Source: Aigarchaeota archaeon
GTDB lineage: Archaea; Thermoproteota; Nitrososphaeria_A; Caldarchaeales; Wolframiiraptoraceae
Assembly: GCA_025058515.1 (NCBI GenBank)
Contig: JANXDW010000029.1
Coordinates: 1-49,635 of the forward strand
Length of the DNA: 49,635 bases
Direction: 5' to 3'
Position 1 is the first letter of the stretch. Each line of letters opens with the position of its first letter. Below the pieces are notes generated by a model. It was not told the DNA's origin. It searched no databases and was given only the letters and a program-made list of their open reading frames with translations. This document shows, one piece after another, positions 1 through 49,635 of the stretch. Position numbers and translations under genes: made by a program.

Positions 1-192
1 TATTACATCGATTATACCGATTACATTAGCTCTATATTCTTCAAATCGATCGATCTTTGTCTTAACACCTATCTTAGCTAATTCTTCAGCTACATAACTT
101 GCAGCTTCCAACTCTCTTCCTGGAGGGTTCTCAGAATTTATCTTTATCAAAGTTCTAGTAATATGTGTAACATATTCTTTGAGCGGGTTCAC
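1..192 (-). CDS. M20-family metallopeptidase, N-terminal part
   Basis: This gene runs off the left edge; only its first 64 codons are present. Read from a GTG start at 192, the translation contains NSENPPGRELEAASYVAEEL, the characteristic N-terminus of M20 peptidases and deacylases of the ArgE/DapE/CPG2 type (a short helix, the NPPG turn, then a helix ending in a Leu-rich stretch). An in-frame TAG a few codons upstream limits the start to near 192. The metal-binding His and Asp residues would lie beyond the window, so the substrate (peptide, N-acyl amino acid or carbamoyl compound) cannot be inferred. Confidence 0.75.
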   Translation of the reverse strand, partial: MNPLKEYVTHITRTLIKINSENPPGRELEAASYVAEELAKIGVKTKIDRFEEYRANVIGIIDVI

Positions 193-269
193 GATCTCTA
201 TATCGGACTACTTCTTTTTAGAGTTATAAGTAGGTATAAGAATTTAAGTGAAAAGGTTATATACTGTTC

Positions 270-506
270 TTATGTGGACTTAACGGTTACTTCTAGTTTA
301 GCTGTTTCTTTCTCAAGTTCTGGTGTAACTTTAACAGTCTTAGTATTTCTTAACGATTTCTTCTTTCTAGGAGAATTTCTTAAGAGTATTCCACAGTATG
401 GACATCGGACACTCTCGGTTAAGTAGTATACTCTACATCTAGAGCAGTACTTATAACCATTAGCATAACTCCTTCTCAAAGACATCTTAGGTTGTTCTAG
501 TAACAT
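270..506 (-). CDS. Small zinc-ribbon protein
   Basis: A 78-residue basic protein with one zinc ribbon. Two CxxC knuckles (Cys21/Cys24 and Cys35/Cys38) are ten residues apart, followed by a Lys/Arg patch (PRKKKSLR) and a Glu/Thr-rich tail. The start at 506 is supported by an AGGAGGT site ten bases upstream. Small archaeal zinc ribbons of this kind often bind nucleic acid or associate with larger complexes, but no specific family is recognised and no function is assigned. It is divergent from the PhoU-type regulator and shares a short promoter region with it. Confidence 0.7.
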   Translation of the reverse strand: MLLEQPKMSLRRSYANGYKYCSRCRVYYLTESVRCPYCGILLRNSPRKKKSLRNTKTVKVTPELEKETAKLEVTVKST

Positions 507-544
507 CTTTTTCTCAACCTCCTATACTACGTGGTAATCAGACC

Positions 545-554
545 TTTTTAAATC
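545..554. promoter_or_regulatory. TATA-like element between divergent genes
   Basis: The T-rich block followed by AAATC at this position is about 27 bases before the likely transcription start of the rightward PhoU-type gene (near 576) and a similar distance before the leader of the leftward zinc-ribbon gene. The sequence reads as a plausible TATA box on either strand. Assignment is by spacing only. Confidence 0.4.
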
Positions 555-593
555 TTATCTAATAGATGTAAATATGTGTATATAGGGGTAAGT

Positions 594-1643
594 ATGGTGG
601 AAGGCGAGCAGTTTAGAAGAGTACAGCAAGTAGGTGAGGGAACCTTTAGTATAACACTACCTAAGCAGTGGGCTAAAGAGAGGGGGTTGAAGAGGGGGGA
701 GCTTGTGGCCATAATTGAAGAACCAGATGGTTCTTTGAGAGTCCAGCTTCCTAGAGGGATCCAGAAAGAAGTAACTGCTACAATCAATGCTGAGTTATGC
801 TCATCACCTATACAGCTCATTAGATTGCTTATCGGATGCTATCTCCAAGGATACAACGTAGTTAAGATTCAATCATTAATGGGATTTACTGATGAGCAGC
901 TAACCGAGATAACAAAGACTGTTGATAGACTACCAGCATTCGAGATAGTAGAACAAAATCCTCAACATATAATCATACAGAGCTTTATAGATCCAGGTAG
1001 ATTTCCTGTTGAAGGACTTCTAAAGAGGGTTCAAGTGATCGTTTCATCAATGCTCGGGCAAGTAGTTGATCTAGTAGCTAGAGGGGATGAGAACATAATT
1101 AAGAGCATCGGACAACAAGAAGAGAGAATAGATGAATTATATTTCTTGATAATAAGAATTCTTTTTACGTATTTTAGAAGGAGAGAACTGGGTAAAGTGC
1201 TCGGGATAGATAGTCCTCTCTACGTCGTTGGTACTAGAATAATAGTAAAATCGCTTGAAGAGATAGCTGATTACGTCTACGATATATCTCTCGAATGCTT
1301 AAACTTGAAGAGAAGAGGATTATGGTTTGAGAAGAGTGTATCATTAGAACTCCAGAGGACTGCTGAGAGAGTACAGGAAATTTTTGATAAATGTATGAAA
1401 GCACTTTTCAGTCAAGATATCTCTCTTGCAGATGAGGTAATTAAAGAAGTAGATGAAAGAGCTAAGGGTAGTAGGACTGGGGTTGAATTATCAGGTGATC
1501 CGAGAATTCTCCCATCTGCAAGATATATCTCATGGTCTCTAGAATATATTGCCAATGAATGTAAGATCATAGCTGAGACAGTATTTAATAGATTTGTAAG
1601 AGAGAGTACTCCAATATGTAGCCTTAGCTATGAAACTCCATGA
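594..1643 (+). CDS. AbrB/SpoVT-PhoU domain regulator
   Basis: A 349-residue protein. The first 50 residues form a swapped-hairpin AbrB/SpoVT-type domain (VGEGTFSITLPKQWAKERGL followed by GELVAIIEE), and the remainder is long alpha-helices typical of two PhoU-like bundles, including the acidic helix GQQEERIDELYFLI. The fusion is a known archaeal architecture linked to phosphate or metal-responsive regulation. An ATG at 576 is possible, but the ATG at 594 is preferred because AGGGGT lies just upstream and a TATA-like box is positioned for a start site near 576. No phosphate-transport genes are in the window, so the signal it senses is unknown. Confidence 0.85.
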   Translation: MVEGEQFRRVQQVGEGTFSITLPKQWAKERGLKRGELVAIIEEPDGSLRVQLPRGIQKEVTATINAELCSSPIQLIRLLIGCYLQGYNVVKIQSLMGFTDEQLTEITKTVDRLPAFEIVEQNPQHIIIQSFIDPGRFPVEGLLKRVQVIVSSMLGQVVDLVARGDENIIKSIGQQEERIDELYFLIIRILFTYFRRRELGKVLGIDSPLYVVGTRIIVKSLEEIADYVYDISLECLNLKRRGLWFEKSVSLELQRTAERVQEIFDKCMKALFSQDISLADEVIKEVDERAKGSRTGVELSGDPRILPSARYISWSLEYIANECKIIAETVFNRFVRESTPICSLSYETP

Positions 1644-1649
1644 ATACTT

Positions 1650-2786
1650 CTAGAGCTTTCTAATAATCAGTATGAAAGGTATTGATAGTAAGACTATTAG
1701 TGAAGTAATCGTAAAAGCTAGTTCACCTCCCGTATAATCTATCAAGAACCCTGATAGACCAGGTCCTATTATGAACCCTGCTCCAATTACTCCTTCGAGT
1801 AAGCCTATCGAGGCTCCCCTGTATCCTGCTCCAACCCTACGGCTTATTATACTGAAGGATGCTACAAAATATATGCCGTTTACTAGCCCAGCTAAGATGA
1901 ATGTGGGAAAGATTATCTCAGGATAGGTATAAGCTAGTAGGAATATTGCTAATGACTGAACTATTATTGATGAGAGCATAAGTTTTACCTCATTTATCTT
2001 CTTAAGCCTACTTGCTAGTATGTATGCGATAGTTCTTGAAACTCCAAATACCATGAAGGCTATTCCGACCATGATGTTAGTCCAACCTCTTTGATATAGG
2101 TATGAAGGAACCAGTAATATTAGACAAGCCATCCCGAATGTGAATAATAAGACTCCAACATAGATAGGCCAGATACGTATAATACTCTTCCGCTCTTTAT
2201 GATCAGTATCTTTTTCATGTATTCTCAGCTCGCCCATAATGTATATGAAGGGGATAGCTATAGTGCAAAAAAGTGCAGAGACTAAGAACAACACTCTAAG
2301 ATTAGCTGATTCTGCTAGTACTCCACCTATTATCGGTCCTATAAAGTATGCTGTAGACCATGAAGCTGAGAAGCTTGAGTAGATCTTTTGTCTAGACTCT
2401 TCGGGGAAGAGCTCAGCTATGATTGATTCTGCCATAGGCCAGTAAAATACCATTGATGTGCCTAGGAGAAAGTTGGCAACCCCGACTTCTATGAAGCTCT
2501 GCGAGAATGAGAGAAGAGTTAACCCTAATGCAGATAATATTGCGCCTAATAAGTATAGTTTTCTCATATCATACTTAGCGATCATTAAGCCTGTGAGGAT
2601 TGGTAAGATAGCGTATGGTGTCGATCTTATACTACCTATTAACCCGATCACTGTATAGCTTGCTCCAAGCTCTTGGAGGAATATTGGAATAAAGTAGGCG
2701 GGTGAAGATAATCCTAATCCAACGATAAATCCTGAGATGATCAACTTCATCTCCAAAGACAACTTGTCTTTGAGAAACACATGCAA
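1650..2786 (-). CDS. Major facilitator superfamily transporter
   Basis: A 378-residue protein with about twelve hydrophobic helices in two halves, separated by a charged central loop (IHEKDTDHKERKS) near residue 190, as in MFS permeases. The N-terminal half contains IGLIGSIRSTPYAILPIL and the loop DMRKL, matching the MFS helix 2-3 region in position. It is slightly short for the family (usually about 400 residues). The start is TTG at 2786 with a GGAGGT site eleven bases upstream; an internal ATG at 2750 is the alternative. It converges with the PhoU-type gene with six bases between. The substrate cannot be deduced. Confidence 0.85.
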   Translation of the reverse strand: MHVFLKDKLSLEMKLIISGFIVGLGLSSPAYFIPIFLQELGASYTVIGLIGSIRSTPYAILPILTGLMIAKYDMRKLYLLGAILSALGLTLLSFSQSFIEVGVANFLLGTSMVFYWPMAESIIAELFPEESRQKIYSSFSASWSTAYFIGPIIGGVLAESANLRVLFLVSALFCTIAIPFIYIMGELRIHEKDTDHKERKSIIRIWPIYVGVLLFTFGMACLILLVPSYLYQRGWTNIMVGIAFMVFGVSRTIAYILASRLKKINEVKLMLSSIIVQSLAIFLLAYTYPEIIFPTFILAGLVNGIYFVASFSIISRRVGAGYRGASIGLLEGVIGAGFIIGPGLSGFLIDYTGGELAFTITSLIVLLSIPFILIIRKL

Positions 2787-3030
2787 GACAGACCACTACC
2801 TCCTCTTCATCTTCTTCTCTTCTGTCTCAGCGTAATCGTGCTATCTCCACATCTATCCAATCTATTATATATGCTTACCCTTAGAATTTTTACAAGCAGT
2901 ATTCTAGAGTTGAAACTGTGCTATAGATACATCTATTAAAGTTATCTTCAATACGGTTAATTACCTATCTAATCTGTTCAATTTTAATGGATAGAAGAAG
3001 TTGCTAAAAGGGTTCTCTTTCCACCTTTAT

Positions 3031-3038
3031 CTTTATAT
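3031..3038 (+). promoter_or_regulatory. TATA box of the ATP synthase A-B genes
   Basis: CTTTATAT is centred about 31 bases before the ATG at 3066. The usual archaeal TATA-to-start distance of about 27 puts the transcript start near 3062, so the mRNA would be nearly leaderless. This supports 3066 over the in-frame TTG at 3048. Confidence 0.6.
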
Positions 3039-3065
3039 CATAATCAATTGAAGAATATTACAGTT

Positions 3066-4859
3066 ATGATACGCGGTCGGATAATATGGGTTGCGGGACC
3101 GGCTGTCCGTGCTGAAGGAATGCTTGGAGCAAAAATGTATGAGACAGTATATGTTGGGGAAGAGAAGCTCATAGGAGAGATAATAAAACTTACGGGAGAT
3201 GTTGCCTTCATACAAGTTTATGAGAATACTACTGGTTTAAAACCTGGTGAGCCAGTATACGGTACTGGTCAACCTCTAACTGTAACACTGGGGCCAGGTC
3301 TAATTGGAAGTATCTATGATGGTGTTCAACGTCCACTTATAAGCATTGCGAGAGCTGTGGGATCATTCATCAAACGTGGAGTACATGTTCCACCTATACC
3401 ATTAGATAAGAAATGGAAATTTACTCCACTTGTTAAGAAAGGAGATAAAGTTGGTCCAGGAGATCTCATTGGAGTAGTTGAAGAAACATCATTAGTTCAA
3501 CATAAGATAATGGTTCCACCAAATAGTAAAGGTGGAGTAGTAGTAGAGGTAGTTGAAGAAGGAGAATATACAGTTGAAGAAAACATAGCTACGATTAAGG
3601 TTGATTCAGTAGAAGAACAGTTAAAGATGTATCATAGATGGCCTGTTAGACAGCCTAGACCATTCAAGGAGAGGTTCGACCCTCTAGTCCCACTCATAAC
3701 TGGACAGAGAGTTCTAGATACATTGTTCCCCATGGCGAAGGGGGGAGCAGGATGTATACCGGGAGCCTTCGGGACTGGGAAGACCGTGGCCCTCCATCAG
3801 CTTGCAAAGTGGAGTGATGCTAAGATCATTCTTCACATAGGTTGCGGTGAGAGAGGTAATGAAGAATCTGAGATACTTACAAAATTCCCAGAGATGATCG
3901 ACCCATATTCCGGTAAACCATTAATGGAGAGAACAATACTGATAGCTAATACTAGCAATATGCCTGTAGCTGCTAGAGAAGCAAGTGTATACACTGGTAT
4001 AACTATTGCAGAGTATTATAGAGATATGGGTTATGATGTTTTACTAGTGGCCGATTCTACTAGTAGGTGGGCTGAGGCATTGAGAGAGATTAGTGGAAGA
4101 TTAGAAGAGCTTCCAGCAGAAGAAGGTTACCCAAGTTATCTAAGCTCTAGACTTGCAGAGTTTTATGAAAGAGCTGGAAGAGTAAGAGCTCTCGGTAATC
4201 CTGAGAGAAGAGGATCTGTAACGATAGTTGGAGCCGTCTCACCTCCAGGGGGAGACTTCACAGAGCCTGTTACAACTCACACGTTAAGATTTATTAGAGT
4301 ATTCTGGGCTCTAGATCCAAACCTAGCATACTCTAGACATTATCCAGCTATAAACTGGATACAGTCTTATAGTGCATACGTTGAGACGGTCTCGAAATGG
4401 TGGGAGGATAAGATAGATAAGGAGTGGAGTAAGCTGAGGCATGAGTTCTATCAGATACTTAGACGTGAAGATGAATTGTTAGAGATCGTTAGACTGCTAG
4501 GTCCAGAAGCTTTACCAGATGATGAGAAGCTTATCCTTGATGTAGCTAGAATGATTAGAGAAGGCTTCCTCCAGCAGTCTGCATACGATGAGATAGACTC
4601 ATTCTGTAGACCTGAGAAGCAGTTGAAGATGCTTAAACTCTACATAAAGTTCTATAGACTCGCATACCACGCACTTGAAAGAGGTGTACCACTTAAAGAT
4701 ATTAGAGCTATGAAGATTATAGCAGACATAATAAGATCTAAATCAACAATTCCCAATGATAGACTTGAGTTATTCGATGAATTGGAGAAGAAGATGGAGG
4801 AAGAGTTTAGAAGGCTTACCATCTCTGTAAGTACTACACCCTCTATAGGAGGTAGATAG
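3066..4859 (+). CDS. atpA: A-type ATP synthase subunit A (catalytic)
   Basis: A 597-residue catalytic subunit of the archaeal A1Ao ATP synthase, which makes or hydrolyses ATP at the A/B interface of the cytoplasmic headpiece. The N-terminal beta-barrel begins [18 protein letters not shown], the A-subunit-specific non-homologous insert covers about residues 110-185, and the Walker A loop GAFGTGKT is at residues 233-240, followed by the catalytic GERGNE region and the Walker B strand [20 protein letters not shown]. Length is normal for the family. The start is set by the TATA spacing and by the family N-terminus. It is followed after two bases by subunit B, so the two are co-transcribed. Confidence 0.97.
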
Positions 4860-4861
4860 AA

Positions 4862-6256
4862 ATGGCTAGGATTGCTGGTGTAGAGTATTCTACTGTTAGA
4901 GAGATCAAGGGGCCGCTGATGGTGGTTGAGAACGTTAGTGGAGTAGCGTATGACGAGCTAGTAGAGGTAGAGACTGGAAGTGGTGAGAAGAGGCTTGGAA
5001 GAGTTATAGAGGTAGGCATGGGTAGGGCCGTGATACAAGTCTTTGAGGGAACTCAAGGTCTCTCCATCTCAGAGACTAGGGCTAGATTCCTTGGAAGACC
5101 TATGATGTTAGGAGTCTCAGAAGAGATGCTTGGAAGAATATTCGATGGGCTTGGACGACCTATCGATGGCTTACCTGAACCAGTAGCAGAAGAGTACAGA
5201 GATATTAACGGAGACCCGATAAATCCGAATGAGAGAGATTATCCCAGCGACTTCATCCAGACAGGAATATCTGCAATAGATGGAATGAATAGTTTGGTTA
5301 GAGGACAGAAGCTCCCAATATTCAGTGGTGCTGGTCTACCACATAACCTACTAGCTGCTCAGATAGCTAGACAAGCAACAGTACCTGGGAAAGAAGAAGA
5401 ATTTGCAGTAATCTTTGCAGCTGTAGGTGTCCAGAATGATGAAGCTAGATTCTTTAGGAGAAGTCTTGAAGATAGTGGAGCGATCTCTCGCAGTGCATTA
5501 TTCCTAAACCTTGCAGACGACCCAGCGGTTGAAAGAGTGATCACTCCTAGAGCAGCATTAACATTAGCAGAATATCTAGCTTTTGAGAAAGACTACCACG
5601 TTTTAGTAATAATAACTGATATGACAAACTATTGTGAGAGTCTACGAGAGATAAGTTCTGCGAGAGAAGAGGTCCCAGGTAGGAAGGGATATCCAGGATA
5701 CATGTACACAGACCTTGCTAGTATTCATGAGAGAGCAGGTAGGATTAAAGGTAGGAAGGGATCATTGACTCAGATGCCTATTCTCACTATGCCAAGTGAT
5801 GACATCACTCATCCGATACCAGACTTGACAGGATACATTACTGAGGGGCAGCTTGTTCTTAGTAGAGATCTTTACAGGAAGAGGATATATCCTCCGATAA
5901 ATGTCTTGATGAGTTTATCCAGATTGATGGGGCCTGGAATTATTGCAGAGAAGAGAACTAGACATGACCATGGAGAAGTTAGTAACCAGCTTTACGCTAG
6001 CTATGCTAGAGCAGTCCAATTAAGAGCTCTCTCAGAGATAGTCGGAAAATCTGGACTAAGCGATATAGACTTGAAGTATCTAGAGTTTGGAGACCTATTT
6101 GAGCGGAGATTCCTCAATCAAGGATATGAAGAGAATAGATCACTAGATAAAACTCTAGATATAGCTTGGGAGATACTCTCAACTCTTCCAGAGTCCGAAT
6201 TAACAAAGATCAAAGAAGAAACTCTGAAGAAGTATTATAAGAGATCTTCAATCTAG
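4862..6256 (+). CDS. atpB: A-type ATP synthase subunit B
   Basis: A 464-residue regulatory, non-catalytic partner of subunit A. Visible signatures are the barrel ([23 protein letters not shown]), [16 protein letters not shown], the central [18 protein letters not shown] region (the B-subunit counterpart of the P-loop, here without Lys as expected), and the signature [20 protein letters not shown]. Length is standard. It lies two bases after subunit A and is translationally adjacent to it. The usual neighbours D, C, E, F, K and I do not follow directly; D comes after a gap of about 330 bases with its own apparent promoter. Confidence 0.97.
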
Positions 6257-6274
6257 CTGTTGGAGCTTAAGTTT

Positions 6275-6397
6275 CTAAGCTTTCTCTTTCTTCTTCTGTT
6301 TCTTTTTCTTCTCCTCTCCACTACTACTCTGACCTGTCGGTAGATATGGGTTAACCTGTCTTCCACCCAACTTTAACCACCAAAGATATGATCGCAT
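6275..6397 (-). CDS. Unrecognised 40-residue basic protein
   Basis: This short gene lies antisense between ATP synthase B and D. It encodes 40 residues: an aromatic, Gly-containing head (MRSYLWWLKLGGRQVNPYLP) and a tail that is almost entirely Lys, Glu and Gln (EEKKKKQKKKEKA). Its ATG at 6397 is preceded by GGAGAGG, and a TATA-like AAAAGTATAA lies close upstream. The WWLKLGGR head is more distinctive than random sequence, and the lysine tail would suit RNA or ribosome binding, but I do not recognise the family. It ends 18 bases from the end of subunit B, so the two converge. Confidence 0.55.
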   Translation of the reverse strand: MRSYLWWLKLGGRQVNPYLPTGQSSSGEEKKKKQKKKEKA

Positions 6398-6584
6398 CCT
6401 CTCCTATTATACTTTTAGATAACTCGTTTATGAATAATGTCAACTCGATATTTTAGAAATAAATGTTCTAATATCTCTCTATACAAATTGGAGACTTTAA
6501 TCAATCAACGGCTTCGGGTTTGAGATAAGCTATACACTGAGAATATCTTTATCTGATCGTTTATTCTTGAAGATTCTTGAAGAT

Positions 6585-7271
6585 ATGTCAGTAAGCTTTG
6601 GTGGAAAATTTCTTCCAACGAAGTTGGAGTTGATTAGGATTAGGCGCTCACTTACTGTTGCTAGGAATGTTCATAGAATACTTGAAGATAAGAGAGATGT
6701 CTTGATAAACAAGTTGAATGAGATGATAGAGAAGGCGGAGCAAGCGAGGACTAGGCTAGCTTCTCCACTTAAAGAAGCATATACAAGTCTCTCTAAAGCT
6801 TACATGAGTATCGGTATATCTACAGTAGACTCTATCGCTGCACTAGTCCCTGAAACAATAGAAGTAGAGATACATTTAAAGACAATCCTAGGGATAAAGA
6901 TACCTACACTTGAAGAAAAATTTTCAGAGCCGCCCTTAGTCTACGGATTTAAAGATACAGATGTACATCTAGATAGTGCTTCAAAGAACTTTAGAAACTT
7001 GATACCTAGCATATGTGAAGCGGCAGAGATAGAGAACATGATCTTTAGGTTGGCGGAAGAGTTGAAGAAGACTCAGAGGCTACTAAATGCTTTAGAGCAT
7101 ATTGTTATCCCAAGATATGAGGAGGCCATAAAATTCATCTCGATGACTCTCGAAGAGAGGGAGAGAGAAGAGTTTGTAAAACTAAAACATATTAAGAAGA
7201 TACTAGAAGCAAGGAAACTAGAGGAGGAGAAGAAAACTGAGCTTAAAGTTAAGAGTGAGAGAGAAAGTTGA
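6585..7271 (+). CDS. atpD: A-type ATP synthase subunit D (central stalk)
   Basis: A 228-residue subunit of the rotating central stalk that couples headpiece and membrane ring. The N-terminal helix begins MSVSFGGKFLPTKLELIRIR and the C-terminal helix carries NALEHIVIPRYEEAIKFI, matching the ends of the D-subunit coiled coil (NAL-E-xxIP is highly conserved). The ATG at 6585 is chosen over the TTG at 6567 because the family begins close to the TKLEL segment. The protein has an extra charged tail of about 20 residues (EARKLEEEKKTELKVKSERES), and another helical reading frame overlaps this end. Confidence 0.93.
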   Translation: MSVSFGGKFLPTKLELIRIRRSLTVARNVHRILEDKRDVLINKLNEMIEKAEQARTRLASPLKEAYTSLSKAYMSIGISTVDSIAALVPETIEVEIHLKTILGIKIPTLEEKFSEPPLVYGFKDTDVHLDSASKNFRNLIPSICEAAEIENMIFRLAEELKKTQRLLNALEHIVIPRYEEAIKFISMTLEEREREEFVKLKHIKKILEARKLEEEKKTELKVKSERES

Positions 7272-7377
7272 GAAAGAGTTTGAAGAATTGGAGATAAAGT
7301 TGAAGAAAGAGATCGGAGAGAAATTTGAAGAATTGAAGAGTAAAGTTAGAGAAGCATCTAGACTGGAGTCAAGATAG
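7255..7377 (+). CDS. Candidate 40-residue coiled-coil peptide overlapping atpD
   Basis: In a different frame from subunit D, a GTG at 7255 opens 40 codons made of charged heptads (REKVEKEFEELEIKLKKEIG and so on), ending at TAG 7375-7377. It overlaps the end of subunit D by 17 bases. Composition and codon use match the neighbours, so it looks coding rather than random. No clear ribosome site precedes it. It may be a small separate stalk-like peptide, or the true continuation of the charged D tail after a frameshift or a base error. Confidence 0.4.
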   Translation: MREKVEKEFEELEIKLKKEIGEKFEELKSKVREASRLESR

Positions 7378-7405
7378 TAGTTTCACTACCTTCTTGTTTA
7401 GAGAG

Positions 7406-8728
7406 TTACATGAAGGGCTTGGTAAATGTGAGACGGTCTAATACAGCGTAAGTAGAGTATACTGGCTTCTCAACCTCCCACCACATAATCCAGTACTTCT
7501 CTCTCCCAATCTCTCTAACAGCTTTTAAAACCTTGAGAATATTATCACTTATCCTAAGATTCTTCACTGGATGCTCAATACTTCCCTTCCTAACTCTAAA
7601 TACACCATCTCTTGGAAGTGTTGAGAAATCTCCAGTTCTATAATTCTGGTATCTGAGATACCAATTGTTTGTAACATATATTCCATCATCTATTCCAGAG
7701 ATTAAGCTATCTAAAGATTTACCTTCACCTTCTACTACTATATTGAAAGGTTGCGGAACAATTAATCCTGCATTAGCAGTAGTCTCTACTCCGAACTTCT
7801 TAGCAGTAGTTGAGTTATGAAGATAAGTCTTCAGTATCCCTGAATCTATTATGATATTCCTCTTTGTCGGTAGACCTTCATCATCGAAAGGCTCAGCACC
7901 TACTGTTTTCGGAATAGTTGGATCATCAACTAAGGTTAAAACCTTTGAGGCCACTTCTTTACCTAGAGCATCAGATAGAAAAGATAATCCAGCATCGACG
8001 TAGAACGCAGAAGCAGCATCTCCAACTTGTTCTAGGAGATCTGCGAAGACCATCGGTCCAAGTAATGCTTCATAGACCCCTGGCTCACACTCTACTGGGT
8101 TGACAGCTATCTTAGCTATCTCTCCAGCCTTCTTACCAGCCAGCTCTGGGTTAAAATCATCTTTATCTGCTGCGATAGAGACGAAGTGACCTGTAGCATC
8201 ATCTGATGCGAAAGCTCTTATCGATATAGATATGTGAGAGGATCTAGATACTCCTTCTGCTCCACCGCTTGTCTTAAGCATCCTTCTACCATTTGAATAT
8301 GTTAATGTTCCCGCTACTCTATTTGCACCTTCGGCTAGAGCAGCATTTACAGCTGATTCAACATAATCAACTAGTTTTTCAGGTGAGGAATCGATTCTAC
8401 CACTCTTTAATAATTCTGGATTATAGTTGAATGGTCCTCTAGGGAGTGGAGCATATATGTCAGAGGGCTGACTATTCTTAGCCATCTTAACTACATCTCT
8501 AACAGCTCTCTTCAATGTTGAGATTGAAACATCATTAACTTCTAATACAGCTCTCTTCTCTTTGATTGCTACGTAGATGGCTGCTCTATCTTCAACCATC
8601 TCTTTAACTACTGTTATCTCATTATTCGAGAACCTAACCATCTTAGTCAATCCTCTATAGATCTCTATAACTGCATCTGTTCCACCTAGTTCTAGAGCTA
8701 AGGAGATGAGCTTATCCAGTGAGGGCAT
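7406..8728 (-). CDS. TldE/PmbA-type protein of the TldD/PmbA family
   Basis: A 440-residue member of the TldD/PmbA family (peptidase family U62), whose members act as TldD/TldE heterodimers in peptide maturation or degradation. The order of blocks fits: an N-terminal hairpin (RFSNNEITVVKEMVEDRAAI), a central fold with GVYEALLGPMVFADLLEQ, then EPFDDEGLPTKRNIIIDSGI and the C-terminal GDFSTLPRDGVFRVRKGSI. The HExxxH zinc motif of TldD is absent, so this is the TldE/PmbA-type, non-catalytic partner. No TldD is seen in the window. It converges with the ATP synthase D end. Confidence 0.88.
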   Translation of the reverse strand: MPSLDKLISLALELGGTDAVIEIYRGLTKMVRFSNNEITVVKEMVEDRAAIYVAIKEKRAVLEVNDVSISTLKRAVRDVVKMAKNSQPSDIYAPLPRGPFNYNPELLKSGRIDSSPEKLVDYVESAVNAALAEGANRVAGTLTYSNGRRMLKTSGGAEGVSRSSHISISIRAFASDDATGHFVSIAADKDDFNPELAGKKAGEIAKIAVNPVECEPGVYEALLGPMVFADLLEQVGDAASAFYVDAGLSFLSDALGKEVASKVLTLVDDPTIPKTVGAEPFDDEGLPTKRNIIIDSGILKTYLHNSTTAKKFGVETTANAGLIVPQPFNIVVEGEGKSLDSLISGIDDGIYVTNNWYLRYQNYRTGDFSTLPRDGVFRVRKGSIEHPVKNLRISDNILKVLKAVREIGREKYWIMWWEVEKPVYSTYAVLDRLTFTKPFM

Positions 8729-8828
8729 CGGAAAAAAGAATTACTTATTTCAATAAAAAGATTTCACTTTTGTAACGAGCTCTTAGAACTTTATTCAATC
8801 TTTTTAAGCTCCGCACATTATAGATATT

Positions 8829-10442
8829 ATGGAAGAAGCAGTGCTTCAGAAGCTTGACATCAACAAGATCGTATCTCTTCTTAATATCCCATTTGATAGA
8901 GTAATCTCTATTAGCGTACACGGTCTATCTAAATCTCAAAGTATAGCTAATGTAAACTACTTCAAGCTCTTGATAGTCTTACGTGATAAAAGCATAAAGA
9001 TGAAATTGGTAAATAATAGAGTGGATGGCTCTCTAGTCTCGGTTACAGTTATTGAAGAATCTCTATTTAGGAGAGATTGCATCGATGAAGAGCTTGGGGG
9101 AGCTGCATCTCATCTACTCTTGATACCGTATATTCCATTGACTGGGGAAGAATTCTTGAAGAAGATGGAGTTGAGCTATCTTCGACACATCTCTATCGAG
9201 TCTCTTAAAAACCTAGTACTAGACTACAGGCTTACATCAACACTCCTCGTATTTACTCCAAACTATATACTTTACGATAAGTTGAAGAGGATCTCCATGG
9301 TCTATCCTCCTTCTAGAGTTCACATCAAGAATCTTACAGAAGCCGATATAAACATCTTGTTAAAGAAGTTGGAGAATGCTTTAGATACATTATTAAGTGA
9401 AGGCTTACTGGAGAGGTGCGGCTCTGGATATTCACCATCTAAAAAGTTTGTAGAACAAGTGCTCTCAGAGAAGACCTTGATCAAAAGTGCTGAAGACTTT
9501 GAACACATCTTTAGATTATATATCTCCGCTAAGCAGAATATTATCCTCGACTTTATAAGAAACATAAGCATCGATCTTTCAACTCTAACTATACCAAAGC
9601 TACCAGATGTTGAAGAATATCTATTCACTAAGACTGGGCTCGGTCTCCAACCACTCTCAATAAGATTGACTATAGAAGATTTTGTAAGAAGCTTGATAGG
9701 TGTTGATAATGAGACTATAAAAGTTAGAAGATTTGGAGGTATACTAAATGCAACCTATATTGCAGAGTTCTTTAAAGAGGGGAAGATGGAGAAGATATTC
9801 ATTAAGAAGTATCTTAACTGGTCTGATTTTAAGTGGATTGTTGCTTGGTTATGGGCTCTAGGGGTGAAAAACTTCTCAGTCTTAGCATCGACTAGAATGA
9901 GTAATGAAGTATTCTTCATAAATAAATTAGCTGAGCTGGGATTTAATACTGCTGAAGTCCTCCACATAAACTGGAAAGGGAAGATGATCTTCCAGAAATT
10001 TATCGAAGGAGAGAATACTGTCCAGTTTATTAAGAATAGGGGGCTGGATAAAGTAGGAGAAGTAGCTGAAAGATTAGGTATACTCCTTGCAAAACTCCAT
10101 AAAAACGATATCACTATAGGAGACTGTAATCCTTTCAGCTTCCTATTCACTAGAGATGGAGAGATATATTTAACAGACTTAGAACAATGTTCTCTAAAAG
10201 GTTTAAAACCATGGGATATAACAGAGCTAGTCTTCTATACTGCACACTATCTTCCAGTTAATAGAGCTGAAGAATTTGCATATGTATTTTCAAGAGAGTA
10301 TCTTGAGAATGGGGGGCAGGTAGAGGACGTAAAAGAGTCGACTGAGCAAAAATATACTAGGCTTCTAACACCTTTAACACCTATCTGGGTTCAATCAAGA
10401 ATCATTAAAGGAATATTGAAAGCAATAGATGAAAGAATGTAG
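8829..10442 (+). CDS. Kinase-fold-like protein with N-terminal extension
   Basis: A 537-residue protein. The last 250 residues resemble a small-molecule or Bud32-like kinase fold: a glycine-containing strand (RRFGGILNATYIAEFF), a candidate ATP lysine in KIFIKKYL, the core AERLGILLAKLHKN, a catalytic-loop-like IGDCNPFS (Gly431-Asp432) and TDLEQ (Asp450) in the DFG position. The usual His before the loop Asp is missing and the loop Asn is replaced by Ser437, so catalysis is uncertain. The N-terminal 270 residues are mixed alpha/beta with a possible winged helix (LEGLLERCGSGYSPSKKF-like segment near 190-210) and are not recognised. It stands alone with its own promoter. Confidence 0.6.
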   Translation: MEEAVLQKLDINKIVSLLNIPFDRVISISVHGLSKSQSIANVNYFKLLIVLRDKSIKMKLVNNRVDGSLVSVTVIEESLFRRDCIDEELGGAASHLLLIPYIPLTGEEFLKKMELSYLRHISIESLKNLVLDYRLTSTLLVFTPNYILYDKLKRISMVYPPSRVHIKNLTEADINILLKKLENALDTLLSEGLLERCGSGYSPSKKFVEQVLSEKTLIKSAEDFEHIFRLYISAKQNIILDFIRNISIDLSTLTIPKLPDVEEYLFTKTGLGLQPLSIRLTIEDFVRSLIGVDNETIKVRRFGGILNATYIAEFFKEGKMEKIFIKKYLNWSDFKWIVAWLWALGVKNFSVLASTRMSNEVFFINKLAELGFNTAEVLHINWKGKMIFQKFIEGENTVQFIKNRGLDKVGEVAERLGILLAKLHKNDITIGDCNPFSFLFTRDGEIYLTDLEQCSLKGLKPWDITELVFYTAHYLPVNRAEEFAYVFSREYLENGGQVEDVKESTEQKYTRLLTPLTPIWVQSRIIKGILKAIDERM

Positions 10443-10486
10443 AGGGAGAAAAAATTGTAGATAGTAGAGGGGTGATTATTCGTTTG

Positions 10487-10708
10487 CTATACTTTTCTCA
10501 GCTGATCTAGATCGAATTTTACTAATCTCTTTTTCTCAGAATTGTATAGGTATATTGTGTTATCATCTTCATCGGTAGTCATTCTATGGCTTCCATCGCA
10601 TAATGGGTAATTACTACTTAAGCCGCACATGCATATATGGACACTGTCTCCAGATGGAGTTTTGTGCACAAATGGTCTCTTAGCAGTATGTACAACTATC
10701 CGGGCCAT
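10487..10708 (-). CDS. CDGSH-type iron-sulfur protein
   Basis: A 73-residue protein with the CDGSH [2Fe-2S] motif: Cys26, Cys28, Cys37 and His41 in CMCGLSSNYPLCDGSH give the 3-Cys/1-His ligation of mitoNEET-like proteins. A single motif is present. Family members transfer clusters or electrons; archaeal stand-alone members are poorly characterised. It has no membrane anchor. It follows the nucleotidyltransferase genes on the same strand with about 60 bases between, and may be in the same transcription unit. Confidence 0.9.
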   Translation of the reverse strand: MARIVVHTAKRPFVHKTPSGDSVHICMCGLSSNYPLCDGSHRMTTDEDDNTIYLYNSEKKRLVKFDLDQLRKV

Positions 10709-10769
10709 AAAACTACTTTACAAGAGCTTAGGGATAATCTTAACTTACTTACTCATAAATAGGTCTAAA

Positions 10770-11780
10770 TCATGATATCAATTTTATATATTCTTTTCCA
10801 GCTGCTTCTATAGACCCGATCAAGATATTGTAAAATCTTCTGTTATTCCTTCTATCATAAACTTCTTCTAGTTTTCCATATACTTTTAATCTATCTCTAG
10901 GATGGAATAGAGCTATGTAAGATAGGTCGTAGCAAGTTAATCTTTCTATCCTATAGGATTCTCCATTCATCTCTGCAAGACCTTCTACAGAGTATACTGA
11001 TGGGGTGAAGCCTGAATCCACCGAGTCTACTACTTCTAGTTCTGCTCTAGCGATCCCTATCATCTTGTAGACTAGGTCTCCGTACTTTTCATTTATTTCA
11101 TCTTCTCTTCTAACACCGTGTACCGAGAACCCTACTCCACGATAATATCCTTTATGCCTTACCCTTAATGCAAGCTTCTCAGCATCACTTCTACTTATAG
11201 GATAGAACATGCTAAATCTTTCTAGAGAATCTCTAGGATTATAAAGCTCCAACTCTTCTATAGCTCTAATAACTTTCCAGAAGTTCTCTCTCCCATATAC
11301 TATTACATCTATATCTGATCTTTCATGATGAATATTCAAGAGTATTGAGCCTGTTAATCCGAAAAACTCTAAATCTACACCTCCATAATCATGTAAAACA
11401 AATACCAAGTCTATCAACAGCTGTTCTAAACGGTCTCTTCCATCTTTCTTCAACAAATTTCTTAAACCACTTAAACAACTATAATGTTTTGATATCTCAG
11501 ATAAAGGAGTAAAAAACATTTCAGCACTTATAGTTTCATCAAACTTAACGTAATTTGGCTTAAACTTTTTAAGATATTCTAAGGTATTCTTCAATTCATA
11601 CATACTGTAGTTTTTTAAGATCCGGGAGAAAGACTGTTCACCTCTCTTCCATGGACCGTTGCCAGGAGCATACTTTGGGTAAGCAAAGTATCCATCTGGT
11701 GGATGAACCTCTCCAACTATGCAGAAGATCCAGTTATCGTAAGTCTCTAAGAAATCGTGGTCTCTCGGCTGGAACACCAT
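10770..11780 (-). CDS. Nucleotidyltransferase-like protein, copy 1
   Basis: A 336-residue archaeal protein with a predicted nucleotidyltransferase (Pol beta-like) core: GSILL at 144-148 and the paired acidic residues Asp156 and Asp158 in SDIDVIVYG. The N-terminal 100 residues (VGEVHPPDGYFAYPKY) match the N-terminus of the next gene upstream and form a family-specific domain. A third catalytic carboxylate could be Asp or Glu in the VELVVD-like strand near 250, but is not assigned with confidence. ATG at 11780 has AGGTAG upstream. The substrate is unknown. Confidence 0.75.
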   Translation of the reverse strand: MVFQPRDHDFLETYDNWIFCIVGEVHPPDGYFAYPKYAPGNGPWKRGEQSFSRILKNYSMYELKNTLEYLKKFKPNYVKFDETISAEMFFTPLSEISKHYSCLSGLRNLLKKDGRDRLEQLLIDLVFVLHDYGGVDLEFFGLTGSILLNIHHERSDIDVIVYGRENFWKVIRAIEELELYNPRDSLERFSMFYPISRSDAEKLALRVRHKGYYRGVGFSVHGVRREDEINEKYGDLVYKMIGIARAELEVVDSVDSGFTPSVYSVEGLAEMNGESYRIERLTCYDLSYIALFHPRDRLKVYGKLEEVYDRRNNRRFYNILIGSIEAAGKEYIKLIS

Positions 11781-11942
11781 CTATACACTACCTTAATCAT
11801 TATAATCTTCTCTAGTATTAGAAGTATCTCTCACTAGATTAAAACTTTTAAATCATCAAAATCAAGATTCGCTAATTCATATAAACATATCTTCACAATA
11901 TTATCGAAAAATCTTTAACCAAGTTTATAGAGTTAATTCTTA

Positions 11943-11998
11943 GATGATGTGAGCGGGTAAATCGGACTTATCAGGATGAAGAATGATACCCGAGCTGA
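11943..11998 (+). ncRNA. Candidate C/D-box-like small RNA
   Basis: Within a 240-base gap, this stretch reads in order: a near-consensus C box (ATGATGT, 11944-11950), a weak D' (CTTA, 11967-11970), a C' with one mismatch (AGGATGA, 11973-11979) and a D box CTGA (11995-11998). Guide-length spacers of 16 and 15 bases lie between. A TATA-like TTTATAG at 11924-11930 lies upstream, although it places the start site slightly late. The terminal stem is weak. Alternatively CGGGTA (11954-11959) and TACCCG (11987-11992) could pair as a hairpin stem, giving a different structured RNA. Confidence 0.4.
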
Positions 11999-12023
11999 AA
12001 TATACATGTAAGATATCTCCATA

Positions 12024-12971
12024 CTAGATCTTCTCCAAGGGTAGGAGTCTATCTCTCTCATCATTTCCTATGAATATTCTGAAAGTTATCTCTCTACCTA
12101 TTCTTACTTCTTCAAGCCTACCTTCTACCTCCACCTTATCTCCAACATCTGCAAGTTCTGAAAATCTACTCCTCATAGACATAATATATGAGACTCTTGA
12201 AGCCTCGGTCTCTCCATAAAGTGTTTCTAGAATTTCTACGTTGTATAAGTTTGGAGTCGTTATGCTATATCTCGAACCAACTATTTTACATGTTAGAGTT
12301 GATCTACCGACATCTCTAACTTTCTGAGATGTTGTTTCCCAGTATTCACTAGGTAGTGGTACTATCTTCATAGTGTATAATCTATCTCTAAAGATTCCTG
12401 TTAATAGTTTTCTAGATTCTAGCTCTAGCCATCTCTCTGGAGGTATGGTGGAGTCGCTTCTAGTCTCAATTATCCAATCGGGTGATCTCACTGGCTTTAT
12501 AATCTCCTTAAACCTGAGCTCTCTCAAGAATTTGTAAAGCTTCTGTCCAGCTTCTAATCCATAGACTACCAAGTCTATATCTGAGTCAAAGCTATCTAGT
12601 CTTAAAAGTATAGATCCAGATACTCCAACCTCTATATCTATTGATGATTCTATCATCTTCTTAAATGCTATAGCATCTCTAGCAGGTTCTGTAGAGACTT
12701 CATAGAATTCTAGTGGATTGTATATTCTCTTAACATCACTTAATGGTACTACTGGAGTGATCTGACCAGTAAAATCAAGCTTCTCTAAATATTTAGGCTT
12801 ATTTTTCTCTAAGTATTTTATAGATTCTCTAAGACTTCTTATTCTATGATACTTACCTTCAGTAGATTTTGTGTAGACTGGTATGGCGATTACCTTGTCT
12901 AGAGGGTGTAGAACTCCTTTAACAGCATAAATATCTCCATCTACATTAAGATAGAATCCTTCAAGAACCAC
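12024..12971 (-). CDS. Nucleotidyltransferase-like protein, copy 2
   Basis: A 315-residue paralogue of the neighbouring 336-residue protein. The N-terminal domain (VKGVLHPLDKVIAIPVY, followed by GKYHRIRSL) precedes the nucleotidyltransferase core with Gly119-Ser120 and Asp131/Asp133 in SDIDLVVYG. The start is GTG at 12971, preceded by GGGGGAG. The C-terminal 90 residues end in a short beta-rich segment (GDKVEVEGRLEEVRIGRE) also seen in the paralogue. The tandem arrangement with two diverged copies suggests distinct substrates or a heteromer; neither is identified. Confidence 0.75.
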   Translation of the reverse strand: MVLEGFYLNVDGDIYAVKGVLHPLDKVIAIPVYTKSTEGKYHRIRSLRESIKYLEKNKPKYLEKLDFTGQITPVVPLSDVKRIYNPLEFYEVSTEPARDAIAFKKMIESSIDIEVGVSGSILLRLDSFDSDIDLVVYGLEAGQKLYKFLRELRFKEIIKPVRSPDWIIETRSDSTIPPERWLELESRKLLTGIFRDRLYTMKIVPLPSEYWETTSQKVRDVGRSTLTCKIVGSRYSITTPNLYNVEILETLYGETEASRVSYIMSMRSRFSELADVGDKVEVEGRLEEVRIGREITFRIFIGNDERDRLLPLEKI

Positions 12972-13134
12972 TGGTACTCTCCCCCATAAATCGAGATAAT
13001 CTCAAATGATAAATCTTATACTATCTACATAATCTTTACCTTTACGGCTTCTACACATCTATGCTTAAACTAGAATTGAGTAGCTTGAAGCAGATGCTTA
13101 TCTTTTCCAACTATCTACATACCTACTTGATCCT

Positions 13135-15660
13135 TCAAGTCTTCCTTAAAATTCTTCTAATACTTCTCCTAACTAATACTACTATGACAATTATAATTAT
13201 TATCGAGATAGCTAGTACAGCGATACCTAAGATGTCTGAGATACTCAGACCTAAACCAGCTAAGCTGACGTAGTCCAGCTTGATCTCTATCGACCCACCT
13301 GGTCCTACTCTCTCAGAACCCGATAATCCTCTACTACTTACATATGCATCGTATAATGGTAGCTTGACTACATCTTTGAAGAATGCTATACCATTTTGGT
13401 CAGTCTTCTGATTAGATAGGAGGACTCCGAAATGGCTTAAATAAACCTCAGCTCCTTGTATCGGGTTTCCCAAGAGATCTACAACTCTAACTGTAACGAA
13501 TGCTTTCTCTAAACTATATCTTAGTATCTGTCCTTTGAATTCTGTTTCTTGACTTATGACGACAAGCTTTGTGTACGGGTGATATATCGTTACCCTATAG
13601 TTTGAGAAGAACTGTTTTTCCAGTAATGCTGTACCATTATGATCTGTGAAAGCATTCATACTTCCTCCAGCCAAGTCTACTACTTCTATCTCAGCTTTCT
13701 CAACAGGTTTTCCATCACTCCACTTGACATCAATCTTCATGTCAGCTACGGGAAGCACTATCTCGCTTATCTCATACAATTCTTTAGTCTTCATAGTCTT
13801 ATTCAGTAACTCTCTACCTACTGAAATATCAGTTATAACTAGCTTACATAATCCTTCTGGAACATACTCTATCCTCAGATTCTTTACTGCTTTATCTTTA
13901 AACATTCTGCCTAAAGGATCTAGAAATGTGTAGTTTGCTGGGTATTCTTTACCATTGTAATCGATTAACCTTATGTTTATATCGTATATGACCGCCCTCA
14001 AGACTTTTTCCATAGAACCTTCAACAACTATCTTCCCTCTATATACTTCTATTCCAAGCCATTCTCCTAAAACCTCATACTCATCTCTAGGTACTCCTGA
14101 GAATACGGTATATCCTCCTTCACCTGTTCTCGAAGATGCTGGTCCAAGTCTTAGAATGACGTCTGCTACTGGTCTCCCAGTCATGCTCTCAACCTTGAGC
14201 TTAACAGAATGTATCGGTAACTGTATGAATCTCTTCTCGCCTGGTCTGAATACATCAGTGTGCTCAACGAGGTTTTTGAATAATTTTGAGTAATTAACCA
14301 CTCTAATGTTATAGTCTAGTATCGGTAGCTGGCTAATATTTAGTAATCCTGTTCTAGAGTATATGTTTCCGAAGCTCGTCTCAAGGTTAGGTCCAATCAC
14401 GGTGAAGTTTGCTCCAACACTATTTCCACCTGTATCGACGGCTTGAACTATCAAGTCTCCCACGGGAAGCTTCAGAACATGCTCTACCGCAGGCCTAGTC
14501 ATCCAAGGATATATCGTTGGATGATACCCTGTCCAGAGCCATCCATCAAATACTTTGACACCTTTCCAGAAGATCTGAGCTGTATGATTTCCTTGGGGGA
14601 CCATTAGATATACGGCTTCTCCATTCTCAGCGATCTTTTCAAACCCGTCAAACATTACTAATGCTCTATTCAGTGGTCTTCCGTAAACGTCTATAGGCTT
14701 TATCCTCAATGTGAATAGGCTAGTCTTGAGAATTTTAGATCTAGCGAGGTCATATGCCCAGTGTTGCTCGAACTGTATGAATGGGTATTCCTGAGTATAA
14801 CTACTATTCCAGTATACCGCTACCTCGTATTTATCATCGTAGAGTCTGTGAATCTTTAGTGTTCCATTTTCAGGGGTAATGTACTCTCTCTTCTCGTAGT
14901 AGTACATCAATCTAGTTATGATTACTTTAGCGTTTGGTACAGGGTTTAGACCATCGAAATCTGTGATGGTTAAGTTGAATGTTCTGTATGGAAGTATATC
15001 TACACGATTCTCAGCTACTGGATAACTTTCAAGGGTATATTCAAACCATCCTGGTAAGATCACTCTTACATCCACTATAGGTTTCATAGAGATCTCTTCA
15101 CTGGGTATATCTTCTGGAATGTATACTCTAAAGCTTAAGATTGTACTCGATTTAGGATCTACTCCATGGAGTATGTAGTTTATGGGGTTAAATGCTTCAA
15201 GAGTTCTCTTTGAGGTATTCCAGAAAGTCATTCTTCTTCCAATCTCTTGGAATGGAAACCACAATCCGACCCCAACTATATCGATTTTCGACCCAGTACA
15301 TGAATCAAATACCGTTAAGCTGTAATCTCCATATCTATCTCCAGCATACCCCCAGAGATTCTTAACCTTCAAATCATATCCTCTTATCCACTCCATCTTT
15401 TCCATCTCTTCCGCTCTCTTAACCAACTCGTTAACTACTTTCTCACTAACAGACTTCAACTCTACGAAGAAGTTTTCTCTAGCACTACAGTCCATGTTGG
15501 TTATGTTCACGTAAACTTTACCCCATTCTCCCATGTATAACTCACTTGGAAGTATGATAATCTTTAAGTTCCATGTAGGCTGAGCTGAAGCCTCAAACAC
15601 TGTTGTGAAAGCTGAGGCCGAGAGTATTAAGATCATGAGTGAGAGTATCTTGAGTTTCAA
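13135..15660 (-). CDS. Large signal-anchored surface protein with repeated beta domains
   Basis: An 841-residue protein with an N-terminal signal peptide (about 26 residues ending ASA), a long extracellular region and one C-terminal membrane helix (near 803-825) followed by a basic tail (RRSIRRILRKT). The ectodomain has repeated Ig-like or carboxypeptidase-regulatory-type modules of about 80-90 residues: recurring phrases are PVPNAKV, PLNRALVMF, PVADVILRL, PVEKAEIEV and PIQGAEVYL, each followed by a Gly-rich turn. Such repeats form stalk-like surface proteins, often S-layer associated. The start is TTG at 15660 with GGGGGAG close upstream. No enzymatic motif is seen. Confidence 0.75.
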   Translation of the reverse strand: MKLKILSLMILILSASAFTTVFEASAQPTWNLKIIILPSELYMGEWGKVYVNITNMDCSARENFFVELKSVSEKVVNELVKRAEEMEKMEWIRGYDLKVKNLWGYAGDRYGDYSLTVFDSCTGSKIDIVGVGLWFPFQEIGRRMTFWNTSKRTLEAFNPINYILHGVDPKSSTILSFRVYIPEDIPSEEISMKPIVDVRVILPGWFEYTLESYPVAENRVDILPYRTFNLTITDFDGLNPVPNAKVIITRLMYYYEKREYITPENGTLKIHRLYDDKYEVAVYWNSSYTQEYPFIQFEQHWAYDLARSKILKTSLFTLRIKPIDVYGRPLNRALVMFDGFEKIAENGEAVYLMVPQGNHTAQIFWKGVKVFDGWLWTGYHPTIYPWMTRPAVEHVLKLPVGDLIVQAVDTGGNSVGANFTVIGPNLETSFGNIYSRTGLLNISQLPILDYNIRVVNYSKLFKNLVEHTDVFRPGEKRFIQLPIHSVKLKVESMTGRPVADVILRLGPASSRTGEGGYTVFSGVPRDEYEVLGEWLGIEVYRGKIVVEGSMEKVLRAVIYDINIRLIDYNGKEYPANYTFLDPLGRMFKDKAVKNLRIEYVPEGLCKLVITDISVGRELLNKTMKTKELYEISEIVLPVADMKIDVKWSDGKPVEKAEIEVVDLAGGSMNAFTDHNGTALLEKQFFSNYRVTIYHPYTKLVVISQETEFKGQILRYSLEKAFVTVRVVDLLGNPIQGAEVYLSHFGVLLSNQKTDQNGIAFFKDVVKLPLYDAYVSSRGLSGSERVGPGGSIEIKLDYVSLAGLGLSISDILGIAVLAISIIIIIVIVVLVRRSIRRILRKT

Positions 15661-15957
15661 TCATCTCCCCCCAGACCATATTCTAGATAACAATATCTAT
15701 GAAGAATTAAATTAAGATATTGGATGAATCTTTCTAAAAGTGTTCTATCCAGATAGATTTTCATCTCATACTTTAGATAGCTTCCTACCTTCAATTCTTA
15801 CAGAGATCATACGCATACATGATAATAAGAATTAATCTATATCTGCTTACTCTCTAAAGATTAACTTAACCCTACATCTCAACATCCATTTTATAATCGA
15901 GCGTTATTCGGTACTCTAGGAAAAAGATAATATCGAGCACTCTGTAGATCAATATGT
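15661..15957. other. Intergenic region between divergent genes
   Basis: About 300 bases with no convincing reading frame. It holds the promoter of the surface-protein gene on one side and a TATA-like TTTTATAAT near 15890 on the other, some 65 bases before the methyltransferase start. No repeat or structured RNA signature was found. Confidence 0.5.
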
Positions 15958-16650
15958 TTGAAGAATACTAGAAGATTCTATATTAGAGATTTTGAGATCG
16001 AGCTTTTAATTGATTCTAAGGTCTATAAACCATCATTTACGAGCATGCTCATTGCTAGAAATATACCAGATCTAGATGGGTTAGATGTTCTTGACATAGG
16101 TACAGGCTCAGGTATACTATCTATAATTGCTTCAAGACTTAATGCTCGTAGAATTATAGCAACAGACATATCTGTCAGAGCCTTGAATAATGCTTATGAG
16201 AATTTCAAGATAAATAATGTATGGAATGTCGAGCTTAGACTTGGAAGTGTTTTTGAACCTGTAGAAGATGAAGAATTTGATATAATAATTTCAAATCCAC
16301 CTATGACGCCTTCTCATCAACCTTTGCCTAGATATACTTGGGGTGGTCTTGATGGAAGATGGGTTCTAGATGAGATTATTCGAGGAGCTCCCAAACATCT
16401 GAAGAATGGTGGAAGATTAATCATCCCGACCATCTCGCTTGTAGGCATAGAGAAGACTTATAGACTGTTGAGAGATATAGGCTTCAAGATCAGAGTTCTA
16501 GATTATGGTTATCATCCCTTTAGTAGGAGGCTCATGAATTTGAAAAAGTATATCGATAGGTTAGATTGTGCTGATTATTTTTATGACAATCATGGAAGAC
16601 CTTGTTGGAGAGTAGTTCTTTATGAAGCTACTATGCTAAAGCATCACTAA
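15958..16650 (+). CDS. SAM-dependent methyltransferase, small-domain (MTS) type
   Basis: A 230-residue Rossmann-fold methyltransferase. The SAM-binding motif I is VLDIGTGSGILSI, the acidic residue of motif II is in ATDISVRALNNA, and motif IV reads ISNPPM, the NPPx signature of N-methyltransferases such as HemK/PrmC or RsmC-like enzymes. Upstream ATG 15954 is out of frame and hits a stop after five codons, so the TTG at 15958 is the best start. Substrate likely an amide or base nitrogen; which one is not determined. The 3' end overlaps the convergent aminotransferase by 20 bases. Confidence 0.82.
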   Translation: MKNTRRFYIRDFEIELLIDSKVYKPSFTSMLIARNIPDLDGLDVLDIGTGSGILSIIASRLNARRIIATDISVRALNNAYENFKINNVWNVELRLGSVFEPVEDEEFDIIISNPPMTPSHQPLPRYTWGGLDGRWVLDEIIRGAPKHLKNGGRLIIPTISLVGIEKTYRLLRDIGFKIRVLDYGYHPFSRRLMNLKKYIDRLDCADYFYDNHGRPCWRVVLYEATMLKHH

Positions 16651-17818
16651 TCGCTTTTCCAAGTCTCCTAATACCTTTCCGTATATTCTCTATCGAGTTC
16701 GCGAAACACATTCTAATGTATCCTTCACCATAGCTTCCCATGGCCGTACCATGTAGAAACGCAACACCATATCTCTCAATTAGATCCAGTACAAACTGTT
16801 CAGAAGTTCTTCCATCCTTCTCAAATACACGGCTTACATCTATAAATGCGTAGAAAGCTCCAGAAGGTTTTGTAAACCTTATCCCATCTATTTTCGATAG
16901 TTCTTCTACTACAGCATTCCTCCTCTTCTCATATTCTCTAACCATCTGGTAAACAGGTTCCTGAGGACCGCGGAGAGCGGATATGGCAGCATGTTGAACA
17001 AATGACGCTGGACACGAGGTCATTATATTGAGCAGTTTAACAATATATGGGTAGATTTCCTTAGAGACCGCTAGGTATCCAATCCTCCAACCAGTCATAG
17101 CATATCTTTTTGAAAATCCATCTACTAAAATTACTTTATCTATATCTGAGGCATAGTTGAGGGGGGATTGATGTTTTAATCCATCGAAGAGTATTGGACG
17201 ATATATCTCATCTGATAGAATATAGAATCCATGGTCTTCAGCAAGCTCAACTACTCCCCTGACCTCTTCACTAGACATAGTAGATCCACATGGATTGTTC
17301 GGTGAATTCAATACTACTATCTTGGTCTTAGGAGTTATCATCTCAGCTAGTTTATCGGGTTTAATAGAGAAATTATCTTCTAGTACGAGTTTGTAGGGTA
17401 CGGTTTTTGCACCTGCATATTCTGCAGCAGAAGAGTATGCTGGATAACCTGGATTAGGGTAGATTACTTCATCTCCTTCATTTAAGATAGCGAGCATAGC
17501 AGCAACTATGGCTTGCTTAGCTCCAATTGTTACTGCTATATTATTCCTCCAATCGTAATCTATACCATAGATTTCTTTAAGATGTTCTACGATAGCTTCT
17601 CTAAGCTCTGGTATACCAGGTGTTGGAGTATAATGAGTCTCACCTCTTCTTAATGCTTCTATCCCCGCTTCTTTAATGTGTTGAGGGGTATCGAAATCCG
17701 GTTCACCTATCTCTAGATGTACTACGTCTACTCCTTTCTTCTCAACCATCTTTGCTTTCTCGAGAACTATAAAAGCTGCTTCAGCTTTTAAATTAACTAC
17801 ACGAGAAGATAATTTCAT
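16631..17818 (-). CDS. Pyridoxal-phosphate aminotransferase, class I/II
   Basis: A 395-residue aspartate-aminotransferase-like enzyme (fold type I). Landmarks are EIGEPDFDTP, GAKQAI, NSPNNPCG, SDEIYRP with the PLP-ring Asp, and SKRYAMTGWRIGY containing the Schiff-base Lys (residue 237 from this start). It probably moves an amino group between aspartate, or an aromatic or branched-chain amino acid, and 2-oxoglutarate; specificity cannot be read. Start: the ATG at 17818 matches the family N-terminus MKLSSRVV; an ATG at 17833 would add five residues. It overlaps the convergent methyltransferase by 20 bases. Confidence 0.93.
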   Translation of the reverse strand: MKLSSRVVNLKAEAAFIVLEKAKMVEKKGVDVVHLEIGEPDFDTPQHIKEAGIEALRRGETHYTPTPGIPELREAIVEHLKEIYGIDYDWRNNIAVTIGAKQAIVAAMLAILNEGDEVIYPNPGYPAYSSAAEYAGAKTVPYKLVLEDNFSIKPDKLAEMITPKTKIVVLNSPNNPCGSTMSSEEVRGVVELAEDHGFYILSDEIYRPILFDGLKHQSPLNYASDIDKVILVDGFSKRYAMTGWRIGYLAVSKEIYPYIVKLLNIMTSCPASFVQHAAISALRGPQEPVYQMVREYEKRRNAVVEELSKIDGIRFTKPSGAFYAFIDVSRVFEKDGRTSEQFVLDLIERYGVAFLHGTAMGSYGEGYIRMCFANSIENIRKGIRRLGKAISDALA

Positions 17819-18166
17819 AGAACACCACATCATAATTATAATTTGGAATAATTAAATTTAGTGTTATTCTTCTAAGTATCGATATCCTAAATCTGTACAG
17901 AGTACTCTATTGATCAATATTTTGCTTCTTAGAATTTGTACAATACCGATCAAATCTGAGCAGCTGAATAGTATTCTAGGTGAGTAATAAAAAACATATA
18001 GAAAAAATAACTGGTAAATTCATGTACACAAGGTACATTAGTAGTGTTAACCATTATAGAGAACGCTAGATTACTCTCTCAGCATAGTAGGATAGTAACT
18101 TAAATTTAGTTAGAGTAGAGATAAGTTTTTAGCATCTGCATGATAACAATTTTATGGTAATGGAGA
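17819..18166. other. Intergenic region with a perfect inverted repeat
   Basis: About 350 bases without a credible gene. The region is AT-rich and holds the RIO1 promoter (an AACAATTTTA TATA-like block about 25 bases before 18167) and a perfect inverted repeat ATGTAC-ACAAG-GTACAT at 18022-18038. The repeat could be an operator; nothing links it to a specific regulator. Confidence 0.5.
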
Positions 18167-18982
18167 GTGAGTAAACCAGAGAAGAAGCTTCAGCAGAGAT
18201 TGTATAGATATGATAGAGAGCAGAGATATTTAAGGAAGAGGTCTGAGCTAGATGAGGTTTTGGAAGAAGTATTCGATAAGTTGACTCTTATGACATTATA
18301 CGATTTGATGAACAAAGGTTTGATCAAAGAATTTTATGGAGTTGTTAGTGCGGGGAAAGAATCGAGGATATATCTTGCTAGAGATCGAGACCTAAACTAT
18401 TTAGCCGTGAAGATATACTTGGTAACGAGCGCTGAGTTCAAGAAGAATAGAGTAATGTATATATCGGGAGATCCTAGGTTTAAACGTATTCCAAGCGATT
18501 TCAGAAACTTCATATACCTATGGGCTAAGAGAGAGTTCAGCAATCTAGAAGCTGCATATAATGTCGGCGTCTCCGTGCCTAAACCATTATTCGTCAGGAA
18601 CAATATCTTAGGTATGTCTTTCCTCGGAGAAGATGGAAGAAGATATCCAACCTTAGCAGAGGTTAAGCTAACTAGAGAAGAGCTGGAAGAGATATATCCT
18701 CAAGTAATCAATGCAGTGAAGAAGATGTATAATGAGGCAAAACTAGTTCACGGAGATTTAAGCGAGTACAATATCTTCAAACTTCCTAACAATAGCATTG
18801 CCTTCATAGATCTTTCTCAAGCAGTACACGTAAAGCAGCCTCAAGCTGACCAGCTACTCTTAAGAGATTTAAAGAATGTTATAAGATTCTTCAAGAAGAA
18901 TGGATTAGAGGTGGGAGAGCTTGAGAGTTTATTTGAAGAGATAACTGGGCGTTTACCTAAGTATAGTTTAAGTGAAGATTGA
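18167..18982 (+). CDS. rio1: RIO1-type serine/threonine kinase/ATPase
   Basis: A 271-residue RIO kinase, the archaeal protein that releases or matures the small ribosomal subunit. Landmarks are SAGKES (61-66) as the flexible P-loop, ATP-binding Lys82 in LAVKIY, catalytic loop HGDLSEYN (195-202; Asp197 and Asn202) and the metal-binding IDLSQAV (Asp215). The N-terminal helical basic region is normal for RIO1. The start is GTG at 18167, close to the predicted transcript start. The Dim2-type KH gene follows after 18 bases, the usual archaeal pairing. Confidence 0.95.
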   Translation: MSKPEKKLQQRLYRYDREQRYLRKRSELDEVLEEVFDKLTLMTLYDLMNKGLIKEFYGVVSAGKESRIYLARDRDLNYLAVKIYLVTSAEFKKNRVMYISGDPRFKRIPSDFRNFIYLWAKREFSNLEAAYNVGVSVPKPLFVRNNILGMSFLGEDGRRYPTLAEVKLTREELEEIYPQVINAVKKMYNEAKLVHGDLSEYNIFKLPNNSIAFIDLSQAVHVKQPQADQLLLRDLKNVIRFFKKNGLEVGELESLFEEITGRLPKYSLSED

Positions 18983-19000
18983 AGATGGAGGGGTGGGAGA

Positions 19001-19567
19001 TTGGAGACAAACTACTTCATCGTAAATATTCCTCAAGAAAGAGTCGGGGTCTTGATAGGTCAGAAGGGTATGGTTAAGAAGACTATTGAAGATAGACTAG
19101 GGGTAAGGTTAGAGATAGATAGTCAATCGGGATCTGTTAAGATAGAGCTGGATAAACCGATTGGAGAAGAAGTTGACCCTATAGCGCTCTTTAAGGCTAA
19201 AGATGTAGTTGAAGCAATAGGGAGAGGTTTCTCTCCTGAGAGAGCTTTTAGACTTTTCTCTGAAGATGGAATCCTCACAATAATACACATCGATGACTAT
19301 GTTAAACGTACTAGGAATAATCTTGTAAGAGTTAGAGCTAGGTTGATCGGTCAAGAAGGTAAGACTAGAAGAATAATTGAGGAGACAACAAATACATACA
19401 TATCGATTTATGGAGATACTGTAGCTATAATAGGTGAAGATGAAGAAGATGTGAAGGCAGCAGAAGAAGCTATAGTCTCTATAATAAATGGTGCACCGCA
19501 TAACTCCGTCTACAGGTTCCTCAACAACTATGCAAGAAGTAGAAAACTTAGAATGGTTAAGAAGTAA
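19001..19567 (+). CDS. KH-domain RNA-binding protein, Dim2/Pno1 type
   Basis: A 188-residue archaeal homologue of Dim2/Pno1, which binds near the 3' end of 16S rRNA during small-subunit maturation. Two KH domains carry the GxxG loops GQKG (in VGVLIGQKGMVKKTIE) and GQEG (in ARLIGQEGKTRRIIE), with a basic C-terminus. The start is TTG at 19001, preceded by a strong GGAGGGG site. Its place behind RIO1 and next to aIF1A is the recurrent archaeal ribosome-assembly neighbourhood; here aIF1A is on the opposite strand. Confidence 0.92.
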   Translation: METNYFIVNIPQERVGVLIGQKGMVKKTIEDRLGVRLEIDSQSGSVKIELDKPIGEEVDPIALFKAKDVVEAIGRGFSPERAFRLFSEDGILTIIHIDDYVKRTRNNLVRVRARLIGQEGKTRRIIEETTNTYISIYGDTVAIIGEDEEDVKAAEEAIVSIINGAPHNSVYRFLNNYARSRKLRMVKK

Positions 19568-19596
19568 GCATAGATAATCTAAAAGACTAGTAAGAA

Positions 19597-19929
19597 TTAT
19601 TCAGAGATCTTTGTTTTAAGAAAATCTGGTAGAACTCCTTGTTCAGCTAACTTTAATGCCTGACCTTTTGTAAACCTCCACCATATATCTCCACGTTTAT
19701 CACTCTGGAAATCCCATGGGCTAACCAATACCAAGTCTCCCTCCTTTATCCATATCTTACGTTTAAGCTGCCCCCTAATTCTACACAACCTAGACTTCCC
19801 ATCACTACAGTCAACTAATACTCTATCATAGCCATACATCTTAACTACTACTCCGTAAACATCTCCAGGTCCAGGCTCCATCATCTGCTCTAGTTCTTCA
19901 GGCTCCGAGATGACTTTCCGTTTCCCCAA
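19597..19929 (-). CDS. Translation initiation factor aIF1A
   Basis: A 110-residue OB-fold factor that occupies the decoding site and helps scanning or start-codon selection. It matches the archaeal family in length and motifs: GDVYGVVVKMYGYDRVLV, CRIRGQLKRKIWI and EGDLVLVSPWDFQSDKRGDI. The start is a TTG at 19929, with GGTGAT three bases before it, complementary to the 16S 3' end. A perfect 7-8-7 inverted repeat (GGTATCT / AGATACC, 19949-19970) lies just upstream and might regulate it. Confidence 0.97.
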   Translation of the reverse strand: MGKRKVISEPEELEQMMEPGPGDVYGVVVKMYGYDRVLVDCSDGKSRLCRIRGQLKRKIWIKEGDLVLVSPWDFQSDKRGDIWWRFTKGQALKLAEQGVLPDFLKTKISE

Positions 19930-20074
19930 TATATCACCTAACCTATTTGGTATCTCTGGAGAAAGATACCTTAACCTACTATTTTAATGTTAGTATAATT
20001 CTACTGTGTGGATGATTTTATAAATAGAGAAAGATACTTTAATAGTGTAGACGTAATTGTTGATGTAGAGATCG

Positions 20075-20746
20075 TTGAAGCTAGCTGCATTATTTAGTGG
20101 TGGGAAAGACTCTACTTATGCTATCTACTGTGTAGAGAATATGGGTTGTACTGTTGAGCTCCTCTTAACAGCCTACCCAAGATCTGCGGATGCTCTATAC
20201 TTCCATTACCCCAATATCTGGTTAACGAGATTACAAGCAGAAGCTATGAGAAAAGAACACATACTTGAGAGAGTTGTAGACGATGAGCTGGAGACTTTAA
20301 AGAATTTGATAGAGAAAGCCTCTGAGACTGTTGAGGGAATTGTTTTAGGAGTGATCTCGAGTAATTTCCAGAAGAAGACTGTGGAAGAGATCTGTAGAGA
20401 AAATAATCTACAGTTGTTCACACCTCTCTGGAGTAGAGATCCATCAAGATTGATAAGAGAGATCATTAATTCTGATTTTAAGGTTATGGTTACAGGTGTA
20501 GCTGCATGGGGGCTTACTAGAGAATGGTTGGGGAAGATCTTAACAGAGATAGAAGTGGAGAGATTAGAATATATTGGTGAGAGGTTTGGAGTGAACTTAT
20601 GTGGAGAGGGTGGAGAGATGGAGACTATAGTTTTAGATTGTCCACTCTTTACTAAGAGGCTGGAGATCGTCGACCATGAGGTTGAGTGGAAAGGTGATAG
20701 AGGTTTTCTCAATATTCTAGAAGCTAGATTGGTGGAGAAGTTCTAG
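20075..20746 (+). CDS. Diphthine--ammonia ligase-like ATP-pyrophosphatase
   Basis: A 223-residue PP-loop ATP pyrophosphatase of the Dph6 (MJ0570) family. The PP-loop SGGKDS is at residues 8-13, and the family signature GVAAWGLTREWLGK with CGEGGEMETIVLDCP near the C-terminus is characteristic of the Dph6 group. The eukaryotic enzyme makes the last step of diphthamide on elongation factor 2. Archaeal members are assumed to do the same; this is inference from family. The start is TTG at 20075. It converges with aIF5A, overlapping four bases. Confidence 0.85.
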   Translation: MKLAALFSGGKDSTYAIYCVENMGCTVELLLTAYPRSADALYFHYPNIWLTRLQAEAMRKEHILERVVDDELETLKNLIEKASETVEGIVLGVISSNFQKKTVEEICRENNLQLFTPLWSRDPSRLIREIINSDFKVMVTGVAAWGLTREWLGKILTEIEVERLEYIGERFGVNLCGEGGEMETIVLDCPLFTKRLEIVDHEVEWKGDRGFLNILEARLVEKF

Positions 20747-21138
20747 CTTTCTCTAACGTGAGTTATCATACACCGCCCCATAATCTTCCAGTATTCTACT
20801 GTCTTCCCAGGCTCGATTTTAGATCTTAGTACCTCATCTGAAGGTGTAGGTACTTCAACTATCTCAAGCGTCTCGTTATCCATTAAGCTAATGGTATCGG
20901 TTACCGAGACTACTTGTCCAGTTCTCTTCTCTATTATCGGAACCTCGACTTTCGCATCAGCTGGACCTACCATCGTTCTCTTAACATCATCGAATATTCC
21001 TATAGCGACTAAACGTACTTTTGCTGAACCATGCTTCCCAGGCTTCGACTTCTCCAATTCTACAATCCTACAAGGTTCTCCATCAATCACTATATTATGC
21101 CCAACCTTCAATGAACCTAAATCTACTGGCTTGCTCAT
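20743..21138 (-). CDS. Translation factor aIF5A
   Basis: A 131-residue translation factor that relieves ribosome stalling. Lys35 in KPGKHGSAK is the expected site for hypusine or deoxyhypusine modification. The two-domain length is normal, ending in an OB fold. Start ATG at 21138 matches the family. It shares four bases at its 3' end with the convergent Dph6-like gene. Confidence 0.97.
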   Translation of the reverse strand: MSKPVDLGSLKVGHNIVIDGEPCRIVELEKSKPGKHGSAKVRLVAIGIFDDVKRTMVGPADAKVEVPIIEKRTGQVVSVTDTISLMDNETLEIVEVPTPSDEVLRSKIEPGKTVEYWKIMGRCMITHVRES

Positions 21139-21220
21139 AGATCTCCGGATGAATTATGGATAACCTTAATTTAAAGCTTGATGAGCATTTAGGTAAAACC
21201 CTAGTGATCAGATATGGACG

Positions 21221-21457
21221 TTATCTTCTAGTTTCTTCTTCTGTGAGGGCTATAAGTGTTGAAGCTCTATGATATAGTATTCTCACTTTCTCTTCTATAT
21301 CACCTACAGGTATACTTTTCTTCTTTGCTATCTTTATCTCATCGAACAACTCTTCTAAGATTCTGAGAACAAGGTCTAGCCTAACCTCCTTCTTAAGATA
21401 TTCTTCACATATATTGAGGTCTTCATTTAATTTAGCTATCAGCTGCTCTCTCTCCAA
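21221..21457 (-). CDS. Helical protein of unknown function (78 residues)
   Basis: A 78-residue acidic protein that looks entirely alpha-helical (several amphipathic segments such as RLDLVLRILEELFDEIKIAK). No motif or membrane segment is seen. Start at 21457 lies about 30 bases from a TATA-like block. A pair of direct repeats lies upstream of that promoter, suggesting regulation. I do not recognise the family. Confidence 0.6.
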   Translation of the reverse strand: MEREQLIAKLNEDLNICEEYLKKEVRLDLVLRILEELFDEIKIAKKKSIPVGDIEEKVRILYHRASTLIALTEEETRR

Positions 21458-21507
21458 CTTACTCCATCATGATTATCTAGAAATATCTATAATAAAAATT
21501 TATGCTG

Positions 21508-21564
21508 AAAAATGATCGGATCTCTTAATATTTTTATTGATAGATCTCTTCTAAAAATGATCGG
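21508..21564. repeat. Direct repeats upstream of a small gene
   Basis: AAAAATGATCGG occurs at 21508-21519 and 21553-21564, 45 bases apart, and GATCTCTT occurs at 21519-21526 and 21543-21550 inside the same interval. The array lies upstream of the TATA-like region of the 78-residue gene, a typical place for regulator binding sites. No binding protein is known. Confidence 0.5.
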
Positions 21565-21634
21565 TTCAGTCTATAAGTAGTCTACTGATCTAAAAACATA
21601 TCTTAGAGATCTTCAATCATCTTTGTATCTGGAG

Positions 21635-22039
21635 CTAGACGTATCGACTGCAGTTATAACAATACCATCTTTTGTATTGTTCGATATAGGTTAAGGGTTT
21701 TCCACATGTTGGGCATGATGGTTTCTCCTTTCTCTTGAATACACCAGTTATCACATCTAGTTTTCCCTTTTCTTCTTTCACAGGGGTTACGGTTTGAGGA
21801 GTAACTGTAGTTGCTGCTGGAGCCGGTAACTCGATATTCTCTTTTAATATTATGATATCGCCTACAGCTGAGATCTTACTCCACTCGATAGTATATGTAG
21901 TCTGAGCTCTCGTCAATATCTGGATCCCCATCTCTCCTCCTCCAAGAGGCAAAGCTATATCCTGGACTGTTCCAATGAAGGTTCCATTTGGATTATATAC
22001 TTGCATCCCGATCAATTTACCTCTAGGTATCATGGACAA
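21635..22039 (-). CDS. PRC-barrel protein with C-terminal zinc ribbon
   Basis: A 134-residue protein. Residues 5-70 form a PRC-barrel beta-fold (RGKLIGMQVYNPNGTFIGTV, TYTIEWSKISAVGDIIIL), a fold used for RNA or protein contacts in archaea. A linker rich in Pro, Thr and Glu follows, then a zinc ribbon (CPTCGKPL and CYNCSRYV, four Cys). The start is TTG at 22039 with GGTGG seven bases before it; ATG at 22033 is a close alternative. PRC barrels occur in ribosome-maturation (RimM) and cell-division (CdvA) proteins, but neither is indicated here. Confidence 0.75.
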   Translation of the reverse strand: MSMIPRGKLIGMQVYNPNGTFIGTVQDIALPLGGGEMGIQILTRAQTTYTIEWSKISAVGDIIILKENIELPAPAATTVTPQTVTPVKEEKGKLDVITGVFKRKEKPSCPTCGKPLTYIEQYKRWYCYNCSRYV

Positions 22040-22140
22040 GATTTAACCACCTATCTACTTGTCACTGTCTCCAGTCTTTAATAAATCTTCCGATCAGTGA
22101 GTAACTTCTTAAAAGAATGTAGAAAATATATTAGAGATCT

Positions 22141-23304
22141 TCAGCTGGAGGGTTGAATATATCCTTCTTTAATCAACTTGGTGAAAAGGTAGCTTAGATT
22201 GCTTTCTGAGGAAAATCTTACATACAAGATCACTACTGCGAGAGAAACCGTCAATATAGTTACTAAGAGAAGAGCTAGCAACGCGATTGCGTAGAGATAG
22301 TCTCCTCCAGTAACTGCTATAGTGAAGCTTATGGGAGCTTGGATGAAACCATAAACTTCTACGAGATTATTTGCAAAAGAATGTATCTTTGGTTCTTCAA
22401 CCACCATTGCGGCATTATCCTTGATCCTTATACCTGAGTCTCTGTAAAGCCAGACTACAGGACCTACATAAGCTGAACCTACAACGACCGCTAGAATAGA
22501 GAACATGACTAGTTGAACCGCTTTGGCCATGGGATCAGATGGCATAGAGATTTCAAAGAATGGGAATAACTCAACAATATTAAATAATGTTAGAGAAAAA
22601 CCTAGACCGAAAGCTAATGGATAGTAAGATTTTGAGAATGCATTACTCAAAGTCAACTCTTCTCCTGTCCTCTTATGAAAGATTAACTCATATCTTCCCA
22701 TCCCTTTTCTCATTTTTCTTACTAGTAGATAGAATGCGAGCCTAGGGCTGATGAAATGCCATAAGATCCATGTAGCCAAAGCCAAGATTACCAATCTCAG
22801 TAGAGCTAACGGTTCTCTCAAGAATATCAAGAATAGAGCTATAGCGATCAAGTATAGTAGATGTTTTTCAAATCCAACCTTGATATCTGGTACCTCATCC
22901 CTTCTTCTATGCCTCTCCACAACTATGCCAGCTATAACTCCCGAGGTTATGAGAGCTGGAGGTATACTGAATATCGTCAAGTGCCATATGATAGCTCCTA
23001 AATAGCCCATGTTTATGATTGCTGACCCTAAAATCAATGTTGGTGTAGGTGAAATGATCCCTATAGCTATTGGTATAAGGTAGAATTTCTTTATAGGATT
23101 CATACTTGAAACTATCCATGCTACGCTTGCTGCAGTTAACCCTGGACCTATATCGATGTAGAGAGTTGTTGAGAGAGCTAGGTAATGTGCTCTGAGCCCC
23201 GGCATGCTCAGCTGAACCCATTCTAGAATTATTCCCGTAAGTGTAACCGCTATTCCTATTAGAAAGACTATTGCCCCTGTCTTAGTAGATGGCTCCGATC
23301 TCAT
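22141..23304 (-). CDS. Polytopic membrane protein, unknown family
   Basis: A 387-residue integral membrane protein with about nine or ten hydrophobic segments and a central charged loop (KMRKGMGRYELIFHKRTGEEL) of roughly 40 residues. No transporter or enzyme motif is recognised. Its start overlaps the end of the previous gene by four bases (ATGA), which implies coupled translation. It closes the six-gene membrane/secreted cluster. Confidence 0.6.
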   Translation of the reverse strand: MRSEPSTKTGAIVFLIGIAVTLTGIILEWVQLSMPGLRAHYLALSTTLYIDIGPGLTAASVAWIVSSMNPIKKFYLIPIAIGIISPTPTLILGSAIINMGYLGAIIWHLTIFSIPPALITSGVIAGIVVERHRRRDEVPDIKVGFEKHLLYLIAIALFLIFLREPLALLRLVILALATWILWHFISPRLAFYLLVRKMRKGMGRYELIFHKRTGEELTLSNAFSKSYYPLAFGLGFSLTLFNIVELFPFFEISMPSDPMAKAVQLVMFSILAVVVGSAYVGPVVWLYRDSGIRIKDNAAMVVEEPKIHSFANNLVEVYGFIQAPISFTIAVTGGDYLYAIALLALLLVTILTVSLAVVILYVRFSSESNLSYLFTKLIKEGYIQPSS

Positions 23305-24686
23305 TCTCCTTCAACCTTTATCAATCTTCCGAGCCTATAGAGAATTAAGAGGATGATTAGTATAGCTGAAGAAGAGATTAACGTATAGTATGATGGTCCA
23401 CTGTAGGCGAATTCTATTTCTTGTGGAGGTCGCTTCTCAGCTTTCTCAATAACATACCATGAAGAGAGGAAACTAGTTGATAGTATCCTGTCAATTATTT
23501 CTTGATGTGGAGATATTTCATCTCTCACCACTTTGAAGTAGGGTTGACTAGATGAGACTGTTTTCACGGCTAAGGTTGATCCATCTTGAAATTCATCGGC
23601 CTTCTCGATTCCTTCAATTTTTGATAATCTTTGGAGAAGAAGCGGTAGGTTGAGGTCATACATTCTTATTCTCGGACTCCTATTATAGGTCTCCATGAGC
23701 TGATTGAAATCTAAGGATGGATCAAGTAATAAATAATTGAAAGAATCTTTCTCTTGAAGTATTAATCTACCTCCTGAGATCCAGTTTTCCATAAGCTTTA
23801 CCGCAATCTTCTCAGATTCTCTTAACACCTCATCTCTGAGAGAGCTGCCATAACCTGTTTCTAGAGATGTGATGAAGCTATTTAGGAAAAGCTCATAACT
23901 TTCATAATCCAATTCTTCACTTGATTCTTTGATGTAGTTTAGGGTATAGTTGAGATGTACCTCCCATAATGCAGGTACTTCTAATGGTAGCTGTGTCTTA
24001 GATGATAGAGCTACGTTGAGAGCTATAGATAGGATCTGGAGACCTAATGCGAGGTTTTCCCTACGTCTAGAAGTATAGTTTACGAACTCTGTAAATTTAT
24101 CTGATATCTCTTCTAACGCTATCTCTATATCTTGTTTGTTAGGTTTCCCACCCGCTATGATCGAAGTATGTGCTGAATAGAGTAGATATGTAGAGCATGA
24201 TGTTACCGGGGTCCACCCAAACTCTTTCACGAGAGACACACAAGAATTCATCAATATTTCTCTTGATCCCTCAGACCCGGTTAACCCATAGTGTAATACT
24301 GCAAGATCCAGCAATGCTTGCTGCGTCAATAGAATCTCGTATCTATCCTCTACTCCCATCTCTGCACTCTTCAAGTGCGAGTGTAGAGCTCTAGCGATCT
24401 TATTGAAGATGCTTAACGATTCACTATCTCCGAGGCCTAGGTGTACGTATCCTGCTAAGAGACCAAGTCTAGCCGTGGCTTTGATCATATTCTTCTCACC
24501 GTATCTCCACGTAACTCCTTCCACGTCAAGATTAGATTTAACATATTCAAGCATGCTCTTTAGATAATTCTCTACAGATGATTCTAGAGATTCTTGTTCT
24601 AAACTGCTCATGATACTTGGATGGAAAGAGGTAGACGCCGTGAGCATGATGATTAAGATTATTGAGATTTTATCAATGATGGTCAT
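23301..24686 (-). CDS. Signal-anchored helical extracytoplasmic protein
   Basis: A 461-residue protein with an N-terminal signal sequence (about 22 hydrophobic residues), a long helical ectodomain rich in Leu, Glu and Ser, and a single C-terminal membrane helix (ISSSAILIILLILYRLG) followed by a short basic end. The ectodomain has TPR-like helical spacing but no clear repeat. Function unknown. It follows the M6 protease gene after nine bases and overlaps the next gene by four bases, so the three form one transcription unit. Confidence 0.6.
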   Translation of the reverse strand: MTIIDKISIILIIMLTASTSFHPSIMSSLEQESLESSVENYLKSMLEYVKSNLDVEGVTWRYGEKNMIKATARLGLLAGYVHLGLGDSESLSIFNKIARALHSHLKSAEMGVEDRYEILLTQQALLDLAVLHYGLTGSEGSREILMNSCVSLVKEFGWTPVTSCSTYLLYSAHTSIIAGGKPNKQDIEIALEEISDKFTEFVNYTSRRRENLALGLQILSIALNVALSSKTQLPLEVPALWEVHLNYTLNYIKESSEELDYESYELFLNSFITSLETGYGSSLRDEVLRESEKIAVKLMENWISGGRLILQEKDSFNYLLLDPSLDFNQLMETYNRSPRIRMYDLNLPLLLQRLSKIEGIEKADEFQDGSTLAVKTVSSSQPYFKVVRDEISPHQEIIDRILSTSFLSSWYVIEKAEKRPPQEIEFAYSGPSYYTLISSSAILIILLILYRLGRLIKVEGE

Positions 24687-24695
24687 TTCTATTTT

Positions 24696-26339
24696 CTACC
24701 ATGGTGGATATTGTGGAGGTGGAGGTGGTAGAGGAGCCTTCTTCCTAAAGATAATCATCACGAAGACGATTATCACCGCTGCCAATATTATGATAATTGA
24801 GAGGTAGTCTGTGAAGCTTTCTATGCGTGGTGGAGGAGCCACGGTGACCGTTACTATAATACTCTTCGTAACCGTTCCATGAGTTGTTACAGTTGTGTAT
24901 ATTGTTTCAGTATATGTTCCTGTAAGAGTTCTTGTTATGATTGTAACCTCTTTATCTGGCTCAGTATCTTCTTCAGTTTCCTCAGCCGGCTCTCCCTCTA
25001 GGCTTATGTATACTTTAGCTATACCTTTTGATCCATCAAATTCTGTAACTTTTATGTAGTAACCTTCTTCTGTTGTAACTTCTTCAGTTAAGAGATTTAT
25101 AGCATAGCTGCCCAGCCTTCCCAGCCCACTCCACTGACCTCTGTAATGATTATAATCATAGTATGGTGCATCGAGAGTCTCGCAAAGCCTAATGTATCTT
25201 TTATCGAGTGTCTTGCATTCAGGAGGTGTACCAAGGTTTGCGTCAAGTAGACTGACCATATATGGTTCTCCCTCAACATTCCGAGACCTATACTTATTAA
25301 TTTTGAACAATAGAACTCCTGGACTTGGTAGAGCGGCATCTTGACCTACTGGTCTTCTAGCATGTATGAAGTAGTATTCTTCTTCATTTATGGGGATTAT
25401 TATCCCATGTGGTTCATCAGGTTTATCTAAAGTGTGTATTATGTACTCTCCATCCTCCTTTACTTCTACGGCCTCTATCCATCCTAGAAGGTACTTTGAC
25501 CATCCATCGATATCGACTGGAGGGTCTAGGAATGGGCCTGAGTCCATGTTCGTCCAAACACCTACCTCTGAACCTGCACTATAACCATCTTTAGAATACA
25601 CGTAGTGGTCGTATATCCACATACTGTGAGTGAACTCGTGCATCATGACGGAGGGCACATCTTCCTCAGCAACAGTCTCTACCCCAGCTATTAGATGCCA
25701 TCCTCCATCCGGCTTCTTATGCATTAAAATATCTGCGATCATCTGGTATTCAGGACCTTGTCTCTTAAGCATTTCATAAATTGTATCTAGTCCATACATC
25801 TCTCCGAGAAGGTAGAGAGGTTTAGACATCATACAGTGGCTCCAAATATCGTTAGGCGAGCCGCTTGTTGCTTCATCTCCACCTGCATGAACTATAATGA
25901 TGTGCTTGAACTCTGTTATGTCTTTCCCAGATTTTTCTTTAAAGAACTTGATTGCCAGATACTTGAACTCTAAAGATCTTGCATTATCATCTCCTCTCTG
26001 TGCTCCTGGGCTCGGTCCACCATAGTAGGCCATGTTCTTCGGCAAGGTTATCACTTTTGGATATATGTAGTAGTCTAACCACGTCTTCCCATATGAGCTG
26101 GACTTGATAAATCTATTAACTATGTTCACTATCTCTTCAACTTTCTGTATTGAAGCTCTAATCCTAACGTCTGAAAACTCAACCATAAGCACTAGAGTCT
26201 TCTGCGGTCCAAGGAAGTGTATAGGTCTATTCCACTCGATCTTTATCTCCTCTTCTTGAGCATCACCCACTGAAAGAATTGATAAACTCGATAGAGTTAA
26301 TAGAAAGATGAAGATTACTGTAACAATCTTATGATACAC
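24696..26339 (-). CDS. M6-type secreted zinc metalloprotease with membrane anchor
   Basis: A 547-residue extracellular protease. A signal peptide (IVTVIFIFLLTLSSLSILSV) precedes a catalytic domain resembling the M6 (immune inhibitor A) family, with QKTLVLMVEFSDV near the start of the domain and HEFTHSMWIYD at 234-244. His234, Glu235 and His238 make the zinc site; Asp244 fits the third ligand position, but the usual Gly is replaced by Trp. The C-terminus has a Thr-rich stalk (EVTIITRTLTGTYTETIY), one membrane helix and a cytosolic tail KKAPLPPPPPQYPPW. The GTG start at 26339 has AGGAGGTG eight bases before it; further upstream codons are therefore not used. Confidence 0.8.
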   Translation of the reverse strand: MYHKIVTVIFIFLLTLSSLSILSVGDAQEEEIKIEWNRPIHFLGPQKTLVLMVEFSDVRIRASIQKVEEIVNIVNRFIKSSSYGKTWLDYYIYPKVITLPKNMAYYGGPSPGAQRGDDNARSLEFKYLAIKFFKEKSGKDITEFKHIIIVHAGGDEATSGSPNDIWSHCMMSKPLYLLGEMYGLDTIYEMLKRQGPEYQMIADILMHKKPDGGWHLIAGVETVAEEDVPSVMMHEFTHSMWIYDHYVYSKDGYSAGSEVGVWTNMDSGPFLDPPVDIDGWSKYLLGWIEAVEVKEDGEYIIHTLDKPDEPHGIIIPINEEEYYFIHARRPVGQDAALPSPGVLLFKINKYRSRNVEGEPYMVSLLDANLGTPPECKTLDKRYIRLCETLDAPYYDYNHYRGQWSGLGRLGSYAINLLTEEVTTEEGYYIKVTEFDGSKGIAKVYISLEGEPAEETEEDTEPDKEVTIITRTLTGTYTETIYTTVTTHGTVTKSIIVTVTVAPPPRIESFTDYLSIIIILAAVIIVFVMIIFRKKAPLPPPPPQYPPW

Positions 26340-27423
26340 GGTATCCACACCTCCTACAGAATAAATCTCCACTATAAATTGGATACCTGCATGCTGGACA
26401 ATATCCAACTATCTGTGGTGGATGTGGAGGGGCTGGTTGAGCAGGTGGATATGCAGGAAGTGGTGGAGGAGTTGGATAAGATGGGTATGGATATACTGGA
26501 GGAAGTGGTTTCTTCCTACTTCTTACATAGAAGAACCCTCCACCAACTATTGCTAATGCAGCTACAACAGCTACAGGTAGAGGGATTAGAGATGAGAAAC
26601 TAGCTTCTGTAATCTGAGTATTAGGTGTAACAGTACTTACAGTAGTAATAGTTGTTTCATGTGTTTCTAAGCTATGAGTGGTGATTGTGGAAACTTGCGT
26701 TACAGTAGTTTGAATAACGGTTGTTGTAATATACGTTGTTAAAGTGGTCTCTCCTCCTACTGTTACAGTACTTCTAGCTGTTACTGTCGTCTTCAAGGGT
26801 GTAGTTAATGTTTTAGATTCTACTGTCTGGGTAGTTTTTGTTGTAACAACCGTTTTGACTTCTGCTTGTTCTACTTTTGTGAAGACCAAGAATTTGTTCG
26901 CACTTGTAAAGACCATTCCGAAGAGAAGTCCTAGTAGCTGATTGGCTTCAGGCATGCTTCCCCCATCAATATAGAGCCACATTATCTTCTGGTCTGTACT
27001 TGAAATAACTGTGAACGTTAATCTTCCACTCTTATCTAGGTCATAGTTTTTCATCGCTACGATCGCATCATAACCCATTAATTTTAATGTAGAACCAGCT
27101 TGAAGATCGATGGGTATCCATAGATCAATACGACCTCCCCCTCCAAGTATGTTTCCATCTCCATCAACTTCAATAGATTGAGATTTAACTACATCTGAAT
27201 CTATCTTGATGAGTATTCTTTGAGTAGTAGCAGATTCAATGATATAGTTGTGGAAGATGTTTTCAGGCTGCTGAGTCTTTCCATCATAAATCTGGTATAC
27301 GAATTTTAATCCAGCTTTAATGTAGGGTGGAGTTCCAGCTAAAGTAGTTGGAGGTAAAACCATCAATATCAAGAGTATCATTAATATCGAGGTTAAGGGT
27401 AAGGAGTTCATAGATATCTTCAT
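26329..27423 (-). CDS. Thr-rich stalk protein with cytosolic proline tail and zinc ribbon
   Basis: A 364-residue type I membrane protein. A signal peptide (residues 1-30) is followed by an extracellular domain of about 150 residues, a long Thr/Val-rich stalk (about 184-276, phrases such as TTYITTTVIQTTVTQ), a membrane helix (about 279-300), a basic stop-transfer (RSRKK), a proline/tyrosine-rich linker, and a C-terminal zinc ribbon (CPAC and CRRC, residues 342-359). Topology puts the zinc ribbon in the cytosol. It overlaps the protease gene start by 11 bases. The anchor and proline tail resemble those of the protease. No family name is recognised. Confidence 0.7.
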   Translation of the reverse strand: MKISMNSLPLTSILMILLILMVLPPTTLAGTPPYIKAGLKFVYQIYDGKTQQPENIFHNYIIESATTQRILIKIDSDVVKSQSIEVDGDGNILGGGGRIDLWIPIDLQAGSTLKLMGYDAIVAMKNYDLDKSGRLTFTVISSTDQKIMWLYIDGGSMPEANQLLGLLFGMVFTSANKFLVFTKVEQAEVKTVVTTKTTQTVESKTLTTPLKTTVTARSTVTVGGETTLTTYITTTVIQTTVTQVSTITTHSLETHETTITTVSTVTPNTQITEASFSSLIPLPVAVVAALAIVGGGFFYVRSRKKPLPPVYPYPSYPTPPPLPAYPPAQPAPPHPPQIVGYCPACRYPIYSGDLFCRRCGYRVS

Positions 27424-28323
27424 CTAGTAGCCACCCCTCTCTACTGGAGCCCTCCCGATATGGTATCTCCACAACCTCTCATCTTCTAAAGCCCATCCAA
27501 CCCTCCTCAGAAGAATAGATAAAATAATCACGCCTACCAGTATTACGGAAGCTAATCTAAGAGTTAGGTTGATTGATGATATAGCGATCGTGAAGGCTTC
27601 GTAAAGAACTCGGATCAAGATTATTGGAATAAATCCTGCAAGAAGGTCTATGAATCTCACCGAGGCATATTTTGCTTTTACGTATCCTATCCACCATCCA
27701 GTGAGTGCAGGGAAGATCGAGATGAACATGTCTTCAACTGCTATTAGGGTTAGCATTAATGGATTGATAAGAGATGGCATCATGTATACTTTGATAAAGT
27801 TGTCGTATAGTATGTATCCTAGTCCTAATGATAGTCCATAGACAGCTCCATCTAGATGATCGTTAAACTCTCTTCCCGTAACTCTATTTGAGTCAAGTCC
27901 AATTAATATCAAGAAGAAAAGTACTTCTATCAAAGTTATCTTAGCTAAGTAGTATGTTACCCCTCTAGGAAAATCAATAATTGAGAAGATCGCAGCAATG
28001 CATCCACCTATACCTATTACAGCTAGTATCAGAGATTTTGGTTCAGGTTCATACTTGTCTGTCTTGATAACCCATGTTAGAAGTATAGCTACGGGTATTA
28101 TTGAGAAAGCTAAAGCTCCAAGTATATTCATTAAAAATGGGAAGAAGAAGATGAGTAAACCAACCGCGACTATTAACCCGCTTCCTACGAATATTGATGG
28201 AAACTTCTTTAGAGGAGGTATCTCACTCTGTCGATAGACTTCTTCACTTGGCGATATTATTGGCTCTGGTTTGATAAATAGTGTTGTAAAACTTTCGTAC
28301 AATATTCTCTTCCTCTTAGACAT
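27424..28323 (-). CDS. PrsW-like membrane protein, likely inactive
   Basis: A 299-residue polytopic protein of the PrsW (M82) type, a family of intramembrane proteases. Recognisable blocks are YEPEP at the end of an early helix, LDGAVYGLSLGLGY and TGWWIG. By eye-alignment to the family, the paired Glu of the catalytic helix reads Ile-Glu (TLIEVLFF), the Glu-Asn reads Asp-Asn (YILYDN), and the catalytic His is Ile, so it is probably not a working protease. The N-terminal 40 residues are cytosolic and charged. It lies between the DUF350-like gene and the stalk protein. Confidence 0.65.
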   Translation of the reverse strand: MSKRKRILYESFTTLFIKPEPIISPSEEVYRQSEIPPLKKFPSIFVGSGLIVAVGLLIFFFPFLMNILGALAFSIIPVAILLTWVIKTDKYEPEPKSLILAVIGIGGCIAAIFSIIDFPRGVTYYLAKITLIEVLFFLILIGLDSNRVTGREFNDHLDGAVYGLSLGLGYILYDNFIKVYMMPSLINPLMLTLIAVEDMFISIFPALTGWWIGYVKAKYASVRFIDLLAGFIPIILIRVLYEAFTIAISSINLTLRLASVILVGVIILSILLRRVGWALEDERLWRYHIGRAPVERGGY

Positions 28324-28329
28324 ATAAAA

Positions 28330-28875
28330 TCACACTACAGGTAGAAGCAGTGAAACGTAGACTATCGCACCTAAGAATATTAGGTAACCCATTAAATAGA
28401 TGCCGACTGCAATTGGCTCTTTATCAACATCGTCTAAATCTACTCCATAGGGTTCTAGTTTTGCGAGGATCCTATAGTAGACGAATGCGAAGAGGAGAGA
28501 AACAAGTATCCCGAAGAATAATGTTATTAGTTTATATGCTATCAGTACTAGTGGGCTTACTCCTTCTACGATACCTGTAGTAGTGCCGATGGGTAGAGGA
28601 GAGATCATGGAAGCGATATAGGCGAAGGAGAGATATATGAAGAAGCCTGCAGCGAACATTCCTACCGCTATAGGGTTACCTCTTATCTTAGAGATCTCGC
28701 TTATCCCTGGAGTAATATAGTCAAGTAGACGTAGAGAACCTAGACCGATAAAGAATATGAGAAGAAATGTTAATAATGTTCTCAATAATACCCATCCAAG
28801 ATTAGAAAGATAAACTGAAGGGTCAAGCCATGGGGGAGGTTGAGGAGGAATAATTTCTGCTAAACTCACAATCAT
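28330..28875 (-). CDS. DUF350-like membrane protein with duplicated unit
   Basis: A 181-residue protein with about four membrane helices in two similar units, each containing a charged residue then IAVGMFAAGF or IAVGIYLMGY, the pattern of the DUF350 (UPF0719) family. DUF350 function is unknown. An N-terminal Pro-rich stretch (PPQPPPW) recalls the Pro-rich tails of two other cluster proteins. Start ATG at 28875 lies about 30 bases after a TATA box, so this gene leads the cluster. Confidence 0.65.
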   Translation of the reverse strand: MIVSLAEIIPPQPPPWLDPSVYLSNLGWVLLRTLLTFLLIFFIGLGSLRLLDYITPGISEISKIRGNPIAVGMFAAGFFIYLSFAYIASMISPLPIGTTTGIVEGVSPLVLIAYKLITLFFGILVSLLFAFVYYRILAKLEPYGVDLDDVDKEPIAVGIYLMGYLIFLGAIVYVSLLLPVV

Positions 28876-28900
28876 TACAATCTACGAGTCGTTTAGCCCT

Positions 28901-28908
28901 ATATAAAG
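28901..28908 (-). promoter_or_regulatory. TATA box of the six-gene membrane cluster
   Basis: On the minus strand, CTTTATAT sits about 30 bases before the ATG at 28875, so the transcript would start at or just before the start codon. No other good promoter was seen inside the six-gene run. Confidence 0.6.
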
Positions 28909-29108
28909 CTTTACAAATTTCAACTCACTAATTAAACATGATCCGCATCTCTTTTCCATGATTCTATCCTTTATCTCAATCTTACATCATTCTATCTATA
29001 TCCTCCTAATTCATGTAAAAGACCATGAGTGGAAACTACTACTATTCATAGAGTTTATCTTAATAATTTAGAAGAACTAAATAAAGCGTGTTGATTAATT
29101 ATTTAAAG

Positions 29109-29864
29109 ATGGAGACGTACAGCATCTTCGCTAAATTGAAAAGTGTTCCTAGAGAGTATAGAGATAATCCTCTATGGGATGTAGTAGTTGAGCTTGCTAA
29201 GAGCATGCCACTATATAGTGAGCATAAAGCGTATATTAGAGATGTGGTATTATTAGAGAACCCATGTATATCTATTGGAGAACTATCTGCTTTACTTAGA
29301 ATACCTCTTGGAGAAGCTATGGTGATCTTGAGCGAGCTTAGAATGTGGAGAGAAGATGTTGAAGAAGAGATAATGAAAGAGTTGCCTAAACCTAGTTATA
29401 GGAGAGCGGCCGTTGGAGGAACTTTCAACGAACTACATTACGGTCACTTTGCCTTAATCTACACAGCTCTAAAAAATAGTGAGAAGGTTATAATAGGGGT
29501 TACTGGAGATGAATTTGTAAAGATTCTTGATAAGAAGTATTCACCTAAAAGTTTTGAGGAGAGGGTGAGAAATCTTAAATCTATGCTTTCCTCGAAAGGC
29601 TGGTTAGATAGATGTGAGATCGTTATGTTGAATGATCCATACGGTCCAACTATTGTAGAACCAGATCTAGACCTCCTCGTAGTAAGCCCTATGACATATT
29701 CTAGAGCTATAGAGATAAATGATATCAGACTTAAGAAAGGCTTAAAGCCTCTGGAGGTTATAGTATGCCCACTAGTTGTTGCAGAAGATTGTAAACCTAT
29801 CTCTAGTACGAGGATAGTGCTCGGCGAGATAGACTTAACTGGAAGAATAGTTAAGAAGAGTTAA
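29109..29864 (+). CDS. Phosphopantetheine adenylyltransferase-like, with added N-terminal domain
   Basis: A 251-residue protein. The C-terminal 150 residues are the archaeal PPAT family (coenzyme A synthesis, step four): GGTFNELHYGH at 103-113 is the nucleotidyltransferase HxGH motif and ISSTRIV is the second signature. The N-terminal 100 residues are not part of the usual enzyme and resemble a helix-turn-helix fold (ISIGELSALLRIPLGEAMVI). An in-frame TTG at 29088 is possible, but a TATA-like block near 29060 supports 29109. The fused domain may be structural or regulatory; no data show which. Confidence 0.8.
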   Translation: METYSIFAKLKSVPREYRDNPLWDVVVELAKSMPLYSEHKAYIRDVVLLENPCISIGELSALLRIPLGEAMVILSELRMWREDVEEEIMKELPKPSYRRAAVGGTFNELHYGHFALIYTALKNSEKVIIGVTGDEFVKILDKKYSPKSFEERVRNLKSMLSSKGWLDRCEIVMLNDPYGPTIVEPDLDLLVVSPMTYSRAIEINDIRLKKGLKPLEVIVCPLVVAEDCKPISSTRIVLGEIDLTGRIVKKS

Positions 29865-29897
29865 AAGGTTTAAGCATTCAATCTCTTATCCATCTTC

Positions 29898-30839
29898 TTA
29901 GAGTAAACCCATGAAGAAGAAGACAAAATATATTATGATCCAGAGGATTAATACTGTAGAAGTAGAGGTTTGGTAGAGCTTCATAAAGCATCTTACGATG
30001 AATAGTATTGTCAACCCCCAGCTTACAGGTAGAAATAGAGAAAATATCTGAGTAGCGAGAGCTGGTCCAACATTAATCCATAGAGCATTCAGATATACAT
30101 TGTATTCTATAGATGTCCACCTACCATCTGCTAAGCCCAATTCATCTAATGTCTTCTCTACTCCTTCTTCAACCCACTTGATATTACTCATATTGACCAC
30201 AGTCTTCGATTCACTAATCAACCTCTGAATCTCTTCAAAGCTTTCAGTTCTCCAATTAACCATCTTCATATCTGGGAAAACTCTGTAAGCTCTAAGATAA
30301 CCTATGGTAATTTGAGGTGAGCTAAAGCTTACGACTCCCTGTTTAGTATATCCTGTAAATGTTCCATTGTATACTTTAACTTCTTGTAGTTCAGCATCTA
30401 CTATGATGTAAGGTGACTTGGGTTGAGCTATTAGTATTGGAGTTATCACTGTGGTTGCTATTAATAATATTATGAAAGAACTGAGGATCAACGTGATTAG
30501 AGCTGAGACCTTAACATCTACTTTTTTGATGAAGTATAGTGCAAACCTCAGTATGATGAATATTATCATTATAGCTAAGCCTACATATATAGTTCTAGAG
30601 AGAAGCATCTGTGGAAATGTAGGAAACTGTGGTTTAAGTTCTTCGAAACCTGTTAACTCAAACCTTACCTCTATCTTTTCTTCAATAAAGAATGAAGAAA
30701 GTAAACTTACAGATACTATAAATACAGCTAGGAAGACCACTCCTATTACAAGCCTCTTCTTAAGCTCACTACTACTAGATAGAATTGAATTAACAAGCTT
30801 ACCAGGTATGATGAAGCTAAGTAAATCCATTATAGACAC
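29898..30839 (-). CDS. Membrane protein of unknown family
   Basis: A 313-residue protein with about five hydrophobic segments, two near the N-terminus and two at the C-terminus (SWGLTILFIVRCF, VLILWIIIYFVFFFMG). Between them lies a non-membrane region of roughly 120 residues with beta-strand character (YIIVDAELQEVKVYNGTF). It has no recognised motif. It faces the adenylyltransferase gene and lies in the same direction as the two membrane genes above it, with 100 bases between. Confidence 0.55.
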   Translation of the reverse strand: MSIMDLLSFIIPGKLVNSILSSSSELKKRLVIGVVFLAVFIVSVSLLSSFFIEEKIEVRFELTGFEELKPQFPTFPQMLLSRTIYVGLAIMIIFIILRFALYFIKKVDVKVSALITLILSSFIILLIATTVITPILIAQPKSPYIIVDAELQEVKVYNGTFTGYTKQGVVSFSSPQITIGYLRAYRVFPDMKMVNWRTESFEEIQRLISESKTVVNMSNIKWVEEGVEKTLDELGLADGRWTSIEYNVYLNALWINVGPALATQIFSLFLPVSWGLTILFIVRCFMKLYQTSTSTVLILWIIIYFVFFFMGLL

Positions 30840-30939
30840 CTTCTAGAATCTCTATATAGAGCATTTCAAAACTTATCCTACATCACCACATATATAAAGA
30901 TTTCACGGTAAATCATGAAGATAAATGAACCACCTATTT

Positions 30940-31290
30940 CTAGAAGTAAATTCTTCTAAGCACTATGAAGAAGGTAGAAGCTACAGCTACAGATAATATC
31001 AAGTGATAGAGAAACCCTCTAATGTATTCAATATATTCTAATTCTTTCTTTACTTGATAATCTTCTTCTGGTAATGTAGTAGCTTGAGCCGTAATATTCC
31101 CTTCTAGATCTTTCCTAGACTCTGTAGCTCTCAATGCTGGAGTAGCTTCAAATTCACCAGTTAGAGTTCTGAGAATATGGGTGGTTAGAGTGGCTGGAAT
31201 AGAATATACTATAATAGATAAAAACACTGCGAAGACTATTATCTTCACCAGCTTCAATTCAACCACCACATATCTTAATTTACCTACCAA
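30940..31290 (-). CDS. Small two-helix membrane protein
   Basis: A 116-residue protein with an N-terminal membrane helix (IIVFAVFLSIIVYSIPATL), a charged loop of about 60 residues and a C-terminal helix (LYHLILSVAVASTFFIVL). The 5' end is uncertain: TTG at 31290 is used here, with a GTG 24 bases in as an alternative. It directly follows the membrane-anchored regulator gene and may be its partner. No family is recognised. Confidence 0.5.
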   Translation of the reverse strand: MVGKLRYVVVELKLVKIIVFAVFLSIIVYSIPATLTTHILRTLTGEFEATPALRATESRKDLEGNITAQATTLPEEDYQVKKELEYIEYIRGFLYHLILSVAVASTFFIVLRRIYF

Positions 31291-31320
31291 TAAGTCTAGA
31301 TTTTAGAACAGCCTATTTCT

Positions 31321-31743
31321 CTACCATTCTCTCTGTCTCCAGATCTTTAAGGTCTCATACCATGTGATAGTTGTGGAGACGGTTGAGAATGTTATAGCGT
31401 AAAGGTCTAAATCTGGATAATGGTTTATGATGTAGAGAAGTGTAAGCGAGGTGAAGAATACTGCGTAGAAGAAGAAGCGGGGGAAGAATCTTCCACCAAC
31501 GACTATGAACATCTTAAGAACTCCTACATCTACTTTCTCTGAGACAGCATACCTACCTTGTTCATCTTTATCTACTATCTTCATATCTCTAAGCTTTTCT
31601 AGATGATGATGTGCAATACTTGGACTAGAGAACCCTAATTCTCTCTGAACCTCTCTCACCCCAAGAGGTTTACCCTTTCTCAACAGTAATAAGTATACTC
31701 TGAGAGTCTTACCTCTCAGATCGTAGAGCTCCTCCCGACTCAT
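31321..31743 (-). CDS. Winged-helix regulator with C-terminal membrane helices
   Basis: A 140-residue protein. Residues 1-75 are a winged helix (KPLGVREVQRELGFSSPSIA then HHHLEKLRDMKIVDKDEQGR), ArsR/MarR-like. Two hydrophobic helices follow (FPRFFFYAVFFTSLTLLYII and the segment before WYETL), so the DNA-binding domain is tethered to the membrane. Such membrane-anchored archaeal regulators are known as a class but poorly characterised. The divergent small membrane gene at 31809 shares the 65-base promoter region. Confidence 0.8.
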   Translation of the reverse strand: MSREELYDLRGKTLRVYLLLLRKGKPLGVREVQRELGFSSPSIAHHHLEKLRDMKIVDKDEQGRYAVSEKVDVGVLKMFIVVGGRFFPRFFFYAVFFTSLTLLYIINHYPDLDLYAITFSTVSTTITWYETLKIWRQREW

Positions 31744-31808
31744 CCAACCTCATAGAATCATCATAAATTATTATTAAATAAATGTAAATGTATTATTATC
31801 TTCAAGAT

Positions 31809-32018
31809 ATGAGGGTTGCGAAGATTGTTGGAGGAGTAATACTCATACTATCGATCGCGTTCGGAGTATTTTATCTATTATGGTTCTTCGGATTTCTACC
31901 AATAGACCCTGAGCTAGCTGTTAAGATACCTGTACTAGTTATAGTTATGGGAGCATGTTTTGTAGCTGCTTGGATAGGGTATGTAATGATTACCGCTCCA
32001 GTTCCTACATCTTCTTAA
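31809..32018 (+). CDS. Small two-helix membrane protein, divergent
   Basis: A 69-residue protein with two membrane helices (IVGGVILILSIAFGVFYLL and IPVLVIVMGACFVAAWIGY) and short ends. The ATG at 31809 fits a TATA-like ATTAAATA near 31775; an ATG at 31788 would lie before the predicted transcript start. Function unknown. Its divergent position next to a membrane-bound regulator suggests that the regulator controls it. Confidence 0.6.
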   Translation: MRVAKIVGGVILILSIAFGVFYLLWFFGFLPIDPELAVKIPVLVIVMGACFVAAWIGYVMITAPVPTSS

Positions 32019-32064
32019 AAACCATCTCTGAGAACATCGGTCAAGAATAGTTTACTGAAGATAG

Positions 32065-32358
32065 TTATTCTTCTGTTACTACGAGTCGATAATAGATTGC
32101 TTCTCCAGCTGTATGAGACCTTCTCCTTATCTCTATTATATCTCCTGGCTTAGCTCCTATCTCTCTAACCACTGGGTCTGAGACCAGTATGTATGGTAAT
32201 TGCTGTGGCTGTATCCCGTATCTCTCTAGTACTTCTCTAGCTTCTTCTGGGGTTAAGACTCTGTGAGGGGGAACTAGCTCATGTTCAAGGATGGAGATTT
32301 TAGGCATCTCTTCTTTTTTAGGTATCTTCTTACTTGTCTTCGACAAGATAGACCACAT
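32065..32358 (-). CDS. rpoH: RNA polymerase subunit H (Rpb5 C-terminal type)
   Basis: A 97-residue protein matching Rpo[39 protein letters not shown] and IIEIRRRS. The family is 75-85 residues, so the first 17 residues (basic, [17 protein letters not shown]) may be an extension or the gene may begin at the ATG at 32307. In most archaea rpoH sits directly before rpoB; here it is alone, between a small membrane gene and tatA. Confidence 0.92.
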
Positions 32359-32444
32359 CCAGAGATAGGTTAAGACGTTAATAAACTCTTCTAGAGATGA
32401 GATTTTATAGAAGTTTAAAAACTCTTTGTCAGTTTCAAAATATG

Positions 32445-32759
32445 TTATAGCTTGACTTGATGTTCTCTGCTAGTAGCTTTCTCTATAATCTCTTTAACAA
32501 TCTCATCTCTCGTCTTACCTTCAGTGACTATCCCAAGAGATTTAGCGATCTCTATAATCTTCTCATCACTTTCCTCTTTTAGAGATTTCACTTCTGCTTC
32601 TTTCTCAAGCTCATTGTAAAGTTCTTTAGAAGCTTTCTCAAACTCTCTTCTAGCCTTACCTAGTGCTTCAGCTATCTTGGGGATCTTCTCAGGAGCCCAT
32701 AGAACAAAGATGATAATTATTAAAGCGATGAAGAGCCACTCAACACCTTCAACGGCCAC
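32445..32759 (-). CDS. tatA: Twin-arginine translocase subunit TatA
   Basis: A 104-residue protein with one N-terminal membrane helix ([19 protein letters not shown]), the TatA hinge with Pro, then an amphipathic helix ([19 protein letters not shown]) and a charged tail. It forms the pore of the Tat export pathway for folded, cofactor-bearing proteins. Start GTG at 32759 with GGGGGG close upstream. TatC is not in the window. The tail is somewhat longer than usual. Confidence 0.9.
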
Positions 32760-32988
32760 AGTAAGCCCCCCTTCTATCTAGAAATAAGACTACCTAATAA
32801 GATCTTTCATCTTTTCTATCAAGTCATCGATCTATCGAGATGATGAATATATTTTGTGATGGTGAAGGGTGATAACACCGTTGTAGAGATAAAGTTTATT
32901 GATTATCTAGATAAATCTACAATCACTCTTGAGATCGTAGAACTCCTCAGAGTAATCTTTTACAATATAACCATTACCATTATGGTTA

Positions 32989-32998
32989 AAAAATATAT
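32989..32998 (+). promoter_or_regulatory. TATA box of the aldehyde oxidoreductase gene
   Basis: AAAATATATT lies 25-34 bases before the ATG at 33023, predicting a leaderless transcript starting at or one base before the start codon. This argues that no translated gene runs through from upstream. Confidence 0.55.
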
Positions 32999-33022
32999 TC
33001 GGGTACCAAGATGTTTTAATGT

Positions 33023-34894
33023 ATGAAAATAGGTGGATATAGTGGCAAATTTCTAATAGTGAACCTCGATAAGGAGAAAGTTCTTACAGAACCTCTCAAT
33101 ATGGCTTATGCTAGATCCTATCTAGGCGGTAAAGGTGTAGGTGCTAGATACCTATTAGACTACATCGACCCGAAAGTCGATCCACTCAGCCCAGAAAACA
33201 TATTCATGGTCTGGACGTGTCCAGCAAACGGTACCAATGCTCCAGCTTCTGGCAAATATCCTATAATAACCAAGTCACCTCTCACGAATATATGGTTAGA
33301 TTCTCATTCTGGCGGTGCTGTAGGCGCAGAGTTAAAGTATGCAGGATTCGATGGCATCATGATTACAGGTAGAGCACAAGAACCATCATACATATACATT
33401 GACGACAATTATGTTAGTATTAGAAAAGCTAAACATCTCTGGGGCAAGAAGATAAGTGAGACTAGAGAAGCGATTAAAGAAGAGCTTGGAGATCCTTCAG
33501 TTAAAGTACTGGCGATCGGGCCTGCTGGAGAGAAGTTGATAAGATTTGCGAACGTTGACTCTGAGGGTAGACAGCATGGTAGAGGTGGGGGTGGAGCTGT
33601 ACTCGGCTCTAAGAACATTAAGGCTATAGCTGTAAGAGGTACAGGATCTGTTGAGGTCGCATATCCAGAAGAATTCATGAAAGCTTGTGAAGAGATGAAT
33701 AGACTAGATATATTCGAGAACCCTGAAGCACAATTTGGGATCAAATGGGGTTCGATAGCCTTGATGTGGCCTATTCAAGAAGTCGGTGCATTACCTACTA
33801 GAAATTATACTGATGGGAGATTCGAGCATTCTTCAAGTATCGATGCAAACGTTCTCTTAAAACATTCTATAAAGAGAGGTGCATGCTTCTCTTGCCCGAT
33901 CGGTTGTCACAACTATGTCTTGATAGATTATGGTCCATGGGCTGGAACCTTGGTAGAGGGTCCTGAGTATGAGACTGCAGATTTGATAGGAGCCAATACT
34001 GGAACATCTAGATTCGATGCGATCGCTAAAGCAAATAAACTCTGCGACGAGTATGGTCTAGACACGATTACAACTGGCTCTGTAGTCGCATGGGCTATGG
34101 AGTTGTTTGAAAGAGGATTGCTCACACTTGATGAGACGGGAGGGCTAGACCTTAGATTTGGTAATGCAGAGGCTTTGGTCTCATTGATAGAGAAGATTGC
34201 GAACAGGGAAGGGCTGGGAGATATTCTAGCAGAAGGAACTAGAATTGCAAGTCAGAAGATTGGAAAGAATAGTGAGAGGTTCGCTGTTCACGTTAAAGGA
34301 TTGGAGATCCCAGCTTATGAGCCGAGAGCTTCACCTGCTATGGGTTTAACATACTCAATAGCGGATAGAGGTGGATGCCACTTGAGATCTTGGCCTATTG
34401 GTCCAGAATGTTTAAACGCCTACTGGCTTGGAGCCACACCTATAAAATTAGATCGATGGAGCCCTGAGAATAAAGCTATCGTCGTCGCTCAGCAAGAACA
34501 TCAGTATGCTGCTAAGTTTGCAATAGGAATATGCGACTTCTGCTGTTGGGATAATCAGAGATTAGCAAATATTCTATGGACTGTAACCGGGTTTAATGAA
34601 TACAAGGATGTTAGAAATTTTGAGCTTGCGGGAGAGAGGATAACCAACTTGATAAGATTGCTAAATGTAAGATTCGGTGTAACTGCAAAAGATGATAAGC
34701 TTCCACCTAGAATACATCAAGATCCTCTCAAGACTGGTCCGGCTGCAGGTAGAGTCTTGAAAGAAGAAGACTTTGAATACATGAAGAAAGATTACTACAA
34801 GATCCGTGGATGGGATGAGGAAGGAAGACCTACCGTTGAGAAGTTGAAAGAACTAGGGATGAATGATGTCTTAGGATATGTAACGTGGAGGTGA
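33023..34894 (+). CDS. Aldehyde:ferredoxin oxidoreductase (tungsten pterin)
   Basis: A 623-residue member of the AOR family, oxidising an aldehyde to a carboxylate with ferredoxin. N-terminal YSGKFLIVNLDKEKV and GGKGVGARYLLDYI, the pterin-binding region SPLTNIWLDSHSGG, and the cluster-binding cysteines CFSCPIGC plus a later Cys in GICDFCCWD fit the family. Length is normal. A ferredoxin gene follows in four bases. The exact substrate (formaldehyde, glyceraldehyde-3-phosphate, aromatic or aliphatic aldehydes) is not readable. The pterin cofactor would need the MoaD-like protein encoded nearby. Confidence 0.95.
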   Translation: MKIGGYSGKFLIVNLDKEKVLTEPLNMAYARSYLGGKGVGARYLLDYIDPKVDPLSPENIFMVWTCPANGTNAPASGKYPIITKSPLTNIWLDSHSGGAVGAELKYAGFDGIMITGRAQEPSYIYIDDNYVSIRKAKHLWGKKISETREAIKEELGDPSVKVLAIGPAGEKLIRFANVDSEGRQHGRGGGGAVLGSKNIKAIAVRGTGSVEVAYPEEFMKACEEMNRLDIFENPEAQFGIKWGSIALMWPIQEVGALPTRNYTDGRFEHSSSIDANVLLKHSIKRGACFSCPIGCHNYVLIDYGPWAGTLVEGPEYETADLIGANTGTSRFDAIAKANKLCDEYGLDTITTGSVVAWAMELFERGLLTLDETGGLDLRFGNAEALVSLIEKIANREGLGDILAEGTRIASQKIGKNSERFAVHVKGLEIPAYEPRASPAMGLTYSIADRGGCHLRSWPIGPECLNAYWLGATPIKLDRWSPENKAIVVAQQEHQYAAKFAIGICDFCCWDNQRLANILWTVTGFNEYKDVRNFELAGERITNLIRLLNVRFGVTAKDDKLPPRIHQDPLKTGPAAGRVLKEEDFEYMKKDYYKIRGWDEEGRPTVEKLKELGMNDVLGYVTWR

Positions 34895-34898
34895 GAGG

Positions 34899-35414
34899 AT
34901 GAGTCTTGCATATATGCCTGAAAAGATCTTAGTAATAGATTTGGATAGATGCACTGGATGTGAAAGATGTACTCTAGCATGTAGTTTCAAAAAAGTTGGA
35001 AGATTCAATAGAACAGATAGTAGGATAAGAGTATTTTCATGGAAGGAGACAGGAGACTTTATTCCAGCAACATGCCTTCACTGTAATCCAGCACCATGTC
35101 AAGAAGCTTGTGGTGTTGGCGCAATCCATAGAGATGGAAGAACTGGAGCAGTCTACATAGACTACAAGACATGTATTAACTGTAAGGCATGTATGTTTGC
35201 ATGCCCGTATGGAGCGATAAGCATTGATGCTCAGGGAAGAGTTGTGAAATGCGATCTATGTGAAGGAAAGCCAGCATGTGTTGAAGCATGTTCTTTCAAT
35301 GCATTGAGATTTGAGAAGCCTGTAAAAGCAGTCGATAAGCTAGTCGTTGAATACGTAAAGTCTTTAAAAGCAGCAGGAGTAAGTAGAGGACCCTCAGCAC
35401 CTATAAGACCTTAA
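34899..35414 (+). CDS. Ferredoxin-type 4x[4Fe-4S] electron-transfer protein
   Basis: A 171-residue HycB-like ferredoxin with four cluster motifs: CTGCERCTLAC, CLHCNPAPCQEAC, CINCKACMFACP and CDLCEGKPACVEAC, each pairing across domains as in DMSO reductase B-type subunits. It starts four bases after the AOR gene, with GAGAGG before its ATG, and is the likely electron acceptor of AOR. It lacks a Tat signal, so it is cytosolic. Confidence 0.95.
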   Translation: MSLAYMPEKILVIDLDRCTGCERCTLACSFKKVGRFNRTDSRIRVFSWKETGDFIPATCLHCNPAPCQEACGVGAIHRDGRTGAVYIDYKTCINCKACMFACPYGAISIDAQGRVVKCDLCEGKPACVEACSFNALRFEKPVKAVDKLVVEYVKSLKAAGVSRGPSAPIRP

Positions 35415-35419
35415 GATAA

Positions 35420-36700
35420 CTATCCAACTACTTCTATATTTTTTTCCATATCTTGAAACTCGCTCAAACCTATTCTCTCTCGTATTGCATTGATGAATAT
35501 TGTTGATTTATATGATGCCAACCATGGGCTCACAGCTTGCCATCCAATAATATTTTCTTGACGGTTTTCTTGACAGATTAGTAAACTAACAGGATGATGC
35601 CCTATCCCTGGAACCTTATATCTAATCATTTTCTTGCTGGTCTTTAGACCAAGTTCTTTAGCTTCTTTAGTATTCAAACCAATCTTAACTATTGATGTAT
35701 TGAATACTTCGATATACTGCATTGGGATAAATCCATTATATGATGTACTGATGTTTACACAGTTTTTTCCAGCGATCTCGGCCATGGAGACGGCGAGCGT
35801 GCCCAATGGTCTATATGTTTCTTTTTTGGTAAAGTAATCTATGGATGTTGCACAATCTCCAACTGCGTAAACATCTGGTATTGAGGTCTCAAGCCTCTCA
35901 TCTGTTTTTATAGCTCTCTTAACACCTAGCTTTATATCCGTTCTTAACGCTAAACGATTCTCAGGTTTAACGCCTAGCGTGAAGAAGACTACATCTGCTA
36001 GATAGCGGTCCCCATTAATAACTACCTTCTTAACAATCTTTCTATTCTTTCTATCTCCTACGAGCTTCTCAATACTCGATTCCGTTATTATCTTCACCCC
36101 TCTACTCATCAGTTTACCTACTAGATAACTAGATATCTCTTCTTCAAATATTGTCAACCCAACTCCAGGCAGCTTATCTATCAACGTTACATCTAACCCT
36201 CTTGCTCTTAATGCTTCAGATAATAGTAGACCAACTAACCCTGCACCAGTGATGATGGCTTTCATTCCTACTTTAATATACTTATTTATTGATGTTGCAT
36301 CGTTGAGCTCGTTGAATGTGAAGACCCCTATCTTATCAATCCCTTCTATATTGGGTATGATGGGTTTACTGCCTACCGCTAGAATTAACTTGTTGAAAGT
36401 ATACTCTGAATCTTTATGAGGAGACTTAACTTTAATGAGCTTTCGTTTAAGATCTATTTTACCAACTTCAGTAGATGGTGTGAAGCTTATCTTCAAATTA
36501 TCGAGGTCTGGATATATTTTAAAGAAGTCGATCGGCAGCTCTTTCTTCAATACATGATGTAGAGCCATCTTAGTATACGTAAACGGGTCTTTTGTAATTA
36601 TTAAGACTGAACGGTCTTTATCATTTTCTTTAATGATTGTTGCAGCTTTCACACCTGCTGGACCACTACCGATAACCACTATATCATATTGTGTCTTCAT
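35420..36700 (-). CDS. FAD-dependent pyridine-nucleotide oxidoreductase
   Basis: A 426-residue class II oxidoreductase of the NADH oxidase/rubredoxin reductase group. FAD-binding IGSGPAGVKAA at the start, a second Rossmann fold with GAGLVGLLLSE near 150, and the FAD ribityl signature VYAVGDCAT near 290. It lacks the CxxxxC disulfide pair of lipoamide dehydrogenases. It faces the ferredoxin with five bases between, and probably moves electrons between NAD(P)H and ferredoxin or a related acceptor; partner by inference from position. Confidence 0.88.
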   Translation of the reverse strand: MKTQYDIVVIGSGPAGVKAATIIKENDKDRSVLIITKDPFTYTKMALHHVLKKELPIDFFKIYPDLDNLKISFTPSTEVGKIDLKRKLIKVKSPHKDSEYTFNKLILAVGSKPIIPNIEGIDKIGVFTFNELNDATSINKYIKVGMKAIITGAGLVGLLLSEALRARGLDVTLIDKLPGVGLTIFEEEISSYLVGKLMSRGVKIITESSIEKLVGDRKNRKIVKKVVINGDRYLADVVFFTLGVKPENRLALRTDIKLGVKRAIKTDERLETSIPDVYAVGDCATSIDYFTKKETYRPLGTLAVSMAEIAGKNCVNISTSYNGFIPMQYIEVFNTSIVKIGLNTKEAKELGLKTSKKMIRYKVPGIGHHPVSLLICQENRQENIIGWQAVSPWLASYKSTIFINAIRERIGLSEFQDMEKNIEVVG

Positions 36701-36839
36701 TTTACATCTAAAGAATAATATTAAATTAGAAATAAGGATTACTAATATATGATGGTGACTTATAGAGAAATTGAAAACAGCAGTATCTCATACATAGTGT
36801 TTAATAAGAGTTATAAGCTAGAATTGAGATAGATAACCT

Positions 36840-37130
36840 GTGACAGATAATTTAGTTAAGTTAAGGATAATCGGTGTAACAGACCACATTATTGAGAGGG
36901 TTCACAATATCGATTCAGAGACACCTTTATACGATGTTCTTAAAGAAGCTTTGAAAGATTGGGGGGACATGATCCAAAAGATATCGGATAGGATCATAAA
37001 AGGAACTTTCATCTTGATAATCAATGGTTTAACCATCTATAGGTTTAGCGATATTAGAGATATAAAGATTAAGCCTGGAGATGAGGTTGCGATAATGCCT
37101 GTAGTCTTCGGAGGATGTAAGCAACTATAA
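36840..37130 (+). CDS. MoaD/ThiS-like ubiquitin-fold protein with extended C-terminus
   Basis: A 96-residue beta-grasp protein similar to MoaD (molybdopterin synthase small subunit) or ThiS. The last strand KPGDEVAIMPVVFGG ends in the required Gly-Gly, but four residues, CKQL, follow before the stop. MoaD and ThiS must end in Gly-Gly to be adenylated, so either the tail is trimmed or the protein has another role. GTG at 36840 is the start. The neighbouring AOR uses a metal-pterin cofactor, so a role in pterin synthesis fits. Confidence 0.75.
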   Translation: MTDNLVKLRIIGVTDHIIERVHNIDSETPLYDVLKEALKDWGDMIQKISDRIIKGTFILIINGLTIYRFSDIRDIKIKPGDEVAIMPVVFGGCKQL

Positions 37131-37144
37131 AGAGATAAGATTTC

Positions 37145-37162
37145 ATGTAGCTCACTCTACAT
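37145..37162. repeat. Inverted repeat after the MoaD-like gene
   Basis: ATGTAG-CTCACT-CTACAT is a perfect 6-6-6 hairpin about 15 bases after the MoaD-like stop. Its arm resembles another repeat at 18022. There is no T-run right after it, so terminator function is weakly supported. Confidence 0.35.
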
Positions 37163-37300
37163 AAGATTTCTAGTCTTTACTTACATTTATCTGGAAGAAC
37201 GTATTTTTCTAAGATTATGTAGAGAAACTTCAAGACCTTCTATGAGTAAATAAGTTTCAATGATGTGATTAATCGTTGATCGAGATTACATTAGATGATG

Positions 37301-37390
37301 CGGGCCCGGTGGGACTTGAACCCACGACCCCCGGCTTTCTCGAGAATAGTATAGGAGGCCGGCGCCATATCCGTACTAGGCCACGGGCCC
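37301..37390 (-). tRNA. tRNA-Arg (anticodon CCU) with a 15-nt intron
   Basis: Reading the minus strand from 37390: acceptor GGGCCCG pairing with CGGGCCC, discriminator G at 37301, D arm GCCT...TGGC with loop AGTACGGATA, anticodon stem CCGGC/GCCGG and T arm GTGGG-TTCAAGT-CCCAC. The anticodon loop is 22 bases instead of 7. Placing the intron at the canonical 37/38 site gives loop CTCCTA-A, anticodon CCU (Arg), and intron at 37337-37351. CCA is not encoded. A TATA-like TAAATATA at 37424-37431 lies about 35 bases before the 5' end. High GC in the stems suits a thermophile. Confidence 0.9.
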
Positions 37391-37904
37391 ACATTATCTT
37401 CACTATAATTCTAGCTGAGAGATTATATTTAGATTTTCATATTCACTGTATATTTTAAGCTCTCTATTTTTCAGAGAAGTTTATTTCTTCATAAGGTTTA
37501 TGGCATCTGAGTATATTGTACTTAAGTTAATTATTATTTTCCCTATGTTGATTTTATCTCACTTCATGAATAGCATAACTAAAGGTTGTGTAGTTTATTT
37601 CTACGGTTATCAATAATGTAGAGGGCGATGTTCAGATTGTTACCAGAGTCCTAGAGTCTTAGTTACCGAGAATCTGAAGATCACTATTCAGATTATCATG
37701 ATGATTACGTTCAAAAGGATCTAAAATATCAAATTTCCTTAGGCAACTTCTCAGCTAGCTCATATTCTACTGCAGTTTGCATGAACTTTTAGTTTTTATA
37801 ATTTTATTAGAATATTCGATGTACTCATAAGCGTTTTAATTAAAGTGGGTAATAGGTATAAGGTTTAAAAATGGGAGGCCGAGTTAGTTATCTGATAAGG
37901 TGGA
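37391..37904. other. 514-base intergenic region
   Basis: Holds the tRNA promoter on its left and the promoter of the dehydrogenase gene on its right (TTTAAAAA at 37863-37870, 35-42 bases before the ATG at 37905). The middle has no good reading frame. It contains an inverted repeat AATCTGA / TCAGATT (37671-37677 and 37688-37694) with a further TTCAGATT at 37631, and a partial C-box sequence without a matching D box. No gene or RNA can be supported. Confidence 0.5.
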
Positions 37905-39329
37905 ATGAATAAGAACGATGTTGTTAGAGATTTACGGAAGATTGTTGGAAGCGGTAACATAGAAGATGATGAGTTAATACTCAAACTTTATACCAGGTCT
38001 GCTTCTAATATAGATGGTTCAGCGATCGCTGTAGTCTTTCCAAGATCGAGTGAAGAGGTTTCTAATATTGTAAGATACTGTTATAAGAATGACATAAAGA
38101 TATATCCACAAGGTTCTGCAAGCGAGTTAGTAGGCTCTTCTACACCATACTCAGATGGTATCGTGCTATCATTTGAGAAGATGAACAAAGTTAAAGAAGT
38201 CAGCATTTTAGATTCATACGTAATAACTGAGCCTGGAATAAGATTATTTGAGCTAAATCAGCTTTTAGCAAAATATGGTTACATGTTTCCAGTAGACCCA
38301 GCGTCAGTCAAGTCTGCATCTGTAGGAGGAGCTATCAATAATGATAGTGGAGGGATGATGGGTGCAAGGTATGGTACAGTTAAGAACTGGGTATTAGAGC
38401 TCGAGCTGGTTATACCTGATGAGCATGGGACGATCCTAAGAGTAGGGTCTAAGACGATGAAGTATAGAGGTGGTTACGATCTCGTTAGATTAATCGTTGG
38501 TAGCGAGGGCACTCTAGCAATAACTACTAGTGCAACCTTAAGGATAACGCCAATACCTGAGAACATCGTTACGATAGGAGGCTTCTTTCAGGATATGAGA
38601 GACTTGATGGAAACCGTTATAGATGTTAAGACGAAGGGTATCGAGTTATTCGTAATGGAGTTCATAGATGATAAGACTGTAGAGTCTGCATGTAGGACGA
38701 TGAACTTAAAGATAAAAGGTGAAGGTCACTACCTACTAACCAGTATTGCTGTTGCAAGAGAAGCTTCAGAAAGAGTTCTATCAACTTTAGAGAGCTTGTA
38801 TAGATCTCATAATGTCGTCCAATTGTACAAGGCTAGAAGTCAAGAAGAGGCTGAGAAGATGGGGCTCCTCGATATTAGGAGAGCCCTCTACCCTCTAGCG
38901 ATGAAAATAGCACATGAATCTCGTAGAGATCCTAGAAGTAAGATGTTTGTAGAGATGGAAGATATCTCTGTTCCACCTTCAAAGCTTATAGAAGCAGTAA
39001 ATAGATTGAGAAGCTTAGAAGCTAGTTTTGGAATACCTATGGTGATCGGCGGTCACGTAGGTGATGGAAATATACATCCTATCGTATGGGTTGAAGAGAC
39101 CGATAGAGATAAGCTCAAAACCTTCTATGAAATGATCAAGGAGATTAGGAGGATAGGAACTGAGCTTGGTGGAACATTTAGCTCAGAGCATGGAGTTGGA
39201 ATCAAGAAGAAAGAGAGGCTTGTTGAAGAGTTTGAATTTAAGAAGAGTTTAAAAAGCTTGGAGGTTATGAAGGAGGTTAAGAAGATCTTCGACCCGAAAG
39301 GTATCCTAAACCCTGGTAAGATGTTCTAG
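37905..39329 (+). CDS. FAD-linked glycolate/lactate-type dehydrogenase (GlcD-like)
   Basis: A 474-residue vanillyl-alcohol-oxidase-type flavoprotein. The FAD domain contains YPQGSASELVGSSTPY and SVGGAINNDSGGMMGARYG, and the C-terminal cap carries GGHVGDGNIHP and SSEHGVGIKKKERL, which are hallmarks of GlcD/D-lactate dehydrogenases. Its electrons should go to the iron-sulfur partner encoded directly after it. The substrate (glycolate, D-lactate or another 2-hydroxyacid) is not determined. Start ATG at 37905 with AAGGTGG directly before. Confidence 0.92.
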   Translation: MNKNDVVRDLRKIVGSGNIEDDELILKLYTRSASNIDGSAIAVVFPRSSEEVSNIVRYCYKNDIKIYPQGSASELVGSSTPYSDGIVLSFEKMNKVKEVSILDSYVITEPGIRLFELNQLLAKYGYMFPVDPASVKSASVGGAINNDSGGMMGARYGTVKNWVLELELVIPDEHGTILRVGSKTMKYRGGYDLVRLIVGSEGTLAITTSATLRITPIPENIVTIGGFFQDMRDLMETVIDVKTKGIELFVMEFIDDKTVESACRTMNLKIKGEGHYLLTSIAVAREASERVLSTLESLYRSHNVVQLYKARSQEEAEKMGLLDIRRALYPLAMKIAHESRRDPRSKMFVEMEDISVPPSKLIEAVNRLRSLEASFGIPMVIGGHVGDGNIHPIVWVEETDRDKLKTFYEMIKEIRRIGTELGGTFSSEHGVGIKKKERLVEEFEFKKSLKSLEVMKEVKKIFDPKGILNPGKMF

Positions 39330-39338
39330 GTGATCGAT

Positions 39339-39662
39339 ATGTTCGGGGAGAGAATCTCTGAAGAAGTCTTTATGAGAGAGCTTTTAAAATGTTCATTCTG
39401 CGGATTCTGTGAATGGGTCTGCCCTACACTTAAAGCTGAAGAATCTAGATTGTACGGTCCTAGAGGAAGAGTAAACATCATCATATTCGCTATCAAGGAT
39501 GGTGTATGGACTGATCTAGGATTAAGATCAATCTTTAACTGTCTAGTATGTGGAGCTTGCAATACCCAGTGCCCCGCAGGGATTAAGATTAGTGAATACA
39601 TAAGATCTTTTAGATACTATTTAATATCCAGAGAGTTTAGACCATGTTTTATTGCAAAATAA
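39339..39662 (+). CDS. Iron-sulfur subunit, N-terminal half of GlcF type
   Basis: A 107-residue protein with two [4Fe-4S] motifs, CSFCGFCEWVCP and CLVCGACNTQCP, the arrangement found at the N-terminus of GlcF or HdrD. It ends soon after the second cluster, where a normal GlcF continues into CCG domains. The ATG at 39339 is favoured over GTG 39330, as AGGTG lies seven bases before it. It begins ten bases after the dehydrogenase stop and passes electrons between that enzyme and the CCG protein; by inference. Confidence 0.85.
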   Translation: MFGERISEEVFMRELLKCSFCGFCEWVCPTLKAEESRLYGPRGRVNIIIFAIKDGVWTDLGLRSIFNCLVCGACNTQCPAGIKISEYIRSFRYYLISREFRPCFIAK

Positions 39663-39718
39663 TCTTCAATCTAAATTCTTATTAAACTTCATGACTGGAA
39701 CATGTGAGGTGTTGATAT

Positions 39719-40675
39719 GTGGCTCCCCCGATAAAAGAGATCTTGAGAATAATTGTGGAGAATGTTATAAGAGTGGGTATGCCTATACCGGTCTCACGAA
39801 GGGTTGTTTTTAAATGGGCTGAGGGGTTAGGTTTAAAGAAAAATTCTGAGACAATACTATTCACAGGTACTCTTTACCAATTAGTCCCTTACATAACTTC
39901 TATTGTAGGTCGTCTAGAGTCTATAGAGAAGAGTAAGCTGAGCTCGCTCTTAATGAGTTTTGGTGCAAAGTTATCAGGTATAGCAGATAGGTTATTGGTG
40001 AGAACTCCGAGAGGAGAGATAGAGAGACAGTACGAGGTGCTGAGAAGAATCGTTGCTCTTTTAAAGAAGACAGATACTAGATTCGGCTACCTATATGAAG
40101 ACGATATGTATTCAGGAGCTCTACTATACGATATGGGGTTAGACAATTACTTTAGAGAGCATGCTGAGAAGGTGTATGATAGGTTGAAAGACCTAGGTGT
40201 AGAAACCTTGATCACAGTAGATCCTCATACAACATATATTATGAAAGAAGTTTATAGAGAAGTCTTACCTAGATACAGTTTAAAGGTTAAGAACTATTTA
40301 GAAGTACTTTCAAGCTCTGATTTAACACCTTATAGAATAATAAGAAAGGATGTCACTATACATGACCCATGCTATTATGCAAGGTATCTTAAGATTGTTG
40401 AAGAACCTCGTAAGCTTTTAAGAAGTGGTGGCATCAATATAATTGAAGCTAATAGAGTTAGAGAGTTGACATTCTGTTGTGGAGGTCCAATTGAATCTAT
40501 ATCGCCGACCTTGTCTAGAAGTGTGGCCCTAATGAGGATGGATGAGCTATCTACATCATGTAAGAATATCGTAGTAATGTGCCCAATATGTTATGCAAAC
40601 CTATCTAGAGTTAAAGCTGTTGATACCAACGTAGACGATATCTCTAACTATCTATATTCGATCTACTGTGAATAA
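39719..40675 (+). CDS. CCG-domain subunit, C-terminal half of GlcF type
   Basis: A 318-residue protein with a C-terminal CCG domain (HDPCYYARYL, then LTFCCGGPIES, then VVMCPICYANL), as in HdrB/HdrD and GlcF, where these cysteines bind an iron-sulfur cluster or act in disulfide or quinone chemistry. A first CCG region seems degenerate near 170 (VDPHTTYIMKE). GTG at 39719 has GAGGTG seven bases upstream. It is 56 bases after the iron-sulfur gene. Together they replace a single GlcF. Confidence 0.82.
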   Translation: MAPPIKEILRIIVENVIRVGMPIPVSRRVVFKWAEGLGLKKNSETILFTGTLYQLVPYITSIVGRLESIEKSKLSSLLMSFGAKLSGIADRLLVRTPRGEIERQYEVLRRIVALLKKTDTRFGYLYEDDMYSGALLYDMGLDNYFREHAEKVYDRLKDLGVETLITVDPHTTYIMKEVYREVLPRYSLKVKNYLEVLSSSDLTPYRIIRKDVTIHDPCYYARYLKIVEEPRKLLRSGGINIIEANRVRELTFCCGGPIESISPTLSRSVALMRMDELSTSCKNIVVMCPICYANLSRVKAVDTNVDDISNYLYSIYCE

Positions 40676-40750
40676 TATACTCAAGAGATTATTCTAGAAA
40701 AGTTCAGAGACAAATTACTAGATACGACCTAGTCTTTCAGTAAGACTCGA

Positions 40751-41560
40751 TTAATATGAGATGTATCTTAGTATTGTTAACGCTACTGTTGCACCGACTA
40801 GTGTTGCTATGAAGTTTACTGTGTGTGTATCTATAAGCTTGAATCCTTTAAGATGTTCTGCAGATTTTCCACAATGATGTGGAGATTCTGTAAGTTTTCC
40901 ACATACTGTACATCTATATTTAGCTTGAATGCTTGCACCTAGAAGACTATCGATAGTCATCCCTACTAAACCAGAAGAATAGACTGTGACTGCGACTTCA
41001 TTAACTGGTAGCCTCTTCTGTACTAGTGAAGTTAAAAGAGTTAGTATTGTCAATCCAGCGAGTCCTCCTAGATAGCCTAGAGGGGTTACGGCTCCAGGTG
41101 TTCCAGGCTTAACCTCTTTCATGTTTGTTATAAGCCTAGGCATCTTAGGATATAGTAGACCGATCTCTGTTGCGAGAGTATCTGCAAATGCAGATGAGAT
41201 AGCTCCTAGATATACTGCAAAGAATAGTTCTTCATGAGTAGATAGACCTGCCATGACTGCGGCAACGGTTGCTACACCACCATTTGCTATAACATTTCTC
41301 CAACCTCTTACCCCATCTTCCTTATTCTGTAAATTTTTCACTCTCCTCACTCTAATCTTTGTGAAGACTACTGAGATTAGGTAGAATGTAAGCAATGCTA
41401 GAAAATATTCTCTTCCACCAAAGACGTATATCAAGTATCCGACTATTGATGATGTTATTATACCTCCTATATCAACGAACCTGAATCTTAGAGATAATAT
41501 GAATATCACTGTCAATACCGCCAAGGCTTCTAGATGAGTAAACAGGTCTAAATAGGTCAA
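40751..41560 (-). CDS. DUF92-family integral membrane protein
   Basis: A 269-residue polytopic protein of the DUF92 family, which includes a plant phytyl-phosphate kinase (VTE6) and TMEM19. Landmarks are RGWRNVIANGGVATVAAVMA, SAFADTLATEIGLLYPKMPR and GAVTPLGYLGGLAG. A short Cys/His insert (CTVCGKLTESPHHCG) lies between the last helices and may bind zinc. The lipid-phosphate-kinase role is only suggested by VTE6. The gene starts one base after the HisRS stop, so the two are co-transcribed. Confidence 0.85.
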   Translation of the reverse strand: MTYLDLFTHLEALAVLTVIFILSLRFRFVDIGGIITSSIVGYLIYVFGGREYFLALLTFYLISVVFTKIRVRRVKNLQNKEDGVRGWRNVIANGGVATVAAVMAGLSTHEELFFAVYLGAISSAFADTLATEIGLLYPKMPRLITNMKEVKPGTPGAVTPLGYLGGLAGLTILTLLTSLVQKRLPVNEVAVTVYSSGLVGMTIDSLLGASIQAKYRCTVCGKLTESPHHCGKSAEHLKGFKLIDTHTVNFIATLVGATVALTILRYISY

Positions 41561-41561
41561 T

Positions 41562-42881
41562 TCATCCCACTTCTTCTATCATCTTCTTAACCTTATCGAC
41601 TTCATTTAAACTATACCTTACTTGAACCATCCTCTCTAAATCTCTTACACTTATCTCTCTCGACTCTTCTTCAGATTTACCCACGATGATTAGAAACCTG
41701 AACCCATTCTTTAACGCATATTCTATGGCTGATGTTATCCTCCTCTCCAAGACATCTACCTCGAACGATATACTTGAAGATCTAAGAACTCTTATTACAT
41801 TGGCCACATATCTTCTGTCAACATCAGGTATAGGGGTGAGGAGGACTTTAGGTCTCTCTAGAATGATTTTAGTATTCTTCTTCTCTATTAGGTACTGTAG
41901 TATTCTGGATATTCCTATAGCACATCCTACTGCTGGCGTAGGCTTTCCACCAAATAATTCGACGAGTCTATCGTATCTCCCTCCTCCATTGAACGATATA
42001 TCTGCACTTGGTAAACCTTGCTCAAATATGAAGCCTGTATAGTATTCTAACCCTCTAGCCATGCCTGGTATGATGTAAACATCCGACTTCACACCACTAA
42101 TAATAGCTAGTTCCACTATCTCTAATAAGTTCTCAAAAGATCTTACTGCATCACTCCAAGGTGAGAGTACATCTTCAATCTTCTTGATAGATGTTCTATC
42201 CACTTCTCCAACTCTATAGACTACTGGCGGAGATTCTGTCAACTCTCTTATAGACTTGAGTACTTCAACATCTACATCAGCTTCCTCCATCAACTTGTAC
42301 GCTTCATCAAACCTCTTTCTATCTATGCTTGTTAAGATCTTATCTTGTATCTTCTCGTTAACCTTACTGGATTCTAAGATGTTTCTGAATATTCCTACAT
42401 GACCTATCTTGAAGAATTGTTCTTCTAAGCCTATCTTCTGGAATACTTCATAGCTTACTTGTAGTATCTCTGCATCTGATAGTGGGCTACTGCTTCCGAA
42501 GAGCTCGAACCCACCATGCCAGAATCTTCTTCTTCTACCCCATTGAGGTTCATCGTACCTATAGCAGTCCGCTATGTAGCCGAGTCTCAAGGGAGGGGCC
42601 ACGGCCTTCAATCTTGTAGATACAAGCCTAGCTATAGATGCAGTTACTTCAGGTCTTAGAACACATCTTCTCCCAGCCTTATCGTAGAAATCGAACATTC
42701 TCTCTCTAATCTCTTCTCCAGATTTAGCTTCGAAGAGTTCATAGTATTCTACTGTAGGCGTCTCAACCTCGAGGTATCCATACTTCTTGTAAACTTCTCT
42801 TATGATATCCACTATCTTCTGTTTTAGAGAGAACTCTTCTGGAAGAAGATCATCCATACCTCTCGGAGGCTCTAATACCAT
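41562..42881 (-). CDS. hisS: Histidyl-tRNA synthetase
   Basis: A 439-residue class II synthetase that charges tRNA-His. Motif 1 area GYLEVETPTVEYYELF, motif 2 GYIADCYRYDEPQWGRRRRFWHGGFELFG, the His-specific GLEYYTGFIFE and motif 3 GGRYDRLVELFGG are visible, and the C-terminal anticodon-binding domain covers the last 95 residues. The ATG at 42881 is preferred over the TTG at 42887, because ATTATAAATTAA at 42901-42912 predicts a transcript start near 42880, making it leaderless. Confidence 0.96.
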   Translation of the reverse strand: MVLEPPRGMDDLLPEEFSLKQKIVDIIREVYKKYGYLEVETPTVEYYELFEAKSGEEIRERMFDFYDKAGRRCVLRPEVTASIARLVSTRLKAVAPPLRLGYIADCYRYDEPQWGRRRRFWHGGFELFGSSSPLSDAEILQVSYEVFQKIGLEEQFFKIGHVGIFRNILESSKVNEKIQDKILTSIDRKRFDEAYKLMEEADVDVEVLKSIRELTESPPVVYRVGEVDRTSIKKIEDVLSPWSDAVRSFENLLEIVELAIISGVKSDVYIIPGMARGLEYYTGFIFEQGLPSADISFNGGGRYDRLVELFGGKPTPAVGCAIGISRILQYLIEKKNTKIILERPKVLLTPIPDVDRRYVANVIRVLRSSSISFEVDVLERRITSAIEYALKNGFRFLIIVGKSEEESREISVRDLERMVQVRYSLNEVDKVKKMIEEVG

Positions 42882-43002
42882 CCCCAAAAGATCGTTTACG
42901 TTAATTTATAATCATTTACTTGAATACTATTGGACTGTCTAGAAGTATATGTATGGTCGGCGTCATTTTAAGACTGTCTAGGATGTTTAAGCTTTAGCGA
43001 GT

Positions 43003-43974
43003 CTAGAACTCTTTATACTTTAAGTATGAGAACGAGTATTGAACGTTCACTCTACTGCTTAGTTCTTCTAGTAGACGCCAATCATCAAAATTCATCCTCC
43101 ACTCTGTAGATTCTGCAAACTCTTCAACTTGTTGAATGTTCTTTGCACCTGGTATAGGTACTACCACTGGACTAGACATAATCAACCAGTTTAATGCTAC
43201 TTGGACAGGCTTCTTACCATACTTCTCACCGATCTCTCTTAACTTTTCAACGATAGGCCATATCTTAGAGAAGTTTTCTAGATCGAATATCGGGTCTCTA
43301 GATCTAACATCATCAAATCTTGGAAGATTCTCTAATGTGTATTTTCCTGTTAATGCTCCTTTAGCTATTGGACTCCAAGCTTGTACTGTGATCTTGTAAG
43401 CCTCTGCATAGGGTATCAATTCTTCTTCAGCCCCCCTCTCTACTAGATTGTATCTTATCTGGAGAACCTCGACATCGCTTGATGCTAAACTATTCCTAAA
43501 GCTTTCCACAAGCTCTATGGGAAAATTACTTAAACCCAAATAGTTTACGTAACCTATCTTGACAAGCTTCTCAAGTGCTCTTGCATACTTATAAGTTGGA
43601 AAATTATGCCAACATGGAGGCCAATGGGCCAAGAGTATATCGATATACCTTAAACCGAGTATCTGGAGAGATTTCTGAACAGACTTATAGATATCCTGAG
43701 GATTTAAGAAGTCTCCAGGGATCTTTGTAGAGACTACTACTTCATCTCTTTTAATACCTATCTCTCTAAGTGCTTTTCCCAGGATATTCTCACTTAAGCC
43801 TACTCCATAAACCATGGCCGTGTCGAAGAAGTTTATACCTAGCTCTAAAGCTCTGCTAACAATATTCTTAGCCTCTCTATACTCTGTTAAACCCCAATCA
43901 TAACTAAACTGCCAAGCCCCAAGCCCTATTCTAGAAATTCTTAAATCTGTTTTACCTAGTTTATTGTATTCCAT
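43003..43974 (-). CDS. Aldo/keto reductase
   Basis: A 323-residue NADPH-dependent oxidoreductase with a TIM barrel. The catalytic Asp, Tyr, Lys and His are in NFFDTAMVYG, VVVSTKIPGD and ILLAHWPP; the nucleotide region is VPIPGAKNIQQVEE. It is similar to the aryl-alcohol dehydrogenase-like group, but the substrate is unknown. It stands alone, convergent with nothing and upstream of no obvious operon partner. Confidence 0.92.
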   Translation of the reverse strand: MEYNKLGKTDLRISRIGLGAWQFSYDWGLTEYREAKNIVSRALELGINFFDTAMVYGVGLSENILGKALREIGIKRDEVVVSTKIPGDFLNPQDIYKSVQKSLQILGLRYIDILLAHWPPCWHNFPTYKYARALEKLVKIGYVNYLGLSNFPIELVESFRNSLASSDVEVLQIRYNLVERGAEEELIPYAEAYKITVQAWSPIAKGALTGKYTLENLPRFDDVRSRDPIFDLENFSKIWPIVEKLREIGEKYGKKPVQVALNWLIMSSPVVVPIPGAKNIQQVEEFAESTEWRMNFDDWRLLEELSSRVNVQYSFSYLKYKEF

Positions 43975-44087
43975 CTCTCTTCCGAAAAATTTCTTAAAGC
44001 TGGTTTTAAGCCTTTACTAATAACATTTTCACGTCTTTATCCAGCTACTTTTTTATTCACTTTAGGGATTGTATATAGATTAGCTTC

Positions 44088-44435
44088 TTAGACTTGTTCT
44101 TGAGTCTGCGTAAGCTCTTCGAGGAGAGTTGATGACCCGAAGTCGATTATCGAGATGACTGATGATGAGAATGGTTTTCCCGCCATAAATCCTAGCTCTC
44201 TACTTGTAACATCCACCTTAAGATAAGGAGTTCCAGAAATATTACATGCTATCTTTAACTCTCTCTCCAAGCTTGGTGGACAGTTCTTCGCGAAGATGAC
44301 TAGCTTAGACTTTTTGTTCAATATGGAGATCTTGCTCTGCCTAAACCCGAAGATTATCTTACCAGTTCGGTTAATTACTTCAAGATGCCTCTTAAGATCT
44401 TTAGACTCAACTTCTAACGAACCTTCCTTCAACAT
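44088..44435 (-). CDS. rpl30e: Ribosomal protein L30e
   Basis: A 115-residue protein of the L7Ae/L30e family: GKIIFGFRQSKISILNKKSKLVIFAKNCPP, LKIACNISGTPYLKV and ELGFMAGKPFSSSVISIID. In archaea it sits downstream of the rpoA2 gene, as it does here after fused rpoA. ATG at 44435 is chosen over the overlapping GTG at 44438, because GAGAGGT lies seven bases before it. The extra N-terminal 15 residues before the core are slightly longer than usual. Confidence 0.93.
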   Translation of the reverse strand: MLKEGSLEVESKDLKRHLEVINRTGKIIFGFRQSKISILNKKSKLVIFAKNCPPSLERELKIACNISGTPYLKVDVTSRELGFMAGKPFSSSVISIIDFGSSTLLEELTQTQEQV

Positions 44436-44564
44436 CACTGGAACCTCTCGTATCCACTTGATGGAGGGTAGGATAAATATTTAACGGAGAGACTTCGAAC
44501 ACCCTCATCTCCACCAACGTTATAAGAACAGCTTTAATCTTTAACGTTATTTAACCTGGTAATA

Positions 44565-47500
44565 TTATTTTTCCAAGTTTTGATTATCTGCTTGAGTTTC
44601 TCCAGTAGATTTACTGACTAATCCTGGATGCTTCATTAGTAACGTGACCTGCCCTGTGCCTATCAGTATCTCTTTACCTATTAAGATACGTTCTACGTTT
44701 CCTCTTAAAGTATCTACTTCTCCTCGTACAGCTGCATCTAGTAGTGTCTGGACACTTATCTCGAAAGATGCTCTTGCAAGCGGGCTACTCTTCAGCCTAA
44801 CAACTCCATGTCTACCTACTTGTTTCACCGACCCGTTGAGCATCATAACATCTGCCAATAATAAGAGATGCCTTATATCTACATCGAGACCTTGCTCATC
44901 TAAGACGTGCTTCATCTCTCTGACGATTGCTTCTCTAGCCGCCTCTATCCCTAAGACTTCAGCTATCTCATGAATATTATTGCTCCACACTCTTCTATGA
45001 TCTACCTCAGGTATACTCATTACTTCTCTTAGATTAGAGCCTTCAGTGAGAATTACATATTCTCCATTCTCATACTTTAACATCGCTTTAGTTATTCTTC
45101 GAACACCTTTAACTCTTGAAGATAGTATCTTCTCTTTAAGCTTCTCCAAGTCTAGTACGCTCTCTTCTGGAGCATATATTGTTAGCTGGTCTTTCTTTAA
45201 TTCATATCCATACTTTGCTTCTAAAGCTTCCTCAATATCTTGTGCTCTAACTCCATGCATCTTCATAGCTTCTTCATCTAGCTGTAGGATTATAGCGTTC
45301 TTCTTCAAGTTATAGCTTACCTTAGAGACTATATCTTCAAAGTATGTAGGCTGTATCTGTCTTAATACTTTTTGTGCTTTAGACTTATTCTGAGCATATT
45401 CTGGTTTGAGCGGTATCCTCATTATAGGAGTTGACGGTGTCTTTCTAGCATCAACTATCTCTATCAATCTCGGAAGCCCTAGAAGGATACTCTGCTCTCT
45501 AACTCCTGCAAAGTGGAATGTTCTAAGAGTTAGCTGAGTACTGGGCTCACCTATAGATTGAGCTGTCACTATCCCTACAGCCTCTCCAGGTTCAACTCTA
45601 TTCTTTAAGTACTCTCTGTAAACTTCGTTAACAAACTTTTCCGCATCTTCCAATCTAAACTTCTCTTCAACGATCTTCTTTCCAATCCTCTCTACGAGAA
45701 GTTTAGGCAGCTTCTTCTCATATCTCGATAATAGCTTGTTAATATCTTCAACTGCAAGAGGTTGTCCAACCCCTGGTTTTAGTCCAAGTCTATTCATTAT
45801 TATATCTAGGTTTACTGCTTCACCATGATAGCTTTTAGATGGGTCTATTCCATCTTCACCATAGAGGAACTGCACGATCTTCTTGCTATCCATCATTCTT
45901 ACTGTTCCATCGTACTCTACGTAGAGAGATTCTAATGCGTTGATGAGCCTACGCTGCATATATCCACTCTGCTGAGTTCTAACCGCTGTATCTACCAGCC
46001 CATCTCTTCCACCAGCCATGTGGAAGAAGAACTCTATCGGGTCTAGTCCTTTTAGGAAAGAATTGTAGACGAATCCTCTAGCTTTTGGTGAGAGGTCTCC
46101 TGGCTTAAAGAAGGTGAGCACCCTATTTGTAAACCCTCTCTTTATCCTCTCTCTCCTTACTGCTTGCTGACCTACTACTGCAACCATCTGATCAATATTT
46201 AGTAGCGAGCCTCTAGCTCCGGTTCTAGTCATTATAACTGCACTACTCTCAGGAGAGATGTGCTTCCTAACTACTTTTCCAGCAGCATTTCTCGCATCTG
46301 CAAGTATTGATAGAATATTTGATTCAAATGCTTGTTCAAGAGTCTCTCCAGGTTTTACCTCTATCTTTCCTTTCTCGTACTCTGATTTAAGCGTGATGAA
46401 CGCTTCATCCATCTTCTTGAATATGTTCTCTATTTCTTGGTAAACTTCTCTTGGAACGTATAAGTCATCTATTCCAAAGCTGAATCCTCTCAAGTTTAAG
46501 TAGGTGTTAGCTATCTTGACGACGTTGTTGATAAGCTCTTTAACTGCTTCTGAACCATACTCCATAGCTACTCTATGGAGAATACTATTAGCTTTTTCAA
46601 CACCTACAGCGTTCTTATCTATTACACCTTTAACTAGTTTTCCATCTTCTATCACTACTTCGGTATCAGGAGAGAAAGATGCTTTAAACCGATGGTTAAA
46701 TCCTTTAGGTAGTAAGAGGCTAAATACCTGTCTTCCACTCCATTTTGGTTCAGGGTCTCTTATCTCTGGTTCAGGTAGCTCACCTAAATACCTGATCTGA
46801 GATAGGATGTAGAATAGTTCCTTCTTTGTAAGATATGTATCTGGCTTTGTTAATAAGTATAGAGCGGTTATGAAATCTCTTATAGCTCCTATTATCGGTG
46901 CACCGTATCTTGGAGATAGTATATTGTTCTGAACTATAAGTAGTAGTTTTGCTTCTGTCTGAGCTTCCTCACTTTGAGGAACATGTAGATTCATCTCATC
47001 TCCATCGAAGTCAGCGTTGTATGGAGTGCAAACACAGAGGTTTAACCGAAATGTTTTGTATGGTAAGACTTTAACTCTGTGGGCCATGATAGACATTCTG
47101 TGAAGACTTGGTTGACGGTTAAAGAGAACTATATCTCCATCTATCAAGTGTCTCTCAACTATGAAGCCCGGCTCTAACGTATTTGCTACTTCTTCTAAGT
47201 CTTGTGCAAACTTTAACCTAATCCTCTTACCATCTGTTCTTATAATGTACTTAGCTCCTGGATACTTGTCTGGACCATTCTTAACGTATTGTCTAAGCCT
47301 TTCAATATTCCATTCTACTACTCTCTCAGGAACTGTTAACTGCATAGCGATATCTAACGGTACTCCAACCTCATCTATACCTATGTTTGGATCTGGAGAT
47401 ATAACGGTCCTTGCAGAGAAGTCTACTCTCTTACCACTAAGGTTCAGCCTAAACCTTCCTTCTTTTCCTTTCAAACGTTGAGCTAGAGTCTTTAATGGTC

Positions 47501-48377
47501 TACCACTTCTATGTGTTGCAGGAGCTACTCCCGGCACTTCATTATTCAGGTAGGTTGTTACATGGTATTGGAGGAGGTCTGCGAGCTCAGCTATAACAGG
47601 TGATGGTGAACCAGCATTGATATTCTCTCTAAGCCTCTGGGCTACTCTCAGAATATCTACAAGCTTATGGGTTAAGTCGTCTTCACTTCTAAATCCAGAT
47701 TCAAGAGTTATACTAGGTCTAACATAGACAGGTGGAACTGGCAATACTGTTAAAACCATCCATTCAGGTCTAGCAACCTTTGGATCTACATCCAGTAGCT
47801 CTAAATCTTCATCAGGAATTCTCTCAAGCCTAGCTCTCACTGCATGAGGTGTAAGTCTTCTAGGACCTTCATTAGTGATCTCTATGAATGTCGTAGGCTT
47901 CTCCAGCTCTATCTTAAGTTGATGCTCATCACAGTGGGGGCATGTAGTCGTTGACATGGCTTTCTGAAGTATCCTATAATACAGCTCTCTACTAATCTTA
48001 CCAGCCTTCTTCATCTCTTCTATCTTAGCCTTGAAGCTTATGATATCTTCATCCGATAGGAGAAGTCTTCCACAACTTCTACAAGTTGCCTTCAGAAGAT
48101 TCAATATATGTTTAGCGAACCCTACATGTATTACTGGAACCGGTAGCTCTATGTGACCGAAATGTCCAGGACAGTTAAGATAAGTATTTCCACAAGTCTT
48201 GCATCTTTGACCTGGCTCAAGCGTTCCAAGTCTTGGGTCCATAACTCCTCCTGGAACAGGTAATCCATCTTCATCGTATGTATCAGGATTCTGTATCTCT
48301 GCAACACTCATCTCTCTTATCATGTCTGGGGATAGTATTCCAAACTTTATCGCAGATACAGTACCGATATACGACAT
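44565..48377 (-). CDS. rpoA: RNA polymerase largest subunit, fused A'+A''
   Basis: A 1270-residue polypeptide containing both halves of the archaeal largest subunit. The N-terminal clamp has zinc motifs CKTCGNTYLNCPGH and a second pair (CRSC and CPHC); the catalytic NADFDGDEMN aspartates are near residue 455; and the region usually starting A'' contains VEPGEAVGIVTAQSIGEP near residue 925, continuous with the rest. A stop or separate start at the usual split point (about 870) is absent. A TATA-like TTTTTATATTG at 48426-48436 and a GAGGTGAT ribosome site precede the ATG. L30e follows. Confidence 0.97.
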   Translation of the reverse strand: MSYIGTVSAIKFGILSPDMIREMSVAEIQNPDTYDEDGLPVPGGVMDPRLGTLEPGQRCKTCGNTYLNCPGHFGHIELPVPVIHVGFAKHILNLLKATCRSCGRLLLSDEDIISFKAKIEEMKKAGKISRELYYRILQKAMSTTTCPHCDEHQLKIELEKPTTFIEITNEGPRRLTPHAVRARLERIPDEDLELLDVDPKVARPEWMVLTVLPVPPVYVRPSITLESGFRSEDDLTHKLVDILRVAQRLRENINAGSPSPVIAELADLLQYHVTTYLNNEVPGVAPATHRSGRPLKTLAQRLKGKEGRFRLNLSGKRVDFSARTVISPDPNIGIDEVGVPLDIAMQLTVPERVVEWNIERLRQYVKNGPDKYPGAKYIIRTDGKRIRLKFAQDLEEVANTLEPGFIVERHLIDGDIVLFNRQPSLHRMSIMAHRVKVLPYKTFRLNLCVCTPYNADFDGDEMNLHVPQSEEAQTEAKLLLIVQNNILSPRYGAPIIGAIRDFITALYLLTKPDTYLTKKELFYILSQIRYLGELPEPEIRDPEPKWSGRQVFSLLLPKGFNHRFKASFSPDTEVVIEDGKLVKGVIDKNAVGVEKANSILHRVAMEYGSEAVKELINNVVKIANTYLNLRGFSFGIDDLYVPREVYQEIENIFKKMDEAFITLKSEYEKGKIEVKPGETLEQAFESNILSILADARNAAGKVVRKHISPESSAVIMTRTGARGSLLNIDQMVAVVGQQAVRRERIKRGFTNRVLTFFKPGDLSPKARGFVYNSFLKGLDPIEFFFHMAGGRDGLVDTAVRTQQSGYMQRRLINALESLYVEYDGTVRMMDSKKIVQFLYGEDGIDPSKSYHGEAVNLDIIMNRLGLKPGVGQPLAVEDINKLLSRYEKKLPKLLVERIGKKIVEEKFRLEDAEKFVNEVYREYLKNRVEPGEAVGIVTAQSIGEPSTQLTLRTFHFAGVREQSILLGLPRLIEIVDARKTPSTPIMRIPLKPEYAQNKSKAQKVLRQIQPTYFEDIVSKVSYNLKKNAIILQLDEEAMKMHGVRAQDIEEALEAKYGYELKKDQLTIYAPEESVLDLEKLKEKILSSRVKGVRRITKAMLKYENGEYVILTEGSNLREVMSIPEVDHRRVWSNNIHEIAEVLGIEAAREAIVREMKHVLDEQGLDVDIRHLLLLADVMMLNGSVKQVGRHGVVRLKSSPLARASFEISVQTLLDAAVRGEVDTLRGNVERILIGKEILIGTGQVTLLMKHPGLVSKSTGETQADNQNLEK

Positions 48378-48744
48378 CCTACATCACCTCTTCTTCAAAC
48401 AATACTTTCGGCATAAAATGTGATCAATATAAAAACTAACCATAACCTTATAACTATATGTTTTCAATTTATTATTTAAGGATTTACCTAATTCTAAGTA
48501 ATAATATCGATCTTTTCATAAGTGATCGAAACTCATTATAATGTAGCTCGGTCTTCTCTAATCATCAAATAATCTAGATAATTATTTTTCTTTTCTCTTC
48601 TTAAATAGTTTAGATATGAACACTGATATCTTTCCTCTTGTAGGCGTGGTTTATAGTTAAACCTTCTCTATATAAGATACATCCTTAAACATAATACCCC
48701 ATAATCATTAAAATCCCACAACAACAAAATAAAATATATGGTGC
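48378..48744. other. Intergenic region with promoters and hairpins
   Basis: About 370 bases with no clear gene. It holds the rpoA promoter, an inverted repeat TCGATC / GATCGA around an 11-base spacer (near 48508-48531) and a perfect hairpin GGTTTA-TAGT-TAAACC at 48648-48663, directly before a TATA-like CTATATAAG (48668-48676) that probably serves the small coiled-coil gene. Confidence 0.5.
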
Positions 48745-48799
48745 ATGCCTAGGAGAAGACGTTCAAGACTTAGAAAAATATCTGGAAGAATTAGAAAGG

Positions 48800-49018
48800 A
48801 TGAAGACATTTCGCAAACTTGAAAAAACCCTTAAAAACTATAGGAAAAGATATGACAATTATAGAAAAACTATAGAGGAAGACTTAGGAAAATACTTCAG
48901 ACCTATAGAAAAACAATTCAGAGGCTTCAGACCTATAGAAAAACATTTCAGAGGTTTAGAAGAACGCTTCTCACAAGCTTCAGCTTCAGAACCATCAGAA
49001 CAACCAGAACCCCTATAG
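48800..49018 (+). CDS. Small coiled-coil protein with short internal repeats
   Basis: A 72-residue, highly charged protein with two copies of FRPIEKxFRG (KQ and KH versions), predicted helical. The ATG at 48800 is the first in frame, but this frame stays open for some 100 bases upstream with coding-like sequence (ACLGEDVQDLEKYLEELER), which has no start codon; another frame has an ATG at 48745 (MPRRRRSRLRK...). The tail has a Ser/Pro/Glu stretch before the stop at 49016. Function unknown; the 5' end is not settled. Confidence 0.45.
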   Translation: MKTFRKLEKTLKNYRKRYDNYRKTIEEDLGKYFRPIEKQFRGFRPIEKHFRGLEERFSQASASEPSEQPEPL

Positions 49019-49209
49019 CAACCCCCATAGTCTCTGGAGAGACACTACTACAAGCAACAACCATCTCAGAGAAGACCAGTAGCACTATAAAAAGAGTGGG
49101 AGAAGAACTCCTTGATCTCGAAGAAGAATACATAGAATCAGAGGAAGAATATAATGGAGAAGATGAATATCATAGCCTAATCGAATACCTTGACAACCAG
49201 CAGTGGTGA
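49019..49209 (+). pseudogene. Out-of-frame continuation of the coiled-coil gene
   Basis: Directly after the stop of the 72-residue protein, the -1 frame (open from about 48877) reads PIATPIVSGETLLQATTISE and then an acidic helix-like segment with EELLDLEEEYIESEEEYNGED, ending in a TGA at 49207-49209. It looks coding but has no start codon of its own. It is best seen as the 3' part of the preceding gene, separated by a frameshift near CCCCTATAG, either a real mutation, a programmed slip or a base error. Confidence 0.4.
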
Positions 49210-49231
49210 AAGAAACACTCTCCACCTATAT

Positions 49232-49507
49232 CTAGGTCTTCTCCCAGACGGTGATATCCTCAACCTTCTCCTCCTCTACTATCCTTACAGTTATCTTATC
49301 ATCCTTCTCCACTATCCACATCTCTACATCCTTATTCCTTAAAGGTATGTTTACAACATCCCCCCAACCCTTCTCAGATACGAGTATATCTATGTATCGG
49401 CCTCCAAGCCTCCTCTTAACCTTATCCTCAACATACCATCTACTCAACCTATCAAGGTAGAATCCTTCTCCACTGAACCTCAACCTAACCACATACTCAA
49501 CCCACAT
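49232..49507 (-). CDS. Unrecognised 91-residue protein
   Basis: A 91-residue mixed alpha/beta protein, slightly charged, with no motif (YVVRLRFSGEGFYLDRLSRW, then beta strands DILVSEKGWGDVVNIPLR and KITVRIVEEEK). ATG at 49507 is preceded by a T/A-rich block suiting a leaderless transcript. It faces the coiled-coil gene with about 20 bases between. No function assigned. Confidence 0.55.
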   Translation of the reverse strand: MWVEYVVRLRFSGEGFYLDRLSRWYVEDKVKRRLGGRYIDILVSEKGWGDVVNIPLRNKDVEMWIVEKDDKITVRIVEEEKVEDITVWEKT

Positions 49508-49635
49508 AATACATCAAGAAATAAAAAAATATTGGAGGTATATTAAGCGTAGTGGCCATAGTATTCAGAAAGCCTCCATCAATACGGTAAACCTATAAAC
49601 TCGGAAGAAGGTGGCCTTACACCTCTCTGACCCTT
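49508..49635. other. Right edge, no assignable gene
   Basis: The last 128 bases hold the promoter of the 91-residue gene. On the minus strand there are two short open stretches ending at 49565 and 49579 that could be the tail of a gene beyond the edge, but neither has enough length to be called. Confidence 0.5.

Follow-up and report, generated by a model that had tools for sequence, protein, structure and literature searches.

A modular, apparently mobile gene block around a predicted membrane-anchored M6-type protease and a PrsW-family pseudoprotease in heat-loving archaea

The stretch of DNA analyzed in this work (the window, 49,635 nucleotides) carries six open reading frames, all on the minus strand and contiguous from 22141 to 28875, which encode in gene order a DUF350 protein, a PrsW-like protein, a receptor-like protein with a stalk and a zinc ribbon (Zn-stalk), an M6-type metalloprotease, a helical protein, and a polytopic membrane protein. 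The spacings, beginning with DUF350, are +6, 0, -11 (an overlap), +9, and -4 bases; the value of -11 depends on the M6 start, which was set to 26339 by reading the sequence and is a GTG codon preceded by GGAGGT. A TATA box (TTTATATA, 28900..28907, minus strand), assigned by consensus match only, lies some 25 bases ahead of the DUF350 start codon, the first of the block. Since the consensus has three matches in the window versus 6.4 expected by chance, the case for this box is its position and not its rarity. The distance of about 25 bases suggests a leaderless transcript. Sigma-70 and terminator scans, whose models are not applicable to archaea, gave chance-level matches only. The preliminary description had placed six same-strand genes here, with gaps of less than ten bases or overlaps behind one TATA box, and the ORF coordinates and spacings confirm this. 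Membrane topologies given below were derived from hydropathy and charge only.

The M6-type (thuringilysin-like) protein (24696..26339, minus strand) matches TIGR03296 with an E value of 1.6e-21 and 77.5 bits, under the whole-protein cut-off of 110.8, and of nine orthologues seven match PF05547 (lowest E 9.8e-8). A genome search with PF05547 gave no match, controls included, and was replaced by TIGR03296 and orthologue profiles. The protein's layout is that of type I membrane proteins: after a signal peptide come the catalytic ectodomain, a Thr-rich stalk, a single helix, and a cytosolic poly-Pro tail. Its active site HEFTHSMWIYD (25608..25640, minus strand) combines HExxH with Asp as the third ligand. 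The zinc site motif of M6 proteases and metzincins is HExxHxxG/NxxD (PMC12237041); the Gly position is occupied by Trp in eight of the ten orthologues and by Gly in genomes G033 and G006, while HExxH and Asp are invariant. The Met-turn is an invariant W.NMD.G, aligned to the WSLMSGG region of PDB 4yu5. Because all orthologues that span the active site retain HExxH, Asp, and the Met-turn, it is plausible that the M6 protein cuts proteins outside the cell as a predicted active ectoprotease, as proposed earlier. It shares HExxH, the Asp ligand, the Met-turn region, and the M6 domain profile with peptidase family M6/thuringilysins (InhA, 4yu5), but differs from InhA in its type I membrane anchor with a stalk, in the Trp that replaces Gly of HExxHxxGxxD in most orthologues, and in being far shorter (the 4yu5 chain has 756 residues). 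A search of 398 genomes of the phylum found zero additional orthologues of the short M6 protein, only larger M6 proteins, and the M6 tree is incongruent with the families.

The DUF350 (YjfL-type) protein (28330..28875, minus strand) is a four-helix membrane protein of 181 aa that matches Pfam PF03994 with E 2.6e-9 and 37.7 bits, over the gathering cut-off of 26. It carries an N-terminal PPxPPPW motif specific to its orthologues. This Pro-rich N-terminus was noted in the preliminary description and is indeed present, but its likeness to the cytosolic tails of the other proteins did not hold: it contains no Lys or Arg, which are found in loops 1 and 3, so that by the positive-inside rule it is predicted to lie outside, and a cytosolic tail was ruled out on this charge distribution. 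DUF350/YjfL also occurs in PspA-type envelope operons (PMC11237479), which share with the block the Pfam family, a small membrane protein, and an envelope-related gene cluster. Its companions in those operons are PspA, polyamine enzymes, and channels, without an M6 protease, and the version described here has the added N-terminal Pro/Trp motif.

The PrsW-like protein (27424..28323, minus strand; 299 aa, approximately seven helices) was assigned by a sub-threshold match to NCBIfam intramemb_PrsW (E 1.6e-5) and by 28-31% identity, over most of its length (the membrane core), to the true PrsW proteins of G033 and G031; a PDB sequence search with its profile gave zero matches. The first Glu and the Lys of the PrsW EExxK motif (PMC4602095), the TM5 His, and the TM6 His (HxxxD/N) are lost in all six orthologues, while the true PrsW proteins G033_C47 and G031_C26 retain these catalytic motifs. 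Other core residues are invariant, for example GREFNDHxDGxxYG. The loss of catalytic residues together with an invariant core is the pattern of a selected pseudoenzyme, and by its sequence the protein is a PrsW-family pseudoprotease. PrsW is the site-1 protease of RsiW in B. subtilis, and bacterial PrsW-Zn-ribbon fusions have been described among signaling forms (PMC3482391); such fusions also occur in G033 and G031, with the ribbon at the N-terminus of the true PrsW. The block has the sequence family in common with them and carries a zinc ribbon in the adjoining gene. It differs from the fusions in that its PrsW has no catalytic motifs and the ribbon sits on a separate single-pass protein.

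That protein, Zn-stalk (26329..27423, minus strand), consists of a signal peptide, an all-beta ectodomain, a Thr-rich stalk, one helix, a Pro-rich cytosolic tail, and a C-terminal C4 zinc ribbon (CPAC...CRRCG, 26338..26400, minus strand; Zn_Ribbon_1 E 2.5e-4, just under the cut-off). A PDB sequence search with its profile gave weak, unconvincing matches only, and beta-barrel/LolA/MucB-like folds for the ectodomain were set aside as low-quality matches (TM <0.4). M6 and Zn-stalk do share one plan of ectodomain, Thr-rich stalk, single helix, and Pro-rich tail, as the preliminary description had it. The stalk, helix, and poly-Pro tail are found as well on an unrelated surface protein that this genome encodes (G000:C17, L131 5984-7615), so that they appear to be a general anchor in this genome, and their common presence was discarded as evidence of a complex.

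The helical protein (23301..24686, minus strand) has no Pfam family. It had been called signal-anchored; the signal peptide is present, and the protein has in addition an alpha/alpha toroid domain and a C-terminal transmembrane helix. Its AlphaFold2 model has a pLDDT of 85.4 and a pTM of 0.81, with a weak best PDB match to 3wiw (GH88-type; E 4.4e-4, TM 0.42/0.50). A PDB sequence search with its profile gave weak and unconvincing matches only. The polytopic protein (22141..23304, minus strand; approximately seven helices, no known family) is always paired with the helical gene, and its profile had zero matches in the PDB sequence search. A gene for a cytosolic protein with a PRC-barrel (PF05239, E 6.7e-7) and a C4 zinc ribbon (21635..22039, minus strand) adjoins this pair in all eight genomes where the contig permits the test and belongs to the neighborhood as a seventh member. 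The PRC-barrel zinc-ribbon gene also occurs without the cluster.

Co-occurrence was examined in 44 genomes of the order, draft assemblies counted raw and without regard to kinship. Ten genomes have orthologues of both DUF350 and the short M6, in every case at the same locus, and neither orthologue occurs outside these ten. PrsW-like and Zn-stalk are found in the same six, all with M6, and are missing or degraded in the other four M6 genomes; G003 keeps a degraded PrsW between DUF350 and M6, and Zn-stalk is confined to genomes with an intact PrsW-like gene. The helical gene and the polytopic gene both occur in the same nine genomes, eight of which have M6; the pair has a different location in G024 and G027, is inverted in G025, and occurs without M6 in G031. 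In two genera, one species has the block and another cleanly lacks it between the same neighbors. The DNA of G033 and G029 is 88-90% identical except for a single 8.3-kb gap, which leaves only the first ~70 DUF350 codons, and when G001 is compared with G003, the interval from the PRC gene to an 834-aa gene holds six genes in one and 217 bases in the other. Close relatives that naturally have no block (G029) or lack most of it (G003) offer comparisons. The six genes are thus more than a chance neighborhood, as judged from co-occurrence and whole-block presence or absence among relatives. Functional linkage is supported by the co-occurrence, the constant locus, the co-loss, and the M6 protein of G006, which ends in its own Pro-rich tail and zinc ribbon. 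The locus is three modules and not one fixed set, and the block is apparently mobile and patchily distributed in these heat-loving archaea. The expectation that the six genes stay together in relatives was borne out as to linkage and co-loss, not as to a fixed set: some modules are scattered or missing, and the dispersal that would speak against the grouping is seen in part. An assembled complex of six, as first proposed, is therefore too strong. A limited search of the literature turned up no account of a system with this gene set, in agreement with the preliminary description.

Reasoning from gene set, motifs, co-occurrence, co-loss, and modularity toward complex formation, proteolysis, substrates, regulation, and signaling, we infer a mobile, modular cell-surface protease locus that would trim or shed surface proteins under control. 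We hold this joint best explanation tentatively, doubting it slightly more than we trust it. The predicted active, type I M6 metzincin would be the core, and DUF350 its constant partner, most likely assembling, anchoring, or stabilizing it. The PrsW pseudoprotease and the single-pass Zn-stalk would be an add-on in one lineage, the former holding or presenting the M6 protease or its membrane substrates, the latter linking protease activity to the cytosol, possibly via the PRC-barrel zinc-ribbon protein. The toroid and polytopic proteins may make up another surface module, separable from the first and perhaps directed at glycans. Membrane or S-layer proteins would be the surface proteins trimmed or shed. 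Possible as well, but rather unlikely, is a regulated membrane sheddase that arose in Archaea independently of that of animals, in which the dead PrsW would control the single-pass metzincin, with DUF350 as obligate subunit and the zinc-ribbon tails as cytosolic input or output.

The M6 protein might instead hydrolyze environmental protein for peptide uptake, its neighbors being inherited together without a complex. Caldarchaeales are predicted peptide users, some with extracellular peptidases (PMC10547907; PMC9246946), and patchy presence suits a dispensable nutritional trait; digestion, however, does not need strict DUF350 pairing, a conserved pseudoprotease, or zinc-ribbon cytosolic tails, and the block contains no peptide transporter genes, which leaves this reading unlikely though of some weight. 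We consider improbable the relay first proposed, in which an outside cut by M6 would release or rearrange the Zn-stalk ribbon to act in the cytosol. The conserved Pro-rich tail and ribbon of Zn-stalk, the site-1 role of PrsW in B. subtilis, and the described PrsW-Zn-ribbon fusions would fit it, but the sole candidate intramembrane protease of the set lacks EExxK and both His, so that tail release by the PrsW mechanism is not expected; moreover, one ribbon Cys is lost in G025, Zn-stalk is missing from 4 of 10 M6 genomes, and the set has no transcription factor. An inter-microbial conflict or anti-virus module is very improbable: patchiness, block gain and loss, the family-incongruent M6 tree, and the presence of PrsW in polymorphic toxin systems (PMC3482391) are in keeping with it, but the block has no toxin, immunity, nuclease, or recombinase genes, and the PADLOC defense-system models gave zero matches for all seven proteins, which counts against it. 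Equally poor is the prospect of envelope remodeling, in which a glycosylated S-layer would be the target of the protease and of a glycan-active toroid enzyme, since the resemblance of the toroid model to glycoside-hydrolase and epimerase folds and the company of M6 in 8 of 9 genomes are set against a weak fold match (E 4e-4, all TM <0.53) in a fold with many roles, no glycosidase family match when one was sought, and the pair standing alone in G031.

For the surface protease locus that we favor, the best reading is that it is comparable to, not homologous with, iRhom/ADAM17 (PMC6451368). Common to both are a dead relative of an intramembrane protease and a single-pass membrane metzincin with an intact active site. 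The iRhoms are rhomboid relatives whereas the pseudoprotease here is of PrsW descent, so this is analogy only; the M6 protein is not an ADAM, DUF350 has no counterpart in the animal complex, and physical association is established in animals while the archaeal counterpart is suggested by genes. Gamma-secretase APH-1 (PMC6588880, PMC4602095) is likewise a PrsW/type II CAAX protease relative in a membrane protease assembly in which a different protein provides catalysis. APH-1, however, retains QExxR and two histidines where the PrsW-like protein has lost both His and the Lys, and its partner is an aspartyl intramembrane protease whereas the active enzyme predicted here is an ectopeptidase. The block is an example of a PrsW pseudoprotease genetically linked to a predicted active ectoprotease, and DUF350, a family without known function, is strictly paired at the genetic level with a membrane metalloprotease in one lineage. 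If the pseudoprotease does regulate the metzincin, the principle of iRhom/ADAM17 would have arisen separately in Archaea.

Contig C7, from a draft archaeal genome (G000) of 1.47 Mb, makes up the window, which encodes a single-chain RNA polymerase A subunit. Together with a tungsten-type set of aldehyde oxidoreductase genes, this subunit suggests an affiliation with Caldarchaeales (Aigarchaeota). The six minus-strand ORFs of the preliminary description (22141-28875: DUF350, PrsW-like, Thr-stalk zinc-ribbon or Zn-stalk, M6 protease, helical, and polytopic proteins) were borne out at their positions. They are spaced by 6, 0, -11, 9, and -4 bases when the M6 start is taken as the GTG at 26339, downstream of GGAGGT, and a TTTATATA box lies ~25 bases upstream of the first start codon. 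The window also carries a tungsten-enzyme set in a row (33023-37130: aldehyde:ferredoxin oxidoreductase, ferredoxin, NAD(P)/FAD oxidoreductase, and a MoaD/ThiS-like gene), a secreted 841-aa protein that contains domain repeats plus a C-terminal helix and may be of S-layer or adhesin type (13135-15660), an adjacent same-strand pair that look like paralogous nucleotidyltransferases (10770-11780 and 12024-12971), and an unclassified five-helix membrane protein (29898-30839), kept in the related genome G003 beside the cluster-flanking nucleotidyltransferase gene.

Conservation was analyzed in 44 draft assemblies, which in this sample make up both the order and the class. M6 orthologues are present in 10 of the 44 genomes, and DUF350 orthologues (E below 1e-80) in exactly these ten; G029 has a truncated DUF350 remnant. 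In each of the ten, M6 and DUF350 lie at one locus, on the same strand in nine and convergently in G006; for G039 this is seen only by an N-terminal M6 fragment on contig C90. Were the genes placed at random, two sets of ten among 44 would coincide fully with a probability of ~4e-10 (1/C(44,10)), a value that relatedness among the genomes weakens greatly; presence nevertheless flips inside three genera (g1, g6, and g10). The PrsW-like and Zn-stalk genes occur together in six genomes, every one with M6, and degraded PrsW remains lie between DUF350 and M6 in G003. The helical/polytopic pair, together in nine genomes, adjoins M6 in G000, G001, and G033; the PRC-barrel zinc-ribbon (PRC) gene intervenes in G006, and the pair is inverted in G025, 3 kb downstream in G037, at a different locus in G024 and G027, and present without M6 in G031. 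The PRC gene (21635-22039 in the window) adjoins the pair in 8/8 testable genomes and stands alone in further ones. A search of 398 genomes of the phylum found no additional orthologue. Relatives keep three pairings (M6/DUF350, PrsW-like/Zn-stalk, and helical/polytopic), and the modules of the proposed six-gene set come apart among them.

The DUF350 protein is a genuine family member with four helices; its Pro-rich N-terminus is present as described earlier, probably outside the cell. Against TIGR03296 the M6 protein scores E 1.6e-21; HExxH, the third ligand Asp, and the Met-turn region are conserved among its orthologues. The metzincin glycine position is Trp in eight of ten orthologues and Gly in G033 and G006. 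The M6 lineage with this replacement in HExxHxxGxxD (25608-25640) has, or probably once had, the PrsW-like and Zn-stalk proteins; in the two genomes without these partners the residue is Gly. In G006, where both partners are missing, the M6 tail itself finishes with Pro-rich sequence and a zinc ribbon.

The PrsW-like protein shares 28-31% identity with the full PrsW proteins found in G033 and G031. PrsW motifs are EExxK, a TM5 His, and HxxxD (PMC4602095). At these sites the true PrsW of G033/G031 read TEEPLKML/TEEPIKML, SMHMF, and FHAAWN/THMLWN, and the six PrsW-like proteins of the cluster have LIEVLFFL or the like, with His missing at both positions. All six keep a Glu (E133) and the segment GREFNDHxDGxxYG, and we read the protein as a pseudoprotease under selection. 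The true PrsW of G031 and G033 bears an N-terminal double zinc ribbon, and bacterial PrsW-Zn-ribbon fusions have been described (PMC3482391); given also the M6 tail ribbon of G006, cytosolic-end zinc ribbons recur in the set. In G031 the genes near the true PrsW include one for DUF350 and one for a zinc-ribbon protein. This second locus (contig C26, L130 525-4751), with DUF350, the catalytically intact ribbon-bearing PrsW, small two-helix poly-Pro proteins, and a PRC-like zinc-ribbon protein, is possibly an active-PrsW counterpart of the cluster system.

In the Zn-stalk model the ectodomain is all-beta (pLDDT about 80-90) and the Thr-rich stalk is disordered; the protein also has one helix and a zinc ribbon, which in G025 has lost one Cys. 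The helical protein carries a signal peptide and a C-terminal helix and is modelled as an alpha/alpha toroid (pLDDT 85, pTM 0.81) that appears to resemble GH88/GH105/GH76 folds (best E 4.4e-4). A family search with the polytopic protein matched no known family. The common plan of stalk and Pro-rich tail was seen, but it fails as a sign of a complex, since an unrelated 543-aa surface protein of the same genome (contig C17, L131 5984-7615, with polyamine-type ABC transporter genes nearby) has a Thr-rich stalk, a helix, and a PPPPPPPQ tail.

Within one genus, G033 and G029 have flanking DNA 88-90% identical on both sides, and G029 lacks, with a clean junction, an 8.3-kb stretch of G033 that spans DUF350 from codon ~70, M6, helical, polytopic, PRC, and further zinc-ribbon/Pro-rich genes. 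The zinc-ribbon and Pro-rich membrane proteins extending the G033 block (L040 14141-17307) were lost along with it. In genus g1, G001 has the six genes flanked by the PRC gene and an 834-aa gene, and G003 has 217 bases in that spot; G003 and the window have their cluster versions at the IF5A/nucleotidyltransferase locus instead. In the M6 tree G006 (family f1) groups at full support with G033 (f4) and away from the rest of f1, and G025 (f2) falls among f4 sequences, without an exact position there. This pattern points to horizontal movement within the order.

Gene content, motifs, pairing, and loss as a unit were observed directly. In the proposed mechanism M6 would be the effector outside the cell and DUF350 its obligate membrane partner, the pseudo-PrsW and Zn-stalk proteins would form a regulatory add-on, and the toroid/polytopic pair may be a second module. 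The closest functional analogue is iRhom/ADAM17, in which control of a single-pass metzincin falls to a catalytically dead relative of intramembrane proteases (PMC6451368); the protein families differ, and the likeness is therefore one of analogy, not membership.
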